Source: Sporosarcina sp. ANT_H38
Lineage (GTDB): Bacteria; Bacillota; Bacilli; Bacillales_A; Planococcaceae
Assembly (NCBI RefSeq): GCF_008369195.1
Contig: NZ_VOBC01000003.1
Span: forward strand, 248,001 to 312,000
Direction: 5' to 3'
DNA: 64,000 bases
This document shows, one piece after another, positions 1 through 64,000 of the stretch. The first letter of the stretch is position 1. Every line of letters begins with the position of its first letter. The position numbers and the translations under genes are program-made. The notes under the pieces are model-generated. The model saw only the letters and a list, made by a program, of their open reading frames with translations. It did not search any database and was not told the origin of the DNA.

Positions 1-1364
1 GCAATTTTTAGCGCATCACTAACTGTTTCAACGCCAATTACACGGATACCTTTCGGGTATTCCCAGCCGCCAATATTCGAAGCAGGAATAATCGCACGCT
101 CAAAACCGAGTTTTGCCGCTTCGGTGACACGCTGTTCAATTCGAGACACTCGTCGTACTTCACCCGTCAATCCGACTTCACCGATGAAGCAGTCAGACAA
201 ACCAGCCGCCAAGTCACGATAGCTAGAGACGATGCTCATAAGCACTGCCAGGTCTATTGCTGGCTCATCCAACTTCACGCCGCCAGCTACTTTTATATAA
301 GCATCCTGAGCTTGCAGCAGCATTCCCATACGTTTCTCAAGCACGGCCATTAACAGCGAAACGCGGTTTTGGTCAAGTCCTGTTGCCATTCGCTTCGGAT
401 AGTTAAAGCTCGACGGCGTAACCAATGCTTGAATTTCAACAAGAATCGGTCGCGTTCCCTCCATCGATGCGACAACCGTTGAACCGGCCCCGCCCTGAGA
501 CCTTTCCCGCAGGAACAGCTCCGACGGATTAAGCACTTCTTTCAAACCAGACTGTAGCATTTCAAAAATAGCAATTTCATTTGTCGAACCAAATCTATTT
601 TTCACGCTACGCAAAATCCGGTACGTATGGTGACGCTCCCCTTCAAAATAAAGAACTGTGTCTACCATATGTTCAAGTAACCGCGGTCCCGCAATCTGTC
701 CGTCTTTTGTTACGTGGCCAACAAGGAAAATCGCGATGTTTTGCGTTTTTGCAATGCGCATCAGCTGAGCAGTACATTCGCGAACCTGAGATACACTTCC
801 CGGTGCTGACGCCACTTCGGGGTGATGAACAGTCTGGATTGAATCGACGACAACAAACGTCGGTTTTACGTCGGCTATCGTTTCATGAATTAATCCCAAA
901 TCTGTTTCTGCATAAATATAGAGTTCGTCTGATTTTACGCCAAGCCGTTCTGCACGCAGCTTCGTTTGACGAATTGACTCCTCACCTGAAATATAAAGAA
1001 CACGTTGCCCTTTATTTGCGAGCAGTGAAGATACTTGAAGAAGAAGTGTCGACTTTCCGATACCCGGATCTCCACCGATTAGAATGAGTGAACCTGGGAC
1101 AATTCCTCCGCCTAGAACGCGGTTGAACTCTTCCAAGTCTGTGCCAATTCTCGGTTCTTCTATCATCTCAATTGAACTAATAGGCAGCGCCTTTTGACGA
1201 ACACCCTCCGTATGCTGAAATGCGCCACGCGGACCTTTTTGGACGGCTACTTCGACTTCCTCTTCCATCGTATTCCATTCCCCGCAACCCGGGCAACGAC
1301 CCATCCACTTTGCCGATTCATAGCCACAGGACTTACACATAAACTTCGACTTTCTTTTTGCCAT
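1..1364 (-). CDS. radA: DNA repair protein RadA (3' end cut by window edge)
   Basis: RadA/Sms is a RecA-like, DnaB-type ATPase that promotes branch migration during recombinational repair. The reading frame starts at ATG 1364 ([10 protein letters not shown]), 5-8 nt after a GGAGGAT-like site, and stays open to base 1. Visible features in order are an N-terminal C4 zinc finger (CKSCGY...CPGCGEW), a Walker A motif [10 protein letters not shown], the RadA-specific KNRFG motif and a Lon-like C-terminal domain. About 454 codons are present, close to the usual 455-460, so only a few C-terminal residues are missing. It lies 79 nt downstream of clpC on the same strand, the normal Bacillales position as the last gene of the ctsR operon. 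Confidence 0.95.
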
Positions 1365-1443
1365 ACAATCCTCCGAACACGAAAAGGACAGCCCATTACC
1401 GACGAAAAGAACTGTCGGTGGTACGGACTATCCAGATCGATCT

Positions 1444-3918
1444 TTATTTTTCTAGTACTACTTCTTTAGCGGCAACTTCAACTTGTTCAGCATCTTTGCC
1501 TGTCTTGACGACAAATTCTCCATCAACTACATCGATCAATACTTTGCCACCTATTAGAATAGTTCCTTTTAGAAGTTCTTCAGACAACCGATCTTCAACG
1601 TGTTTTTGGATTGCGCGACGAAGTGGGCGGGCACCGTAGTCCGGATCATAACCAACATCAACAATTTTCAGTTTCGCTGCATCAGTCAAAGCAAGCTCGA
1701 TATCTTGCTCACCTAAACGTTTCGTCAGCTCATTAGACATAAGCGAGACAATTTCACGCAAATGTTCTTTTTCAAGTGAATGGAAAACGATCATTTCATC
1801 CACACGGTTTAAGAACTCTGGACGAAACGCCTTCTTCAACTCTTCAAGCATCGCAGATTTCATACCTTCGTAATCACGTCCTGCATCTCCGAGATTAAAG
1901 CCGACATAACGATTTTTTCTCAACTCCTGCGCACCTACGTTGGAAGTCATGATCAGAACCGTGTTTCGGAAATCTACTAAGCGTCCTTTTGAATCCGTCA
2001 ATCTACCATCTTCCAGTACTTGAAGGAGGATATTAAAGACATCCGGGTGTGCTTTTTCAATTTCATCTAACAAGATTACTGAATACGGTTTGCGACGGAC
2101 TTTTTCTGTTAACTGTCCGCCCTCTTCATAGCCGACATACCCTGGAGGTGAACCGACGAGACGTGATGTCGAATGTTTCTCCATGTACTCAGACATGTCA
2201 ACACGAATCATCGCATCTTCATCGCCAAACATAACTTCTGCAAGTGCTCTTGCCAATTCCGTTTTCCCAATACCTGTTGGTCCGAGGAAAATGAACGAGC
2301 CAATCGGACGTTTCGGATCTTTCAAACCTGCACGTGCCCGACGTATTGCCCGGGAAATAGCTGTTACTGCCTCACTTTGTCCAATGACGCGCTCGTGCAG
2401 CATCTCTTCCATATTGAGCAGTTTAGCGGATTCTGTTTCAGCTATTTTAGATACCGGTATTCCAGTCCACATCGCTACGACTTCCGCGATATCTTCGACC
2501 GTCACTTCCGACTCTTTTTGGCCTTGTTTTTCTTTCCAGTCCGTTTTCGTTGTTTCAAGTTCTTCCTTCATCTTCTGCTCTTTATCACGGAACGATGCCG
2601 CTTTTTCGAATTCTTGACTCTGGACAGCTGCATTCTTTTCAGAACGAATTGCTTCCAGTTTCAATTCAAGCTCTTTCAAGTTCGGTGGTGTTGTATATGA
2701 GCGAAGACGGACTTTTGAACCTGCTTCGTCAATCAAGTCAATCGCTTTATCCGGAAGGAATCTGTCGGATATATATCGATCTGACATTTTCGCAGCCGCT
2801 TCGATTGATGCATCTGTGATTTTCACACGGTGATGCGCTTCATAACGATCACGCAAACCGTAGAGGATCTGGATTGTTTCATCAACAGTCGGCTCGTCGA
2901 CTTGAATCGGTTGGAAGCGTCGTTCAAGTGCAGCGTCTTTTTCAATATATTTACGGTATTCGTCAAGCGTCGTTGCACCGATACATTGTAATTCGCCACG
3001 TGCCAGCGAAGGTTTTAGGATATTGGATGCGTCGATTGCACCTTCAGCTCCACCTGCTCCAATCAATGTATGCAGTTCGTCGATGAACAGGATGATATTG
3101 CCCGCTTGACGAATCTCTTCCATTACTTTTTTCATGCGATCTTCGAATTCACCACGGTATTTCGTACCCGCGACGACTGTTCCCATATCGAGTGTCATAA
3201 CACGCTTGTCACGGAGAATTTCTGGCACTTCGTTATTGATAACTTGTTGCGCCAGGCCTTCCGCGATTGCAGTCTTACCAACACCGGGTTCCCCGATAAG
3301 TACTGGATTGTTTTTCGTCCGGCGTGCTAACACTTCAATAACACGCGTAATTTCCTTGCTACGCCCAATAACAGGATCTAGCAGTCCTTCACGTGCTACT
3401 TCTGTTAAATCACGTGCCAAGCTATCCAAAGTCGGCGTTGCAGCAGAATTTGAAGTACCTTGACTTGCAGCAGAACTATCATTACTTCCCAGTAGCTGGA
3501 GCACTTGTTGACGTGCTTTGTTAAGACTGACGCCTGCGTTATTCAAGACACGCGCTGCGACACCTTCTCCTTCGCGGATCAGCGCCAGCAAGATGTGCTC
3601 TGTTCCGATGTAAGAATGACCCAACTTACGCGACTCATCTACTGATAACTCAATAACTTTTTTTGCTCGCGGTGTGTAATGTACGATTGGACCGACATCC
3701 TTTGTTCCGGCACCTACAAGTTTTTCTACCCCTTGTACGATTGTTTCAAAGTTGACACCTATCGCTTCAAGCGCTTTTGCAGCAATGCCTCCACCTTCTC
3801 GAATAAGTCCAAGTAAGATATGCTCTGTTCCAATAGACTCGTGTTTCATCTGGATTGCCTCTTCTTGGGCAAGTTGCAAGACTTTCTGTGCACGCTGTGT
3901 AAATCGATTAAACATCAT
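1444..3918 (-). CDS. clpC: ATP-dependent Clp protease ATPase subunit ClpC
   Basis: ClpC is a cytosolic HSP100 unfoldase that feeds ClpP with misfolded or arginine-phosphorylated proteins. The 824-residue product has two N-terminal Clp_N repeats (residues 1-150), NBD1 with Walker [10 protein letters not shown], a UVR-containing middle domain for McsA/MecA adaptor contact, and NBD2 with GPTGIGKTE, followed by the ClpB_D2 small domain. Length matches the family. It begins with ATGATG behind a GGAGAGGA site. Besides read-through from the ctsR promoter it has its own CtsR-type promoter at 4079-4126. Adaptor and kinase genes mcsA and mcsB lie directly upstream. Confidence 0.98.
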
Positions 3919-4078
3919 ATTCAGTCCTCTCCTTCTATACTATATATATACAATCAATACCCCAAAAACCCGTACATTACTCAAATGAATTCCTTTTCTA
4001 TAAAGGGCTAAAATAACAACCACCCCTTTATACGTATTCAACCGAACACGAAGGAACTCCTTTATCACAAAAATTGAC

Positions 4079-4126
4079 TTTGACTAACTTTGACTTAACT
4101 ATACCTAAACGAGAGACAATGCGCAA
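4079..4126 (-). promoter_or_regulatory. CtsR operator and internal promoter of clpC
   Basis: On the minus strand the heptads AGTCAAA-GTT-AGTCAAA (4079-4095) match the CtsR tandem heptad (A/G)GTCAAA-NAN-(A/G)GTCAAA, apart from the middle base of the spacer. A sigma-A-like promoter TTGCGC (4121-4126), 17-bp spacer, TATAGT (4098-4103) ends 2 bp before the operator, so bound CtsR would block initiation. The layout is the same as at the ctsR promoter. Confidence 0.8.
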
Positions 4127-4135
4127 AATACCTGC

Positions 4136-5224
4136 TCATTCCTCTGGATCAATTTCCATCGAAGGCGAGGATTTTTCCACATTAAGTCGTTCACGGAACA
4201 TTTCCGCCCTGAATATATCACGCTCTTCTTGCGATAAATCCGTACTTGCATATTGTTGCAGAAAACCTGCCTGCATAAAGATCATCAGTTCGTTCAAGAT
4301 TGACATATCAACGTTCTGAATGATATCAAGATCGATGCCGAGTCTTACGTCCGAGAGGCATCGTGCCGCCTCACCAGATGGTAAAAGTCGGGCATAACTT
4401 ATCGTGCCCAACGAACGGAATAACCTATTCTCAAGTGCGATTCGGGACTTCCCAAGAAGCAGTTCCCTTGATTTCCGCTCATGGCCAATTAAGCGAGTGA
4501 CAATGTTTCCAAGATCCGCAAGAATCTCCTGCTCCGTTTTACCAAGCGTCGTCTGATTTGAGACTTGATAAACATTGCCTGGCGCTTCGCTTCCTTCGCC
4601 GTAACTTCCACGGACGATGATTCCAAGCCGCGAGATGGCCGGGATAATACGGTCTATCTGCTTTGTCATTGTGAGTGCTGGCAAATGCATCATAACTGAT
4701 GCGCGCATGCCGGTTCCCGTATTAGATGGACAGCTTGTCAAGTAACCGAAGTCTTCATCGAAAGCATACGGGAGTTCTTTTTCAAGATAATCATCAACCT
4801 GATTAGCCTGTTTATAGGCGTCCTCGAGCTGCAAGCCAGGATAGATGCATTGAATCCTGATATGGTCTTCCTCGTTCACCATGACACTCACGGTCTCGTC
4901 TTCCGATAGAAGAACTGCGCCATGTCGATCTGGAGTTATGAGCTGCGGACTGATTAGATGTTTTTCAACAAGCACTTGACGTTCTAATGCGGGTAAATCA
5001 GACATTTTGATGTATGAATACTCGTTTGACACTGCATCGAGCAAAATTCCTGTAACTGCTCGGTCAACCCCCATTGCCTCTTCTTCAGTGAACGCGATGG
5101 GAAATCGATAACCGGTCAAGTTACGAGCAAGTCGAATTCGTGTCGACATGACGATGTCTGAGTGCTCACCATAAGCAGTCATCCAAGGTGTTACCGCGTT
5201 ACGCATGAATTTTTCAATCGACAT
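4136..5224 (-). CDS. mcsB: Protein-arginine kinase McsB
   Basis: McsB phosphorylates arginines on damaged proteins and on CtsR, marking them for ClpCP and relieving repression. The product (362 aa from MSIEKFMRNA) is homologous to phosphagen kinases: the nucleotide-binding segment STRIRLARN lies near residue 25, the SCPSNTGTGMRAS catalytic loop in the centre, and RGSYGEGSEA and the C-terminal substrate region follow. An in-frame start 8 codons upstream exists, but the GGAGGTG site at about 5233-5239 fits ATG 5224. The gene overlaps the mcsA stop by 11 nt, indicating translational coupling with its activator McsA. Confidence 0.96.
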   Translation of the reverse strand: MSIEKFMRNAVTPWMTAYGEHSDIVMSTRIRLARNLTGYRFPIAFTEEEAMGVDRAVTGILLDAVSNEYSYIKMSDLPALERQVLVEKHLISPQLITPDRHGAVLLSEDETVSVMVNEEDHIRIQCIYPGLQLEDAYKQANQVDDYLEKELPYAFDEDFGYLTSCPSNTGTGMRASVMMHLPALTMTKQIDRIIPAISRLGIIVRGSYGEGSEAPGNVYQVSNQTTLGKTEQEILADLGNIVTRLIGHERKSRELLLGKSRIALENRLFRSLGTISYARLLPSGEAARCLSDVRLGIDLDIIQNVDMSILNELMIFMQAGFLQQYASTDLSQEERDIFRAEMFRERLNVEKSSPSMEIDPEE

Positions 5225-5768
5225 CGCTTTCTTCACCTCCGTAAGCAAGGTGTTGCTTTAGTGTATTCGCTTCATCACGTAAAGCTGCAGCCTCTTCAAA
5301 ACGTTCGGCTTCTACAGCCTCTTTCATTTTCACCCGGATTTCTTCAATCTTCTTTTTGACTGCGTATATTTCGTTAAATGAAACCGGAACTTTCCCGGTA
5401 TGGGTTGAATGGCCATTATGAAGCTTGCCAAAAACTTGTGGTAAGTTACCACGAAAAGTTTCGTAACAGTCGGCACAGCCAAACTTTCCAATGTCAAGAA
5501 ACTTAGGAAATGTTAAACCACACGAGGGGCATTCGGGTCCTTCTAATGGTTCTCCCCGTGTTTTCTGCTGTGCCAGGAATGGATCTGAACCGCTGAACCA
5601 GTGAGATAGGAACTGCTGAATCGACAATGGCTCCTGATTGGGGTCGAAATGGAATGTTTGTGATTGGAAAGCGCACTTCTCACATAAGTGGCGTGCTAGC
5701 GATCCGACCATACTTTCTTGCGTGATCGTAATGGACGCAGGTCGTTCTTTACAATTTTCACATATCAT
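5214..5768 (-). CDS. mcsA: McsA, zinc-binding activator of McsB
   Basis: McsA is the adaptor/activator of the arginine kinase McsB. The 184-residue protein begins MICENCKERP and carries paired CxxC zinc motifs: CENC and CEKC in the first 35 residues, CPSC and CADC around residues 75-105. A C-terminal UVR coiled-coil segment (MKEAVEAERFEEAAALRDEA) resembles the one in ClpC. Length equals the family norm. It follows ctsR by 32 nt and overlaps mcsB, consistent with a single operon transcript. Confidence 0.95.
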   Translation of the reverse strand: MICENCKERPASITITQESMVGSLARHLCEKCAFQSQTFHFDPNQEPLSIQQFLSHWFSGSDPFLAQQKTRGEPLEGPECPSCGLTFPKFLDIGKFGCADCYETFRGNLPQVFGKLHNGHSTHTGKVPVSFNEIYAVKKKIEEIRVKMKEAVEAERFEEAAALRDEANTLKQHLAYGGEESDVD

Positions 5769-5800
5769 CGAAAGTCACCTCGTATCAGTTGGATTGGTGA

Positions 5801-6271
5801 TTAGTTGAGCTGCTCGTAAATAAGCGTCAAGAGCATCGCTTGTAAAATGCGTGCACGAATTATGTCGCGTTCTGGAAGCGGCTGATGGAGGGTTCTCCGA
5901 TCAACCGCAGCAAGAATGAGCTTTGATTCGCGTTCCGATATTACTTCTTCTTCAATCAGTCTGTAAACGACATCCAAAGCCATTGTATAGGAGGCTCCTG
6001 ATTGGATACCGCTCAAAATATGCTCAATCAATTCTTTACGTGAATTCGCTTGCACCCGAAAAATGCGTATGTAGCCACCGCCACCGCGCTTCGATTCAAC
6101 CTCATAGCCACGCTCCGCCGTGAAGCGGGTTTTTATGACGTAGTTGATCTGGGACGGGACGCATTGGAACTTCTCTGCAACTTCATTACGCTTAATTTCA
6201 ATCGTGCCACACTGTCCCTCTTCGATTATCGTCTTCAAATATCCTTCAATAATGTCAGAAATGTTTCGCAT
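5801..6271 (-). CDS. ctsR: Transcriptional repressor CtsR
   Basis: CtsR is the winged-helix repressor of class III heat-shock genes (clp genes), inactivated by heat and by McsB. The 156-residue product starts MRNISDIIEGYLK; the upstream in-frame ATG at 6304 is rejected because AGGTGAA sits 3-10 nt before ATG 6271 and because the operator overlaps the longer version. The N-terminal HTH and the beta-hairpin wing with the RGGGGYIRI glycine loop (essential for DNA contact and heat sensing in the family) are present near residues 60-72. It is the first gene of the operon and autoregulated through the heptads at 6309-6325. Confidence 0.97.
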   Translation of the reverse strand: MRNISDIIEGYLKTIIEEGQCGTIEIKRNEVAEKFQCVPSQINYVIKTRFTAERGYEVESKRGGGGYIRIFRVQANSRKELIEHILSGIQSGASYTMALDVVYRLIEEEVISERESKLILAAVDRRTLHQPLPERDIIRARILQAMLLTLIYEQLN

Positions 6272-6308
6272 GTCTTCACCTCTTTCATACAGGGGATAAG
6301 CCATTGAC

Positions 6309-6357
6309 TTTGACTATCTTTGACTTGATTGTACATGACATTCCACAGACTCTGCAA
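6309..6357 (-). promoter_or_regulatory. ctsR operon promoter and CtsR operator
   Basis: Minus-strand promoter TTGCAG (6352-6357), 18-bp spacer, TACAAT (6328-6333), followed after 2 bp by the tandem heptads AGTCAAA-GAT-AGTCAAA (6309-6325), a full match to the CtsR consensus. A further GTCAA at 6304-6308 extends the array towards the gene. Confidence 0.85.
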
Positions 6358-6418
6358 TCTATATGCACTAGATTCAACCAGTATCGGCACGGAACGGTGC
6401 CTTTTAACCGTACACAAT

Positions 6419-6454
6419 AAAAATGGAGCACAGGGCGAATTCGCCTTGCACTCC
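6419..6454 (-). terminator. Rho-independent terminator of the 6463-8163 gene
   Basis: Hairpin with arms GGAGTGCA/TGTGCTCC and core GGCGAATTCGCC, 9 nt after the stop codon, followed on the minus strand by ATTTTTATT. Confidence 0.8.
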
Positions 6455-6462
6455 AGTTACCT

Positions 6463-8163
6463 TTAATCCATACTGACATTCGTCAATTCTTTCACAGGTA
6501 AGAATAGTTCACCTGTTTCTAAATACATAACAACAAGCTTATCGCCTTCCTGAATATAGATGGCAAGCGGCACAGTTTCAGATGAAACGACGAAGTTCCG
6601 TCCGTCATTTGTTAAAAACGAAATCAGTGTGAAGTCACCGACGCGCTCTTTGAACACACGTACGACAGTTACCGCCGCTTTCGCTTCTTCCGCACTTGAA
6701 CTACCTTCTACGCTACTGCCACCACGTTGAAGTGCAGTTTTATACAATTTCAACGCTTCTTTTGGTGAGTTTGCAAAGACGGATATTTCCGGATTTGCAG
6801 CTGAAACGATGAAGTAATTTTGCAAGAAGCCATTTGAATCGAGCACGGGAGTCAACCAGCTGGCTTCTCCGTAAAAGTTATATAGGACCGGCATTTCTCC
6901 GGACCATTTCTTTTCAATGAATTTCTTTTCAATAATCTGAAGCACACCTTGTGAATCCATATAGGACTCTTCTAGATTACCTGTATAATACGTTGCTTTA
7001 CCTGTTTTACCATCCGTCAATGCATAGCCGAGCATCGAATCGACACCTTCTTTAGGACTCGTGAAATCCGTAAAGTAGTACATATGCCCATTTTCATCGA
7101 ATATCGGGCTCACATTCGCTTCTGTACCTTCATCAGACGGAAGTTTGACATCCTTCTTCCCTACCACTGAATTCCAGAAACCGTGTATATAATTACCGAA
7201 ATAACTATTCTGCAGGCTGACCGCTCCAGGTGAAACGGCTCCATCGATAAATTCCGGTACATCCGCAAGTGCATACTTCTTCACATCGCCACTTGTAGGA
7301 TCAACCATTACAATCCCTTTTACGTCAAAACCATCACGCGCTGTGATGAACTCTCCATACGAACGTATATAATATGGTTTTCCTTCATCATCGACTTCCA
7401 ATTGAGCTTCCCCATAAAAAATAAGATTCGGCATTTTCATGCGTATATGGCGCTCCACTTGTTTGTGGAAAAACGAAGATGGTGTGTATGTCATTTCAGC
7501 TTTCACAAATTTCGGATTGTCTGCTGAATCGGTCGCACTCATCGTGAAATACCCTGGCGCCGTGTCAGCACTCAACCATTTAAAAAAGTCGGAGAACTCA
7601 ACCGGTGCAATGTAGACGAATTTGCCGTCGACTTTTTGAATTTGTAGACGGCCCAGTTCATAATAACTCGTATTCGGAACTTGCCCAAACGCTTTCTTCA
7701 TTTTATTCCGTGCGAACTTCGGCGGTACACTTGCCGGTGTTTTTGTTTCATCGAACGCTTGAATTTCCACTTTTTGCTCCATTTCAACCGCTTTGTATTT
7801 CTTGTTTGCGTTAAAAATTGGCGCACTTAAGATGTATGCTCCGAAAAGAAGTGCCCCCAGAAACAGAACAATTTTCACTTTACGGTCTTTACCACCCGCT
7901 GACAGCGCTCCAAGGAAAGTGACAATTAGAAGCGCAATCCAAAGAGATGTCCAGTTACGGTCCATATTTGTAATGTAGTAAAACGCGAATACTACAATGG
8001 CGGATACAATAGCTACCGTAGCAAACGCTGCTCCTCTATTGAAGGAGACAGTTGCCTTTGCTTCATCTGTTGCACGTTTCGTTTGACTACTCAAGATAAA
8101 CGGGACGATAAGTAAACTGAACACAACGCCCACAATAATTGAAAATAGAATTAAGTTAACCAC
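6463..8163 (-). CDS. Membrane-anchored protein of unknown function with large extracytoplasmic domain
   Basis: I do not recognise a characterised family. The 566-residue protein starts at GTG 8163 behind AAAGGGTG. It has about four hydrophobic segments in the first 120 residues (near 4-24, 45-66, 73-88 and 98-115), then some 430 soluble residues that are probably outside the membrane. That part is rich in Tyr, Phe and Asp and repeats phrases such as VYIAPVEFSDFFKW, YYIRSYGEF and MYYFTDF, suggesting beta-propeller or repeated beta-sheet folds that bind something at the cell surface. It is monocistronic with its own terminator and is convergent with nothing. No enzyme motif is visible. Confidence 0.8.
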   Translation of the reverse strand: MVNLILFSIIVGVVFSLLIVPFILSSQTKRATDEAKATVSFNRGAAFATVAIVSAIVVFAFYYITNMDRNWTSLWIALLIVTFLGALSAGGKDRKVKIVLFLGALLFGAYILSAPIFNANKKYKAVEMEQKVEIQAFDETKTPASVPPKFARNKMKKAFGQVPNTSYYELGRLQIQKVDGKFVYIAPVEFSDFFKWLSADTAPGYFTMSATDSADNPKFVKAEMTYTPSSFFHKQVERHIRMKMPNLIFYGEAQLEVDDEGKPYYIRSYGEFITARDGFDVKGIVMVDPTSGDVKKYALADVPEFIDGAVSPGAVSLQNSYFGNYIHGFWNSVVGKKDVKLPSDEGTEANVSPIFDENGHMYYFTDFTSPKEGVDSMLGYALTDGKTGKATYYTGNLEESYMDSQGVLQIIEKKFIEKKWSGEMPVLYNFYGEASWLTPVLDSNGFLQNYFIVSAANPEISVFANSPKEALKLYKTALQRGGSSVEGSSSAEEAKAAVTVVRVFKERVGDFTLISFLTNDGRNFVVSSETVPLAIYIQEGDKLVVMYLETGELFLPVKELTNVSMD

Positions 8164-8384
8164 AGAAACACCCTTTTCTTTTTTAAGAATTTGTGTTGAT
8201 GGTTAGTATACGGCCTATCCATTGAAATAGTTTCATTTTCTTGATTGGAAACGAATAAGGTTTAGTTATTCGTCATTAAGGGTAAAATTTTGTATAGAGG
8301 ATTTTTTCTTACCCTTCTTTTTCCTCGGTCCCACTCCCAAAACAAAAAGCTCCCGGGTAAATAAACCATCGGAGGCAACAAAAT

Positions 8385-8969
8385 TTGAATTGGTATGAGA
8401 AATTAAACGAGTACTTCCCAGTTGAAGAAATGAAGTCAAAGGAACATATGGATGCATTGCTAATAGACAAAGAAGGTGTCTACAAGAAAGACGAAGGACC
8501 ATATCATGTACTAATGTATGTTGAGTTAGAGAAATTTATATTCGTCGACTATTTGTTCGTTTCAACACAATCACGTGGTATGGGACTTGGCGGTAAATTA
8601 TTGAACATGTTAAAATCTAAAAGTAAACCCATACTCCTTGAAGTAGAACCAGTAGACTATGAAGACACGGATACCGCTAAACGGCTTAAATTTTATTCGC
8701 GTGAAAATTTCACACATGCACAGCGTATCGGCTACAACCGCCGCTCTCTTGCAACAGATGAAAATACTGTGCTTGAAATCCTATACTGGTCACCGAATGA
8801 CTCGGGCGAAGAAGAAATCTATAATGCAATGACACAGACATACGATGAAATCCACACATATAAAGATGAAACGTTTTATGGTAAAAAGTACGATCCTACC
8901 GATAAAGTGCTTGTTTTTCTTTCGGAGGATAAACAGGATATTCTTCAACCGTTCGATAAGCCAGAATGA
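8385..8969 (+). CDS. GNAT-family N-acetyltransferase-like protein
   Basis: The 194-residue product looks like a cytosolic GCN5-related acyltransferase. The acetyl-CoA pyrophosphate loop (motif A) is visible as QSRGMGLGGKLLN near residues 63-75, preceded by the strand FIFVDYLFVS and followed by a region with a conserved YSRENF (C-terminal motif of the fold). The start is TTG 8385 with CGGAGG 10 nt upstream; no ATG lies between that site and the conserved region. The acidic C-terminal third (EEEIYNAMTQTYDEIH and beyond) is an extension of unknown role. The substrate cannot be read from the sequence. It shares a bidirectional terminator with bioB. Confidence 0.8.
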   Translation: MNWYEKLNEYFPVEEMKSKEHMDALLIDKEGVYKKDEGPYHVLMYVELEKFIFVDYLFVSTQSRGMGLGGKLLNMLKSKSKPILLEVEPVDYEDTDTAKRLKFYSRENFTHAQRIGYNRRSLATDENTVLEILYWSPNDSGEEEIYNAMTQTYDEIHTYKDETFYGKKYDPTDKVLVFLSEDKQDILQPFDKPE

Positions 8970-9007
8970 AAAATGGACATCCCGTTGAAATGGGATGTCC
9001 ATTTTTC
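8968..9007. terminator. Bidirectional terminator between the GNAT gene and bioB
   Basis: Perfect 16-bp hairpin arms (GAAAAATGGACATCCC and its complement) with an 8-nt loop; A- and T-tracts on both sides serve both convergent genes. Confidence 0.9.
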
Positions 9008-9009
9008 AT

Positions 9010-10014
9010 TCACACCGAAACAGAAACTTTCGCTAAGGGTTCCAAATCAATTTCAAACCCCATATCCTTTAACATTTGATAGTCCTTGTCACTTTCCTGA
9101 CCCTCTGTCGTCAGATAGTCTCCGATAAATATTGAGTTCGCCGGGTATAGTCCTAACGGCTGAAGACTGCGTAAGTTCACTTCACGTCCACCGGAAATTC
9201 TAATTTCCTTTGTCGGGTTAATGAACCTAAACAAGCACAACACTTTCAAACAATAAAGCGGTGTCAATTCATCCGTACCGCCAAGAGGCGTCCCATCTAC
9301 GGCATGTAAAAAGTTAACTGGAATTGAATCCGCATCCATCGCATTCAAACTACGTGCCATTGAGATGACATCTTGTTTGGTTTCACGCATACCAATAATG
9401 ACGCCTGAACACGGTGAAATGCCCGACTGTTTGACCAGGTCAATAGTGTTTACGCGGTCCTTATATGTATGAGATGTCGTAATACTTTCATGATGAGAAG
9501 CTGACGTATTAATGTTGTGGTTGTAGCGGTCGACGCCAGCTTCTTTCAATCGTGACGCCTGTTCCGGTTTCAACAATCCGAGACAAGCACAGACAGTCAT
9601 ATGCTCATGCTTCGACTTGATTTCCTTCACGGAATCAATGACGATTTCAAGTTCACGGTTCACAGGTCCTCTACCACTCGCCACGATACAGTAAGTTCCC
9701 GCATTCAATTTCGCCGCTCTTGCTGCACCTGCTACAATTTCCTCTTTTTTCATCATGGAGTACTTTTCAATGGGTGCTGTCGAAATGATTGACTGTGCAC
9801 AGTAACCGCAGTTTTCAGGGCATAAGCCAGATTTCGTATTCATAATCATATTTAGTTTTACTTTATTCCCATAATAATGTTTTCGAATTGTATAAGCTGC
9901 ATGCAGAAGTGTTAGTACGTCCTCGTCTGAAACATTCAGAATAAAAAGTGCTTCCTCATCCGTTAACTCATGCCCCTCGAGTACTTGTTCAGCTAAACCA
10001 GCATACCTCATCAT
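9010..10014 (-). CDS. bioB: Biotin synthase
   Basis: BioB is the radical-SAM enzyme that inserts sulfur into dethiobiotin to give biotin. The 334-residue protein shows the radical-SAM cluster CPENCGYC (Cys65, Cys69, Cys72), the auxiliary-cluster region around CACLGLL, and the conserved YNHNINTS and RISGGRE motifs. Start at ATGATG 10014, one base after the bioY stop region, so translation is probably coupled. No other bio biosynthesis gene is in the window; pairing with bioY suggests the cell can import biotin or make the last step from imported dethiobiotin. Confidence 0.97.
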   Translation of the reverse strand: MMRYAGLAEQVLEGHELTDEEALFILNVSDEDVLTLLHAAYTIRKHYYGNKVKLNMIMNTKSGLCPENCGYCAQSIISTAPIEKYSMMKKEEIVAGAARAAKLNAGTYCIVASGRGPVNRELEIVIDSVKEIKSKHEHMTVCACLGLLKPEQASRLKEAGVDRYNHNINTSASHHESITTSHTYKDRVNTIDLVKQSGISPCSGVIIGMRETKQDVISMARSLNAMDADSIPVNFLHAVDGTPLGGTDELTPLYCLKVLCLFRFINPTKEIRISGGREVNLRSLQPLGLYPANSIFIGDYLTTEGQESDKDYQMLKDMGFEIDLEPLAKVSVSV

Positions 10015-10015
10015 C

Positions 10016-10612
10016 CTAGCGCCTCACTTTCAATACTTTGTACATACGATGTCCAAAGATGCCGGCAAGTACAGCAAGTATGAGATCTTTCGGCAGCGGA
10101 GGAACCATCCATAGCCATGCCACTTTGTATGTAAAGGCATCCGGTGCTGCAGCCCAGAGCTTATAAGCATAATACATCCAGTTCGTTCCGATTACATAAT
10201 TCACAATCATCCCAACGATTGCAGCAATAATATACCCATGTAATTTGCTATTCTTTTCAACGATTTCCCCAACAATGAATGCTACAAAAATGAAAGATAC
10301 GATAAATCCGAATGTCGGACTGATAATCGTTCCAACACCACCGCTGAATTTCGCAAATACAGGTGCCCCCGCAAGCCCGATGAACATATAGACAGCCATT
10401 GCCAGTGCGCCCCTACGACTGCCAAGAATAAGTCCCGCAAGAATCGCGAAAAATGTCTGCAACGTAATAGGTACACCACCGATTACTAGGAATGGTACAA
10501 ACGCTGTAATATTCGCACCAATCATCATCAACGCCGCGAACATTCCGCTGTAAACGAGTGTTAGTGGACTCATTACACTTTTACTTTTCGTTTTTACTAT
10601 CGCTGTTGTCAT
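10016..10612 (-). CDS. bioY: Biotin ECF transporter S component BioY
   Basis: BioY is the substrate-binding membrane subunit of the energy-coupling-factor biotin transporter. The 198-residue protein has about six membrane helices with family landmarks GGVPITLQTFFAILAGLILG near residues 50-70, the SPTFGFI segment near 95, and a C-terminal PPLPKDLILA motif. It is first in a two-gene operon with bioB, with a BirA-type operator 54 nt upstream. The ECF module genes (ecfA, ecfT) are not nearby, as usual for shared modules. Confidence 0.96.
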   Translation of the reverse strand: MTTAIVKTKSKSVMSPLTLVYSGMFAALMMIGANITAFVPFLVIGGVPITLQTFFAILAGLILGSRRGALAMAVYMFIGLAGAPVFAKFSGGVGTIISPTFGFIVSFIFVAFIVGEIVEKNSKLHGYIIAAIVGMIVNYVIGTNWMYYAYKLWAAAPDAFTYKVAWLWMVPPLPKDLILAVLAGIFGHRMYKVLKVRR

Positions 10613-10665
10613 GATACACCCCTACCATTTATGTTATCTTTATCAGAATAATAGATAACTCATAA

Positions 10666-10698
10666 TGAGTCAACATATATCGATATGTAGTTAACTCA
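10666..10698 (-). promoter_or_regulatory. BirA (biotin repressor) operator, predicted
   Basis: Inverted repeat TGAGTCAAC - 15 bp - GTTAACTCA in front of bioY-bioB. The half site with its GTTAAC core and the 14-16 bp spacing are those of BirA operators; the placement agrees. Confidence 0.75.
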
Positions 10699-10724
10699 AT
10701 TAATGCGTTAATAAATAATCAAAC

Positions 10725-10760
10725 AAAAAGACCGATAGCAAATTCGCCATCGGTCTTTTT
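10725..10760 (-). terminator. Terminator of the small membrane protein gene
   Basis: Hairpin arms AAAAGACCGAT/ATCGGTCTTTTT starting immediately after the stop at 10762, with a T-tract on the minus strand. Confidence 0.85.
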
Positions 10761-10761
10761 T

Positions 10762-10947
10762 TCAAGATTTTTCGCCTTCGTCTTTTGGAAATAAAAAGTA
10801 AGAAATGATCCCACTCAAAATCATCGCACCAATTACTATAGCCAAGCGCGTTAATTCGGGCACTTCTTGGAATTCTTTAGTCAATTTCATCCAGCCAAAT
10901 CCTCCGACGAGCAGCATGACTGGAATGACAAATTTAAAAGCTCTCAA
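10762..10947 (-). CDS. Small two-helix membrane protein of unknown function
   Basis: The peptide is 61-64 residues with two hydrophobic helices (near VIPVMLLVGGFGW and LAIVIGAMILSGIISYFLF) separated by a charged loop, ending in KDEGEKS. The frame is open from GTG 10956, but AGGTGA overlaps that codon; TTG 10947 lies 5-6 nt after AGGTGA and is the better start. It has its own terminator. I cannot assign a function. Confidence 0.65.
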   Translation of the reverse strand: MRAFKFVIPVMLLVGGFGWMKLTKEFQEVPELTRLAIVIGAMILSGIISYFLFPKDEGEKS

Positions 10948-11004
10948 TAAATTCACCTACTGTATATCATTATGGTAACTTTATTCTACCATAAGTCTGA
11001 CCTA

Positions 11005-11358
11005 TCACCAGCCGCGGCGATTTCCACAGCCACAGCCGGGACGATGTCCACAGCCAGGTCGATTACCGATACCGCCCACTTGTGGACCGAATCCGCCCAT
11101 TCCTGGACCGAAACCAGGTCTTGCAGGGAGTGTTTGCCCCATCACATTCTGTGTTGTTTCTGTGAAATAGTGACGTGGAATTTCAACTGTATGCACCCGA
11201 TTCACATTGACGATCGGATGGATAAAAGGAACTTCACGCGGTACAAATCTATCGTGACAACGATACTGTGTCGGACATACAACCGGGCGCACTTGTTGAC
11301 CACCCATCATATTTCCTTGATGACAATTTGGTTGTTGCCAATTACCTTGTTGCATCAT
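11005..11358 (-). CDS. CotD-like spore coat protein
   Basis: The 117-residue product begins MMQQGNWQQP and resembles CotD-family inner spore coat proteins: Cys/His/Gln-rich N-terminus, a central segment CPTQYRCHDRFVPREVPFIHPIVNVNRVH with the family's IHP...NVN pattern, and a Gly/Pro/Cys tail (RPGCGHRPGCGCGN). A longer frame from 11418 is rejected because an excellent AGGAGGTGAT lies just before ATGATG 11358. Such proteins are made in the mother cell late in sporulation; I could not confirm a sigma-K promoter. Its presence supports an endospore former. Confidence 0.8.
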   Translation of the reverse strand: MMQQGNWQQPNCHQGNMMGGQQVRPVVCPTQYRCHDRFVPREVPFIHPIVNVNRVHTVEIPRHYFTETTQNVMGQTLPARPGFGPGMGGFGPQVGGIGNRPGCGHRPGCGCGNRRGW

Positions 11359-11568
11359 ACTATCACCTCCTCCCTCTAGTAGATGTGAAAAGAAGGAAGA
11401 CAAACGGGCGATAGACACTAGGAATGTTAATGAATATTGGATAGTTTACTAACTGGTATATGTTGAAATAAAGAATCCCATTGAATTTGCTACTACGCTT
11501 AAGGAATTGCTCCCCCTTTTAAGGTGGCTTCACTCAGTTTCCAAGTGTATTCGGATGTTTAATATATA

Positions 11569-12705
11569 TTATTGCATTCTTTCTTGAATTCCTGCATTAC
11601 GCATTCTTCTGTAGTATAGGATCACTCGAGTCACCAGAAAAAGCGGACTGATTGAACTGGCCACCAGAAAAGCCAGTATAATTGTATTGAGGGGAGATCT
11701 GTCATAATCAACATTGAAACTAATCCATAACGCAAACATCAACATCGCAACTACATAACTCACAACAATACCATTCATAGTCATAATCCTTCGCACTTGA
11801 CCTCTTCGTTCCACCTTATCGTACGTCAAGCATGGAACCCTGCCGCCATCTTCATATGGTTTTGCCCAAAGCGTATATTTCATAAACGTAAAAGATGATG
11901 TGAATTTTAATTGCCACCCAGTACTTTTATGAATTGCGTAATACGCAGGCGCCACTTTTGGTTGAAAGTCATATATATACGATACATTTTGGGCTTCCCC
12001 CTTCACGAAATGAAACCTTGTTCCTGAACCTGTTACACGAACAAGGTGGTTCCCTTCAGTTGCCATTTCAGAAAGCCACTTTTCAAGAAGATCAGGCGCG
12101 TACATCCAGCCAATTCTGAGCTTGGCGAACGTTTTGCTCATTCGTATATCTGTATCCGGCTGGATTTCAAAGTGCTCAATTTCAAATGACCTCAGTTTCC
12201 GGTGGATATAGAATGCGAGCACAATGGTCGCAATTCCTTGGAGCGCGAACAATGCAGTAATCGACCACCAAGGGCTCCCCACGATTCCCCCTGGAAAGCC
12301 GAGTAACAGTGTCATAAATGCGATCGTCATGGAAGATAGTGGAATAGCATTCAAAAAAGCAAGCACCGAAATCACATACATATGAAGTCGATTTCTTTTC
12401 AGTACACCTTCACGCGACGGAAATATATAGATATCTTTCGCACAGTTCTTGACGAATGTCCATTTACCTTCCGTCACTTCACTTTCCCAACCAGAATCCG
12501 CAAGCGTACCGGGCAAATCCCCTTGTAACTTGTCATATATAATACGATGTTCCGCTATTTCAAGTTGTCCTTGTTCAAATGAAAACATCCTCGTCAGGCG
12601 ATTAATATCCGTTAACAGCATTCCATCCTTAGCCATTTCGGATAACCAGCTTTCCGTCTTTTCCACATCATAACTCCACAATGGTCTCCATTTTTTCACC
12701 GTCAT
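11569..12705 (-). CDS. DUF2812 membrane protein paired with a PadR regulator
   Basis: The 378-residue protein starts MTVKKWRPLWSYDVEKTESWL, typical of DUF2812 proteins, in which a soluble domain reporting 'WLSEMAKDG' is followed by membrane helices. Here the soluble domain occurs twice: residues 13-90 and 200-290 share WLSEMA(K/T)(D/E)G and a terminal W.F(V/M)K pattern, each followed by two hydrophobic segments (near 110-165 and 310-365). The gene overlaps the padR stop by 4 nt (ATGA). In other Bacillales the pair is an autoregulated unit of unknown physiological role; transport or sensing of a membrane stress is possible but not shown. Confidence 0.8.
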   Translation of the reverse strand: MTVKKWRPLWSYDVEKTESWLSEMAKDGMLLTDINRLTRMFSFEQGQLEIAEHRIIYDKLQGDLPGTLADSGWESEVTEGKWTFVKNCAKDIYIFPSREGVLKRNRLHMYVISVLAFLNAIPLSSMTIAFMTLLLGFPGGIVGSPWWSITALFALQGIATIVLAFYIHRKLRSFEIEHFEIQPDTDIRMSKTFAKLRIGWMYAPDLLEKWLSEMATEGNHLVRVTGSGTRFHFVKGEAQNVSYIYDFQPKVAPAYYAIHKSTGWQLKFTSSFTFMKYTLWAKPYEDGGRVPCLTYDKVERRGQVRRIMTMNGIVVSYVVAMLMFALWISFNVDYDRSPLNTIILAFLVASSISPLFLVTRVILYYRRMRNAGIQERMQ

Positions 12706-13025
12706 TGGAATTCCCCCTCGTGCTTCTTTGCATTTGTATACAGTTCTTTTAGCCGTCCCATTTCGTGGCGCATAAGCGCTTTTCCATCATCCGTAATTTC
12801 ATAAATCGTTTTCCGTTTTTCATCTGCGTAAACGGAAATGATTCCATCCCGCTGCATTTTCGTCAGCGTACCGTAAATGGTTCCGGATCCAAGTACAAGC
12901 CGGTTCTCTGTCAATTCTTCCACGTACTTAATAATGCCATAACCATGGCGTGGTTCCGTCAACGACAGCAAAATATAGAATGCCGTTTCCGTCATCGGAC
13001 TATATGACTTAATGATTTTCTCCAT
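12702..13025 (-). CDS. PadR-family transcriptional regulator
   Basis: The 107-residue winged-helix protein carries the PadR signature: FYILLSLTEPRHGYGIIKYVEELT, then SGTIYGTLTKMQRDGII (recognition helix) and the wing DEKRKTIYEITDDGKALM. Short length indicates the one-domain subfamily 2. ATG 13025 is preferred to the in-frame TTG 13031; the ribosome site is weak for both. It is translationally coupled to the DUF2812 gene and probably represses that operon. Confidence 0.88.
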   Translation of the reverse strand: MEKIIKSYSPMTETAFYILLSLTEPRHGYGIIKYVEELTENRLVLGSGTIYGTLTKMQRDGIISVYADEKRKTIYEITDDGKALMRHEMGRLKELYTNAKKHEGEFQ

Positions 13026-13122
13026 TTTCAATCGGACTCACATCCAGTTCTTTACATTTACTATATCACAACTCGACTGTATCACGGCACGACATAATCA
13101 TCAACCATATTCTGATAAAACA

Positions 13123-13147
13123 AAAAAGACCTCTCCGTAGAAAGGCC
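13123..13147 (-). terminator. Minus-strand terminator-like hairpin
   Basis: GGCCTTTC-TACG-GAGAGGTC stem (two G-T pairs) followed by TTTTTTGTTT on the minus strand. It lies downstream of no confident minus gene; it may stop leakage from 13381-13563. Confidence 0.5.
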
Positions 13148-13237
13148 CTCGCTTTTTACCGTATGAAAAATCGCTAGAACTGAGCAACAGACACATATAC
13201 TTTTTCATTTTTTTAATTTACTACATATATTGAACAC

Positions 13238-13345
13238 ATGAATAACTATATAAACTTAGCCAAGCTGCTTGGCTTTTGGAGGGAGGCATCAACTAGCGCC
13301 ACAGCGGATTCGATTGGCCTATTGATTTCATTCTATATAACGCGT
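13238..13345 (+). CDS. Possible 35-residue small protein (weak)
   Basis: An ATG-to-TAA frame encodes a 35-residue peptide (MNNYINLAKLLGFWREASTS at the start and an aliphatic ISFYITR end), followed 14 nt later by a strong terminator. There is no Shine-Dalgarno site before the ATG, and the perfect GCCAAGC/GCTTGGC hairpin at 13257-13272 lies inside it, so it may be non-coding. The rest of 13026-13380 holds only terminator hairpins. Confidence 0.25.
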
Positions 13346-13358
13346 TAAAAAACAGAAA

Positions 13359-13381
13359 AAAACCTCACTGTGAGGTTTTTC
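13359..13381. terminator. Bidirectional terminator
   Basis: Palindrome AACCTCAC-T-GTGAGGTT with A-tract before and T-tract after it, immediately at the stop of the 13381-13563 gene. Confidence 0.8.
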
Positions 13382-13563
13382 TATTGGTAATCACGTGGAA
13401 GTTTTACTTCATCATCGAAAACGTGGGACTCTCCCCGCTTTTTCTCGAGCATTTCAGGTTGATCATAAATTGGACCACCTTCGCCAATCATCTCTAACTT
13501 GGCGATGAAATCCTTGTTGCGTCTTAATTCCATTTCGGACGACTCAATTGATAAACGTTCCAT
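13381..13563 (-). CDS. Small acidic/basic hypothetical protein
   Basis: A 60-residue hydrophilic peptide (MERLSIESSE...VKLPRDYQ) rich in Glu and Lys, with no membrane or HTH motif. ATG 13563 follows AAAGGATG at a good distance; the in-frame ATG at 13572 overlaps that site. The gene is monocistronic with a clear terminator, which together with codon usage supports it being real. Function unknown. Confidence 0.65.
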   Translation of the reverse strand: MERLSIESSEMELRRNKDFIAKLEMIGEGGPIYDQPEMLEKKRGESHVFDDEVKLPRDYQ

Positions 13564-13758
13564 ATAGAACATCCTTTCATCATTTTAACCGTGGCTAAAT
13601 GTGTCGGAAAACATATAAGCGTTTAACAGTAAGTTGAACTTCTTCTAGCTACTATAATACTAAATTTTCTGACACCTGTAAACAGTTAAATTTTCAACGT
13701 TTTATAGATACGCTAAAGGGCTATAATAGAGATATAGCTACCGGAGGAGGGCACCCCC

Positions 13759-14151
13759 ATGAAGAGAATTATTTTATTCGACGGTGTTTGTAACTTTTGT
13801 GATGCAAGTGTGCAATTCATTATTAAGCGGGATCCTGCCGCCCATTTTCTATTTACTTCATTACAAAGTGAAAAAGGACAGGAACTCACGAAAAAATATG
13901 CCATTCCGGAAGACGTTGACAGTTTGGTTTTGATTGAAAACGGCAAAGCGTTCACTAAGTCTTCAGCAGCGCTCCGTATCGCAAAAAAACTGGACGGATT
14001 ATGGCATCTGTTCTTCCTATTTATACTCGTACCACGTAGAATTCGTGACGTTGTTTATGATTTTATCGCCACGAATCGCTATAAATGGTTTGGCAAGAAA
14101 GAAGATGCGTGCATGTTGCCATCGCCAGAACAGCGTAAACGCTTTATATAA
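13759..14151 (+). CDS. DCC-family (DUF393) thiol-disulfide oxidoreductase-like protein
   Basis: The 130-residue protein begins MKRIILFDGVCNFCDASVQF, containing the DGVCNFCD motif that names the DCC family (a CxxC in a thioredoxin-like fold). A hydrophobic stretch LWHLFFLFILVPRRIRD near residues 82-98 and the conserved YDFIATNRYKWFG follow, as in YuxK-type proteins. GGAGGAGGG precedes ATG 13759. It is a single-gene unit with its own terminator. Redox substrate unknown. Confidence 0.9.
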   Translation: MKRIILFDGVCNFCDASVQFIIKRDPAAHFLFTSLQSEKGQELTKKYAIPEDVDSLVLIENGKAFTKSSAALRIAKKLDGLWHLFFLFILVPRRIRDVVYDFIATNRYKWFGKKEDACMLPSPEQRKRFI

Positions 14152-14157
14152 CCAACG

Positions 14158-14199
14158 ACAAAAGAGGGCCTCCGATTTTTCATCGGGGCCTCCTTTGTC
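14158..14199. terminator. Bidirectional terminator between the DCC and DUF779 genes
   Basis: GGCCTCCGAT...ATCGGGGCCTCC hairpin between flanking AAAG and CTTT tracts, between convergent genes. Confidence 0.8.
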
Positions 14200-14205
14200 A
14201 TTCAC

Positions 14206-14562
14206 TTATACCTGTAATTCTTTGTTTTCTTCAGCCGTAAACGCACGTGACCTAGTCAAAAAGCGTTTTCCTTCGACGCCTTCGAGCGAAAACATTCCAC
14301 CACGACCATTGACGACGTCAATGATTAGCTGCGTATGCCTCCAATACTCGAATTGGTTTTTGTGCATATAGAAAGGTGTTTCACCAATATTGCCGAGTAG
14401 GACGTCCTGATCACCTATAATCAGTTCCCCACTCGGATAACACATCGGCGAGGAGCCATCACAGCAGCCGCCCGACTGGTGAAACATGAGTGGACCGTGT
14501 TTTTCTTTCAAAAAAGCAATGAGTTCCAGTGCAGCGTCAGTTGCAAGTACGCGTTCCGTCAT
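14206..14562 (-). CDS. DUF779 protein, partner of the aldehyde dehydrogenase
   Basis: The 118-residue product has the DUF779 hallmark HQSGGCCDGSSPMCYP near residues 29-44, which contains three cysteines and could bind metal, plus the VVNGRGGMFSLE motif. ATG 14562 is 9 nt after AAAGGGGG; a GTG at 14568 is too close to it. DUF779 genes sit next to AldB-type aldehyde dehydrogenases in many bacteria, and here the gene is 118 nt downstream of aldB, so a role in aldehyde oxidation or enzyme maturation is inferred. The gap 14569-14679 holds GC-rich hairpins but no T-tract. Confidence 0.85.
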   Translation of the reverse strand: MTERVLATDAALELIAFLKEKHGPLMFHQSGGCCDGSSPMCYPSGELIIGDQDVLLGNIGETPFYMHKNQFEYWRHTQLIIDVVNGRGGMFSLEGVEGKRFLTRSRAFTAEENKELQV

Positions 14563-14679
14563 CCGCACTACCCCCTTTTCGAAATCTGTGACATCCGCCG
14601 GAGGCTTTGGGCCGCAAGATGCGGCGTTCTTAGTCTGAGATCCACAATGCAGCGGGTTTTGAACCTCCGCTGAATGAAA

Positions 14680-16221
14680 TTAAAAGAAACCTTGTTTGTT
14701 TTCGCTGTAGCTAACGAGCATATTTTTCGTTTGTTGATAGTGGCTCAACATCATTAAGTGGTTTTCACGACCGACACCGGATGCTTTATAACCACCGAAC
14801 GCAGCATGCGCCGGGTACATGTGGTAACAGTTTGTCCAGACACGTCCCGCTTGAATGCCGCGACCGAAACGGTACGCTGTATTCATATCGCGCGTCCAAA
14901 CACCCGAACCCAAACCGTATAGCGTATCGTTGGCAATTTCAAGCGCTTCTTCTTTTGTTTTAAAAGTTGTAACCGAAACGACAGGACCAAAGATTTCTTC
15001 TTGGAAAATCCGCATTTTATTATTCCCTTTAAAGACAGTCGGCTTGACGTAGTAGCCGTCTTTCAAATCGCCTTCAAGCTGATTTTGCTCTCCGCCAATC
15101 AGGCATTCTGCACCTTCCTGTTTACCGATATCTAGATAAGAAAGAATTTTCTCCAACTGTTCAGTTGACGCTTGCGCACCCATCATGACAGTTGGATCAA
15201 GAGGATTTCCTGTTTTAATCGCTTTAACACGCTCAATTGCACGATCCATGAATTTATCGTAAATAGATTCTTGAATCAACGCGCGTGAAGGACAAGTACA
15301 TACTTCCCCCTGATTCAGTGCAAACATGACGAAGCCTTCTATTGCTTTGTCCAAGAACGAATCGTCTTCGTCCATAATGTCTTCGAAGAAGATGTTCGGC
15401 GATTTACCGCCTAATTCAAGTGTGACAGGGATCGCGTTTTGTGAAGCATATTGCATAATCAGACGTCCTGTTGTTGTTTCACCTGTGAATGCAATTTTTC
15501 CGATACGCGAGCTTGATGCAAGTGGTTTTCCTGCTTCAAGACCGAAACCGTTCACGACATTCAGAACACCAGGTGGCAATAGATCTTCAATCAATTCTAC
15601 AAGTACAAGAATCGATGCAGGCGTCTGTTCAGCAGGCTTCAGCACGACACAGTTACCGGCAGCAAGCGCAGGTGCAAGCTTCCATACTGCCATTAGAATC
15701 GGGAAGTTCCACGGAATAATTTGTCCAACTACACCAATTGGCTCATGGAAATGGTACGCTACTGTATCGTCGTCAATCTGACTGACTCCACCTTCTTGCG
15801 CACGGATTGCACTGGCAAAATAACGGAAATGGTCAATAGCAAGCGGCAAATCTGCATTTAAAGTTTCCCGAACTGCTTTGCCGTTATCCCATGTTTCAGC
15901 AACAGCCAGCATCTCTAAGTTTTGCTCAATGCGATCAGCAATTTTCAGTAACGTATTCGCACGTACCGTCACAGACGTTTTGCCCCAAGCATCTTTTGCA
16001 GCATGTGCCGCATCCAACGCAAGTTCAACATCCTCAGCAGTCGAGCGTGCTACTTCTGTAAATACTTTTCCCGTTACCGGCGTCACGTTATCAAAGTATT
16101 CCCCGTTAACTGGTGCAGTCCATTTTCCACCAATAAAGTTATCATAGCGTTCCTTAAAGTTTACTTTCGCACCTTCTGTGTTCGGAAAAGCATAAATCTG
16201 ATTTTCTACAGCTTGTACCAT
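14680..16221 (-). CDS. aldB: NAD-dependent aldehyde dehydrogenase, AldB type
   Basis: A 513-residue cytosolic aldehyde dehydrogenase that oxidises short aldehydes such as acetaldehyde to the acid with NAD(P). Catalytic Glu269 lies in LELGGKSPN and the nucleophile is Cys308 in [11 protein letters not shown]; a second cysteine (Cys310) lies two residues on, as in AldB/ExaC-like enzymes. The cofactor-binding IPWNFP and FTGETTTG motifs are present. Length is normal. ATG 16221 follows GGGAGG. Forms a transcription unit with the downstream DUF779 gene. I infer a role in alcohol or aldehyde detoxification. Confidence 0.95.
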
Positions 16222-16451
16222 TTTTCCATTCCTCCCTGTGAATTGAATTTTTCACACAATGCCACTATACGTCGCAAACTTCTGCCATATGCGCCTCTTC
16301 CACAAATATATGATTGTATGCGCTTACAACTTTTTAGAAATAAAAAAAGAAGCTTGTCCACTCATTCTGTCAGACTATGTTGATTATTTCAACTACTAGA
16401 CTTTTAAATCGTTCGACATAGATTGACACGTTAATCAATTATTAATTTCTC

Positions 16452-16484
16452 GGTAATAATTTGTTCATATTTCTCCACTAAGAT
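16452..16484 (+). promoter_or_regulatory. htrA promoter with CssR-type direct repeats
   Basis: A 33-bp block ending in a TAAGAT -10 box is 27/33 identical, without gaps, to the block before prsA (19973-20005). It includes two GTxxATAxTTT-like units about 10-11 bp apart (GGTAATAATTT, GTTCATATTT), the spacing expected for an OmpR-family dimer. The -10 to start distance is also conserved (32-33 nt). Confidence 0.7.
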
Positions 16485-16516
16485 AAAGGTAATCATATAA
16501 AACGGGAGGAATTATC

Positions 16517-17683
16517 ATGGAGACAGAAAATAAAAACGGATTAGGTAAACGGTTTTTATCGACACTAGGAGCAGGTGTTATTGGTTCAGTATTAACGTTA
16601 GCGGTCGTCGTCAATACAGATGTACTGCAAGCCGATTCCACCGACGTGGTACCTGCCACTACGGATACGGTTCCCTATAATGTCCAGCAAACAAGTGCTA
16701 AAGATACACCGTCACTTTCCGACATGGTAGAACAGTCTTCCGGTGCGATTGTCGGGATTGTGAATTACCAACAAGAAAATAATCCTTTCTCACAGCAAGC
16801 CGGGAGTTCCAAGAACGGTTCAGGTTCAGGTGTCATTTATAAAATAGAAGGTGACAAAGCGTTTATTGTGACGAATAACCACGTCATCGAAGACGCAGAA
16901 AAGCTCGAGGTCTCACTTGAAAGTGGAGAGACAACGAAGGCTACACTTGTCGGGAAAGATGCGCTAAGTGACCTTGCAGTCCTAACAATCGACGCGAAGT
17001 ATGCAGACACTTCCCTTGAATTCGGAGATTCCGATAAACTACGTGCAGGAGACGATGTTATCGCTATTGGTAATCCTCTTGGCCTCGATTTCTCCGGCAC
17101 AGTGACCCAGGGAATTGTGAGTGCAGTCGATCGATCCATTAATGTGGAGACGTCTGCAGGTCAATGGGAAATGAATGTTATTCAAACGGACGCTGCCATT
17201 AACCCCGGCAACAGTGGCGGTGCACTCCTTAATGCAGCAGGACAAGTCATTGGCATTAACAGCTTAAAAATTTCTGAAAGTGGTGTTGAAGGACTAGGCT
17301 TTGCGATTCCAAGTAACGAAGTCATTCCATTGATTGAGGAAATGACAGAACACGGACAAATTGAACGCCCATACATCGGTATCGGACTCGCGGATCTTGA
17401 TCAGGTGCCACGGACCTACTTGCAAAGTCTTCCAAATGAAGTTACAGCTGGTGTGGTAATTGCAAATATTGATCCTGAATCGGCAGCAGGAAAAGCCGGC
17501 CTCGATGTAGAAGATATAATAACTGCGATTAATGGTACTGAAGTGAAGAACTCGACAGAACTTCGAAAGTTCTTGTACGCTAATCTTTCTGTCGGTGACA
17601 AAGCCACATTTACGATCTATCGCGGTGCAGAGTTAAAAACGATTGACGTTTTACTTACAAGCAATGTATCCACGGCAAATTAA
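16517..17683 (+). CDS. htrA: HtrA-like membrane-anchored serine protease (S1C)
   Basis: A quality-control protease/chaperone acting at the outer face of the membrane on misfolded secreted proteins. The 388-residue protein has a short cytosolic N-terminus, one membrane anchor (about residues 14-33), a trypsin-like domain with triad His122 (TNNHVIE), Asp152 (ALSDLAV) and Ser233 (GNSGG), and one C-terminal PDZ domain (residues 280-380). Start ATG follows GGGAGG. Adjacent to a CssRS-like two-component system and prsA, as in Bacillus secretion-stress regulons. Confidence 0.95.
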   Translation: METENKNGLGKRFLSTLGAGVIGSVLTLAVVVNTDVLQADSTDVVPATTDTVPYNVQQTSAKDTPSLSDMVEQSSGAIVGIVNYQQENNPFSQQAGSSKNGSGSGVIYKIEGDKAFIVTNNHVIEDAEKLEVSLESGETTKATLVGKDALSDLAVLTIDAKYADTSLEFGDSDKLRAGDDVIAIGNPLGLDFSGTVTQGIVSAVDRSINVETSAGQWEMNVIQTDAAINPGNSGGALLNAAGQVIGINSLKISESGVEGLGFAIPSNEVIPLIEEMTEHGQIERPYIGIGLADLDQVPRTYLQSLPNEVTAGVVIANIDPESAAGKAGLDVEDIITAINGTEVKNSTELRKFLYANLSVGDKATFTIYRGAELKTIDVLLTSNVSTAN

Positions 17684-17696
17684 TATATTCGCGCAA

Positions 17697-17727
17697 ACAC
17701 CTCTCCTTCATTCCACAGGAGAGGTGT
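17697..17727 (+). terminator. Terminator after htrA
   Basis: ACACCTCTCC/GGAGAGGTGT hairpin with an 11-nt loop; the T-tract is interrupted (TTAGTTAGTT), so partial read-through into the two-component genes is possible. Confidence 0.65.
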
Positions 17728-17798
17728 TAGTTAGTTGCTAATTTCTTATTTTCGATTTAGCTTGAAAGGAATAGCAGTGCAACAGGAGGTGGTTTTTA

Positions 17799-18500
17799 GT
17801 GAAGATTTTAGTTATTGAAGATAATGAGAGTGTATCTTCAATGATTGAACTATTCTTTTTGAAGGAAGAAATCGATGGTTCATTCATAAAAAACGGTTTG
17901 GAAGGTTTCGAACTTGCGTTGCAAGGTGGCTGGGATTGCATTATTATCGATTGGATGTTGCCTGGCATGGACGGCATTTCGATTTGCCGTAAACTCCGGT
18001 CTGAAAACATTGGGACACCGATTATTATGCTAACTGCAAAAGACGGTGAATCAGACCTGGTGCTCGGACTTGAAATGGGTGCAGATGATTATGTCACAAA
18101 ACCATTTAGTCCACTGGCGCTCATTGCCCGCATTAAAGCGGTGACACGCAGGTATTCAACACCGAAAGACAAACCAACACAAGATGGCGTCGTCAAAACA
18201 ACCCACTTTAGCATCAATTTAAACACGCGAGACGTTTTTCTCAATGGCGTACGGGTACAAAACTTGACCCCGAAAGAATTCGATCTGCTCTACCACTTTG
18301 TACAGCATCCCAAACAAGTTTTCTCACGCGAGCAATTGCTGGATAGTGTGTGGGGCTATGACTTTTACGGTGATGACAGAACTGTCGACGTACACATTAA
18401 ACGGCTTCGCACGAAAGTCTCAACCGATGAACAACCTTTTTTCCATACTGTTTGGGGCGTTGGTTATCGATTCGACGAAACCTTAGGTGATTCAAGGTGA
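17799..18500 (+). CDS. cssR: OmpR-family response regulator, CssR-like
   Basis: The 233-residue regulator has a receiver domain with phospho-acceptor Asp51 (IIIDWMLPG), the switch Thr in LTAKD and the conserved Lys in VTKPF, then a winged-helix DNA-binding domain (LTPKEFDLLYHF...RTVDVHIKRLR...GVGYRF). The start is GTG 17799, 6 nt after AGGAGGTGG. It is coupled to the histidine kinase gene by a GTGA overlap. Location between htrA and prsA points to control of secretion stress (CssR); the name rests on context, not on a diagnostic residue. Confidence 0.88.
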   Translation: MKILVIEDNESVSSMIELFFLKEEIDGSFIKNGLEGFELALQGGWDCIIIDWMLPGMDGISICRKLRSENIGTPIIMLTAKDGESDLVLGLEMGADDYVTKPFSPLALIARIKAVTRRYSTPKDKPTQDGVVKTTHFSINLNTRDVFLNGVRVQNLTPKEFDLLYHFVQHPKQVFSREQLLDSVWGYDFYGDDRTVDVHIKRLRTKVSTDEQPFFHTVWGVGYRFDETLGDSR

Positions 18501-19912
18501 AAGTGAAATACTTATACCAACAACTTGTCAGTCATTTCAGCGTAATCGTCATCGCCTTTTTACTATTAAGCTTGCTATTTTCTCACTATATCGAGCAGTT
18601 TGTTTATGATACTAAAACGGTAGAACTCGCGGAATATGGACAAACTATTTTATATGATATCCAACAAGACCAACGAAATTCGGACGGAATTTTAAAGTCT
18701 TACGGACACATCCTAAATGGTCGGGATATTCAATATAGTTTATTCGACGAAAATTCATCCATCATCTATTCAACAGGCATAAAAACGCCGCTTATAAGTT
18801 TGAGTAAAGAAGAATGGCACGATATTAAAAATGGTGAAACTGTAACTGTGAAGCAGGATTTCAAACGATTCAACGAAGCCGTTACATTTGTACTTCTTCC
18901 GTATATGCAAAACAATCAATTTGGCGGCGGTATCCTTTTAACGTCACCCATAAAAGGCTCGCGAGAAGTTATTTCGCAAATGAATAACTATTTGCTTGTT
19001 ACAACATTCATCGCACTTGCCATTTCACTTCTTCTTAGCTGGATTTTATCGACTTTTCACGTTAGGAGAATTAAAGGACTCCAAGAAGCAACTTCTGCCG
19101 TTGCACAAGGTGATTACTCAGTACGCATCCCCTCTTCGGATTTTGATGAAATCAGTGAACTTGCGGGTGATTTTAATAAAATGGTTGAAAAATTAGATGC
19201 CTCAATGGAGGAAATTGAAAATCTTGAAAACAGGCGTCGCCAATTCATGGCAGATGTATCACACGAATTACGAACACCACTTACAACGATAAGAGGCATG
19301 ATTGAGGGCCTAAAAAACAATATGATTCCTGAATCTGAAAAAGAAAAAGGACTACAGCTCGCAACAAATGAAACGTTAAGACTTATTCGTCTGGTCAATG
19401 AAAACTTGGATTACGAAAAAATCAGATCCAACCAAGTTACACTCATTAAACAGGACATCCAGCTTGTTGAATTGTTGGAAATTATCAAGGATCATCTCGA
19501 TGGCGTTGCGGCGGAACGAAATAATGAGATTTTTGTGGATGTAGACCCCAATATAATGGTGTTTGCAGATTATGATAGACTGACCCAGATATTGATCAAC
19601 ATCACGAAAAACAGTATTCAATTTACCAGCAACGGAAGAGTTCTTCTTCGTGGTTATACGAGTGACAATACCTGTATCATCGAAATTGAAGATACAGGTA
19701 TCGGGATTGACCCCCATGATATCGAGAAAATTTGGGGACGGTTTTATAAAGCAATTGAGTCTAGAACAACAAATCCGTATGGCGAATTCGGGCTCGGCTT
19801 ATCGATTGTAAAAAGTCTAGTAATGATGCATAACGGTGCAATCGACGTAACAAGTGAAAAAGGAAAAGGAACGAAATTCACACTATCGTTCCCCGTACAA
19901 AACGAAAACTAA
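18497..19912 (+). CDS. cssS: Membrane sensor histidine kinase, CssS-like
   Basis: The 471-residue kinase has two membrane helices (about residues 12-30 and 165-185) enclosing a 135-residue extracytoplasmic sensor, a HAMP domain (190-242), a HisKA helix with phospho-His256 (DVSHELRTPL), and an HATPase domain with N (NITKNSIQF), G1 (DTGIGI) and G2 (GEFGLGLSIV) boxes. GTG start overlaps the regulator gene. In Bacillus, CssS senses misfolded exported proteins and HtrA; the neighbours here agree. Confidence 0.9.
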   Translation: MKVKYLYQQLVSHFSVIVIAFLLLSLLFSHYIEQFVYDTKTVELAEYGQTILYDIQQDQRNSDGILKSYGHILNGRDIQYSLFDENSSIIYSTGIKTPLISLSKEEWHDIKNGETVTVKQDFKRFNEAVTFVLLPYMQNNQFGGGILLTSPIKGSREVISQMNNYLLVTTFIALAISLLLSWILSTFHVRRIKGLQEATSAVAQGDYSVRIPSSDFDEISELAGDFNKMVEKLDASMEEIENLENRRRQFMADVSHELRTPLTTIRGMIEGLKNNMIPESEKEKGLQLATNETLRLIRLVNENLDYEKIRSNQVTLIKQDIQLVELLEIIKDHLDGVAAERNNEIFVDVDPNIMVFADYDRLTQILINITKNSIQFTSNGRVLLRGYTSDNTCIIEIEDTGIGIDPHDIEKIWGRFYKAIESRTTNPYGEFGLGLSIVKSLVMMHNGAIDVTSEKGKGTKFTLSFPVQNEN

Positions 19913-19920
19913 CCATTTAT

Positions 19921-19956
19921 AAAAGCTGCTACGAATTATGCGTAGCAGCTTTTTTT
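19921..19956 (+). terminator. Terminator of the two-component operon
   Basis: AAAAGCTGCTACG/CGTAGCAGCTTTTTTT, 13-bp stem with 7-nt loop and strong T-tract, 8 nt after the stop. Confidence 0.92.
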
Positions 19957-19972
19957 GAGGATCTTCAAATTC

Positions 19973-20005
19973 GTTAATAGTTTGTTCATATTTCCCATGT
20001 AAGAT
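19973..20005 (+). promoter_or_regulatory. prsA promoter, near-copy of the htrA promoter block
   Basis: Direct repeats GTTAATAGTTT and GTTCATATTT precede a TAAGAT -10; 27/33 positions equal the htrA block. Both genes flank the CssRS-like system, which is the likely regulator. Confidence 0.7.
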
Positions 20006-20036
20006 GGGTTTATATCAAACATTGGAGGAATTAAAA

Positions 20037-20927
20037 TTGCGTAAAAAAAGGTTTTCTACACTAGCAACAGTTGGCCTACTTTCAGCTATTTTAACAATAA
20101 CAACAGGCTGTTCAAGTAATGCAGAAGCAACAAATGAAACAGTGGCGACTATCGGTGATGAAAAAATAACAAAAGATGAATTATATGAGGTCCTCGTTCA
20201 ATCGGCCGGACAAGAAGCACTTACTTCAATGATTGACGAAAAAGTTATTGAACTTGAATTAAAAAAAGACAAAATCACTGTTTCTGATAAAGAGATAGAA
20301 GCGGAATTTGCAACGTACGTTAAAAGTTCAGGTGGTGAAGAGGCCTTTGCTGCTGCATTGGAACAGAATGGAATGACAGAAAAGCAATTCAAAGAAAATA
20401 TTAATGACTATTTATCGATTCGAAAAGTGATTGAACCGCGTATCGATATAACTGACGAGGAAATCAAGACCTACTTCGAAGAAAACAAAGATTCTTTTAA
20501 CCAGGAAGAACAAGTTGAAGCAAGTCATATTTTAGTTGAAGATGAAGCTACAGCGAAAAAAGTTGCGAAGAAACTTGCAGCTGGGGAAGATTTCGCTGCT
20601 CTTGCAAAAGAATACTCATCGGATACAGCCAGCGCAGCAAATGGTGGAGAATTAGGCCTTTTCTCAAGAGGGAAAATGGTAGCCGAATTTGAAGAAGCAG
20701 CATTTTCAATGAAAGTTGATACAATTAGCGATCCTGTGAAAACAGAACACGGTTATCATATTATTAAGGTAACTGATAAAAAAGCCGCAAAAGAGGCTGT
20801 CTTAGAAGATAGTAAAGAAGAAGTCAAAGCGTTATTATTTGAAGAAGGATTACAAACAGAGTATATCGAATGGCTAGATGAAGCAAAAGCAGACTATAAA
20901 ATCAATAATACGTTACTAACAGAATAA
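20037..20927 (+). CDS. prsA: PrsA-like foldase lipoprotein (parvulin peptidyl-prolyl isomerase)
   Basis: An extracellular, membrane-anchored folding factor for secreted proteins. From TTG 20037 (7 nt after GGAGGAATT) the 296-residue protein has a basic N-terminus [10 protein letters not shown], a hydrophobic stretch and a lipobox ending TTGCSS, giving a lipidated Cys near residue 23. A parvulin domain follows (about residues 150-245: [16 protein letters not shown]...[21 protein letters not shown]...[12 protein letters not shown]) between the helical N- and C-regions. An upstream in-frame ATG (20004) overlaps the -10 box and is rejected. Confidence 0.95.
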
Positions 20928-20947
20928 GTTGCTTATCTAGAAATCCG

Positions 20948-20998
20948 AACCCCCATCAATGCAGAATGTTAGATACTGCTTTGATGGGGGTTTCTTTT
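20948..20998 (+). terminator. Terminator of prsA
   Basis: AACCCCCATCAA/TTGATGGGGGTTTC hairpin with extended inner stem GCAG/CTGC and TTTCTTTT tail. Confidence 0.88.
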
Positions 20999-21089
20999 GA
21001 TTCATTTATGCAGTTGATCGAATAAAAAACCTTTGAATATGCTGCGCTATCAATCTTCAAGCTTCCACCATCGCTTAATTTATATAGGT

Positions 21090-21269
21090 GAATCAATTTC
21101 AAAAAAGGGATATTAACTATAAAATCCGAACAATGTTGATTTCCGCTTCAGGTGGACGCTTTCCGCTACAATCAACGAGATTAGTCCGAAATATTGACCG
21201 ACAATGAATAGATAGATGAATTATATTGTTCGTCTTTTCCCCAAAAATTAGTAATTGTGAAATTGATTC
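21090..21269. repeat. MITE-like element, short copy
   Basis: Terminal inverted repeats GAATCAATTTCA (21090-21101) and TGAAATTGATTC (21258-21269), 12/12 matching, flanked by AGGT on both sides (possible 4-bp target duplication). Inside is the GTTGATTTCCGC...ATCAAC inverted unit shared with 25941-26260. Relative to that copy about 140 bp are missing between two TTTCCGC/CTTCCGC repeats. No coding capacity. Confidence 0.75.
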
Positions 21270-21323
21270 AGGTGTTAATACGTTCGCAATTAATAATAAT
21301 TTTATTCATTTCACATAAGTCCC

Positions 21324-21342
21324 ACCTACTCATATAGTAGGT
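21324..21342. promoter_or_regulatory. Inverted repeat, possible operator
   Basis: ACCTACT-CATAT-AGTAGGT, 7-bp perfect arms, upstream of the carrier/amidohydrolase operon. Confidence 0.45.
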
Positions 21343-21356
21343 TTGCAACAACTTCC

Positions 21357-21371
21357 TAGAAAGCGCTTTCA
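21357..21371 (+). promoter_or_regulatory. cre site (CcpA), predicted
   Basis: TAGAAAGCGCTTTCA differs from the cre consensus WTGNAARCGNWWWCA at one position. It lies 110 bp upstream of the carrier gene, so carbon catabolite control of the operon is likely. Confidence 0.65.
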
Positions 21372-21380
21372 CTTATTTTC

Positions 21381-21402
21381 ATTGCGATATATTATATGCA
21401 AT
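21381..21402. promoter_or_regulatory. Inverted repeat, possible operator
   Basis: ATTGC-g-ATATA-t-TATAT-GCAAT, a dyad with one bulged base just downstream of the cre site; candidate site for a specific regulator. Confidence 0.4.
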
Positions 21403-21481
21403 ATGTAAATTTCGCTATTATTCGACAGATCTTTATGCTATTCTATTTAAAATTCCATATTGTCTGAAAGGGTTGAATACT

Positions 21482-22669
21482 ATGTCACAAATGTTAGCTT
21501 TAGTTATTTTAGTCGCTATTTTATATATAGGAGATGTTATCTCGGTCAGGACGAAGGCATGGATTCCATCGGTTTTCGTCTGTGCCGTCCTCTTCTTGCT
21601 AGGCTATTGGACGTTTTTCCCGCAAGATATTGTTTCGCTTGCCGGCGTACCGCCTACTGTCGCGTCAATGATGATTTATTTACTCATCACCAATATGGGT
21701 ACATTGTTATCACTTCAACAACTGAAAGAACAATGGAAAACCATTTTAATTTCCCTTGCCGGAATTCTAGGGATTGTCGTTGCTTTATTCGGCATCGGTA
21801 CATTGCTATTTGGTATTGAAACAATCATCGTTGCAATTCCGCCTCTCGTTGGTGGTGTTGTATCTGCATTGATCATGTCCGAAGGTGCTGCCAACGCCGG
21901 ACTCGCAACATTGGCTGTCTTTGCGATTGTCATTTACGTGATGCAAGGCTTCGCGGGTTATCCCCTTACGTCAATTGTTCTCAAAAAAGAAGGAAAAATG
22001 CTTCTTGAAAAATACCGCAAAGGCGAACTGAAAGTGATAAATGGTGGTACTCAAGCAACCGTCTCTGAACCACGCGAACTTAAGCTATTTAAGTGGATGC
22101 CGGACAAATTTAATACAGATTACTTCAAATTTTTCCGACTCGCATTCGTCGGCTTCCTTGCCTATCTCGTATCAACATTACTAGCGCCAATTCTAACAGT
22201 CAGTCCTTATGTGCTGTGCTTGTTGTTCGGAATCATTGCAACAAGCATTGGATTCTTGGAGCGTCAAGTGCTTCAAAAAGCGAACGGTTTCGGATTAGCA
22301 ATGATGGCACTTATGCTGTTCATCTTTGACGGTTTGAAAAATGCTACACCTTCCATGATGATGGAAATCCTGTATCCACTTGTTGGCTGTATCGTATTGG
22401 GCGTCATCGGCATGTACATCTTCTCGTTTTTCATAGGGAAAGTGCTGAAAGTAAGTAAAGAGATGGCGTTTGCTGTTTCGTTAACTGCATTATACGGATT
22501 CCCAGCAGACTACATTATTACCAATGAAGTCATCAATTCATTAACGGAAGATGAGAAAGAAAGAGATGCATTGACGAGTCATATGTTACCGCCAATGCTC
22601 GTCGGTGGATTTATAAGTGTCACAATGGTTTCAGTTATCCTTGCAGGCTTCTTCGTCGGATTCCTGTAA
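21482..22669 (+). CDS. Multi-pass membrane carrier in an amidohydrolase operon
   Basis: A 395-residue protein with about eleven membrane helices and a hydrophilic loop near residues 170-210 (KKEGKMLLEKYRKGEL...). A central GGVVSALIMSEGAANAGLATLAVF segment is rich in small residues, as in substrate paths of secondary carriers. I do not recognise the exact family; topology resembles GltS/DUF819-type symporters. ATG 21482 is preferred over TTG 21473 because AAAGGG lies 10 nt before it. It is 30 nt upstream of two M20 hydrolases, so it probably imports their amide or ureide substrate. Confidence 0.75.
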   Translation: MSQMLALVILVAILYIGDVISVRTKAWIPSVFVCAVLFLLGYWTFFPQDIVSLAGVPPTVASMMIYLLITNMGTLLSLQQLKEQWKTILISLAGILGIVVALFGIGTLLFGIETIIVAIPPLVGGVVSALIMSEGAANAGLATLAVFAIVIYVMQGFAGYPLTSIVLKKEGKMLLEKYRKGELKVINGGTQATVSEPRELKLFKWMPDKFNTDYFKFFRLAFVGFLAYLVSTLLAPILTVSPYVLCLLFGIIATSIGFLERQVLQKANGFGLAMMALMLFIFDGLKNATPSMMMEILYPLVGCIVLGVIGMYIFSFFIGKVLKVSKEMAFAVSLTALYGFPADYIITNEVINSLTEDEKERDALTSHMLPPMLVGGFISVTMVSVILAGFFVGFL

Positions 22670-22699
22670 TGATCGCTAATCAAACGAGGGGGTATAGGT

Positions 22700-23935
22700 A
22701 TGACAGCCAATCGACAACGGATTGAACAACATATCGAATTGTTGAGCCGATTTACAGCTACGCCTGGTGCGGGTGTAACGCGGCTGACGTATAGCCAAGA
22801 AGATTTACAGGCCCGGAATTACATTAAAAATGAAATGACGGAGTACGGTCTAACAGTTACAGAAGACGGTTTTGGTAATATATTCGGCAAACTTGAAGGT
22901 ACTTTACCCGACGCCCCTTCCGTCATCGTTGGCTCTCACTTTGACTCTGTTCCAAATGGTGGAGCCTATGACGGCGCTGCCGGAGTTGTAGTCGGATTAG
23001 AGGTCGCTGCTTTGTTCAAAGAGAATAATCTTAAGCCAGCCTACCCACTTGAAGTCATTGCACTCGTTGAGGAAGAAGGCTCCCGTTTTGGCGGCGGTCT
23101 AATGGGCTCACGTGGGATGATGGGTATATTGACAGAAGAAGATTTTAAAACGCTTGCTGATAAAGATGGCATTTTAGCAGTAGATGCGATGACGGATATC
23201 TGGGTCAACCCAGCAAATGAGAAAAAACGGGAGCCGAAATCAATCAAAGCATTCCTTGAGCTACACATCGAACAAGGCCCGATTCTCGAGGAGAAGAATA
23301 TTCAAATTGGTGTCGTTGAAGCAATTGTTGGACTGACACAATTGGAAGTAACCGTACAAGGTCAAGCCGGACATGCAGGCACAACACCAATGGATCGACG
23401 CTCCGATGCACTCGTTTCCGCGGCTCAAATCATTGTTTCACTACCAGGTATTGCAAGCGGCGAAGGCGAAGGTACCGTCATTACAATAGGTCAGTTAAAC
23501 GTCTTCCCGAACGGAGCAAATGTTATCCCAGACAAAGTTGTCTTCAGCGTCGATATTCGTTCAGGTAAAGAAGCGCATGTGCTGAATGCGATACGTAAAG
23601 TGGAAGAAGTGATTGCGCAACAAAATAGCAACGGAGTTCGCACATCCATTGACCAACAACTCTATATCGAGCCGAAAGAAATGGATAGCGGCATCCGTTC
23701 TTTATTAAAAGATGCGAGTGACCTTCTTGCAATTCCATACTGTTCGATTAATAGCGGAGCAGGCCACGATGCAATGGTGTTTTCAGATTATACGGCATGC
23801 GGAATGGTGTTCATCCCAAGCAAGGACGGGCTAAGTCATTGTCCAGAAGAATGGTCGGATGCAGGTCACCTTGCTGACGGCACGACTATTATCTATGAAG
23901 CTGTGAAAAAATTAACGGAGGCTAAACCATTATGA
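22700..23935 (+). CDS. M20 Zn-dependent hydrolase, allantoate amidohydrolase/N-carbamoylase type
   Basis: A 411-residue cytosolic metalloenzyme of the AllC/HyuC/AmaB group, which hydrolyses allantoate, ureidoglycine or N-carbamoyl amino acids. Metal ligands can be seen in GSHFDSVPNGGAYDGAAG (His, Asp), EEEGSRFGGGLMGSRGM (Glu pair), and HIEQGP (His); the dimerisation/lid domain contains GQAGHAGTTPMDRR. The C-terminal GAGHDAM supplies the last His. AGGGGG precedes ATG 22700. The stop overlaps the next gene by 4 nt. Confidence 0.9.
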   Translation: MTANRQRIEQHIELLSRFTATPGAGVTRLTYSQEDLQARNYIKNEMTEYGLTVTEDGFGNIFGKLEGTLPDAPSVIVGSHFDSVPNGGAYDGAAGVVVGLEVAALFKENNLKPAYPLEVIALVEEEGSRFGGGLMGSRGMMGILTEEDFKTLADKDGILAVDAMTDIWVNPANEKKREPKSIKAFLELHIEQGPILEEKNIQIGVVEAIVGLTQLEVTVQGQAGHAGTTPMDRRSDALVSAAQIIVSLPGIASGEGEGTVITIGQLNVFPNGANVIPDKVVFSVDIRSGKEAHVLNAIRKVEEVIAQQNSNGVRTSIDQQLYIEPKEMDSGIRSLLKDASDLLAIPYCSINSGAGHDAMVFSDYTACGMVFIPSKDGLSHCPEEWSDAGHLADGTTIIYEAVKKLTEAKPL

Positions 23936-25107
23936 TCCATCACAAAATAAAAGAAGCTATCACAAACTATAGTGATGAGCTGACTGCACTGCGACGCAAA
24001 TTACACAGCGAACCAGAGCTGTCTTTTGAAGAAGTAAAAACCACTGCGTTCGTTTGCGCTTATTTAGATGCACTCGGTATTTCTTACCGCAAGACAGAAC
24101 CTACTGGTGTCATCGCTGACATTAAAGGTGCTACGGGCGGTAAAACAGTTGCACTGCGCGGCGATATGGATGCACTCTCTGTTGAACAATTAAACACGCA
24201 TGTACCCTACGCTTCCAAGATTGAAGGAAAAATGCATGCATGCGGCCATGATGCACACACTTCGATGTTGCTAATCGCTGCAAAAGCATTATCCGAAGTG
24301 AAAGATGAACTACCGGGTAATGTGCGCCTGTTATTCCAACCTGCAGAAGAAATTGCACAAGGCGCAAAAGCAATGGTCGAGCAAGGTGCCATGGATGGCG
24401 TGGACAATGTTTTCGGTATCCACATCTGGTCACAAATGCCGACGCATAAAGTTTCTTGTACACCTGGCCCCTCATTCGCAGCGGCTGACATTTTCAAAGT
24501 CCATTTCACAGGTAAAGGCGGACACGGTGCCATCCCTCAAGACTGTATTGACGCGGCACTCGTTGCTTCTTCGTTCGTCATGAATGTCCAGACTGTCGTT
24601 TCACGGACAATTGATCCGCAAGATCCCGCTGTCCTTACAGTTGGTAAAATGGAAGTCGGCACGCGTTTCAATATCATTGCTGAGAATGCTTTGATTGAAG
24701 GAACGGTTCGTACGTTCAACCAAGACACGCGCAATCATATCGAAAAAAGCATTTCACAATACGCAAAGAGCGTAGCTGACATGTACGGTGCGACTGCAGA
24801 AGTTGAGTATATCCGCGGAACAGAACCAGTTATCAACGACACAGAGAGTGCAAACCTTGTTCAACAAGTAGCTACCGAAGCATTCGGTCCAGACGTTGTG
24901 TTTGATGAAAAACCGACGATGGGCGCAGAAGATTTCTCATTCTTCCTCGATAAAGCACCTGGCAGTTTTGCACTTGTTGGTAGTGGAAATCCGAAGAAAG
25001 ATACGGAGTGGTCCCATCACCACGGCAACTTCGATATCGACGAAGATGCGCTAGCTACTGGCGCAGAACTATATGCACAGTATGCGTGGGCTTATTTGAA
25101 TAAGTAA
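23932..25107 (+). CDS. M20D amidohydrolase (N-acyl amino acid/hippurate hydrolase type)
   Basis: A 391-residue Zn/Mn-dependent peptidase-like amidohydrolase. Family marks are RRKLHSEPELSFEE at the N-terminus, RGDMDALSVEQ and CGHDAHTSMLL (metal ligands), FQPAEEIAQGAKAM, and GAEDFSFF near the C-terminus. It is translationally coupled (ATGA) to the preceding hydrolase and ends the operon with a strong terminator. Together the operon would import an amidated or carbamoylated compound and release an amino acid; the precise substrate is unknown. Confidence 0.9.
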   Translation: MIHHKIKEAITNYSDELTALRRKLHSEPELSFEEVKTTAFVCAYLDALGISYRKTEPTGVIADIKGATGGKTVALRGDMDALSVEQLNTHVPYASKIEGKMHACGHDAHTSMLLIAAKALSEVKDELPGNVRLLFQPAEEIAQGAKAMVEQGAMDGVDNVFGIHIWSQMPTHKVSCTPGPSFAAADIFKVHFTGKGGHGAIPQDCIDAALVASSFVMNVQTVVSRTIDPQDPAVLTVGKMEVGTRFNIIAENALIEGTVRTFNQDTRNHIEKSISQYAKSVADMYGATAEVEYIRGTEPVINDTESANLVQQVATEAFGPDVVFDEKPTMGAEDFSFFLDKAPGSFALVGSGNPKKDTEWSHHHGNFDIDEDALATGAELYAQYAWAYLNK

Positions 25108-25122
25108 CTGATTGATTGAAAG

Positions 25123-25157
25123 AACGGAAAAGCTAATTCAGCTTTTCCGTTTTTTTA
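25123..25157 (+). terminator. Terminator of the amidohydrolase operon
   Basis: AACGGAAAAGCT/AGCTTTTCCGTT hairpin followed by TTTTTT. Confidence 0.9.
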
Positions 25158-25252
25158 TGTGTGGCCGTGATAAACTGGCTACCGTTAGCCATATAATCAG
25201 TGTGCTATGATAAACCTATAAAATTACAATTCGACGAAAAAGAGGTGCTCCA

Positions 25253-25795
25253 ATGAATTTCATTGCTTGGACAATCGTTGCCTGTGAAATTGGTTTCTGG
25301 GTCGTCATTGCTCTCGGGCTCATTACTCGCTATATTTTCAAACGTGAAAAGCTCGGCTTTTTCTTCCTCGCTTTAACACCAGTTATCGATTTAATTTTAC
25401 TCATCGTCACAGCAACCGACTTATACAACGGGGCTACCGCAACGCAAGTGCATGCCATTGCGGCAATTTATCTTGGTTCTTCCATCGCGTTCGGCAAAAG
25501 TATGATCCGCTGGGCTGATAAACGATTTCGATACTACATTCAAAAAACGGGGTCAAAACCGATACGGAAAGCCGGATTCGAACACGCTCGCCACTCGATG
25601 AAAGGCACATTGCAACACCTGCTTGCTTATGTGATCGGCGGCGCTTTCCTTGTTGCAATGATTTATTTCATCGGTGATCCAACAAGAACAGAAGTACTAA
25701 CCTCCACCTTGAAAGTATGGGCACTGGTTCTCGGAATTGACTTTATCATTTCTATTTCGTACTTCATCTGGCCACGGCCGGAAAAGGCTAAATAA
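25253..25795 (+). CDS. Four-to-five-helix membrane protein of unknown function
   Basis: A 180-residue integral membrane protein: hydrophobic segments near residues 4-25, 36-56, 67-84, 122-143 and 153-172, with a basic loop RWADKRFRYYIQKTGSKPIRK in the middle. No enzymatic motif is visible and I do not recognise a characterised family. AGAGGTG lies 8 nt before ATG 25253. Monocistronic with its own terminator. Confidence 0.75.
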   Translation: MNFIAWTIVACEIGFWVVIALGLITRYIFKREKLGFFFLALTPVIDLILLIVTATDLYNGATATQVHAIAAIYLGSSIAFGKSMIRWADKRFRYYIQKTGSKPIRKAGFEHARHSMKGTLQHLLAYVIGGAFLVAMIYFIGDPTRTEVLTSTLKVWALVLGIDFIISISYFIWPRPEKAK

Positions 25796-25802
25796 ACGAA
25801 TT

Positions 25803-25838
25803 GCAAAAGCCGATCTTTTCACAAGATCGGCTTTTGCA
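25803..25838. terminator. Terminator
   Basis: Perfect hairpin GCAAAAGCCGATCTT/AAGATCGGCTTTTGC with 6-nt loop, 7 nt after the stop. Confidence 0.85.
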
Positions 25839-25940
25839 TTGATGTTACTCATTTCTTTCTAATCATGTAAAATTTTAGCCAGACGCCTAAACACACTGCG
25901 TTTTTCGCACAGTATATGATAGGTCATTTTACAGATTAAT

Positions 25941-26260
25941 GAATCAATTTTATAATAGGATTATTAAACAGGAAAAACGAACAATGTTGATTTCCGCTTC
26001 AGATGGACGATTTCCGCGGGCACGGCTTCAGCCTCCTCGTCGTTTCACTCCTGCGGGGTCTTCAGCTCGCGCTGTTCCCGAGGCTTACAGGATGTATGTC
26101 ATGCAACCGTTGCCGCAGGACGCGGCGAACTTAGGTTGCCAAGTCGCCATCTTCCGCTACAATCAACGAGAGTAGTCCGTAAAATTGACGGACAATGAAT
26201 TGGTAGATGAATTATATCGTTCGTCTTTATACATGAAATAAGTAATTGTGAAATTGATTC
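25941..26260. repeat. MITE-like element, long copy
   Basis: Terminal inverted repeats GAATCAATTT (25941-25950) and AAATTGATTC (26251-26260). From 25978 it carries the GTTGATTTCCGCTTCAG...CTACAATCAAC unit with GC-rich hairpins (CTCCTGCGGGG, GCCGCAGGACGCGGC). It is homologous to 21090-21269 over both ends, including about 80 bp after the ATCAAC end, but keeps the inner 140 bp that the other copy lost. Possible flanks TAAT/TAAG. Non-coding. Confidence 0.75.
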
Positions 26261-26283
26261 TAAGATCAATCCAATTCTACTCA

Positions 26284-26311
26284 CAAAAAAACCGACCCAT
26301 TACAGGTCGGC
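26284..26311 (-). terminator. Terminator of the quinone-detoxification operon
   Basis: CCGACC-TGTAATG-GGTCGG hairpin with TTTTTTT on the minus strand, 11 nt after the stop at 26323. Confidence 0.88.
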
Positions 26312-26322
26312 TTCACTCATAA

Positions 26323-27006
26323 TTATGCGTTCATGCTTTTCAATGCTGTACCAACGTTTACTGTACGTCTAGCCTGATGTGCAACTGCTGCTTTAATAGC
26401 CGCTTCGTTATCAGCAATTTTTCCATCTTGTCCAACTGTTACGCTTGTACCGTATGGGTTACCGCCAGCTGCAAATGTAACCGCATCTGTGAAACCTGGT
26501 GCCGCAACAACTGCACCCCAGTGGTACATTGTCGTGTAAAGAGATAGGATTGTTGCTTCTTGTCCACCGTGTGGATTTTGTGCAGAAGACATTGCGCTTA
26601 CTGCTTTATCAGCAAGTTTACCTTGGAACCAAAGACCACCCAATGTATCGATGAAGCTTTGAATTTGTCCAGGTACGTTACCGAAACGTGTTGGTACGCT
26701 AAAGATGATTGCGTCTGCCCACTCAAGATCTGCACCCGTTGCGACAGGAACGTTTTTCGTTGCTTCAGAATGTGCTTTCCAGCCTGGAGTTGCATCGATT
26801 ACTGCTTGTGGAGCTGTTTCAGCCACTTTCATCAGTCTTACTTCAGAACCCGCTGCTTCAGCTGCCTCAGCTGCCCATTTTGCCAATTGGTAGTTTGTAC
26901 CACCCGAACTATAATATACGATTGCTGTTTTTGTTTTTGTCATTTTCACCGTCTCCTCTGTTGTTGTTCTAGTTGTTTTTCCAAATAACTTGTCTAAAAA
27001 ACTCAT
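26323..27006 (-). CDS. WrbA/flavodoxin-type NAD(P)H:quinone oxidoreductase
   Basis: A flavoprotein that reduces quinones by two electrons. The core from MTKTKTAIVYYSSGGTNY has a flavodoxin-like FMN phosphate loop (YYSSGGTNYQLAKW), the PTRFGNVPGQIQSFIDT segment and the HGGQEATILSLYTTMYHWG flavin-contact motif of WrbA proteins. Two starts are possible: ATG 27006 (GTGGAG 7-8 nt upstream; adds MSFLDKLFGK...) and ATG 26943 (AGGAGACGGTGA upstream). I give the longer, but the shorter is equally good. Last gene of an operon with a ring-cleaving dioxygenase and a carboxylesterase, the usual quinone-stress set. Confidence 0.88.
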   Translation of the reverse strand: MSFLDKLFGKTTRTTTEETVKMTKTKTAIVYYSSGGTNYQLAKWAAEAAEAAGSEVRLMKVAETAPQAVIDATPGWKAHSEATKNVPVATGADLEWADAIIFSVPTRFGNVPGQIQSFIDTLGGLWFQGKLADKAVSAMSSAQNPHGGQEATILSLYTTMYHWGAVVAAPGFTDAVTFAAGGNPYGTSVTVGQDGKIADNEAAIKAAVAHQARRTVNVGTALKSMNA

Positions 27007-27028
27007 TTTTTTAGCTCCACTTCTTTTT

Positions 27029-27640
27029 TCATTTCTCGAATATCGTTTTGTACCATTCCGCCGCCGCATCCACTTCTGTACGCGTCAACGAATGGCCATT
27101 CATTTCCCAATGAACTTTCGTTGCTGCTCCTGCAGCTGTCAACAATTCATCCAAATCTTCCGCCTCTTTTGCAGGACACATCGGATCATTTTTCCCTGCG
27201 GCAATGAACACCGAAACGCCAGCCAATTTAGGCAAGTCGATTCCGCGTCTCGGAACCATTGGGTGATGAAGAATTGCTCCTTTCAATGCCTCTGCATAAT
27301 GGAACAGCAAACTTGCCGCGATGTTCGCTCCATTAGAATAACCAACCGCAATGACATTCAACCTGTCAAAACCGTTTTCTTTCGCAGATTCATCAAGAAA
27401 CGCATTTAATTCTTTCGTACGGAAGATTAAATCCTCCTCATCGAATACGCCTTCCGCCAATCTACGGAAGAAACGCGGCATACCGTTTTCAAGGACATTT
27501 CCCCGAACACTCAGTACACCTGCATCCGGGTCTATCAAATCGGCAAGTCCCAGTAAATCCTGTTCCGTACCTCCTGTGCCATGAAGCAAAAGCAACACCG
27601 GTTTCGATGTATCTTTTCCGGGTTTATATATATGTTTCAT
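27029..27640 (-). CDS. mhqD: MhqD-like carboxylesterase/phospholipase (alpha/beta hydrolase)
   Basis: A 203-residue alpha/beta hydrolase close to MhqD/YodD of the quinone-responsive MhqR regulon. Oxyanion region LLHGTGGTEQDLL near residue 18, nucleophile Ser102 in GYSNGAN, Asp152 in GKNDPMCP and His183 in GHSLT complete the triad. ATG 27640 is chosen over an upstream in-frame ATG because GGAGAGG lies 7 nt before it. It starts 16 nt after the dioxygenase stop. Confidence 0.88.
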   Translation of the reverse strand: MKHIYKPGKDTSKPVLLLLHGTGGTEQDLLGLADLIDPDAGVLSVRGNVLENGMPRFFRRLAEGVFDEEDLIFRTKELNAFLDESAKENGFDRLNVIAVGYSNGANIAASLLFHYAEALKGAILHHPMVPRRGIDLPKLAGVSVFIAAGKNDPMCPAKEAEDLDELLTAAGAATKVHWEMNGHSLTRTEVDAAAEWYKTIFEK

Positions 27641-27656
27641 AGTAAACCTCTCCTCA

Positions 27657-28595
27657 TCAATCAATTTCGCGCACTTCAAAGGGGATCAAAGATGATTCCA
27701 GCTGGTCGCGATTTTTTTCATATTGCGCTGGGAGCATTAGGCTTTCACCCATTGTTTCCACAGACTCGTCATGTGCAAAGCCTGGTACGTCAGTTGCAAT
27801 TTCAAACAAAATCTTTCCGTGTTCTCGGAAGTAAATCGCATTGAAATAGTTCCTGTCTTTCACCGGCGTCACGCCATAACCATGCGCTTCAACAAACGCT
27901 TTCCAGTCCAGCTGATCCGCATCATCCTCAGCACGCCAAGCGATATGGTGAACTGTGCCGACACCCATTTGTGCACGACCTGATGATGTCGTCTTCAAAT
28001 CGACGATATTGCCAATGTCTGCTGTCGAGCGAAATCGGATGTATTCGCCCTCTTCACCGATTTTTTCAAGCCCCATGACATGTTCAAGAAGATGAGCCGT
28101 TTTTTCAGGTTGAGTAGATAATAGCGTTGCGCCGCCGAAACCTTTTATGGCGACATCCGCAGTTACTTCACCGACCATCCATTCATTCTTTACCCCATCT
28201 TCTCGCTCGACAATCTCAATTTTCAAACCATGAGGGTCATCAAATGATAAATACGTTTCTCCAAAACGGTTTGATTTGATAAACGCAATCTTGAATTTCT
28301 CAAGACGCTTTTCCCAGAAATCCATCGCATCCATCGGTACTACATACGACGTAACACCCACTTGGCCATCCCCAATTGTTCCTTGGCGAGCATTAGCCCA
28401 TGTAAAAAATGTAATGATCGTACCCGGTGCGCCGTTTCCATTACCAAAGTAAAGATGGTACGTCCCCGGATCATCGAAGTTTACGGTTTGCTTTACAAGA
28501 CGCAACCCGAGAACACCAGCGTAAAAATCAACATTTTCTTGTGGATGTCCGACGATTGCAGTTATGTGATGAATACCCATTGTTTTTCTCGTCAT
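27657..28595 (-). CDS. mhqO: Ring-cleaving dioxygenase, MhqO/MhqE-like glyoxalase-fold protein
   Basis: A 312-residue vicinal-oxygen-chelate protein with two glyoxalase/bleomycin-resistance modules (residues 5-125 and 150-275). Putative metal ligands are the His in GIHHITAIVG, His in VHHIAWR, and Glu in HGKILFEIATD. MhqO-type enzymes open or thiol-adduct quinoid rings during electrophile stress. Start ATG 28595 behind GGGGAGAG. First gene of the operon, 17 nt before mhqD, directly under a predicted MhqR operator. Confidence 0.92.
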   Translation of the reverse strand: MTRKTMGIHHITAIVGHPQENVDFYAGVLGLRLVKQTVNFDDPGTYHLYFGNGNGAPGTIITFFTWANARQGTIGDGQVGVTSYVVPMDAMDFWEKRLEKFKIAFIKSNRFGETYLSFDDPHGLKIEIVEREDGVKNEWMVGEVTADVAIKGFGGATLLSTQPEKTAHLLEHVMGLEKIGEEGEYIRFRSTADIGNIVDLKTTSSGRAQMGVGTVHHIAWRAEDDADQLDWKAFVEAHGYGVTPVKDRNYFNAIYFREHGKILFEIATDVPGFAHDESVETMGESLMLPAQYEKNRDQLESSLIPFEVREID

Positions 28596-28629
28596 ATCAA
28601 TTCTCTCCCCGAATTAGTAAAAAGTTATT

Positions 28630-28676
28630 TATCTCGAATTCAAGGTAATCATAACAAGCGGAGTTTTCATTGTCAA
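28630..28676 (-). promoter_or_regulatory. Promoter and MhqR-like operator of the quinone operon
   Basis: Minus-strand sigma-A promoter TTGACA (28671-28676), 17 bp, TATGAT (28648-28653). Directly downstream, 28630-28647 read on the plus strand is TATCTCGAATTCAAGGTA, 16/18 to the B. subtilis MhqR inverted repeat tATCTcgaAtTCgAGATa as I remember it. No mhqR gene is in the window. Confidence 0.75.
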
Positions 28677-28679
28677 TAA

Positions 28680-28963
28680 GTTGGCTTGAAGAACAAAAAT
28701 TGTATGTAGGAAATGAGCGGCATACCAGCAACAACCGAGTCGTGGCTCGACTTGCTCAACAATTAACATCTTTACTTACAATTCAATCACGCCATTGTGT
28801 AATAGTTATATTGATTCTCTCCATTTTCCTTCGACATATTCAAGGCGCTATCTACTTGTATATAAAGCGTATCTGCTTCATCTATTCTCACCTTCGAAAA
28901 ACAGACAAGAATAATTCGTTATCTATGCAATTAGCACTGACTTTTGCCTTTCCTTTTCGGAGA
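28680..28963. other. Intergenic stretch without recognisable gene
   Basis: Open frames here have no ribosome site and no recognisable domain. I see only scattered AT-rich sequence; nothing can be assigned. Confidence 0.5.
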
Positions 28964-28999
28964 CAAAAAACCCTTCCTATAATGAAACCAGAAGGGCTT
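28964..28999 (-). terminator. Terminator of the DUF3238 gene
   Basis: CCCTTC...GAAGGG hairpin with 14-nt loop, TTTTTTG on the minus strand, 8 nt beyond the stop. Confidence 0.75.
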
Positions 29000-29007
29000 A
29001 ATATTTA

Positions 29008-30213
29008 CTATTCAAAATTAGAGATTCGCCAGTACTGCCACGCAATTACCTCGGACATCCACGCGAGCCCCTTACTTTCCGCTTGGTGAATTGAAACCCA
29101 GTCGTTTACATCACCACGCATCAGGTAAATCTCATGATGAGGCGCCTGATCGTGGTAGCCCCCCATATCAAATGTCCCGTCCCGCCGCATAACTGCCCGT
29201 ACTTCATAGTTGATGTCAGGTGCCGTTGTAAGAGGGTTGCCAACAGCATGCATGAGATGGAATCCCGCTTCTTCCTTCCCATGATTTGTCCGTTTCAATG
29301 TAATCCCATCGTGTGAAGCAGTTGCTTGTTTCCTAAAACGTTTCAAAGTGTCACAGACAAGCGACTGACCAACATCTCTCGTAAACGTCAGCGGAGAACG
29401 TTCGAGATCATATGCCAGTTCGACGTCGACTCGTGTACGATAACTGGCTCCATTTGAATCGAATCCCCTATCATCTCCTTTAAAATAACGATTTCGCGAC
29501 AAAATATTCGGATTCAAAACCCAGTCATCCTTCAAAAACGTCATGTAGCGGAATGCCCATCTATCTACATTCGGGGGACGGACTCTGTCTTGAACAGGCT
29601 TCAGCAACTCCTTCGGTTTGGCGATGGCCTTTGTCACCGAAAACCGTTCTATCGTTGCTGCTTCCTTCGATGAAACCGGATTCAACATCCCAAAAATAGT
29701 GGAGACAACCGATTGAAACACGTTGAATCGTTCTCCTGACTTCGCAAGCGAACGCTTAGATTCAATGGTATACGTATAGATTTCATCCAACGAAAAATCC
29801 CTGTCAATGTAACGATTGTCGACCACCGTTGCCAAATGCTTCCCGTTTCGGTAAACGTCATATTCAACGACATCTTTAATTTCCTCCCAAGACAACGCAA
29901 TTTGCGTCTTTGCAACAATCGTTGTCATGACAAGCGACTGGAGCGGACTTTCTTTGTTTTTCTGTTCTGCAAATGCTGACGTTTGCAATGCAATAACCTC
30001 TACAACAATACCCTCTTCAACACGTTCGATTACGTAATTATATAGTTTCGCATGCTTGAAATCACCGTCACTAAATTCGGAAACAGTTCCTTCATACAAA
30101 TGATGTCCATCTTTATAGACGTTGTAGGTTCCTCCGACATCATTCCATGTAAAATAAATCAAATCCGCCTTATGCAAAACAGTTTGTATTTCAAATGATT
30201 TCTTCATCCGCAC
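29008..30213 (-). CDS. DUF3238 protein with fibronectin-III-like N-terminal repeats
   Basis: A 401-residue protein. The first 180 residues contain two Fn3-like repeats, each ending in a Y-x-V-Y-(K/R)-(D/N)-G-(H/K) hairpin (YNVYKDGHHLYEG and YDVYRNGKHLATV) and a YNYVIE/YTYTIE strand. The C-terminal DUF3238 domain has RYMTFLKDDW, FKGDDRGFDS and YRTRVDVELAYD, then a HAVGNPL...INYEV pattern. No signal peptide is visible, so it may be cytosolic or released otherwise. GTG 30213 follows GAGGGG by 6 nt. Domain function is unknown. Confidence 0.85.
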   Translation of the reverse strand: MRMKKSFEIQTVLHKADLIYFTWNDVGGTYNVYKDGHHLYEGTVSEFSDGDFKHAKLYNYVIERVEEGIVVEVIALQTSAFAEQKNKESPLQSLVMTTIVAKTQIALSWEEIKDVVEYDVYRNGKHLATVVDNRYIDRDFSLDEIYTYTIESKRSLAKSGERFNVFQSVVSTIFGMLNPVSSKEAATIERFSVTKAIAKPKELLKPVQDRVRPPNVDRWAFRYMTFLKDDWVLNPNILSRNRYFKGDDRGFDSNGASYRTRVDVELAYDLERSPLTFTRDVGQSLVCDTLKRFRKQATASHDGITLKRTNHGKEEAGFHLMHAVGNPLTTAPDINYEVRAVMRRDGTFDMGGYHDQAPHHEIYLMRGDVNDWVSIHQAESKGLAWMSEVIAWQYWRISNFE

Positions 30214-30262
30214 ATCACACCCCTCACTTGGAAGTGTGGTGTATTTCGCGAATGGTTAAACA

Positions 30263-30922
30263 TTACATTTCAATACCTGTTAACGAAAGAAGAACTGCGC
30301 CTTTTAAACGACTTGCTGCTTCTCCAGGATCTTTTTCTTCCGAAATTGCGGAAATAACTGCTACCCCTGATGCGCCAGCTTTAATGACAGCGCCAGCTCT
30401 GCGTTCTGAAATCCCGCCAATCGCAACAATTGGTAATCCAGGTAGCAACGATGCCACCTCCCTAATTGTGTCAATTCCAATAACAGGGTGCATATCTGTT
30501 TTCGTCTGCGTCTCGTAAACTGGACCCAGACCGATATAATCAGCACCAGCATCAGCTGCCGCCATCGCTTCCTTTACATTATGCGCAGAAACACCAATCA
30601 GCATATCTGGACCGACCTTGTCACGCACAACTGATATATATCCGTCTTCCTGCCCGATATGAATACCATCCGCACCCATTTCAATCGCAAGCTCTATATC
30701 ATCATTAACGATGAAGGGTACACTATTTTGTTCACATAATTGCTGACACGCCCGTGCGAAAGTCTTCAATTCTGCACCAGTTAACGCACCGTGCCCTTTT
30801 TCACGTAATTGAAAGCTCGTAACGCCGCCTTTAAGCGCCTCTTCTAAGACATGCAACGGATCGCGTCCCGCCAAATTCACCGTGCCCATGATGAAATACA
30901 AGTTAACTGTTTGCTTATCCAT
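30263..30922 (-). CDS. thiE: Thiamine-phosphate synthase
   Basis: ThiE joins HMP pyrophosphate and thiazole phosphate into thiamine phosphate. The 219-residue TIM barrel has LQLREKG-type FQLREKGHG (residue 36 on), VNDDIELAIEMGADGIHIGQED, GVSAHNVKEA, YIGLGPVYETQTK and the phosphate loop AIGGISERRA. ATG 30922 overlaps the end of the decayed thiD by 8 nt, showing the old thiD-thiE operon. No TPP riboswitch was seen upstream. With thiD broken here, the cell must use another ThiD or salvage. Confidence 0.95.
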   Translation of the reverse strand: MDKQTVNLYFIMGTVNLAGRDPLHVLEEALKGGVTSFQLREKGHGALTGAELKTFARACQQLCEQNSVPFIVNDDIELAIEMGADGIHIGQEDGYISVVRDKVGPDMLIGVSAHNVKEAMAAADAGADYIGLGPVYETQTKTDMHPVIGIDTIREVASLLPGLPIVAIGGISERRAGAVIKAGASGVAVISAISEEKDPGEAASRLKGAVLLSLTGIEM

Positions 30923-31592
30923 AAACTACAACCCCTTCCATTGTCTTATTGCCAAGGCGTCCATATGTCCAATGATTTGTCGGACCATGACCGCCACCAA
31001 TCTCCAATCCATCTTCAATTGCTACGTGGATGAAACATTTTGCAGAAACAACTGCATTCGCCGCCGTTTCCCCATTTGGCCGAAAATGCTGTCAGTGCCG
31101 CTGAATACGTGCACCCGGTTGCCTGCCCGCCCCCATGAACAAATCTTCTGCATATCGCGCTTCTTTCCGACGGCCCCCTTTAATGAGAACTGCCCTGGCG
31201 CTCAATGCTATTATATGTTTCGCTGCTTTCTCTATGTCTGCAGCCGTTTTTATCCATTCCAGCAAGCACTTCTGCCTCCGGAATAGTAGATGTAACAATA
31301 GCCGCAAGGGGTATAAGCACCTTCTTCAATGCTTCAATAACCCCCTGTATTTGCGCTTAACTAATAGTCGGATCAGTCGGTTGTATTGCAGACACCCAAA
31401 TCTATTTTGCGCTGTTAACGCCGTCAATGCCGTTATACCAAACACACCTAATTCCTGAAATGTCTTCAAGTTCGCCTGTACACCTGCCCCGCCACCACTA
31501 TCCGTCGCGCACCAAATATGTAAGTGCACAATGGAGTCCAGTGAAAACGCTTTGGCTACTACTAAGAAGGCGCCTTCGCTTAATTCATACAT
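30915..31592 (-). pseudogene. thiD: thiD (HMP/HMP-P kinase) pseudogene
   Basis: Pieces of ThiD are spread over different minus-strand frames in the right order: [20 protein letters not shown] with [11 protein letters not shown] (about 31505-31395), then IPLAAIVTSTIPEAEVLAG (about 31315-31260), TAADIEKAAKHIIALSARAV with LIKGG (about 31250-31170), TGCTYSAALTA (about 31110) and AIEDGLEIGGGHGPTNHW (about 31025-30970) to a stop at 30915. At least three frameshifts separate them, the clearest near 31395-31330, 31255 and 31090. The first motif also has CATDSGGG in place of the usual AGSDSGGG. It cannot give a full-length kinase. Confidence 0.9.
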
Positions 31593-31720
31593 GTATTCAT
31601 AGGTTCAACATATATAGTAAGCCGATTTTCCCTTTACCTATTTCATAAGCAAACTGGTTATTCCGTTCCAAGGTCGGGAAGAGTATAGGTAAGGACATAA
31701 ACAGAAAGAAGGAGCAGCTT

Positions 31721-31834
31721 ATGCACAAAGCAGACAGCAGACAGAATAATCCCGACAAATCCATGTGGATCAGCCTTTTCGGAGTACTCGTAATTATTGC
31801 AGGGGTCATTATAACCAATCTTACAATGCGTTAA
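31721..31834 (+). CDS. 37-residue single-pass membrane peptide
   Basis: The frame starts MHKADSRQNNPDKSMW and ends in a 20-residue hydrophobic helix (SLFGVLVIIAGVIITNL). AAGGAG lies 8 nt before ATG 31721, and a perfect terminator begins 7 nt after the stop. Ribosome site, helix and terminator together make a real small gene likely. Function unknown. Confidence 0.65.
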   Translation: MHKADSRQNNPDKSMWISLFGVLVIIAGVIITNLTMR

Positions 31835-31840
31835 CTGCCT

Positions 31841-31870
31841 AACAGGTCGACATCCAATCGACCTGTTTTT
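31841..31870 (+). terminator. Terminator of the 37-residue peptide gene
   Basis: AACAGGTCGA-CATCCAA-TCGACCTGTT hairpin with TTTTT tail on the plus strand. Confidence 0.85.
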
Positions 31871-32411
31871 AGTACGTACTCCAAATTCTTTCTACTTCCG
31901 AGTCCTCGTCCTTAATTCGAACAACATACACATCCGGATTCGTCAGTGTCTGCCAGTGCTCAAAACCGAATCGCTCATCGTAACTCATTACTAACAGCGC
32001 CATTAAATTGCCGTGCGTCACAAGAACTGTCCGCGAACCGTCACGAAGTTCATCCACAACATCACAGACCCTTGAAATCGCTTCATTCGAAGACTCTCCG
32101 CCCTCATATTTTAAATGGAGATCCAAAAATGTATCTTCCAGCTTTATCAACCAATCCTCGAAATCTCTCGAACTTAGTACACGCTCTCCAAGCCGACTAT
32201 CCACCTCTACATGTAGCTTCTTACGCTCCGCTAAAGGCCAGCCCGTCTGACGCGCACGAGAAAATGGACTTGTAATAATCCGATCCACTTCGATATCTTC
32301 GAAAAACTCTACAAGCTTTCCCGCCTGCAATATCCCTTTTGCGGTCAATTCCACTTCGGGCGCCTGCCCTTCTGCCGAACAATGACGCACAATGTAAATA
32401 ACTTTTTCCAT
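31869..32411 (-). CDS. Histidine phosphatase superfamily protein
   Basis: A 180-residue phosphoglycerate-mutase-like phosphatase. The phospho-accepting His lies in YIVRHCSAEGQ (RHC instead of the common RHG), followed by ITSPFSRARQT, GGESSNEAISRV and the second catalytic His in VLVTHGNLMAL. No cap domain suggests a small-molecule phosphatase. ATG 32411; single gene. The substrate is unknown. Confidence 0.88.
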   Translation of the reverse strand: MEKVIYIVRHCSAEGQAPEVELTAKGILQAGKLVEFFEDIEVDRIITSPFSRARQTGWPLAERKKLHVEVDSRLGERVLSSRDFEDWLIKLEDTFLDLHLKYEGGESSNEAISRVCDVVDELRDGSRTVLVTHGNLMALLVMSYDERFGFEHWQTLTNPDVYVVRIKDEDSEVERIWSTY

Positions 32412-32607
32412 ACCCGATTCACCCCATTCTTTTTAATAACCAGGCATACAACCCATTCACAAAATAGCTATAGTCATCCCTAGTACTCTTTTTCCCTGCT
32501 ATACTCCAAAGAAAACATCTAATTTTTCTGACACCTTAAAATTATCAAGCACAAGCGTTGAATTGCAAGCATCATTTCAAACCGCAAATTACCTATCTGA
32601 TATGAAT

Positions 32608-32664
32608 AAAAAAAGTAGTAAAACGCCTATCTCAATGAAGAGTAGAGTATTTACTACATTTTTT
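32608..32664 (-). terminator. Terminator-like hairpin downstream of the phosphonate operon
   Basis: GTAGTAAA...TTTACTAC arms with T-tracts on both strands, 100 nt beyond the phnX stop. The rest of 32412-32765 is AT-rich and shows no gene. Confidence 0.65.
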
Positions 32665-32765
32665 CGCTATGCAAGTTAAATTTAAGCACTTGCCATTAGT
32701 TTCGATTTTTTTTGATGTACTAACAACTGAACCGCATTACCAGCGTCACACGTTATTTTTTCTCC

Positions 32766-33599
32766 CTAGGCAAGCGCTAATGCTAATCTTGAATTAGGCC
32801 TCTTACCATCTGAAATAAGACTATTTATACGCTCTATGAGCTCGGGAAGTTCACGCATCGTTAGAATCGTAAAGTCCGCACCATTTTGCATAAAGGAATT
32901 TTCTGTTTTAGAGATTGCAGTTTCTTTATCAGCTTCTGACAAACGCGTAAATCCGTCTAAATCCTGTCCCATTTCAGAGCTTCCTATAATGACGCCAACT
33001 GACCAAACACCCGCATTAACGCCCTCTTTAATATCTGAAACCGTATCGCCTACTTTTACTACCTTCCATGATGCCGATAGTTTAAGTTGCTCCATATTCC
33101 GATAAATCATATAAGGGTACGGTCTTCCAATCGAATTTGTGTCATCAGGGGTCACAAAGACGTCTGGGTAATACCCCTTCTCCAACGCATTCGGAACTAC
33201 GACATCCATCATTGTATTTGTATAGCCCGTTGTCGATCCAATTTTCAATCCTCGACCTCTTAATACGTCCATTGTTTCTATAACTCCGGGAATTGGATCC
33301 GTGTACGCTGACAATGAAGCCATCAATGCAGGCACAAATTTCGCATACAAATTCTCTACATCTTGTTCGTTAAATAATCTCCCATACTTTTCTTCCCATA
33401 ATACTGCTATTCTAGGCATGTACAACATAGCGCGAATATGATCAATTTTCAGCATCCCCATTGGCTCTCTTGCTTCTCCCATTGTCACGTCAATACCAGC
33501 ATCTTTAAAGATATCAACAAATACATTTACAGGTGCAAAACAGCCAAAATCTACTGTTGTCCCAGCCCAATCCAATATGACGCCTTCTACTTTATTCAT
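32766..33599 (-). CDS. phnX: Phosphonoacetaldehyde hydrolase (phosphonatase)
   Basis: A HAD-fold enzyme that cleaves phosphonoacetaldehyde to acetaldehyde and phosphate. From ATG 33599 the 277-residue product has the nucleophile Asp10 in ILDWAGTTVD, Schiff-base Lys51 in EPMGMLKIDHI (diagnostic for PhnX), GSTTGYTNTMMD and the GDTVSDIKEG motif. It overlaps the phnW stop by 4 nt. Last gene of the 2-aminoethylphosphonate (2-AEP) operon. Confidence 0.96.
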   Translation of the reverse strand: MNKVEGVILDWAGTTVDFGCFAPVNVFVDIFKDAGIDVTMGEAREPMGMLKIDHIRAMLYMPRIAVLWEEKYGRLFNEQDVENLYAKFVPALMASLSAYTDPIPGVIETMDVLRGRGLKIGSTTGYTNTMMDVVVPNALEKGYYPDVFVTPDDTNSIGRPYPYMIYRNMEQLKLSASWKVVKVGDTVSDIKEGVNAGVWSVGVIIGSSEMGQDLDGFTRLSEADKETAISKTENSFMQNGADFTILTMRELPELIERINSLISDGKRPNSRLALALA

Positions 33600-34690
33600 T
33601 TTGCCACCACTTTCATATACTCTTCTACACCAACACATAATTCCTCTATATCTTCTTCATAGATTTCACCTATATTGCCAATGCGGAAAGTATCTATGTT
33701 CGTCAGCTTACCTGGATAAATGACATAACCTCTGTCTTTGATAAACGAATAGAATGCTTCAAAGTCGAACTGTTCATTTGGAAAAAGGAAAGTTGTAATA
33801 ATGGGCGATTGTTTGTCAGCTGTGATATAGGCATGTATATTTATTTTTTCAAATCGCTCTCTTAACAAGCGATTATTATGCTGATACCGGGAAAATCTAG
33901 CTGGGATACCGCCTTCTTCAACTAATTCTTCCAACGCTTTTGCGAATGCAGCTACTACATGCGTTGGGGATGTATAACGCCATTTCCCATCCTTGTTCAT
34001 CTCTTTCCACTGATCATATAAATCCAGCGACAAACTACGTGCATTGCCTTCACATGCGACAAGCTTCTCAATTTTTGCGATGACAAATCCAAACCCAGGG
34101 ACCCCTTGAATGCATTTATTTGCGCTACTAATTAAATAATCAATTTCAAGTTCAGCTACATTGATCTCCATCCCACCAAAGCTACTCATAGCATCAATGA
34201 TTAGTGTTTTCCCTTGTTCCTTCGCTAAGTTCGAAATCATCTCAATCGGATTTAAAATACCTGTCGTTGTTTCACAATGAACCATTGCGATATGCGTAAT
34301 TTCTTGATCGTCTATTAAAATACGTCTTATCTCGTCTTCCTTCGGATAGTCATTGTATGCCACACTATATTCTACGTAATTAAGTCCAATATACTGAGCC
34401 ATTTTCACAATACGTTCGCCATAAGCACCATTCGTTACAATCAGCACTTTATCGTCTCTTGAAACGGCAGTCGTCAGTACCGATTCAACGACAAACGAAC
34501 CACTTCCTTGCATAAGTACAGTCGTATATTCCTCTTTTGTAGCACATGCGAATTCAAGAAGCTGGGATCTGATTTTTTGTGTAATTTCTTTATAGTCTTG
34601 CTCCCATGTGCAACGATCAAGCAGCATTTCCTGTTTTACCGTACTTGTAGTTGTCAACGGGCCAGGCGTTAGTAGTTTATAAGTATTCAT
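33596..34690 (-). CDS. phnW: 2-aminoethylphosphonate-pyruvate transaminase
   Basis: A PLP class V aminotransferase that converts 2-AEP plus pyruvate to phosphonoacetaldehyde plus alanine. The 364-residue protein begins MNTYKLLTPGPLTTT, with MQGSGSFVVES (cofactor phosphate), VHCETTTGI, and Lys192 in SSANKCIQGVPG as the PLP lysine. Length fits PhnW. Coupled to phnX and 21 nt downstream of the binding-protein gene. Confidence 0.96.
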   Translation of the reverse strand: MNTYKLLTPGPLTTTSTVKQEMLLDRCTWEQDYKEITQKIRSQLLEFACATKEEYTTVLMQGSGSFVVESVLTTAVSRDDKVLIVTNGAYGERIVKMAQYIGLNYVEYSVAYNDYPKEDEIRRILIDDQEITHIAMVHCETTTGILNPIEMISNLAKEQGKTLIIDAMSSFGGMEINVAELEIDYLISSANKCIQGVPGFGFVIAKIEKLVACEGNARSLSLDLYDQWKEMNKDGKWRYTSPTHVVAAFAKALEELVEEGGIPARFSRYQHNNRLLRERFEKINIHAYITADKQSPIITTFLFPNEQFDFEAFYSFIKDRGYVIYPGKLTNIDTFRIGNIGEIYEEDIEELCVGVEEYMKVVAK

Positions 34691-34711
34691 ATTCTTTCAC
34701 TCTCCCTAATT

Positions 34712-35698
34712 TTAATTAGCTGATTTAAAGAATTCTCGATGCTGCTGTAAGAGTTCAACGGTTAATGGTTGTTCAAATTGCATCGCATGAGCCGGTTTGT
34801 TCACATCCATCACTCTTTCACCTTCGTAAAGCGCAACCGGATAATGTGTCAGCAACTCTTTTCGAGCATTTTTCGTAATTATTTCGGCCATGACCATTGC
34901 TAAACTTGTTGTTGCATCGTCTTTATTCACAACCGCAATTGATTCTGTAAGAGAAAAGTTACCTTCAATTGGATCGACATACTCAATCGGTAAGCCCGAT
35001 TCTTTAGCCATTACTGCCTGGTAACGCAAACCAAAACCAGCAGCCACTTCGCCAGCTTGGACTTTCTTAATAGGACCTGAACCTGAACTTTCAAGATGTG
35101 GACCCGTATTGGCTATTAAATCTTGGAGAACCGCTTTCCCATCTTGTTCCCCATATTCGCTAACAATCGCTTGGACTAGCAACCAACCCGTTGAAGAGTC
35201 CATAATATTTGGAATCGACACCAAACCCTTAAACTCAGGTTTCGCCAAATCTTTCAGGGAAGTTGGCATCGCCAAACCCTTTTGCTTGAATACTTCTGTA
35301 TTAACAAAAATGGACCCTGTATTGCCTAAAATCGGTGCATAATAGGGCAAATTTTGTTCTAACGCATTTGTACTAAACGTTAAGTCCTTAAACATGGCAT
35401 GTTGTTTTTGAGCACTTTCGATGAAATAAGAACTCATCGCCACAACATCTGCTTCGATTTTATCGCCCTCTGCCATCAGTTTCCCGCCTAATTCGGAAGT
35501 TCCTAAAGATTGAAGCACATATTCCCCTTCATATCCCGCATCATTCAATGCATTTTCCATAGCCCCAGAGGCCGCTTCATCCCCATTTGTATAAATAACA
35601 ACCTGTCCTTCATCGGCATTGCCACTGTTACGCCCCGCCCATATAAACACTAAACTTAAAGCAATTAGCGACAATACGATTACCTTCATCTTTTTCAC
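34712..35698 (-). CDS. 2-AEP ABC transporter substrate-binding protein
   Basis: A 328-residue periplasmic-type binding protein (PhnS-like) with GQVVIYTNGDE at the N-lobe start, SLGTSELGGKLMAEG and the STGWLLVQAIV hinge region. GTG 35698 is chosen because GAGGGGGA lies 7 nt upstream; the long N-terminal extension in the frame is not needed. The signal sequence MKKMKVIVLSLIALSLVFIWAG is followed by Arg where a lipoprotein Cys would be expected; CGT is one transition from TGT. So either it is secreted without a lipid, is kept by an uncleaved signal, or the site is mutated. Confidence 0.88.
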   Translation of the reverse strand: MKKMKVIVLSLIALSLVFIWAGRNSGNADEGQVVIYTNGDEAASGAMENALNDAGYEGEYVLQSLGTSELGGKLMAEGDKIEADVVAMSSYFIESAQKQHAMFKDLTFSTNALEQNLPYYAPILGNTGSIFVNTEVFKQKGLAMPTSLKDLAKPEFKGLVSIPNIMDSSTGWLLVQAIVSEYGEQDGKAVLQDLIANTGPHLESSGSGPIKKVQAGEVAAGFGLRYQAVMAKESGLPIEYVDPIEGNFSLTESIAVVNKDDATTSLAMVMAEIITKNARKELLTHYPVALYEGERVMDVNKPAHAMQFEQPLTVELLQQHREFFKSAN

Positions 35699-35711
35699 TA
35701 TAATATCCCCC

Positions 35712-37331
35712 TCATGATTGTTTGAATGGTCTTTTTTGAAAGTGATCACAAAGCAACTTGACGGCTAGATTTGTAAAGAAGATGAGTAGAGATAAAATGA
35801 ATACTTCATTGAATTTACCGAAATGCTGTAGTTCTTTAATTTTGTTAGCTACCAATGACGTTTGTGCTGTGACTAAAAAGATGATCCCGCTAATCGTCAC
35901 CATGGCATTGATAAAGTAATAGCTAAACATTTCAATAACCGTCGATGCGGAGTTTGGAAGAATTACCCGATAGATGGTTTTTAACCAGCTATCCCCCAAT
36001 AACTCTCCAGTCGTTTCCCAAGTCGGATTCATTTTGGATAAAGCGTTTTTAGCCATTAAATAGGGTGTTGTAAAGAAATGGACAATGTTACAGAGAACGA
36101 TAATTAGAAAGGTTCCTTTCAAACTACTACCGTTAAATAATAGTAAATATGATAAACCTAACACCATGCCTGGTATCGTATTGGTCATCATCGACACGAT
36201 ATCAATAGATGATCTCCATTTCACAGTCGTACGAGTATTTAACACTGCTGAACAATACGCGACTAACGTACCAAACACTGCCGTCAATAGCGCAACAAAC
36301 AATGAATTTTTATAGACAGTTAGTAGATTATTCGATTGGAATGTGTCCATAAAATGTTTAAAAGTAAATGTGAAATCATAAGGATAACTGTTTACAAATG
36401 GTGCAATGAACATGACAGCAAACACTGAAAGCATTGCTAGTAACACGGCTAATGATATAATCCCAAAGCCTGTGTCCCTCCCCTTATGCGGAGCCAACTC
36501 TGTGTCGGTAAACTTGTCATAATGAAAATTAAGTTTTTCGAGGTAGTTTAAAAGTAAAACAGCAAACACAGCCGGGATTAACATGATAACCGCTATAGCT
36601 GCACCATTATTAAAATCTGGGATGGAACCAAGCATAACTTGGTATAACTGAGTCGCTACAACAGAATAAGTCCCACCGATTGAAGCTGGTATGCCGAAAT
36701 CAGTAAAGCTTAAAATGAAAGAAAGTACAAAAGCGCCACCCAAAGTCCCCACTAATGGACGGACTATAGTGTTCTTAAAACTCTTTAGCACCCCGTCACC
36801 CATCAGCTTTGAAACGACGATAAACTTCTTGTCAACATACTTGAAGGCGTTATTAATCAGAAGAAAGGCAGCTGGTAACGTATAAATCACATAGCCTATC
36901 AGTAAACCGTTAAATCCGTAAATATCAACTAAGTTTCGGCCGACAATCTTGGTAATTAACCCTTGGTTTCCAAATGAGTAGATAATTGAAAATCCATATG
37001 TAATGGTAGGCAGCAACATCGGAATAAGAATCCCTATTTTAATCGCACTTTTTAACGGCCTGTAGATCCTTGTACAATTGACGGCATAAGCCAGAATAAA
37101 TGCCAAAACCGTTGTAATCACAGCAGCAAGGCCGGAAACTTTAACGCTGTTACCAACGGACTCTAGCAATTCTTTATCCGATAAAACGGTTAGGTAATTC
37201 GAGAAATTGAACCCCTCACTTGTTTCAAAAGAACGAACTAACAACATACCAAGAGGTACTACTAGAAATGTGATGAATAACAAGATGATTGGGATGTAAA
37301 TAACGCGCATCGCCGGTTTTACATTAGGCAT
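35712..37331 (-). CDS. 2-AEP ABC transporter permease (double-length)
   Basis: A 539-residue integral membrane protein with about twelve helices made of two fused permease halves, each with an EAA-type loop (near residues 170-200 and 430-460: [21 protein letters not shown]). It therefore replaces a PhnU/PhnV pair. ATG 37331, 5-6 nt after GGTGA, overlaps the end of the ATPase gene by 8 nt; an in-frame TTG at 37343 is less likely. Moves 2-AEP inward with the ATPase and binding protein. Confidence 0.88.
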
Positions 37332-38076
37332 AGTGTTCACCAAATAAGTTATAGATGTTTAGCCTCTTAATCTGTAATTGTTTTAGAATAAACTCTTTTA
37401 CGAAATCAGTAGTAGGCTGGTTGATAATTTCAGTAGGCGTACCAAATTGAGAAATACTACCGTCATTGATAATTAAAACTTTGTCCGACAACGTTAATGC
37501 CTCTTCTGGGTCATGCGTCACAATAATCGTCGTCAACTTAAATTCTCTGGCTATGGATTTAATGCGCTGCTTAATCGATTCCTTTATGACACCGTCTAAC
37601 GCACTCAACGGTTCATCCAATAATAATATTTTCGGCTTCATGACGAGCGTTCTTGCAATAGATACCCGCTGTTTCTGACCACCCGATAATTCCCCGATTT
37701 TCTTTGTTAAATGCGGTTTTAATTCCAAAAAGTCAATGTACTCTTGAATTTCCTCTTCAGATACTAGCCCCTTGTTATTTTTCAAACCATAGACAATATT
37801 TTCGTATGCATTTAGATTAGGAAAAAGCGCATAATCTTGAAATACGATATTAAATCCACGATCCTTCATCGCTACGTTACTCAAATCCCTATCATTAAAA
37901 ATAATTTTTCCGTGATCCATACTCGTTAACCCTAAAATAATATGTAATAAAGTCGTTTTACCACTACCACTCGGACCTAGTAGTGAAACAATCTCCCCTG
38001 GCTCAATCTCAAGATTTATGCCATCTAGAACTAACTTATCATCGAATAGCTTGCTAATATTTTGTAATTTCAGCAA
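37324..38076 (-). CDS. 2-AEP ABC transporter ATP-binding protein
   Basis: A 250-residue ABC ATPase: Walker [11 protein letters not shown]-loop VFQDYALFP, signature LSGGQKQR, Walker [13 protein letters not shown] and switch His in [14 protein letters not shown] 38076 lies 8 nt after AAAGGAGG, while the in-frame GTG 38085 overlaps that site. First gene of the five-gene 2-AEP operon (ATPase-permease-binding protein-phnW-phnX). Similarity to spermidine/iron type importers is general; the substrate is assigned from phnWX. Confidence 0.88.
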
Positions 38077-38103
38077 ACCGTACACCTCCTTTACTACAAC
38101 TTT

Positions 38104-38158
38104 AGTATAGGAGCCTTATGTAAATTTAAATTGTGATTCGTGTAAATTATTTGTAAAT
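38104..38158 (-). promoter_or_regulatory. Promoter region of the 2-AEP operon with phased ATTTACA repeats
   Basis: Minus-strand -10 box TATACT (38104-38109) lacks a good -35 at 16-18 bp. Three exact ATTTACA copies (plus-strand TGTAAAT at 38119, 38141 and 38152) are spaced 22 and 11 bp, i.e. on one helix face. This suggests an activator-dependent promoter. Confidence 0.55.
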
Positions 38159-38207
38159 ACTTTATTTTTTCACTACTTTTTTTGACAAATTGGTACACTT
38201 TTACAGC

Positions 38208-38273
38208 AAAAAAATGCCTGCGCAGCAACCATCATGAACATGTAAACATTCACGACAGGTTGCTGTACAGGCA
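38208..38273 (-). terminator. Terminator of the parM-parR operon
   Basis: Long hairpin TGCCTG..CAGCAACC / GGTTGCTG..CAGGCA just after the parR stop, with TTTTTTT on the minus strand. It also separates parMR from the phn promoter. Confidence 0.85.
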
Positions 38274-38280
38274 CCCAACA

Positions 38281-38820
38281 TTATTTATTCATCTGAGCAA
38301 GAAAATCACCTAAAGGATCATCTTCCTCTTCTTCTACAGGCGTGTTTTCCGGCTCTTTTAACTGTTCCCAATCAAAGTTATCCAGATCATCATCCGTATC
38401 AGCGTTTATCAAGAAATCTTCTGTCTCCAGGTCTTCCGCAGCAGCCGTTTCTTCCTGAAGATATAAGGCTGCATCTACATCTATTGCATTACTATTAAGT
38501 GATGCAAAGAGGGCCGATGTGCGGATTGGATCGGACATCAACTGATATACGATACTTCCGAGTAGCGCCTCAGAATGTTCATGCTTCAACCAATCGCGTT
38601 GCGCTTTAGTTAAACCTTTTGGAAGCGCAATCGTAATAGCCTCTCTATGTTTTACTAGAGAATCATTCACGCCTTCTATCACGAACTCTGCAATTTTGCT
38701 GGAAAAGTTTCTTCTTTCAACTTCTTTTAACTTTTGTAACTCCCTTAAGGTATGGTCAGATGTATCGGAAGGAAGGCGAAACGTAATAGGCTGACCCCTT
38801 TTCAATCCTGTTTCACTCAT
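38281..38820 (-). CDS. ParR-like RHH adaptor of a type II partition system
   Basis: A 179-residue protein with a ribbon-helix-helix start: strand QPITFRLPSDTSD (residues 10-22) and two helices (HTLRELQKLKEV, RRNFSSKIAEFVIEGV). A second alpha-rich part (KAQRDWLKHEHSEALLGSIVYQLM) follows, then a very acidic tail (residues 125-179: EDLETEDFLINADTDDD... ending GDFLAQMNK). This is the ParR plan: DNA-binding RHH dimer plus a C-terminus that contacts the actin-like filament. It lies 11 nt after parM in the same transcript, AAGGTGAT before ATG 38820. Assignment is by architecture and position. Confidence 0.75.
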   Translation of the reverse strand: MSETGLKRGQPITFRLPSDTSDHTLRELQKLKEVERRNFSSKIAEFVIEGVNDSLVKHREAITIALPKGLTKAQRDWLKHEHSEALLGSIVYQLMSDPIRTSALFASLNSNAIDVDAALYLQEETAAAEDLETEDFLINADTDDDLDNFDWEQLKEPENTPVEEEEDDPLGDFLAQMNK

Positions 38821-38831
38821 GACTTATCACC

Positions 38832-40013
38832 TTACTTTGTTTTAACGAACTTTTCTTCTTCTTTATTTTTTGCTTTTTGACTTTTTCTAGCAAAATCTGA
38901 AATTAATTTGTAATAAGCGTTAGCCATCATCCAAACGCTTTCTTTTTCATCCTCAAAGAAATCAATGTTATAGCCATCTAAGCTATTATTTAGCGTTTTA
39001 AGATAATCTTTAAGGACGATAGAGCCTCCGCCGATGAAATAGCAAATCTCAGATTGCGAGTTTCTTTGCCATACATTCCGTAAATGACGGTATTGCTTTT
39101 TCGCTAAATCCAAGAGAATCCGGTCTACAATATCATGCACGCTTGTCCGGCTTCCTTTTACCATGATATGATTACGGTTATTTTTCTTCGTAATAATATC
39201 CACAACATCTAAACGACTGTCCAACTCTACGCCATGTCTAGCATAAATTTCTTCCCGAATCGCATCAAGAGACTCTGACACGCCTAAGTTGAAGCCTTGT
39301 GCCTTATCGTCATCGACTTTACGATTTCTAATAACTGCAACATCCGTTGATAACCCACCGATGTCTTGTATCAAGATTTGTTTATCGATTAATTCTTTAT
39401 TAATGATATTTAAATTATTATCCATTACAAGGTTGATAAACGCAGCAAAGCCTTCCGGATAAACCTTTACTTCATCAAATTTAATGTTTACTTTTATACC
39501 TTGATATTTAGGTGTAACCAAAAACTCTACTTGGTGAACTGAGCTAAGCAATTGGGAACGATAACCCACGTCTTTCCCTTCTTTTACTTCTCTTAGAGGA
39601 AGTCCTGTTCCAAGTATATACGTAGCTTCAATTACATTGTTATTACGTTTAAAAATACCTTTATTTTCGTCACGGGCTGCATCTAATGCCAGTGCCGCAA
39701 ACAACATCACCAAGGTTTGATCTTCCTCAGACTTGTTACTTCCTTGGTCTAGCTCAGTTGAACTACCACTTTTCGTCGCTAAATTACCAACACGATAAAT
39801 AGCGTTGTTATCTTTTAATGTTGGAGAGTGTAAACGAATATGAATGCCATCAGTAGGATCTTGGTTGTCTAGTTCTTCAATACCGATGATTGGACGATCT
39901 GCAACATCCTGTGCAATTACATTTGGTATATTGAGCTCTGCTTCCAACTTACCGAAAATCGCTTTCAATGAATCATTTCCTACGTCTATTGCTGCAATAC
40001 GTGCTTCTGTCAA
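38832..40013 (-). CDS. ParM/StbA-like actin-family ATPase
   Basis: A 393-residue actin-like ATPase of the plasmid-segregation type. Phosphate-1 motif AAIDVGNDSLKAIFG (residues 7-21), phosphate-2 IQDIGGLSTDVAVI (215-228), adenosine motif FIGGGSIVLKDYL (about 326-338); the family motif YPEGFAAFI near 185 is also present. TTG 40013 is preferred: AAAGGA lies 8 nt upstream, whereas the in-frame ATG 40022 and GTG 40034 overlap or precede that site. The gene follows a GTATAC repeat array and precedes a ParR-like gene, giving the parC-parM-parR order of plasmid R1. Plasmid origin or an integrated plasmid/phage remnant is inferred. Confidence 0.85.
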   Translation of the reverse strand: MTEARIAAIDVGNDSLKAIFGKLEAELNIPNVIAQDVADRPIIGIEELDNQDPTDGIHIRLHSPTLKDNNAIYRVGNLATKSGSSTELDQGSNKSEEDQTLVMLFAALALDAARDENKGIFKRNNNVIEATYILGTGLPLREVKEGKDVGYRSQLLSSVHQVEFLVTPKYQGIKVNIKFDEVKVYPEGFAAFINLVMDNNLNIINKELIDKQILIQDIGGLSTDVAVIRNRKVDDDKAQGFNLGVSESLDAIREEIYARHGVELDSRLDVVDIITKKNNRNHIMVKGSRTSVHDIVDRILLDLAKKQYRHLRNVWQRNSQSEICYFIGGGSIVLKDYLKTLNNSLDGYNIDFFEDEKESVWMMANAYYKLISDFARKSQKAKNKEEEKFVKTK

Positions 40014-40051
40014 AATAATCATCCTTTCAATCACTATATCTTTCTACTAAA

Positions 40052-40095
40052 ATCGTATCGGAGTTCTGCTGGTTGGTCAATGCCATTTAGGCATT
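40052..40095 (-). promoter_or_regulatory. parM promoter with overlapping inverted repeat
   Basis: Minus-strand TTGACC (40075-40080), 17-bp spacer, TACGAT (40052-40057), 39 bp before the start codon. The inverted repeat AATGCC-ATTTA-GGCATT (40079-40095) touches the -35 and may serve autoregulation. Confidence 0.7.
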
Positions 40096-40115
40096 TATCA
40101 TACAAATGTAATATT

Positions 40116-40272
40116 GTATACATCCATGTAATCTTGTACACAATTCCGTATACCCATGTATACACTGGATGTGTACGCGTTTGTTTACTTGTATACGTTA
40201 TTGTTTACTTTTGTATACAAATTCGTATACAACACTACTATTGATGTGTACAACACTCCTATCAATGTATAC
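40116..40272. repeat. Centromere-like (parC) array of GTATAC iterons
   Basis: Seven GTATAC palindromes (40116, 40148, 40158, 40191, 40213, 40225, 40267) and three one-base variants (GTACAC 40136, GTGTAC 40171 and 40246) lie in 157 bp. Start-to-start distances are 20, 12, 10, 13, 20, 22, 12, 21 and 21 bp, close to whole helix turns. Flanking bases often extend to TTGTATACAA or ATGTATACAT. The array sits upstream of parM, where R1-type systems have parC. Confidence 0.75.
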
Positions 40273-40635
40273 ATTCAATAAGACAATTCTCGAGTCAGAC
40301 TTACTTACTCTCCTCTTCCCCATGTACAAGCAGGATAAAATAATTTATCCCTCAATTAAGAACATTAACTATATTTCTAATGCACATCTTTCTACTATTC
40401 AAGTACTTAATAGAGATGAATTAGCTGATTTCTCAGCAAAATCGACCTTTCAGTAAACCCTCTGATACCCCTCCGAACTCTAACTAATATCAATCTGTGT
40501 AAATCACCTCCACACCATCTCCGCAGCTCCAGGTAACATTTAACTGCATGTGACACTATTTGCGTTGGAAAAATTTCAAAAAATTACCTAAGCAAATTAG
40601 AACAGCCAATAACTCATACAAATGAATACAAAAAC
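40273..40635. other. Intergenic stretch beyond the iteron array
   Basis: AT-rich. A 63-codon frame (40265-40456) has no ribosome site. No family recognised. Confidence 0.4.
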
Positions 40636-40670
40636 AAAAAAGACTAGACATTCAAGTACATGTCTAATCT
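40636..40670 (-). terminator. Minus-strand terminator
   Basis: AGATTAGACAT/ATGTCTAGTCT arms with TTTTTTG on the minus strand; probably the end of the hprK-like transcript. Confidence 0.7.
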
Positions 40671-40692
40671 CCACTTTATTATTATGAAACTA

Positions 40693-40804
40693 CACGTCTG
40701 TTGATTAACCATTTATTCACCTGAAATTCTGGAGAGAAGTGCTTGATAACCTCCGTTGTCACAGGATCATTTCCGGCTCGCTTTCAGCGAAATGTTTATG
40801 ACAG
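40693..40804 (+). repeat. Partial third copy of the three-hairpin element (end block only)
   Basis: Aligns with 43884-43995 and with the reverse complement of 50198-50310: shared CTGTTGATTAAC, CTGGAGAGAAG, GCTTGATAAC, TTTCCGGCTCGCT and TTATGACAG in the same order. The hairpins that follow in the full copies are absent. Confidence 0.75.
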
Positions 40805-40839
40805 TTTTTTCGAGTTCCGTCATGCAGAGTCACCCGACA

Positions 40840-41754
40840 CTACGGAGTATCCGATTCAATCCGTTTCATGAATTCCTCTACAGCACTATAACCTTGCTGT
40901 TTTAAATACCAGTTATTTGCCGCCGCTTCAATCAAACCTGCAATATCACGACCCGGCTGAAGTTGAATTTGGATATGCGGAATCTGAACGTCCATGTATT
41001 CCACAAACTTCGTTTCCTGCTCCAACTCATTATTCAAGTCATTTTCCTTCCACTTGGTCAATTCGATATCTAGTGCAATCCGGGTTTCATCCTGGAAAGC
41101 AGCTCTTCCATAAAGGCGAACCACGTTTAACAAACCAATACTGCGCAGCGCGAGAAATTCTTTGCTATTTTCATCGTGCGTGCCGAGCAAAGTTTGAGGG
41201 CTAAGTTTTTTCAACACCACCACATCATCTGCTACAAGTCGATGCCCCCGACCAATCAATGTATGAGCCGTCTCACTTTTCCCCACACCAGACTTGCCGC
41301 GGAGGAGAATGCCCATCCCTGAAACATTGACACACACTCCATGTATTGCAATTTCTGGAGCCATTGCTTTCACAACATACGCATCCAATTTCGCGCTCAG
41401 TTCACTCGTGGAGTCACGCGTGCGTAATACCGGGATTTGCTCTTCCGTACAGTATTGAATAAGGCCTAGTGGCTCTTCCTGTTGGGATGTAATAATGATA
41501 CAAGGAGGCGCATATTGAACAATATTCGCAATTCGTAACTTGCACTCCTCAAACGTCAGCATATGAAGGTAATTAACCTCGTTTTTACCTAGAATCTGAA
41601 TATGTTCTGTTGCAATGAAATCAAATTTATCCATAAACTCTAATCCCGGACGACGTACTTTGGATTTTTTTATAATACGATGCAATTGATCGTGTCCGCT
41701 CAACACTTCTAATGAAAAGCTCTTAACAATCTCTTCAATCGTAATAGTCTTCAT
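40840..41754 (-). CDS. Divergent HPr kinase/phosphorylase paralogue
   Basis: HprK phosphorylates Ser46 of HPr to control carbon catabolite repression. This 304-residue protein keeps the HprK plan: N-terminal domain, His138 in AIHGVCV, Walker A GKSGVGKSE (153-161), VADDVV (175-180) and the C-terminal QPGRDIAGLIEAAANNW. The HprK signature normally reading E-x-R-G-(I/L)-G is A-L-R-S-I-G here (202-207), losing the acidic residue and first glycine. It stands alone rather than next to lgt, where the housekeeping hprK usually lies. It may be a kinase with altered balance or another target. Confidence 0.8.
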   Translation of the reverse strand: MKTITIEEIVKSFSLEVLSGHDQLHRIIKKSKVRRPGLEFMDKFDFIATEHIQILGKNEVNYLHMLTFEECKLRIANIVQYAPPCIIITSQQEEPLGLIQYCTEEQIPVLRTRDSTSELSAKLDAYVVKAMAPEIAIHGVCVNVSGMGILLRGKSGVGKSETAHTLIGRGHRLVADDVVVLKKLSPQTLLGTHDENSKEFLALRSIGLLNVVRLYGRAAFQDETRIALDIELTKWKENDLNNELEQETKFVEYMDVQIPHIQIQLQPGRDIAGLIEAAANNWYLKQQGYSAVEEFMKRIESDTP

Positions 41755-41900
41755 CTATGGTCCCCCATTCTTCGGTCTTCCTTTATTGACCACTTTGTTT
41801 AATCGTACACCTAATTAACCGCCAGTGGGTTCTACAACTTTGTGTCCAAATAAGATTTCCCACAAATAAAGACTCTTTTTTAGTAGAGGGTTTTCTGGTG

Positions 41901-43565
41901 TTACTTTCGCTTCATTTCCCTTAGTCGGCTACTTAACTCACAATAAACCTTATCGAGGTCAGCATACCCTTTATCCCCCAATTTCAACATACTCAACTTC
42001 CCAAGCACCGCCTGCAGCTCTGTTTCAAGGCGCAAACGTTCTTCAGCCGTTTTATCAGGTAGCACCGTAGCTTTACGCTCTTTCCATTCGGTATATGTCA
42101 GCGATACTTTCCGTACTGTTCCATGCTCAAATAGAAGCACCCCATCCGCAATCCGCTCTGTGAAATAACGGTCATGCGAAGCGAATAGAAGTGTTCCTGG
42201 AAACGACTCTAACGTCTTTTCAAGCTCTTCTCTTGAAGGCAAATCAAGATGATTTGTCGGTTCATCCAGGAGCAATACGTCCGTTCCTTCTAGAATAAAT
42301 TGCATCAGTTTCACCTTCACACGCTCTCCCATACTGAGAGCTGAAAGTGGAAGGTCCCAATGTTTTTTTGAAAAGCCAAGATTCGTCAAATGGGTTCTTA
42401 TTAATCCCCGTTCGCGAAATGTATCGGCATGGAAATAATCCGCCATCGTCACATCCTTCGGAAAATCATGCGCCGTCTGGCTCAAATAACCAATCGTCAT
42501 TCCATTCGTTGTCCAAACATCACCTTGAAATCCCTCTTTCCCTAGAATCATCTGGAAAAGCGTTGATTTCCCTGCACCATTTGGACCAACAAGACCAATC
42601 CGCTCACCCGCCTGCACCGTAAACGAGACGCCAGCAAATAGTTCATGCTCACCGAATGACTTTCTGACGTCTTTCAACTCCAGTACTCTATTTCCTTTTT
42701 TCTTGCGCCCCTTAACGTCAAAGAATACGCCAATTTCAGCTTCAGGCTTCTCAATACGTTCTTTCTCCAATTCCCCTTCTAGTCGTTTGCGTTTCGAACG
42801 GATCTGGACATCGCGCTTTTTCGCTTTCATCCGGAAGTATTCCTTTGCACCAGCCTTTTTCGTCGATTCTGCATGCGCCTTCGCAGACCAGTTCTCCAGC
42901 TCCGAAATCTGTTCCTCCACTTCTGCAATTTTCCGCTGTTGTTCTTTGTAATGCTTCGCTTGGACTTCCAGGTTCACATCCTTCAGCATCCGGTATTCCG
43001 TATAGTTTCCTTTGTAGACTGTTAGCTTACCGTACTCAATTTCAAATACGAAATCCGCTGTGCGATCAATGAAATGTCGATCGTGAGAGACGATAAAATA
43101 CGTAGCATCACCTTCACTAATAATCTTGATTAATTCCTCCAGACTGTCACTGTCCAAGTGATTCGTCGGTTCATCCAATAGAATAAGCCCACTCTTCTCG
43201 GCAAGCGCAGATGAAAGCCTCATCTTCATCCGCTCCCCGCCACTCGCAGAACTATATTCAGCGTGCTCCGGTACTTTCCACTTTCGGCGGTACATATGTG
43301 TTTCCGACCGTTCCCAATCAGCTACCCCTTCATCATCCTGCTCCTGCCTGAAGTAAGTGATGGATGGCGGCTTGCTATTCCAATTAATCGAACCCGATGT
43401 TGGTGATATTTCTCCCGACAATAGCGTCAGCAGCGTGGTTTTCCCCGCGCCGTTCGCTCCAACAACCGCAATGCACGCCCCTACTGGAATATCTGCTGAT
43501 ACTCCATCAAGGATTACCGTTTCACCATGTGCAACTGATACCTGATTTAATGTCCCAATAAGCAT
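41901..43565 (-). CDS. vmlR: ABC-F ribosome-protection-type ATPase, VmlR-like
   Basis: A 554-residue cytosolic protein with two ABC domains and no membrane part: Walker A GANGAGKTT and GPNGAGKST, signatures ASGGERMK and LSMGERVK, both with LLLDEPTNHLD. The linker between them contains ENWSAKAHAESTKKAGAKEY, very like the arm of B. subtilis VmlR, which displaces lincosamide/streptogramin/pleuromutilin drugs from the ribosome. ATG 43565 (GGAGG 7 nt upstream) is preferred to ATG 43571, which touches that site. A long leader with a short ORF and alternative hairpins precedes it. Symbol by similarity; drug spectrum unknown. Confidence 0.85.
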   Translation of the reverse strand: MLIGTLNQVSVAHGETVILDGVSADIPVGACIAVVGANGAGKTTLLTLLSGEISPTSGSINWNSKPPSITYFRQEQDDEGVADWERSETHMYRRKWKVPEHAEYSSASGGERMKMRLSSALAEKSGLILLDEPTNHLDSDSLEELIKIISEGDATYFIVSHDRHFIDRTADFVFEIEYGKLTVYKGNYTEYRMLKDVNLEVQAKHYKEQQRKIAEVEEQISELENWSAKAHAESTKKAGAKEYFRMKAKKRDVQIRSKRKRLEGELEKERIEKPEAEIGVFFDVKGRKKKGNRVLELKDVRKSFGEHELFAGVSFTVQAGERIGLVGPNGAGKSTLFQMILGKEGFQGDVWTTNGMTIGYLSQTAHDFPKDVTMADYFHADTFRERGLIRTHLTNLGFSKKHWDLPLSALSMGERVKVKLMQFILEGTDVLLLDEPTNHLDLPSREELEKTLESFPGTLLFASHDRYFTERIADGVLLFEHGTVRKVSLTYTEWKERKATVLPDKTAEERLRLETELQAVLGKLSMLKLGDKGYADLDKVYCELSSRLREMKRK

Positions 43566-43593
43566 ATCCATTCCTCCAAGTGCGGAGGGAACA

Positions 43594-43626
43594 CAAAAAT
43601 CCCTCCGACATAAAATCGGAAGGATT
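43594..43626 (-). terminator. Attenuator terminator in the ABC-F leader
   Basis: Minus-strand AATCCTTCCGA/TCGGAGGGATT stem of 11 pairs, 7-nt loop, then TTTTTG, 30 nt before the gene. The 3' arm can instead pair with TTCCCTCC (43583-43590), which can itself pair with the GGAGGAA Shine-Dalgarno region; the three helices exclude each other. Confidence 0.7.
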
Positions 43627-43762
43627 AGTCATTATTCATCCAAATTCAAAGTTCTCTAAAAAGCCTCTCGTCCGTGCAAAGAGGAAGGAACTTATTTAAA
43701 TGTGGACAGACTAATCCTATTTTCCGTTAGAATAAAAAATTAAGTTTCCCGGAATCAATAGA

Positions 43763-43783
43763 TTAGTACTTCATTGTCCACAC
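43763..43783 (-). CDS. Six-codon leader peptide of the ABC-F gene (MWTMKY)
   Basis: GTG-TGG-ACA-ATG-AAG-TAC-TAA lies 5-6 nt after GAGGAAGGA on the minus strand. Its GTGTGGACA part is complementary to TGTCCACA about 60-70 nt downstream (43702-43712 area), and its ribosome site AAGAGGAAGGA to TCCTTCCTCTT (about 43680-43690). A ribosome stalled here would break these helices, the standard logic of drug-induced attenuation. Confidence 0.55.
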   Translation of the reverse strand: MWTMKY

Positions 43784-43813
43784 GTCAGTCCTTCCTCTTT
43801 CAAAGTTACTCTT

Positions 43814-43822
43814 ATTATATCA
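43814..43822 (-). promoter_or_regulatory. Extended -10 promoter of the ABC-F leader
   Basis: TGATATAAT on the minus strand (TGN plus a perfect TATAAT) with only a weak -35, about 20 bp before the leader-peptide ribosome site. Confidence 0.6.
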
Positions 43823-43883
43823 TATTATTCAGCCAATAAGAAATGATATCTTCACTAGCTTATTCAATATAGTTCCCGTACAT

Positions 43884-44560
43884 CATGGCTGTTGATTAAC
43901 AATATATTTGATTGAAATACTGGAGAGAAGGGTTTGATAACTTCCATTTTCACTGAACTATTTTCGGACCGCTTTCGACTAACTATTTATGACAGATTTA
44001 CTGTGGGGTCCTAGTGTGGCTAGAAGTGACTCCGTCACTTCTAGCCACACTTTTTTCAGTAATACTGTTACGAATCGTTGCCTGTTGCGTTCCTACAATG
44101 TTCAAATGAAAAATGCAGTTACTATGGAAGAAAAGAATAGATGACTTTCTATAGAAAGTGTAAGTGCCCGAAGATGCAATTTCGGGCACTCTTGCACGTT
44201 GTACAATGTGTTCCTTGCTTACTATTAGTAAAGATTGTGCATCTAAGCTTTTGTTGCCTATTAGAAAGTGACACCTTCTCTAAAATAAAAAAGAAAAAAA
44301 CCATAGAGAAAGCATCAACCGCCAAAACTGCATCTTTGGCGGCTTTTCTCCCGGTAAGAAGCCAGCTATTCTTTCGTCCAAAAATCTTAAGTGCTCTGTG
44401 TACTTAAGCATTTGGAGCGCGACGGATAAAGGGCAACCATACGATTACCGAAAAAAAGTGTAGAGATGCGATAAAGTCGCATCCCTACATATCAAGATAT
44501 ATCGATAATCGTACTAGAAGACATTCACTCCAAAGCGATCCAAAAGCACACCTAATATAT
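43884..44560 (+). repeat. Three-hairpin element, copy A
   Basis: About 680 bp homologous, in inverted orientation, to 49690-50310. Order: end block; hairpin 1 at 44014-44050 (17-bp arms GTGTGGCTAGAAGTGAC) followed by TTTTTT; hairpin 2 at 44163-44190 (AGTGCCCGAA/TTCGGGCACT); a conserved GGAGCGCGACGGAT stretch; hairpin 3 at 44460-44488 (GATGCGA..TCGCATC), which reads as a terminator on the minus strand and would end amtB transcripts. No gene is recognisable inside. Confidence 0.8.
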
Positions 44561-44589
44561 ACGGTGATTGCTATCATTGTGTTACACCT

Positions 44590-45903
44590 TTAAACCTTTA
44601 AGGGACGGGGGGATTCAACTCCGTATGGTGATACAGTGTCCATTTCGTCAACTTGCTCTTGAATGAATAATGCCTCAGGATACCCGTAGCTTCCATGTTC
44701 ACTCAGATCCAAACCAACTAGTTCTTGTTCTTTCGTCACCCTTAGTTCTTTCATCACTTTTTTCATAACATATAAAATTACAAAGGATACGGAAAATGCA
44801 TAGGCGGCCGATATAGTTACGCCCATAAACTGTACCCCAAGCTGAGTAAATCCTCCGCCATAGAACAGGCCCTCATGCCCTACAGTTGCCAATTCTGGTG
44901 TGGCAAACAAGCCTGTTGATAAAGTCCCCCATACGCCTGCAACGCCATGAACGGAAAGCACGTAAATTGGATCATCGATTTTGCGTTTTTCAAAAAATCT
45001 AGCACTGTAAAATACCAGTATTCCCGCAATAAGACCAATGACCACCGACGCCCAAGTCTCTACAAAAGCACATGAAGCAGTAATCGCAACGAGCCCGGCC
45101 AACGTCCCATTCAGCATTGTCGGAACATCAGATTTCCCGAAAACGACCCACGAAATAAGCAAAGCACTAATCGCTCCCGCTGCGGCTGCCAAACTAGTAT
45201 TTAAGGCAATATATCCGAAGAATCCATTCTCTACTCCCAATGTACTTCCTGCGTTAAAACCGAACCAACCTACCCATAATATTAAGACACCTAAAGCAGT
45301 GAAAACCTGATTATGTCCACTTAAATTGTTAGCACTACCATCTGCGTTATACTTTCCAACTCTTGGTTTCAATAAAATCGTAGCCGCCAATGCTGCCATC
45401 GCTCCTGTTAAATGAACGACTGTTGAACCTGCGAAATCCTGTTTTCCATGCTCCGCCAACCAGCCGCCACCCCAGATCCAGTGAGCAACTACCGGATAGA
45501 CAGTAATTGAGAACAGCAAGGCAAAAACAAGGTAAACAGTCAGTTTAGCTCGCTCCGCAAAGCCTCCGAATGCAACTGCTAATGAGATTCCTGCAAATGC
45601 AAGCTGGAATACAAAGAACACAGCGGTTGAATAAGTACTTCCTTCTACTTCATAACCGGAATAAAAAAAGTCAGACCAACCAATGAAAAAATTCCCGTTT
45701 TCACCAAATATAAATCCGTAGCCAACTGCCCAAAAAACAAGCGAGGCAATTCCAAATGTAAATATAGTCTTGCCGGCAATGTGACCAGCATTTTTCATTC
45801 TCGTTGATCCAGCTTCCAATAATATAAATCCGCCTTGCATGAAAATGACTAAAATAGCCCCCAACATAATCCAAACACTATTTAATAAGTATAAGTTATC
45901 CAT
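44590..45903 (-). CDS. amtB: Ammonium transporter
   Basis: An 11-helix Amt/Rh channel for ammonium uptake, 437 residues. The N-terminus MDNLYLLNSVWIMLGAILV, the HLTGAMAALA segment and VHGVAGVWGTL carry the twin pore histidines; FNAGST and the C-terminal cytosolic tail (HGSYGYPEAL) are typical. GGGAGGG precedes ATG. No glnK/PII gene is adjacent, unlike in many genomes. Upstream TGTTAACATAGTTAC resembles but does not fit well a GlnR/TnrA box. Termination is probably by hairpin 3 of the neighbouring repeat. Confidence 0.95.
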   Translation of the reverse strand: MDNLYLLNSVWIMLGAILVIFMQGGFILLEAGSTRMKNAGHIAGKTIFTFGIASLVFWAVGYGFIFGENGNFFIGWSDFFYSGYEVEGSTYSTAVFFVFQLAFAGISLAVAFGGFAERAKLTVYLVFALLFSITVYPVVAHWIWGGGWLAEHGKQDFAGSTVVHLTGAMAALAATILLKPRVGKYNADGSANNLSGHNQVFTALGVLILWVGWFGFNAGSTLGVENGFFGYIALNTSLAAAAGAISALLISWVVFGKSDVPTMLNGTLAGLVAITASCAFVETWASVVIGLIAGILVFYSARFFEKRKIDDPIYVLSVHGVAGVWGTLSTGLFATPELATVGHEGLFYGGGFTQLGVQFMGVTISAAYAFSVSFVILYVMKKVMKELRVTKEQELVGLDLSEHGSYGYPEALFIQEQVDEMDTVSPYGVESPRPLKV

Positions 45904-46372
45904 CTAAAATTCCCTCCCTCTCTTTTTTTACTACTTCTAATTTAGTTGTGATGCGGGATTTCAAACGTAACTATGTTAACACTTCAGCTATCTGTTAATC
46001 CTTTCAAGGGAGCAATAAGCTTGCGAACCTATTTTGAGCTGACCGAATCCAGAAACTTTGACAAGAAATAAGTGATACCATTTACTATTTAACACATAAA
46101 TTCTTCCAAGTGTGGTTCGTACTAGCGTCAAACCGATACTAGATAGTCCCCCTTATATGTTCGCCTGCATTGCAATACCACTAGCATCATGCTCGAATAA
46201 AAGATCGCATATTCACCACTTTTACTTTAGCTATTTTCGTCGTATTAGCCCCCCCCTCTTCCCATCAATTCCTTTTCTTTGTTCAATACTATCACTCAGA
46301 AGATCGAAGTTATTTAGACCTTTTGATCAAAGATTTGCACTTTTATGTACATCGATAAAGTTCAAAAAGAAC
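45904..46372. other. Intergenic region between amtB and the AraC gene
   Basis: Contains the amtB promoter region (AT-rich, no clear boxes) and no supportable gene. Confidence 0.4.
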
Positions 46373-46401
46373 AAAAAAGCCAGACATGTAGATGTCTAGC
46401 T
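46373..46401 (-). terminator. Terminator of the AraC-family gene
   Basis: AGCTAGACAT-CTAC-ATGTCTGGCT hairpin and TTTTTTG on the minus strand, 14 nt beyond the stop. Confidence 0.88.
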
Positions 46402-46414
46402 CAGAACAAAATGC

Positions 46415-47203
46415 TTATCGAATTTCTGAGGGGTTTTTTCCCGTGTACTTTTTAAATTGTCTACTGAAAAAATGGATGTTAGTATAACCTAAAACATCAG
46501 CAACTTCTGTCACTGTGATTCCTGTAGAATGCAATAAATGCTCAGCTCGCTTTATTCGAGAATATACGATATAAGATTTGACCGTATGGCCGATGACTTG
46601 TTTAAACTTCTGCGAAAAATACCGTGGAGATAGATTTGCACGTTGTGCCAAGCTATCGATTGTATGCAGAAGTCCGGGATTTTGTTGAATATAATTAGCG
46701 ATTTCTTGAACCGTTTCTACCAATTTATTACTTGTATTAGCCATTTTCTTTTCTCGTTCTTGCTCTTCTCTTAGTAAGTGAATCATCAATTGCTTCAAGA
46801 TTAGCTGAGCCTCAATTTCTGCTCCGAATGATTGCACTAGAAACAATCGAACATATCGCGTTAAAAGAGATTCAAAACCAATCGAATTTTCGAAGACCCG
46901 ATGTACCGAAGGAACCAATTGGAGTGGTTCCGTTACATCAAAATGAATATAAGTTAACACGAGGGGATTCTGGGGATTATGCGTGGCCGTTGTCTCATCG
47001 CCAGGTTTAAAAAGAAAACAATGCCCTTTTTTCACATTGTATGGCTTACCATTAAGCACTACTGTCCCCTCCCCACCCCACACATAAAATAGGTCATAAT
47101 TAGGGATTGGTTTATCACGTTTTTTCCATTGCCAATTCGGTTCACATTGAATAGTGGCCAAAAATGGTTTCAACATAAAACCATCTGAATTCAGATAAAG
47201 CAT
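46415..47203 (-). CDS. AraC-family transcriptional regulator
   Basis: A 262-residue regulator with an N-terminal cupin-like sensing domain (residues 1-130: YDLFYVWGGEGTVVLNGKPYNVKKGHCFLFKPGD) and two C-terminal HTH motifs (LAQRANLSPRYFSQKFKQVIG and VADVLGYTNIHFFSRQFKKYTG), ending PSEIR. Such cupin-AraC proteins usually sense a sugar; no sugar genes are next to it, so its target is unknown. GGGGGAA precedes ATG 47203. Confidence 0.92.
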   Translation of the reverse strand: MLYLNSDGFMLKPFLATIQCEPNWQWKKRDKPIPNYDLFYVWGGEGTVVLNGKPYNVKKGHCFLFKPGDETTATHNPQNPLVLTYIHFDVTEPLQLVPSVHRVFENSIGFESLLTRYVRLFLVQSFGAEIEAQLILKQLMIHLLREEQEREKKMANTSNKLVETVQEIANYIQQNPGLLHTIDSLAQRANLSPRYFSQKFKQVIGHTVKSYIVYSRIKRAEHLLHSTGITVTEVADVLGYTNIHFFSRQFKKYTGKNPSEIR

Positions 47204-47560
47204 TCCAATTCCCCCTTCTATTCAACAGCCCCTTATCTATTCACTTTATTCCGCATCTGTCAGTTAAAGCAACTGGGATGCATTGTAATATATATGTTCA
47301 TACTTTACTTTTACACAACACATTTTCCCACACTAATATCCAACTACGAGAATCATTTTAAGTTTGTAATAAGAAATTTTAAGTTCCATATCCCCCCTTA
47401 TTCTATTTTAATTTCTAAGAACAACAACTTGTTCCACACTCAAATCATACCAAATAACAATATAATCTACCTACTTATTGACAAAATTTCATATCCATCA
47501 AAACTTTTGTATCCTTTTCCCGCTTCCCCCTCTATATAGCGTGTAAAGGAGGAAGTAAAA
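47204..47560. other. AT-rich intergenic region
   Basis: Contains TTGACAAAATTTC-type promoter-like sequence near 47476 that may have driven the decayed gene at 47561; otherwise nothing recognised. Confidence 0.4.
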
Positions 47561-48165
47561 ATGATTACAAACTTAGTAGCGTACGCACACTCCACAAACA
47601 CACACGATATGGATGGTAGCGGCAAGACAACATGTACTGACGCACTGCGACGTTATGAACGCCACTGAGCGGGCTGTTCTTTAGATGATTCGCCGATACT
47701 CTGTAAAATACGGGGCTGCACATTTGAAATACGTAACAATCAAAAAGGTCATCAAGAAATCCAACTCAACAGTTCGACGCGCAATCCGCAAATTCAGAGA
47801 CCGAATCCTATCTTTCTAAAGCTATAAATTCTAAAGAACTAAAAAGAACGTCTCCTATGGCTTTCTTGCCCACAACGCTTTTTGGGAAAATGAAATCTCT
47901 TCTTTCTTCTACAATCGGAGAAAATTCGATCGCAAGAAACATCTACGGCGTCTTTCGTCACCAGTCCCTACAAATGCTCAAGTTCAGCATCCATGTGGAT
48001 AAAAGTGAGCTATTTGAAGTACTAGCACTCCAAGCAAAGAAACATAAGACTGTGAAAAATCTTCCCGGCTATTATTCAAGTGTGTTAAAAGAGCTGATAA
48101 ATAAGGCTTCAAAGCTTTCTCCCTTGCAATGTCAACCTTACTATTCGCCGCTTTGTTCCCTTTGC
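47561..48165 (+). pseudogene. Decayed helix-turn-helix gene
   Basis: A good start (AAAGGAGGAAGTAAAA then ATG) opens MITNLVAYAHSTNTHDMDGS...TCTDALRRYERH, then a stop. A new frame (47685-47819) goes on with MIRRYSVKYGAAHLKYVTIK and SNSTVRRAIRKFRDRI, a typical HTH (KSNSTVRRAIRKF). A third frame from 47857 reads ARNIYGVFRHQSLQMLKFSI...NLPGYYSSVLKELINKA. The parts are in the order of one protein of 200-300 residues, as in replication-initiator- or phage-type HTH proteins of Bacillales (from memory). At least two frameshifts. Confidence 0.7.
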
Positions 48166-48440
48166 TAAAACTCCGTACCATTTTAACAAGTGAATAAATT
48201 GGAATAGAAATACGAAATATGACGACAATCAGATGGAATTAATATCCGCATACTCCTAACGATTTACTTTTGCCAATGAATATCGGCCGAATACCTTCGT
48301 CTATCTTCAACAATTATCACACACACTAAAATTCAGCATTTACACAAATAAAACTTAACTATTTAAATAATTAGCACTATATACACTTCATATTGACACG
48401 TCCTTTTTTCTCTGCTAAATTAACATCTAATACTTAAAGT

Positions 48441-48699
48441 CTGTGACGAGAAAAAATACGAAAAGACCCCTGTTCCCTAGTGAGTTGACGCTTGGTGAAA
48501 GTAGACGAACAGCCCTTATCTGAAAATCATCTTCGAGATACAAAGCTGAAAAGTAAATTAGCTTTGACGGTTTTCCACCGTTATCTGGAGCACGTATGAA
48601 AATACGTTGACTGAAAGCCGTTTGTTTTCTAGAAACTTGCGGAGTTATGGGTAGAATCGCGAGCACAAACTCGTCCCTTTTTTAGGGTCGAGTTTTTTT
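48441..48699 (+). ncRNA. T-box leader, probably decayed, before yitT
   Basis: T-box landmarks occur in order: GACGAGAAAAAATACG (stem I base), AGTGAGTTGACGCTTGGTGAAAG (48479-48501; apical GGTGAAAG), GAAAATCATCTTCGAG (specifier loop; codon ATC, Ile, if ATC precedes ATCTTCGAG), CCGTTATC (48588-48595), the box GGGTAGAATCGCGAGC (48650-48665) and the terminator AAACTCGTCCCT...AGGGTCGAGTTTTTTT (48667-48699). The box should read AGGGTGGNACCGCG; UGG, which pairs with the tRNA CCA end, is UAG here, and the terminator has a T-T mismatch. Confidence 0.7.
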
Positions 48700-48731
48700 A
48701 TTCCCCAAATTTGGAAGGAGATTTATCGATT

Positions 48732-49538
48732 ATGAAAAATTTAATTGTCGTCTTAGGGTCACTCATTATTGCATTTGCTTTTAACTGTTTTCTTGTGCCT
48801 TTCGGGATTTTAAGTAGTGGTATTAGCGGAATCGCAATCCTACTCGGGTTAATCAGCCCATTTAACACTGGTCTATTGAATCTAGTCCTTAACTTGCCTT
48901 TGATTGTTTTAGGCTACTACAAGCTCGGAAAAACAATTACCATCAACACAATGGTTTGCGTCGTGTCGCTATCAGCATTCTTGTACGTGATACCAGTTGT
49001 TGCGATTACAGACAATATTATGTTATCCACGGTTTTCGGTGGCGGAATTGGTGGTCTAGGCGTTGGTCTTATCCTCAAATACTCAGGAACATCTGGTGGT
49101 TTAGATATTATCGCGATTATCGTTTCCCGTACAAGTTCTTTCAGTATCGGCCTTCTCCTTACGGGGATGAATGGGGTAATTGTGCTACTTTCAGGATTCG
49201 TCTTCGACTGGGAAATTGCGTTGTATACCCTGCTGTCGATTTATATCACAGGTAAAATGATCGATACAATCTTCACGGACCACGTCAAATTGACGATGCA
49301 GATTGTCACGACAAAAGGTGATTTAATACGCAACGAATTACTAGGATCCATCTATCGTGGTATTACAATCACAGAGGGTTACGGGGGATATACTCGTGAA
49401 AAGAAAGATATTTTAATGATGGTGGTCACACGTTATGAAACGCTGCATGTTAAAAAGATTGTCCGAAAACATGATGAAGATGCGTTTATTAATATTTATG
49501 AAACTGTCGAAGTTGATGGCAAGTTTTCGGTTAATTAG
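48732..49538 (+). CDS. YitT-family membrane protein (DUF161/DUF2179)
   Basis: A 268-residue protein with about six N-terminal helices (family start MKNLIVVLGSLIIAFAFN; GILSSGISGIAILL) and a C-terminal soluble DUF2179 domain (LLGSIYRGITITEGYGGYTREKKDILM), probably ligand-sensing. AAGGAG lies 11 nt before ATG 48732; an earlier in-frame codon at 48711 precedes the ribosome site. Family function is unsettled (small-molecule export or regulation has been suggested). It is the only gene behind the T-box-like leader, an unusual combination. Confidence 0.92.
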   Translation: MKNLIVVLGSLIIAFAFNCFLVPFGILSSGISGIAILLGLISPFNTGLLNLVLNLPLIVLGYYKLGKTITINTMVCVVSLSAFLYVIPVVAITDNIMLSTVFGGGIGGLGVGLILKYSGTSGGLDIIAIIVSRTSSFSIGLLLTGMNGVIVLLSGFVFDWEIALYTLLSIYITGKMIDTIFTDHVKLTMQIVTTKGDLIRNELLGSIYRGITITEGYGGYTREKKDILMMVVTRYETLHVKKIVRKHDEDAFINIYETVEVDGKFSVN

Positions 49539-49546
49539 TAGAACGT

Positions 49547-49604
49547 AAAAAATAGGTACCGGATCTGAAACAACTCAAAATTGTTTTAGAACCAGGTACC
49601 TATT
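49547..49604 (+). terminator. Terminator of yitT
   Basis: AAAAATAGGTACC...GGTACCTATTTTT long imperfect hairpin with inner AAACAA/TTGTTT. Its GGTACC-GGATCTGAAACA arm resembles the terminator at 54960-55007. Confidence 0.85.
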
Positions 49605-49689
49605 TTTAGTTTCTATGCTTATTTTAACACTTCTGTGGATCAACCGAAGTAACCAGTAAATAAATTGCTCATCCCGTCGCAACTCGTAT

Positions 49690-50310
49690 AGTTTCGGTTT
49701 TGGATCGCTTGGATTGACTGACTTCTATTACGATTACCGTGATGTCTGGATGTATAGGGATGCGACTTTGTCGCATCCCTATACATCTTTTTCGGTAACC
49801 GTATGATTGTCCTTCATCCGTCGCGCTCCAAATTCATACGTACACAGAGTGCTGAAGCTTTTTGGGAAGAAAGAATAGCTGGCTTTTCTCTATGGTTTTT
49901 TTCTTATTTATTATAAAGAAGTGTCACTTTCTAATAGACAACACAAGCTTAAATGCATAATCTTTACTAAAAGTAAGCAAGGAGTAAATTGTACAAAGTA
50001 CAAGAGTGCCCGAAATTATATCTTCGGGCACTTACAATTTCTATAGAAACTCAGCTATTCTTTTCTTCCAAAACAACCGCATTTTTCACTTGAACATTGG
50101 AGGAACGCGACAGGCAACTATTCACAACAGGATTACTGAAAAAAGTGTGGCTAGAAGTGACGGAGTCACTTCTAGCCACACTAGGACAGCCCAGTAAATC
50201 TGTCATGAATATTTCGCCGAGAGCGAGCCGGAAATGGACCAGTAAAAATAGAGTTTATCAAACCCTCCACACCAGTATTTTATGCAAATAAATGGTTAAT
50301 CTACAGACGT
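49690..50310 (-). repeat. Three-hairpin element, copy B (inverted)
   Basis: Reverse-oriented copy of 43884-44560. Hairpin 3 at 49749-49787 has 18-bp perfect arms (GATGTATAGGGATGCGAC) and a 3-nt loop followed by TTTTT on the plus strand; hairpin 2 at 50005-50032; hairpin 1 at 50145-50181, identical over all 37 bases to copy A, with T6 on the minus strand; end block 50198-50310 abuts the EEP gene stop. Transcription entering from either side would meet a terminator. Confidence 0.8.
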
Positions 50311-50311
50311 A

Positions 50312-51373
50312 TTATTTTAAAATAAAATTTCCTGTTACAGGATTATGATCACTGTTCTCGAAGCTCAGATCATGCCCCTTCACACTCACAATCTCGATAT
50401 TCGGGGACACGAGAAAGCCATCAATGACTGCAAGGAAATTCACATCTTTCTCATAAGGTATATCTAGTGTTCTCACGCTTGGCGTAGTTGGATCATTGGC
50501 CCATTGAAAACCTTCAGCGCTAAAGCTATCCGGAAATGATTGCAGCCATTCCGGCCACTCCTGCTGGGATTTAAAGTTCTTCGGGTCTGTTCCTGGGAGC
50601 GAATGATTCCAGTCACCGCCAATCATGAGATAACTCCCCTTCTCAATCTCCTGGCTAATGTAGTTCTCTAGAAAATCCAGTTGTTGTTTGCGAATTTCCC
50701 CTCCCTTGTCAAAGGCCGACAAATGTAGATTAATAAGGACTAATTCCTTACCATTGTCTACTGGAAATCTACTTGCAATAAAAGCACGGTCTAGCTCCAT
50801 TTGCTGCACAGGCCAGCTTTCCTTTCCAGGCAGATCGAATCGAGTATGTGATGTACTTTGAAACGTAGACAAGGTAAGTAATCCGCTATGTACCGAACCC
50901 ATCGGATGCAAAACAGGAACGGGTACCCAAGGCACTTTATAGTTAAGCGCAAACGTTTGGCTGTATTCTGGTAGTAAGTTAGCTAGTTCATCGACTTCGT
51001 TGATGTGGTCGCTACGTGAGGAGTTTATATCGACCTCCTGCAGTACATAAAGATTTGATCGGGTTTCTTTGAGAATAGCAGCAATTGAAGATAGATTCTC
51101 TTTTGTTTGCAGTTTGCTGCTAGAACGAGACATTGTTCCACCATCCATGAAGAAATCCTGCCCCTGATCAAGCCCGGCATAACCAATATTGAAGGTAGTA
51201 GCTGTGAATGGTTCACCTTGCTTCAACTCGTTCCCCTTATTGTTGTCGGTATCGAGCTGAACTTGTACAGGAGGCTTGTAATCGACCACCGTAACATAGA
51301 TAAGAAAAAGTGTACAAATAAGAACTGGAATAAGGGCAATCCAACCCACTATTTTTAAGGACCTCTTAATCAT
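50312..51373 (-). CDS. Membrane-anchored endonuclease/exonuclease/phosphatase-family protein
   Basis: A 353-residue EEP-fold protein with one N-terminal membrane helix (residues 8-28) and an outward-facing catalytic domain. Catalytic motifs: TFNIGYAG (Asn), LQEVD (Glu), INLHLSAFDKGG, GGDWNH (Asp-x-Asn) and the terminal SDHNPV (Asp-His). EEP proteins cut nucleic acids, sphingomyelin or inositol phosphates; the substrate cannot be told. ATG 51373. It ends 2 nt from the repeat copy B. Confidence 0.88.
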   Translation of the reverse strand: MIKRSLKIVGWIALIPVLICTLFLIYVTVVDYKPPVQVQLDTDNNKGNELKQGEPFTATTFNIGYAGLDQGQDFFMDGGTMSRSSSKLQTKENLSSIAAILKETRSNLYVLQEVDINSSRSDHINEVDELANLLPEYSQTFALNYKVPWVPVPVLHPMGSVHSGLLTLSTFQSTSHTRFDLPGKESWPVQQMELDRAFIASRFPVDNGKELVLINLHLSAFDKGGEIRKQQLDFLENYISQEIEKGSYLMIGGDWNHSLPGTDPKNFKSQQEWPEWLQSFPDSFSAEGFQWANDPTTPSVRTLDIPYEKDVNFLAVIDGFLVSPNIEIVSVKGHDLSFENSDHNPVTGNFILK

Positions 51374-51486
51374 GATTTATACTAACCTCCTCATTTGTGC
51401 AACTACTCAGTATAATAGCACCGATTCTACAGAGAATGCACCCTAAATTGAGAAGGGTTGCTACAAATTTGAAGGTAATAAGGTAC

Positions 51487-52458
51487 CTAATTTAAATCAA
51501 TATAACGATTAAGAAATTGATCCATTGTCCTTTTATATTTGTCTTCGTCCAATGCAAATGATTCACCATGATTCGCATTCGGGACAAGCATAATTTCCGC
51601 ATCACTTGACGTATGCTGATACAAATTCTCTGCCATCTTCGTTGGTACAAATGTATCGCTTTCCCCATGAATATACAGGATTGGGACATCCGTCTTCTTC
51701 ACTGCATTCAGTACACTTGCTTCCCTGAATGAATAACCTGCTCTGATCTTCGTTAACACACTTGTGCTATCTAACAGTGGAAATGCCGGCAAGTGAAACA
51801 TCCGATTCATTTGATACGCCAATAATTGATAGACAGATTCATAAGGACTGTCCGCTATAATAGCCTTGACCTGGTGAGGAATTTCGTCTTCCCCACTAGC
51901 CATCAAGACAGTCGCCGCCCCCATCGATAAACCATGGTAGGCCACTTTCGTATCAGGCCCAATCTTTTTCACCAATAAGTTAGTCCAATCAATCAAATCG
52001 AGCCGATCAGGCCAGCCGAATCCATAATAATCCCCCTCACTCTCTCCATGCCCCCGTGCATCAGGCATGAAAATGTTGTAATTCAAATCGCTATGATAAT
52101 GCTGTCCAAATAGCCCCATCTGCTTCGCATTTCCTAAATAGCCATGATTTAAAATGACCAATTTATCTGTTGGCGTGGATGCGGGCAAATAGTAACCTGA
52201 CAGTTTAAGTCCGTCGCGTGATGTTAAAGTAAGTCGTTCAAATTTTTGAGCAGCAACCCAATCTATCCAATTTCCATTTAAAAAAAGTTCCATTGTCTGA
52301 TCTGACACTTCTAAATCTGTATTCTTCTGCAGGAACTCTTTCGGTCCCCGCTTGACTGCTAACTCATAAAAAAAGAAGCTCCCTATGATTTGGATCATCA
52401 AGAAAACAGCAACAAAAAGAACAAGTAGCCTCTTCCAATTGATTCGAATCTTACTCAT
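51487..52458 (-). CDS. Membrane-anchored alpha/beta hydrolase
   Basis: A 323-residue serine hydrolase with an N-terminal helix (residues 11-33) as anchor or signal. Motifs: oxyanion region ILNHGYLGNAKQM, PDARGHGESEGD, nucleophile Ser in HGLSMGAAT, acid in HGESDTFVP and His in NANHGESFA. It belongs to the YqkD/YtaP-like (S9) group of peptidase-like esterases. The substrate is unknown. Upstream of the EEP gene by 113 nt on the same strand, possibly co-transcribed. Confidence 0.88.
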   Translation of the reverse strand: MSKIRINWKRLLVLFVAVFLMIQIIGSFFFYELAVKRGPKEFLQKNTDLEVSDQTMELFLNGNWIDWVAAQKFERLTLTSRDGLKLSGYYLPASTPTDKLVILNHGYLGNAKQMGLFGQHYHSDLNYNIFMPDARGHGESEGDYYGFGWPDRLDLIDWTNLLVKKIGPDTKVAYHGLSMGAATVLMASGEDEIPHQVKAIIADSPYESVYQLLAYQMNRMFHLPAFPLLDSTSVLTKIRAGYSFREASVLNAVKKTDVPILYIHGESDTFVPTKMAENLYQHTSSDAEIMLVPNANHGESFALDEDKYKRTMDQFLNRYIDLN

Positions 52459-52748
52459 TCCCCTTTACTATTCTGTCTTTTAGCGTTCATGATGCCTATG
52501 ATTAGTATAGTAGAAAAACTTTGGATGATGGAAGAAATCCTCGATATTACACAAATTACCAACCACTTTTAAACTGCGCGAAGGATACTAGATACATATG
52601 TGTGGGTTTGAGTAATCATGAAAGTTTGCTGGATACCTATTTCGCAAACTGACCCCTTAACTTTATGCTAAATTGATACTTTTAGAAGTGCCAAAACTCT
52701 GATAAGGTTATCAACAAATATAAAAACTGATAAAAAGGGGAAAGGTCT

Positions 52749-53390
52749 ATGCACACAACAAAAAGTGATACACACAAAAACTCACAAACTTTTGATTTGA
52801 TTCAAAACGACAAAAAAACTGTGAACGAAAACATCATCTCCATGAACTCTACGAAAAGGAATTCAAACTCAAGTACTTTTGATTTAATTCAAACATCAAT
52901 GTTAGTTGCACTTGTATTCGTTGCAACCCTCTTAATAAATATTAAACTACCTATATCACCAAACGGCGGTTTGGTTCATCTGGGGACAGGCATGCTATTT
53001 ATAATATCCATCTTATTTGGTCCTAAAAAAGGAGCAATTGCCGGTGCTGTTGGTATGGGGTTATTTGATTTAATATCTGGTTGGACATTGTGGGCACCTT
53101 TTACGATTGTAGCTCGAGGCTTACAAGGATATATAGTTGGAAAAATCGCCTGGTCGAATGGCCGCCAAGGAAACAGCTTTACATTTAATCTACTAGCTAC
53201 CATTAGTTCGATTCCCTTTATGTTAGGCATCTATTATATTTGTGAACGAGTTTTATTCGGTAGTTGGGTTATACCAGTGGCCTCAATTCCCGGGAACCTC
53301 ATTCAGAATATTGTAGGTATCTGTGTAGCCATTCCGGTTTGTGTTGTACTAAAAAAAGTTCCCGTTTTAAATAGAAACTATAAAAAGTGA
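52749..53390 (+). CDS. ECF transporter S component with duplicated N-terminal segment
   Basis: A 213-residue membrane protein with about five to six helices from residue 45 on; NGGLVHLGTGMLFIISILFGPKKGAIAGAVGMGLFDLISGW is typical of ECF-type vitamin-binding subunits (riboflavin/pyridoxine/HMP-like group). The first 44 residues hold two copies of a M-x-(T/S)-T-K...N-S-x-(Q/S)-TFDLIQ unit (TFDLIQ at residues 14-19 and 43-48), with matching DNA (ACTTTTGATTT). AAGGGGAAAGG precedes ATG 52749. An inverted repeat GATAA-GG-TTATC at 52701-52712 lies in the promoter region. Ligand unknown. Confidence 0.82.
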   Translation: MHTTKSDTHKNSQTFDLIQNDKKTVNENIISMNSTKRNSNSSTFDLIQTSMLVALVFVATLLINIKLPISPNGGLVHLGTGMLFIISILFGPKKGAIAGAVGMGLFDLISGWTLWAPFTIVARGLQGYIVGKIAWSNGRQGNSFTFNLLATISSIPFMLGIYYICERVLFGSWVIPVASIPGNLIQNIVGICVAIPVCVVLKKVPVLNRNYKK

Positions 53391-53512
53391 CTCGGGCTTT
53401 AGATCAGAGTTATCTCATTTCTGCATAGAAGCATTGAACTGTACCAGGCACCTTTAATTGACCTTCTGCGAGAATTTTCACCAAACCGTGGTATTCAAGC
53501 GCCATCACAAAA

Positions 53513-53564
53513 AATAAAAAAACACTTCTTTGATCAATCAATGATCAAGGAAGTGCTTTTTTTT
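53513..53564. terminator. Bidirectional terminator
   Basis: AAAAAAACACTTC-TTTGATCA / TGATCAA-GGAAGTGCTTTTTTTT between convergent ECF and DJ-1 genes. Confidence 0.88.
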
Positions 53565-53584
53565 AGAGAAGCTCGAGTGTTATA

Positions 53585-54274
53585 TTATCGTGCTGAATTT
53601 AATAATTTTAATACTTCTTTGGCAACTGCACCACCTGATGCTGGATTTTGTCCAGTGACAACGCGGTCATCTGCTACAGCGAACTCTGCCCAGTCTTCAC
53701 CTTTCACATACTTGGCACCTCTGTTAACAATTTCATCTTCTGTTAAAAATGGAACTGTTGTATCTAATCCAAGTGCGATTTCTTCAGTATTGGCGAAGCC
53801 TGCAACCTTTTTATTAGCAATTAAATAGTTACCTGCCGCATTTTTAATATTTAATAAGCCAACAGAACCATGACAAACAGCAGAGACGATCCCGCCATTC
53901 TCATATATTTTACTAGCGATATTTTGTAATTTTTCATCATTCGGGTAATCCCACATTACACCGTGCCCACCTGTATAGTAGATCGCATCATAATCTTCAG
54001 GATTAACGTCATCTGCTGATAAAGTAGTACCTAGCTTATTTAAAAAGTCATTGTTTGAATAATATTGCCAATCTAATTCAGTCATTTGATCTTGTGACAA
54101 GCTATGTGGGTCAATCGATGTATAACCACCTTTAGGGCTAACATAATCTATTTTATATCCCTCTTTTTCCATCTTATCTACAAAGTGAACAGCTTCCCCT
54201 AACCATAATCCTGTTGCACGTTCCTGATTTGGATATTTAGATATATTAGTTACAACTACTAAAATGTTTTTCAT
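53585..54274 (-). CDS. DJ-1/PfpI-family protein (Hsp31-like, class I amidotransferase fold)
   Basis: A 229-residue cytosolic protein with the nucleophile elbow Cys134-His135 in SAVCHGSVG and the Glu of ERATGLWLGE (residue 27), as in Hsp31/glyoxalase III-like members that remove methylglyoxal damage or act as deglycases/chaperones. TGGHGVMWDY and FANTEE fit this subgroup. It is transcribed divergently from a MerR regulator through a 19-bp-spacer promoter, so induction by aldehydes or thiol stress is inferred. Confidence 0.9.
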   Translation of the reverse strand: MKNILVVVTNISKYPNQERATGLWLGEAVHFVDKMEKEGYKIDYVSPKGGYTSIDPHSLSQDQMTELDWQYYSNNDFLNKLGTTLSADDVNPEDYDAIYYTGGHGVMWDYPNDEKLQNIASKIYENGGIVSAVCHGSVGLLNIKNAAGNYLIANKKVAGFANTEEIALGLDTTVPFLTEDEIVNRGAKYVKGEDWAEFAVADDRVVTGQNPASGGAVAKEVLKLLNSAR

Positions 54275-54306
54275 TATACATTCTCCTTGTTTGTTTGATA
54301 CTATGA

Positions 54307-54337
54307 ACCTTAAAGGTTAAACCATACTTTAAGTCAA
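54307..54337 (-). promoter_or_regulatory. MerR-type promoter of the DJ-1 gene
   Basis: Minus-strand TTGACT (54332-54337), 19-bp spacer, TAAGGT (54307-54312). The inverted repeat CTTAAAG-11 bp-CTTTAAG (54309-54333) fills the spacer. The overlong spacer with a dyad is the classic MerR-activated layout; the half site is that of AdhR/NmlR-type operators. Confidence 0.8.
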
Positions 54338-54349
54338 GGAGGATGTATT

Positions 54350-54685
54350 GTGTACTCTATTCAAGAAGCCAGCCTATTGTCTCAAATTCCTTCTAGTACC
54401 ATTAGATATTATGAAAAAATAAATTTAATTCCTCCTATAAGAAGAAATAAACAAGAACATCGTACATTCGATGATAAAGACATTGAAATCCTTAATTTAA
54501 TAAGATGTTTCCGACATCTAGGAATGTCGATTGAAGATATAAGAGCAAGCATTTCAAATATAAATTTAGAATATGAAGATATGAATACTAAAGCAATTTT
54601 ATTTCAGCACAAGAAAAAATTAGAGGAGCAAATTGGTATTTTAAATTCTTACATCCATGAAATTGAACAAAAAATAATTATATAA
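54350..54685 (+). CDS. MerR-family regulator, AdhR/NmlR-like
   Basis: A 111-residue regulator with the N-terminal winged helix (MYSIQEASLLSQIPSSTIRYYEKINLI; R-R-N-x...HRTFDDKDIEIL) and a C-terminal dimerisation coiled coil. One cysteine only, Cys53 in LIRCFRHLGMSIEDI, at the place of the redox-sensing Cys of AdhR/NmlR. GTG 54350 follows AAGGAGG by 8 nt. Divergent from the DJ-1-family gene and probably its activator. Confidence 0.88.
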   Translation: MYSIQEASLLSQIPSSTIRYYEKINLIPPIRRNKQEHRTFDDKDIEILNLIRCFRHLGMSIEDIRASISNINLEYEDMNTKAILFQHKKKLEEQIGILNSYIHEIEQKIII

Positions 54686-54764
54686 AAATTGTAAAGGTGA
54701 TTTCCTGTTTGAGCTGTCCCCTGTCAAGTAGACAGTGTGTATGTCTTATATCAAGTAACGGCCT

Positions 54765-54799
54765 TATGAAGCGGGTAACTACTCCCGCTTCTTTTTTTA
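54765..54799 (+). terminator. Terminator-like hairpin
   Basis: GAAGCGGG-TAACTACT-CCCGCTTC followed by TTTTTTT, 80 nt after the merR stop. The preceding CTGTCCCCTGTCAAGTAGACAG region could be an insertion-sequence end, but no transposase remains. The rest of 54686-54960 shows nothing. Confidence 0.75.
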
Positions 54800-54959
54800 A
54801 TTACCTCACTTACTTATGATACGCTTCCCTACACCACAAATTAAGATATTGAGCTAGTGATCGGCGCCTGTAAAAGAAACAACGGAAAACAATTCATTAC
54901 ACTGAATAGGGTCTTGCATAGACACCTGAAATTTAGTTTCCATGTACCGCTACTAAAAA

Positions 54960-55007
54960 AAATACCTGAATCTGAAACAGTTTAAAACTGTTTCAGATCC
55001 AGGTACC
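54960..55007 (-). terminator. Terminator of the SDR gene
   Basis: Long hairpin ACCTG-ATCTGAAACAGTTT/AACTGTTTCAGAT-CAGGT with TTTTTTTT on the minus strand, 11 nt after the stop. Confidence 0.9.
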
Positions 55008-55017
55008 TAATTTTTAT

Positions 55018-55776
55018 TTAATAAGCGGTCCAGCCTGCATCTGCAGTAATAACTGTCCCATTAACAAAACTCGAATCCTCCGAAGCTAGGAACAGTGCTA
55101 CTTTTGCAATGTCCCCTGCCTGGCCTATACGCGGGTTAATCGCAAGTCCTGGCTGAACTCGCCCCATACCGTATTGGCTGATACCTGTCATTGAAGAGCT
55201 GATATTCGTTTCGACTCCACCTGGAGCAATGGCATTACAACGAATGCCTTCCTTAGCGTACATAAAACCTGTGTTTTTTGTAAAGCCAATAACAGCATGC
55301 TTAGAAGCTGTATATGCCGCACCTGCACGAGAGCCATATAATCCGCCAGCGGAAGCTATATTAATAATTACACCTTGTTGTTTCGCCAAGAAGATCGGCA
55401 ATACTTTACGTGTTGAACGCATAACACTTGTTGTGTTGATGGCAAAAATCCGCTCCCATTTGTCATCTTCAATTTCTCCTGCTGGTTCAAAATTATCCAT
55501 AATCCCTGCATTATTCACCAATACATCAACCGTGCCATACGTGCTAACAGCTGTGCCAATTAGATTTTGAATGTCCTCTTCTTTCGCAACATTCGCAACG
55601 ACAACAACGGCTTCCCCACCATTTGACTTGATTTCTTCGACTACCGCATTAGCAGACTCAGCGTTAATATCGGACACGACCACTTTTGCCCCTTCTTGTG
55701 CATAGAGCACAGCTATTGCTTTCCCCATACCAGAACCAGCTCCTGTTACCACTGCCACTTTGTCTTGTAGTTTCAT
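55018..55776 (-). CDS. Short-chain dehydrogenase/reductase
   Basis: A 252-residue classical SDR: cofactor loop TGAGSGMGKA (residue 12 on), DINAES with Asp36-like acidic residue favouring NAD, NNAGIMD, catalytic Ser in NIASAGG and Tyr-x3-Lys in AAYTASKHA. GGGAGG lies 8 nt before ATG 55776; the longer frame upstream is rejected. The gene is divergent from a TetR regulator, which probably represses it. Substrate unknown. Confidence 0.92.
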   Translation of the reverse strand: MKLQDKVAVVTGAGSGMGKAIAVLYAQEGAKVVVSDINAESANAVVEEIKSNGGEAVVVVANVAKEEDIQNLIGTAVSTYGTVDVLVNNAGIMDNFEPAGEIEDDKWERIFAINTTSVMRSTRKVLPIFLAKQQGVIINIASAGGLYGSRAGAAYTASKHAVIGFTKNTGFMYAKEGIRCNAIAPGGVETNISSSMTGISQYGMGRVQPGLAINPRIGQAGDIAKVALFLASEDSSFVNGTVITADAGWTAY

Positions 55777-55974
55777 ATTATTACCTCCCATTTTATAGTA
55801 AATACGCTTTCGCAATAACGATAATGAACAGATGTTTAATATCTTTCAATTATAGTATAATCAATTCAACCTACTTTATTCAATCGGCAAATCACTATTC
55901 AATTGTTCATTAGTAAACAGTTTCATATACATGTGTTTATTTATTCCGAAAATATAAAGCGGAGGGTGAAAGCT

Positions 55975-56559
55975 ATGACTGACCAAGCGATTAATGTGGA
56001 TAGAAGAATTCGAAAATCCAAAGTCGCGATGAAAGAAGCACTCCTAACCTTAATGCAAACGAAAGATTTCAAGAAAATCTCTATAACCGATATTGTACAG
56101 CTTGCAGATCTGAATCGAGGAACATTTTATAAACACTTTCAATACAAAGAAGATCTGCTGGAGGAACTAATCGATGATGTGATGAAGGATTTAACTAAAT
56201 CCTACTGGGCACCTTATGGGGATTTAAGAGATACAGTAGTTCTTGACTCTAGCCAATTAACTGCGTCAGCCATTAAAATATTCAAACATGTAGCCACCTA
56301 CGCCAATTTCTACACCTTACTCGGAAATTCAAACATATTAACAGGCTTCCAAAACCGAATATGTGATGCATTAACACAACTGCTCTCTCAAGATTTATCC
56401 CGCACACCCTTACATCCAGACCTAAACGTCAATCTAATAGCCAGCTATCAGGCATATGCCATCTGGGGGATGATCGTCGAATGGATTAATAGTGGATTCC
56501 TTTATACATCCGACTATATGGCTGAACAACTACTGGGGATTGTTCAGCGTAACCATTAA
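55975..56559 (+). CDS. TetR-family regulator
   Basis: A 194-residue regulator starting MTDQAINVDRRIRKSK; HTH in KKISITDIVQLADLNRGTFYKHFQYKEDLLEEL (residues 35-67), then a C-terminal ligand domain like TetR_C_8 (DhaS-type). GGAGGGTG precedes ATG 55975; the longer frame from 55903 is not needed. The divergent intergenic region (55777-55974) contains AAACAG...TGTGTTT-like dyads that may be its operator. Confidence 0.9.
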   Translation: MTDQAINVDRRIRKSKVAMKEALLTLMQTKDFKKISITDIVQLADLNRGTFYKHFQYKEDLLEELIDDVMKDLTKSYWAPYGDLRDTVVLDSSQLTASAIKIFKHVATYANFYTLLGNSNILTGFQNRICDALTQLLSQDLSRTPLHPDLNVNLIASYQAYAIWGMIVEWINSGFLYTSDYMAEQLLGIVQRNH

Positions 56560-56581
56560 ATCTGTTAGAAACTGAAACATG

Positions 56582-56627
56582 AAAAAACAGTACCCGTTCA
56601 CCATAAGTGTGACAGGTACTGTTTTTT
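56582..56627 (+). terminator. Terminator of the TetR gene
   Basis: AAAAAACAGTACC/GGTACTGTTTTTT perfect arms, 22 nt after the stop. The following 56628-56860 is AT-rich without a gene. Confidence 0.9.
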
Positions 56628-56866
56628 GCCGACTTCTGTCCCCACCCCCTCCTCTATCAATTTTTTGTCATTCTTCCTGCATTTTATTATAGGAGGAACG
56701 AATATTTAAATAGTTAATATAATCTATAATTACTGAATAATTGAGAAGCATTTATATTAATTGAGAATTTAATAGCCCTCTTTAAAAGCATTGTGTATGC
56801 ATCTCATATCTACAATGACTATTAAAAGCGCTTTTTAAGTGATTCAAGTTAGATAAAGTATTATTC

Positions 56867-56900
56867 TTGACAAAGATATATTTTTATATAATAATTATTA
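56867..56900 (+). promoter_or_regulatory. ahpC promoter with PerR box
   Basis: TTGACA (56867-56872) followed by AT-rich -10 candidates. ATATAATAATTATTA (56886-56900) matches the PerR consensus TTATAATNATTATAA at 13/15 positions and overlaps the -10, so peroxide derepression is expected. Confidence 0.75.
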
Positions 56901-56924
56901 TCGAATTAGAATTATTATTGTTAG

Positions 56925-56960
56925 CAATAACAAACGAATATACATGTATGTTTGTTTGTT
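56925..56960 (+). repeat. Inverted repeat in the ahpC leader
   Basis: CAATAACAAAC - 14 bp - GTTTGTTATTG, perfect 11-bp arms, between promoter and ahpC start. It could be an mRNA stem or a second operator. Confidence 0.6.
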
Positions 56961-57021
56961 ATTGGTAAAGCCTAAACTAATAACAATATGATCTAAAAAC
57001 ATACTAGGAGGAGTTCATATA

Positions 57022-57591
57022 ATGTCTCTAATCGGAAAAGAAATCCAAACTTTCAAAGCATCAGCTTACAATAGCGGTAACGGTGAGTTCATCGAGGTTA
57101 CTGAAGAAAATCTAAAAGGTCAATGGAGTGTTGTTTGCTTCTATCCTGCAGACTTTACATTCGTTTGCCCTACTGAACTTGGAGATCTTCAAGACCAATA
57201 TGCAACACTAAAAGAACTTGGCGTAGAAGTTTACTCTGTTTCTACGGATACGCACTTCACGCACAAAGCATGGCATGATCATTCAGAAGTAATTAGCAAA
57301 CTTCAATACATTATGATCGGCGACCCTTCACAAACAATTTCTCGCAACTTCGACGTACTCGATGCGGAAGCAGGCCTAGCACAACGCGGTACATTCATCA
57401 TTGACCCTGATGGTATCGTACAATCTTCTGAAATCAACGCAGACGGTATCGGCCGTGACGCAAGCGTACTTGTTGGTAAAATTAAAGCAGCACAATATGT
57501 TCGTAAGAACCCAGGTGAAGTTTGCCCTGCAAAATGGAAAGAAGGCGAAGCAACACTTAAGCCAAGCCTTGACCTTGTAGGTAAAATTTAA
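57022..57591 (+). CDS. ahpC: Alkyl hydroperoxide reductase AhpC (2-Cys peroxiredoxin)
   Basis: AhpC reduces hydrogen peroxide and organic peroxides. The 189-residue protein has peroxidatic Cys49 in FTFVCPTEL and resolving Cys168 in GEVCPAKW, with the typical YPADFTF and [17 protein letters not shown] precedes ATG 57022. ahpF, its reductase, follows 147 nt downstream past a hairpin that could lower ahpF expression. Confidence 0.98.
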
Positions 57592-57599
57592 TTTGAATC

Positions 57600-57631
57600 A
57601 GCGGGGAGTTCAAACTCCCCGCTAATTTTTT
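57600..57631 (+). terminator. Hairpin between ahpC and ahpF (partial terminator)
   Basis: AGCGGGGAGTT-CA-AACTCCCCGCT followed by AATTTTTT. A second dyad CAGATTTTGA/TCAAAATCTG lies at 57650-57684. Since no clear promoter precedes ahpF, the first hairpin probably attenuates read-through or stabilises ahpC mRNA. Confidence 0.8.
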
Positions 57632-57738
57632 AAGCTTCGGCGGATGCTTCAGATTTTGAATTAAACGGAAGTCTTCAAAATCTGGTACATACACGCCGAT
57701 GTGTATTTGACGAAGTACATACTAAGGAGTCGATCATT

Positions 57739-59265
57739 TTGTTAGATGCAACTATAAAAGCACAGCTCGCACAATATCTTGAAATGATGGAGAGCGATAT
57801 TCTACTAAAAGTAAGCGCAGGATCTGATAAGATTTCCCGCGAAATGCTGGCATTAGTGGATGAACTAGCCACTATGTCATACAACATCAAAGTTGAACAC
57901 ACACAATTAGAAAGAACACCTAGCTTTAGTGTCAACCGTATCGGCGAAGATACTGGAATCAATTTTGCAGGTATTCCTCTTGGACATGAGTTTACGTCAC
58001 TCGTGCTAGCTTTACTACAAGTAAGCGGTAGAGCCCCGAAAGTCGATCAGAAAGTCATTGACCAAGTCAAAAACATTAAAGATGCATACCATTTTGAATC
58101 GTATATTAGCCTAAGTTGTCAGAACTGCCCTGAGGTTGTACAAGCCTTGAACGTCATGAGCGTTCTGAACCCCAACATTACACATACCATGATCGATGGG
58201 GCAGCTTATAAAGAAGAGGTAGAAAGCAAAAACATCTTGGCAGTACCAACAGTATTTCTTAACGGAGAAACATTTGGTAGCGGTCGGATGACAGTAGAAG
58301 AAATTCTTGCGAAGTTAGGCAGTGCGCCAGATGCTTCCGAGTTTGCCGATAAAGAGCCTTTCGATGTACTTGTCATCGGGGGCGGACCTGCGGGGTCAAG
58401 TGCAGCAATCTATGCAGCACGTAAAGGCATCCGTACAGGTATCGTCGCTGAACGCTTTGGCGGTCAGATTCTTGACACAGCTTCCATCGAAAACTTTATC
58501 AGTGTCAAACACACTGAAGGCCCTAAGCTCGCAGCAAGCCTCGAGGAACACGTGAAAGAATATAACGTAGACGTCATGAATTTACAGCGTGCTAAACGCT
58601 TAGAAAAGAAAGACCTTATCGAGATTGAACTAGAAAATGGTGCTATTCTAAAAAGTAAAACCGTCATCCTTTCAACAGGTGCACGCTGGCGTAATATCGA
58701 CGTCCCTGGCGAGGCGGAATTTAGAAACAAAGGGGTAGCCTACTGCCCACACTGTGATGGTCCATTATTCACAGGAAAACACGTAGCCGTTATCGGTGGC
58801 GGTAATTCCGGCGTTGAAGCAGCAATTGACCTCGCAGGCATTGTAAAACATGTAACTGTTCTTGAATATTCATCCGAGCTAAAAGCCGATTCTGTACTGC
58901 AAGATCGCCTTTACAGCCTACCGAATGTAACTGTACTGAAGAGCGTGCAAACAAAAGAAATTACCGGCACAGACAACGTAAAAGGGATTACGTATATGGA
59001 ACTAGACTCTGAAACAGAACAACATATCGAACTATCCGGTGTATTTATCCAAATCGGACTCGTACCGAGTACGGATTGGTTAGGCGATACAGTGGAACGC
59101 AATCGCGCTGGTGAGATTGTAATCGATAACCGCGGAGCAACAAACATCCCAGGCGTATTTGCTGCAGGCGACTGCACGACAAATCCATATAAACAAATCA
59201 TTATTTCTATGGGATCAGGCGCTACAGCCGCTCTAGGTGCTTTCGATTATCTCGTTCGGAACTAA
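57739..59265 (+). CDS. ahpF: Alkyl hydroperoxide reductase subunit AhpF
   Basis: A 508-residue NADH-dependent flavoprotein disulfide reductase that recycles AhpC. N-terminal double thioredoxin-like domain with CQNC (about residues 129-132), then a thioredoxin-reductase-like part with FAD site VIGGGPAGSSAAIYAARKG, redox pair CPHC and NADH site GGGNSGVEAA; the C-terminus ends AAGDCTTNPYKQIIISMGSGA. The start is TTG 57739, 9 nt after AAGGAG. Confidence 0.97.
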   Translation: MLDATIKAQLAQYLEMMESDILLKVSAGSDKISREMLALVDELATMSYNIKVEHTQLERTPSFSVNRIGEDTGINFAGIPLGHEFTSLVLALLQVSGRAPKVDQKVIDQVKNIKDAYHFESYISLSCQNCPEVVQALNVMSVLNPNITHTMIDGAAYKEEVESKNILAVPTVFLNGETFGSGRMTVEEILAKLGSAPDASEFADKEPFDVLVIGGGPAGSSAAIYAARKGIRTGIVAERFGGQILDTASIENFISVKHTEGPKLAASLEEHVKEYNVDVMNLQRAKRLEKKDLIEIELENGAILKSKTVILSTGARWRNIDVPGEAEFRNKGVAYCPHCDGPLFTGKHVAVIGGGNSGVEAAIDLAGIVKHVTVLEYSSELKADSVLQDRLYSLPNVTVLKSVQTKEITGTDNVKGITYMELDSETEQHIELSGVFIQIGLVPSTDWLGDTVERNRAGEIVIDNRGATNIPGVFAAGDCTTNPYKQIIISMGSGATAALGAFDYLVRN

Positions 59266-59328
59266 TGCATGAATATGCGTAACTTCTTCGTTATTGTATG
59301 GCTTGCATCAACTACTACCTACTAATTT

Positions 59329-59372
59329 GAAAGTCCCTGTACTATCTGACTGATAGTACAGGGACTTTCTTT
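59329..59372 (+). terminator. Terminator of ahpF
   Basis: GAAAGTCCCTGTACTATC/GATAGTACAGGGACTTTC, perfect 18-bp arms and TTTG tail. Confidence 0.92.
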
Positions 59373-59548
59373 GTAATGAAGTATAATATCTTCAATATAA
59401 TCATCAAGAAACGCTTACATACGATGAGGTTCATCTGGTTGTCCAGCGTAGACCCAATCATCAAGTCTATTGAGTGTGGTCAGTTGTGAAATAAAATCAG
59501 GTGCTTTATCTACTTTCATTGATTAGTTGCTTCAAAAAATAGGATAGA

Positions 59549-59592
59549 AAAAGTGGTCCTAATCATCAAATTTCAATGATTAGGACCACTTA
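59549..59592 (-). terminator. Terminator of the alpha-glucoside operon
   Basis: AAGTGGTCCTAATCAT/ATGATTAGGACCACTT, 16-bp arms, TTTTTC on the minus strand, 64 nt after the malA stop. Between this and the ahpF terminator nothing is supported beyond a 34-codon frame without ribosome site. Confidence 0.88.
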
Positions 59593-59655
59593 AGTTATTT
59601 TAAACTAGTTATGCCACTGTTAATAACCAGTATACGGAATACCCATCCGCTCTAT

Positions 59656-61008
59656 TTACTTCAATTCAGGCCAATAGCCTTTATTGGCAATAATCATGTC
59701 ATCCAAGATTTGTTTCGCCACGCGAGCACTTGGAATTGTTTTACTGAGTGTGAAAGCTTGTAATATTTTTTCATAACTTCCTTCAATAGCACCTTCAACA
59801 ATAAGTTTCTCACTGTTTACCTGCTGCATCATTAGCCCTTGTTGGAACAAAGGAATATTATCCTTAGCAATCACTTCAGGTCCATTTTTCCCAATGTATG
59901 CAGGTACTTCTACCATTGCATCATATGGCATGTTAGGAATTGCCCCTTTATTCTCAACAATGACTAAGAAGCGTTGACGCGTGTCATTTTTAAGCGCAAT
60001 GGTCAAGTCGCTAATCCAATCTCCGTGTGCACCAGCATAAAATGCTTTTCCATCAATTTCACCCGTTTTCAAGAAATGTTCTACACCATCAAACAAATCT
60101 TTTTCACGTGTATCCATAACCTCATTTGCGCGCGTGCGATCTGGATTAGAAACTTCTACCGATTCCTTACCCAAAAGATAATAATTTAAATACGTATTTG
60201 GTAAAAAGTCAGGGAAGTATTCTGTCATTTCGTACATTGCTTCCCACACATGAACCCAAGCGCTTACTGCATGGCGATTATTAGCTTTCTTATGTTCATT
60301 TATTTTTCCAATATGTGATTCCGGCAATAAAATTTTGTGTTTCTTCATATAAGCCTTCACATCTGGCAGAATATCGCGGCCATTATGCGTCATACTTGTG
60401 AACCAGCCAAAATGATTTAATCCAAAATAGTCATATTCAATTTCCGAGTAGTTAGCGATTTTTAGTGACTCTGCAATGATATCTACAATTGCGATTGGCA
60501 TATCACAAATATTAATGACCCGTGCATTTGGACGAAGCTTTCTGCATGCTTCGGCTACTATTGCAGCAGGGTTAGAATAGTTCAAAATCCAGTGATCTTT
60601 TTCAGCATATTTTTCTGCATCGTCAATTACTTTTAACATCGGGAATATCGTCCGCAATCCATAGGCAAATCCTCCACTACCACATGTTTCTTGCCCTACA
60701 CATCCATATTTAAGTGGGATTTTTTCGTCTTGCTCGCGCATTGCATATTTTCCAACACGAATTTGTGCAAAGACGAAACTTGCATCTGAGTACGCTTCTT
60801 TTTCATCTGTAGTGACGGTTAGCTTAATATTAGTTTTTAGTTCCTCTTTTAAGATCCAATCAACAACAACAGCTACTTTATCTTGACGTTCTTTATCAAT
60901 ATCAAAAAGACGGATTTCACTAACCTCTAATTCCTTTTGACGCAACGCAATTGACTTCACGATTCCAGGAGTAAATGTGCTTCCTCCACCAGCGATTGTT
61001 ATAATCAT
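59656..61008 (-). CDS. malA: 6-phospho-alpha-glucosidase (GH4)
   Basis: A 450-residue NAD- and Mn-dependent glycosidase that splits phosphorylated alpha-glucosides such as maltose 6-phosphate. N-terminal NAD site ITIAGGGSTFTPG, GQETCGSGGFAYGLR (the CGxGGFAYG form seen in alpha-specific GlvA/MalA), LNYSNPAAI, ICDMP (metal Cys) and GLNHFGW (metal His). ATG 61008 lies 7 nt after AGAAGGTG. It follows the PTS gene by 20 nt. Alpha rather than beta specificity is judged from those motifs and the PTS type. Confidence 0.92.
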   Translation of the reverse strand: MIITIAGGGSTFTPGIVKSIALRQKELEVSEIRLFDIDKERQDKVAVVVDWILKEELKTNIKLTVTTDEKEAYSDASFVFAQIRVGKYAMREQDEKIPLKYGCVGQETCGSGGFAYGLRTIFPMLKVIDDAEKYAEKDHWILNYSNPAAIVAEACRKLRPNARVINICDMPIAIVDIIAESLKIANYSEIEYDYFGLNHFGWFTSMTHNGRDILPDVKAYMKKHKILLPESHIGKINEHKKANNRHAVSAWVHVWEAMYEMTEYFPDFLPNTYLNYYLLGKESVEVSNPDRTRANEVMDTREKDLFDGVEHFLKTGEIDGKAFYAGAHGDWISDLTIALKNDTRQRFLVIVENKGAIPNMPYDAMVEVPAYIGKNGPEVIAKDNIPLFQQGLMMQQVNSEKLIVEGAIEGSYEKILQAFTLSKTIPSARVAKQILDDMIIANKGYWPELK

Positions 61009-61028
61009 CAATAAACACCTTCTCTTTT

Positions 61029-62609
61029 CTATTTATTATTTTCTAAATATGTTTGAACTGCATTACGAATTTCGGGAACCCCTAAACCATAGATGATCTG
61101 TATATCATTGTTCTTCTTCACAATCCCGCTATTGGGATAGCCATTGAGAAGATCGTCGTTAATCTGTTCTACATCTTTTACACTCACACGTAATCGAGTA
61201 AAACAATTATCAACTTCGATAATATTATCTTTTCCACCTAGTCCGTTCACTATGTTTTCCGCATCTATACCTTCACTTACTGCTTCTTGCGATTTTTTCA
61301 CTTCTGATGACGGCTTTATAATTTGAACTGCATTCGCATCAACTTCACGACCAGGAGTCTTCAAATTTAGCTTTTTAATAATAAAGCTAAATAGGACAAA
61401 ATAAACGACGATTTGAAGTGCACCTAATAAAAAGTATATTGGATAGTTTGTTTTCTCTACACCTAATACAACATTCATAATGACGGAGTTCAACAAACCT
61501 CCACTCATAGCTGTAACGCCAAACAACTTGAGTAAAACGATAAATACCCCAGCTAGTATGGAATGAACAAGGTATAGTAATGGCGAAACAAAAACAAACA
61601 AAAAGTCTAATGGTTCCGTAATGGAAGCGACCGATGCAGTAATCATCAACGGAACAATTAATGTGATTGTTCTTGCTCTGTTTTGCTTAAACGCAGTATA
61701 GATGAATGCCAAACCAATACCGATATAAGCGAACATTTTTGTGAATCCCATTGCCATCATGTAATAAATGGAATCGGTGAAAGGCAGGGAAGCATCTTTT
61801 AATTCTGCCATTACAATTGCGTATGCTCCAGAGTAGGTTTGTCCATTTATCGTTTGGACGCCACCAACCTCCGTAAATAAGAACGGTGTATAGACTAAAT
61901 GATGCAATCCAGTTGGAACTAAAAGCCTATCCAAGAATCCAAATAAAAACAAACCAAATTCATTTGTTCTGGAAATAACCCCCGTCAACCCATTAATTCC
62001 GTTTTGCAAATACGGCCACGTCCAAATGGCAACCCAACCCATAAACAGGGAAACAAAAATCATTACAAAAAAGGAGAACCTGACGCCAGACAACATTTGG
62101 AACATCGGATTTTTTATTTGCACGTGATTCGTCCTGTTGAAGATATACCCTACAACACAACCTAGGATTATCCCGCTAAACACGCCCATATCTAATACTT
62201 GGAATCCCAATACCTCTGCTTGACCGGTTCCGGAAAGGCCAGTAAATTCATTTGGTGTGATAATCATTTTAAACGTATTCAAACTAACATTATTGGCTGT
62301 TAAAAATACTAAATAGGAAAGTAAACCAATTACCGCTGCACTATGCTTTTCTTTTTTGGCGAACGCTGCAGATAACCCAACGACAAACAATATCCCTAAA
62401 TTATTAATAATCGTCATGACAGCTTGATAGATGAGATTACCTACAAGTTGAATGGGTCCCCACTGTAAAAAAGGTAATACGCCTAGCAACGTTTGGTTCG
62501 TCAATAGTACCCCGATAATCATAATCATACCGACGACACCGACGTACATGATTGGCTGTACCATCGTTTTAGAGAATTGCTCTAATAAAGACATAATCTT
62601 TTTCTTCAT
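61029..62609 (-). CDS. malP: Alpha-glucoside-specific PTS transporter EIIBC
   Basis: A 526-residue PTS permease: EIIC domain (about ten helices, residues 10-420, with a LLVPTGLHHLVYTPFLF glucose-family motif and ASITEPLDFLF) then EIIB with phospho-Cys in NCFTRLRVSV near residue 470. No EIIA, so the glucose EIIA is probably shared. ATG 62609 follows AAAGGAAG by 8 nt. Lies behind a RAT/terminator controlled by the upstream LicT-type protein. Confidence 0.9.
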   Translation of the reverse strand: MKKKIMSLLEQFSKTMVQPIMYVGVVGMIMIIGVLLTNQTLLGVLPFLQWGPIQLVGNLIYQAVMTIINNLGILFVVGLSAAFAKKEKHSAAVIGLLSYLVFLTANNVSLNTFKMIITPNEFTGLSGTGQAEVLGFQVLDMGVFSGIILGCVVGYIFNRTNHVQIKNPMFQMLSGVRFSFFVMIFVSLFMGWVAIWTWPYLQNGINGLTGVISRTNEFGLFLFGFLDRLLVPTGLHHLVYTPFLFTEVGGVQTINGQTYSGAYAIVMAELKDASLPFTDSIYYMMAMGFTKMFAYIGIGLAFIYTAFKQNRARTITLIVPLMITASVASITEPLDFLFVFVSPLLYLVHSILAGVFIVLLKLFGVTAMSGGLLNSVIMNVVLGVEKTNYPIYFLLGALQIVVYFVLFSFIIKKLNLKTPGREVDANAVQIIKPSSEVKKSQEAVSEGIDAENIVNGLGGKDNIIEVDNCFTRLRVSVKDVEQINDDLLNGYPNSGIVKKNNDIQIIYGLGVPEIRNAVQTYLENNK

Positions 62610-62634
62610 TACCAACTTCCTTTCTAATTTTGTG

Positions 62635-62746
62635 AAAAAAAAAGACCCAAAGCATGTTGCAAACTACCAACGGATAAAAAGTAATTATCCTTGAATGATA
62701 GTTCAACATACTCCAGGTCTTGCCGGTCAACTGACCGTAACAATCC
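62635..62746 (-). promoter_or_regulatory. RAT antiterminator and terminator between licT and malP
   Basis: RAT sequence at 62716-62746 begins GGATTGTTAC and ends GGCAAGACC; its first base is the last base of the licT stop codon. Overlapping terminator: AAGACC...GGGTCTT with GTATGTTG/CAACATGC inner pairs and TTTTTTTTT on the minus strand. RAT folding excludes the terminator. Confidence 0.88.
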
Positions 62747-63573
62747 TATCGAATAATCTTAAGTAGATGAATCATTAAATATACTTGTTCTGCTATCGAA
62801 AGCTGATAGAAAAAATCTTTTTCAACAAAAGCATTTATTTCATCAAGACATCTTTTAATACTCGAATCTTTCTGAATTAACAATTCATACATGTCTTCAC
62901 TTTCTTGAAAACTCACTGTTTCTTTGGTGAAGATGCGTTGTGCCAGAAACTTTAAATGCATGAGCAGTCGATTGGCATCCAATGTATCTGCCTTTAAATC
63001 AATATTATAAATATCATATATAATGTCCAAAATACCTTTGCTCAGCTTTAAAATATTTGTTGTATTATCGCTACCCACATTCAATCCTGCGTTCATGATA
63101 TGAATAGCAATGTATCCTGCTTCATCCATTTCTAACTGAATACCAGTTCTTTGGTGTATTATGTCTAATCCCCATAAGCCTATTGAAAATTCTTTAGGAT
63201 AGAGAACCTTTATTTCATTTAACATCAAGTTGGGTAAATTAATATTTTGTTTATACCGCTCAACTGCAAAGCTAATGTGATCTGTAAGTGATATGACTAC
63301 CATATTGCTGAGCTGGATATCTAGCTTTTCTTTTGCTTCGTCCGCAATCTCCTGAGAAATTTGAAAGTATTCAACGGGAGTATCTCCCATAAGTTTGTGA
63401 AATGTTGCTTTTTCTTCATCTTGAATGACAAAGAGCTTCTCAACCTTATTGGTATCAACTAAATCTCCTGGCTTTTTACGAAATCCAATACCTGAACCCT
63501 GAGCAATTGCTTCTTTATTTTCATCGGTGATTGTGGCCACAACATTATTATTAAAAACCCTATAGATTTTCAT
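62746..63573 (-). CDS. licT: BglG/LicT-family transcriptional antiterminator
   Basis: An RNA-binding antiterminator of 275 residues. N-terminal CAT domain MKIYRVFNNNVVATITDENK with GSGIGFRKKPGD, then two PRD domains whose His residues (VISLTDHISFAVER, AGYIAIHIMNA; second set MHLKFLAQRIF, YLMIHLLK) are phosphorylated by PTS proteins. The upstream extension in the open frame runs through the RAT/terminator and is not coding; GGAGG precedes ATG 63573. Controls both its own leader and malP-malA. Confidence 0.93.
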   Translation of the reverse strand: MKIYRVFNNNVVATITDENKEAIAQGSGIGFRKKPGDLVDTNKVEKLFVIQDEEKATFHKLMGDTPVEYFQISQEIADEAKEKLDIQLSNMVVISLTDHISFAVERYKQNINLPNLMLNEIKVLYPKEFSIGLWGLDIIHQRTGIQLEMDEAGYIAIHIMNAGLNVGSDNTTNILKLSKGILDIIYDIYNIDLKADTLDANRLLMHLKFLAQRIFTKETVSFQESEDMYELLIQKDSSIKRCLDEINAFVEKDFFYQLSIAEQVYLMIHLLKIIR

Positions 63574-63589
63574 TTTTATACCTCCAATA

Positions 63590-63681
63590 AAAAAAGACCT
63601 AGATATTACGATACCTGCCGCGCGCATATACACACGTATCGTAAAAGCTTTAGGTCTTGCCTGCTCTAGCAGTAACAATCC
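63590..63681 (-). promoter_or_regulatory. RAT antiterminator and terminator before licT
   Basis: RAT at 63653-63681 (GGATTGTTACTG...GCAGGCAAGACC) is a near-consensus LicT/BglG target. It overlaps AAGACCTA...TAGGTCTTTTTTT, a terminator with TTTACGATAC/GTATCGTAA inner stem. Autoregulatory switch. Confidence 0.92.
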
Positions 63682-63696
63682 AAATATTATGTTTAA

Positions 63697-63734
63697 ATCA
63701 TACTCAATATTAAATACCCTGTCAACGCTTCCAT
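63697..63734 (-). promoter_or_regulatory. licT operon promoter with overlapping cre
   Basis: Minus-strand TTGACA (63720-63725), 17 bp, TATGAT (63697-63702). ATGGAAGCGTTGACA (63720-63734) fits the cre consensus WTGNAARCGNWWWCA with one mismatch and contains the -35, so CcpA would block the promoter when glucose is present. Confidence 0.85.
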
Positions 63735-63946
63735 AAAAAAATTTATAAATGCAAAATCTTAGATCCTGTAGCAAGGGTTGGATGATATGGTTTCGATTCA
63801 TCTTTTATGTCTTCGAAACTTAGAAGAATAACTTTTTCATAAGAAAATAGTTAAATCAGCAATCGCACGAAAAGGATTTTTGCCAACATAATTGACAAAT
63901 TGAATTTCCACACTTACAATAATTTTGACAATGTTACTGTTCAATC

Positions 63947-63993
63947 AGGCATGAGTTTTGCTGTTTTAATGCAGCGATTACTCATGCCTTTTT
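63947..63993 (+). terminator. Terminator-like hairpin at the window end
   Basis: AGGCATGAGT...ACTCATGCCT, 10-bp arms around a 23-nt loop, TTTT tail. The gene it serves is not visible; 63735-63946 has no supported gene. Confidence 0.65.
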
Positions 63994-64000
63994 ATAATAA

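Follow-up and report, generated by a model that had tools for sequence, protein, structure and literature searches.

A candidate actin-type partition cassette conserved left of the chromosomal replication origin in Sporosarcina and other Bacillus-like bacteria

The operon and its parts

The window analysed here is a stretch of 64,000 nt from Sporosarcina sp. ANT_H38 (GCF_008369195.1), positions 248,001-312,000 of contig NZ_VOBC01000003.1 (497,419 bp). On its minus strand we found an operon that reads, in order, array, promoter, alp, parR-like gene and hairpin terminator, with the following features (window coordinates):

40116..40272, no strand: parC-like array of ten GTRYAC sites, several of them TGTATACA
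40052..40080, minus strand: sigma-A type promoter TTGACC-17-TACGAT, between array and alp (sequence match)
38832..40013, minus strand: alp, actin-like ATPase of 393 aa (Pfam Alp7A_like_C and ALP_N, invariant motifs, Foldseek)
38281..38820, minus strand: parR-like adaptor gene, 179 aa (putative RHH N-terminus, acidic linker, C-terminal peptide LGDFLAQMNK)
within 38205..38283, minus strand: operon terminator, a strong hairpin followed by a T run (-39.4 kcal/mol, z -6.7)

An earlier note on this DNA had described a complete type II partition module ordered parC-parM-parR, and our findings on the array, Alp and the adaptor support a type II-like module of that order. The strong terminator that the note named was confirmed by the folding energy listed above; a simple terminator scan did not list this hairpin. 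At window 32766-38085, genes for a HAD hydrolase, a class-V aminotransferase, a solute-binding protein, a permease and an ABC ATPase follow one another (Pfam families), a row that we take to be an operon for the uptake and breakdown of 2-aminoethylphosphonate. Upstream of the array lies a gene for HPr kinase/phosphorylase (window 40840-41754).

The Alp protein was actin-like by Pfam, by motifs and by Foldseek, which upholds the note's claim of a ParM-like ATPase. It scored 110.7 bits against Alp7A_like_C (cut-off 22, E 7e-32) and 43.4 bits against ALP_N (cut-off 26.3, E 5e-11), and stayed below the gathering cut-off of Pfam ParM (22.4 vs 27.4 bits). The actin-type phosphate motifs were invariant in 39 sequences, the invariant positions including DVGND, DIGGLSTD and GGG. 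With the AF2 model of Alp (mean pLDDT 61), the top Foldseek matches were B. thuringiensis ParM, Dh-cParM1, Alp7A and pSK41 ParM, a match of predicted fold that is clear despite the low confidence of the model. Against PDB sequences, phmmer returned no match for Alp or ParR, and a profile of Alp returned two weak ParM matches (E 0.003-0.006) together with three weaker, unrelated ones. Because of the pattern of conservation, translation of alp probably starts at the TTG at 40013 and not at the GTG at 40034 that opens the longest ORF.

The partner gene was adjacent to alp in 80/80 named loci, starting 5-21 bp after it, and its product is 177-208 aa long across loci. Its first 100 residues were homologous to plasmid ParM-adjacent proteins when aligned to a profile of 10 plasmid partners (hhalign 99.8%, E 7e-30), one of which matches Arc at E 0.042. 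The RHH fold of this region is putative and read solely from a sequence pattern: the Pfam search of the partner gave nothing useful, Foldseek with its AF2 model (poor, mean pLDDT 63) gave no significant match, and a partner profile found chance matches only among PDB sequences. An acidic, variable middle part leads to a near-invariant stretch of 11 C-terminal residues (consensus LLGDFLAQMNK). By analogy with ParR of plasmid R1, this tail is likely to be the filament-binding element. One PDB entry (4a62) bears the title of R1 ParM with the ParR C-terminal peptide.

In line with the ten GTATAC-like sites of the note, ten GTRYAC sites lie within the 157 bp of the array, and their start-to-start distances (20, 12, 10, 13, 20, 22, 12, 21 and 21 bp) come to about one or two helix turns each. 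This is the sole such cluster in the contig, where any other 160-bp stretch holds at most three sites. Using a core pattern wider than GTRYAC, GT[ATG][TAC]AC, we found 5-15 core sites per 200 bp upstream of alp in all 100 loci tested (80 named loci plus 20 of the class sample; with three or more genomes in both sets, about 97 are distinct). At each of these loci, none of 300 first-order resamples attained the observed count, and random 420-bp windows of the named loci held 0-4 core sites, with a single window holding 9. Site pairs were phase-coherent near 10.75-11 bp (81 regions, 1933 pairs), a figure that stands without a shuffle baseline. Counted as GTRYAC alone, fewer than four sites occurred in six of 81 upstream regions (L081, L068, L074, L083, L098 and L104), and the broader core gave a significant cluster in all. 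Upstream of position 10001 in L081, GTTTAC and GTTTGC stand in place of GTRYAC, variants which suggest that site sequence and adaptor specificity may have drifted there.

The note had also proposed a sigma-A promoter with an overlapping dyad. The promoter part stood: TTGACC-17-TACGAT is present at 40080-40052, and a TTGAC-type promoter occurs at the equivalent place in 41/81 loci, vs 12/800 random windows. Promoter-like matches in the region as a whole were no commoner than in shuffles (12 vs a mean of 10.1). The dyad is present in the window, which is the one locus of 81 to have it, and it is thus not a conserved operator.

These data bear on a reading in which the module is a repurposed cytoskeleton, with Alp and ParR serving a role away from DNA (e.g., in cell shape) and the array acting only as an operator for autorepression by ParR. 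We consider this reading unlikely, while allowing it some weight. The array does lie within the control region of the operon; every locus tested has, however, 5-15 core sites in 200 bp, which would exceed the needs of an operator. Precedents are known in cyanobacteria, since FcmB and FcmC, chromosomal derivatives of ParM and ParR, are needed for the rod shape of Nostoc (available text of PMC12645912), and a PDB entry title records a filament of Anabaena CorM with CorR; Alp, for its part, scored far under the cut-off of the NCBIfam FcmB model NF052678 (31.2 vs 300 bits). This reading also leaves the origin-left position, described below, unexplained.

Distribution and descent

In order to establish how widely the cassette occurs, we searched genomes, plasmids and phages. 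In the genus Sporosarcina, an Alp ortholog was found in 14/61 genomes at 85-100% identity, our own genome included, and the partner in as many (14/61); no match at ortholog level was found in the other 47/61 genomes, four of which are less than 90% complete. In the class sample, 24/398 genomes (own included) carried an ortholog at 77-100% identity, with the next best matches at 45% or below. In the order of Bacillales to which genome G360 belongs, 145/299 sampled species had an ortholog at 74-84% identity; a 146th genome had a 27% match only, and two genomes had extra copies (42% and 35%). Among the best 80 of 419 confirmed stretches, the hosts include Sporosarcina, Rossellomorea, Cytobacillus, Gottfriedia, Siminovitchia, Mesobacillus, Psychrobacillus, Heyndrickxia and Ammoniphilus. 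Every listed ortholog is unbroken, with no internal stop in any listed at order level. The Pfam domain of Alp was found in none of 14 control genomes, B. subtilis included. Absence from 47/61 genomes of its own genus and from B. subtilis indicates that the cassette is dispensable in the group, and that Soj/Spo0J suffices elsewhere.

The earlier note had left room for an integrated plasmid or a phage-derived island, and neither found support. Among the 37 window proteins scanned by Pfam (taken from 108 mechanical ORFs of at least 80 aa), there was no replication protein, in line with the note's remark that no rep gene lies nearby, and integrases, transposases, relaxases and structural proteins of phages were likewise absent. 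PLSDB (72,556 plasmid records) gave 44 records that match Alp, the best at 43% identity and none at 60% or more; the cassette itself is chromosomal, on the same replicon as dnaA. Phage records gave three weak Alp matches only. When 12 of the 44 plasmid Alps were put into one tree with the 41 chromosomal ones, the latter formed a single clade, with a support of only 0.64.

Related plasmid systems exist in Bacillales, and the cassette might be a chromosomal guardian or competitor that partitions incoming plasmids of the related Alp family, or disturbs them via shared sites. A B. subtilis plasmid (L168) does have TGTATACA sites upstream of its alp, but at least four core sites per 200 bp upstream occurred in just two of the 12 plasmid loci examined; there was no PADLOC match, and a guardian gives no reason for the origin-left position. 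We regard this explanation as very improbable.

The occurrence of the cassette was also compared with that of the spore gene SpoIVA. All 24 class-sample genomes with an ortholog have SpoIVA, and none of the 131 genomes without SpoIVA has an ortholog. Filibacter is a genus not known to form spores. In Filibacter tadaridae (L037, taken as genome G058), the cassette and SpoIVA are both present.

We then examined descent. Across 41 genomes, pairwise identity averaged 0.808 for Alp, vs 0.782 for DnaA, 0.766 for GyrB and 0.753 for GyrA (40 genomes for GyrB and GyrA); the Alp value also exceeded those of DnaN and RecF, and ParR stood at 0.588. Where every gene was present (40 genomes), distances in the Alp and ParR trees correlated with the core-gene tree at r 0.55 and 0.44, vs 0.92-0.96 for core genes, and well-supported splits conflicted with the reference in 9/20 cases for Alp, 6/15 for ParR and 0-4 of 17-28 for core genes. 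The AU test, which covered Alp, ParR, DnaN and GyrB, rejected the core tree with Alp (645 lnL) and with ParR (359); with DnaN (26) it did not. Simple vertical descent of the cassette is thereby rejected. The reference tree was rejected for GyrB too (74 lnL, p 0.003), which makes the contrast between Alp and core genes one of degree. Single pairs ran in both directions, with our own genome at 0.835 for Alp and 0.705 for DnaA vs G278, and at 0.773 and 0.819, respectively, vs G209 of the same family.

When window positions 28001-52000 were compared with loci of other genera, DNA similarity was limited to parR-alp and at most part of the array in 6/6 comparisons. Taken together with the tree conflict, this indicates horizontal spread as a cassette of about 2 kb, every placeable copy of which lies in the same zone. 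A fixed insertion site, at which the note had asked whether the locus would be found in all relatives, was rejected: the immediate neighbours differ, and the 80 loci fall into 22 neighbourhoods by shared nearest neighbours, 13 of them with a dnaA-mapped member (15 and 8, respectively, by a looser rule). In locus L045, the cluster that adjoins the cassette (12416-19080) contains gas-vesicle proteins (Gas_vesicle, GvpL_GvpF), and an equivalent of this cluster lies beside the cassette in 14/80 named loci, seven of them named Rossellomorea.

Position relative to dnaA

To place the cassette on the chromosome, we looked in 115 genomes for dnaA with PF00308 and for alp with a protein search. In all 93 genomes with both on one contig, the cassette is located 31-417 kb to the left of dnaA and is transcribed in the direction away from it; the other 22/115 were not placeable relative to dnaA. 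The first set, for which 49/80 named loci were searched, held 75 distinct genomes after eight reached twice had been dropped, of which 56/56 placeable ones had the cassette on the left and on the strand opposite to dnaA, 31-417 kb off, and 19 were not placeable. The second set consisted of 40 further genomes, mostly of few contigs, from the 145 found at order level; here the result was 37/37 on the left and on the opposite strand, with 3/40 not placeable. Complete or nearly complete chromosomes (1-3 contigs or a chromosome record, with the main contig taken as circular where the distance crosses its ends) were origin-left in 34/34 cases, at a median of 85 kb and a maximum of 417 kb, and they represent at least 16 GTDB families. 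Our own genome has alp at 200 kb to the left of dnaA. The neighbours of dnaA there are genes of the ParA, Spo0J and Noc types, identified from their order and families (cut-offs were passed by the Noc and ParB-domain models alone), together with parS-like sites, of which one is exact.

Replichore, orientation and origin-near zone are thus constant in every placeable genome despite the differing neighbours; the cassette has moved between genera yet stays in the origin-left zone. Since the Alp tree rejects the core tree, this position is not simply a matter of shared descent. Some points weigh against a role at the origin. Genes that read away from the origin are common in these bacteria. As a control, the spore gene SpoIVA was placed in three ortholog-bearing genomes, and its coarse position is also kept, 1.6-1.7 Mb left of dnaA. 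Recombination of an incoming allele with the resident copy can keep a gene in place without selection.

Distant Alps behaved differently. Five with 32-45% identity, placed on chromosomes, were scattered around the circle at -3077, +403, +1259, -132 and -2341 kb from dnaA; the one at +1259 kb has an internal stop, and the one at -132 kb is on the same strand as dnaA. Other distant Alps were on contigs apart from dnaA or not placed. This scatter speaks against the idea that the cassette is an integrated plasmid or phage remnant, or sits near the origin solely for gene dosage, as do the unbroken state of every listed ortholog and the lack of replication or integration genes among the 37 window proteins scanned. 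Horizontal movement does occur and non-orthologous relatives do sit on plasmids, but we give a remnant or a dosage effect hardly any credence. Among the possibilities named in the earlier note, we strongly favour the third, an actin system that serves the chromosome; what that role would be is something we infer.

Proposed action and comparison with known systems

We take the cassette to be an actin-type (type II-like) partition system of the chromosome, one that would act on the host origin region beside Soj/Spo0J, and hold this at roughly even confidence; a domesticated actin-type centromere system is our best reading. The array, at 200 kb from dnaA on its left side in our genome, would be occupied by adjacent ParR dimers, whose C-terminal peptides would recruit Alp filaments or cap them. 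After replication, the complexes of ParR with the array on both new origin-left regions may then capture these filaments, whose ATP-driven growth would push apart, move or anchor the newly copied regions, in the way that ParMRC works on plasmids. The array, the partner, the ATPase motifs, the conserved tail and the position are consistent with this scheme; that ParR binds DNA, that Alp forms filaments, and that these exert force on the chromosome or anchor it are its predictions. With Soj, Spo0J, Noc and parS sites also present, the cassette would supplement them.

The zone itself is one in which cells are known to hold the chromosome: in B. subtilis, a region of 250 kbp to the left of oriC holds most of the ram sites of RacA, and the prespore traps a segment whose centre is slightly to the left of oriC (available text of PMC4949633). 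Both facts would also suit a sporulation-specific version, in which the filament would draw the origin-left region to the pole, or anchor it there, during axial filament formation, in the RacA zone. The co-occurrence with SpoIVA (24/24 and 0/131, as above) fits a role in spore formers, but it is confounded by descent, SpoIVA being present in 267/398 genomes of the class sample, and the promoter is sigma-A-like; we find this version rather improbable.

If the partition reading were right, the cassette could be the first case of actin-based chromosome segregation or origin anchoring in bacteria, a ParMRC-like centromere left of oriC in about half of the order's sampled species, beside ParABS, and retained only when it lands origin-left. 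This larger claim is put forward tentatively. Many Bacillus-like bacteria have a plasmid-type actin system near the replication origin, and an actin filament may help to position their chromosome. Conserved, widespread and oriC-proximal, the family offers tractable Bacillus-like species for testing whether chromosomes are moved or anchored by actin, and a view of how a plasmid machine turns into a host one.

Like ParMRC of R1 and pSK41, the cassette has the order array-actin-adaptor, the actin ATPase motifs, a conserved adaptor C-terminal peptide and iterated upstream sites. In contrast to them, it is chromosomal, origin-bound and very strongly conserved, its sites are short palindromes, Pfam ParM falls below cut-off, and the adaptor has 177-208 aa. 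Alp7A (pLS20) and the plasmid Alps of Bacillales are similar in that Alp7A_like_C is far above cut-off and the partner N-terminus is homologous. The cassette Alp is, however, at most 44.5% identical to the 12 plasmid Alps compared, whose partners have 130-153 aa, none ending in LGDFLAQMNK and most with an acidic FA...F-like tail.

Chromosome-encoded ParMs have been described from Desulfitobacterium, Clostridium and Bacillus tropicus, among others, and several species of Bacillus share a conserved Bt-cParM (Ali et al., 2025; main text of PMC12270681). There, cParR bound cparC for Cb-cParM and a role of cParMs beyond plasmids was proposed, a role in chromosome segregation being described as not yet shown. 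The cassette is similar in that its ParM-like gene is on the chromosome and conserved in relatives. Its family may overlap with Bt-cParM1/2 of B. tropicus. It differs in that Dh-cParM1 is about 16% identical in the Foldseek alignment; the main text of PMC12270681 names neither Sporosarcina nor Cytobacillus, and oriC is in its reference list only. FcmB/FcmC, which the authors conclude were acquired from a plasmid system (available text of PMC12645912), and CorM/CorR (PDB 9rmi) are likewise chromosomal ParM/ParR-like pairs. Unlike FcmB/FcmC, with their role in cyanobacterial cell shape, the cassette keeps a site array near the origin and misses the FcmB model. Chromosomal ParMs are therefore already published; an origin-bound Alp family in Bacillales appears unreported in the open-licence literature, where we found no such report. 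Finally, the cassette resembles Soj/Spo0J/parS and RacA/ram of Bacillus in its presumed site of action, the origin and the origin-left region, and differs from both in being actin-based.
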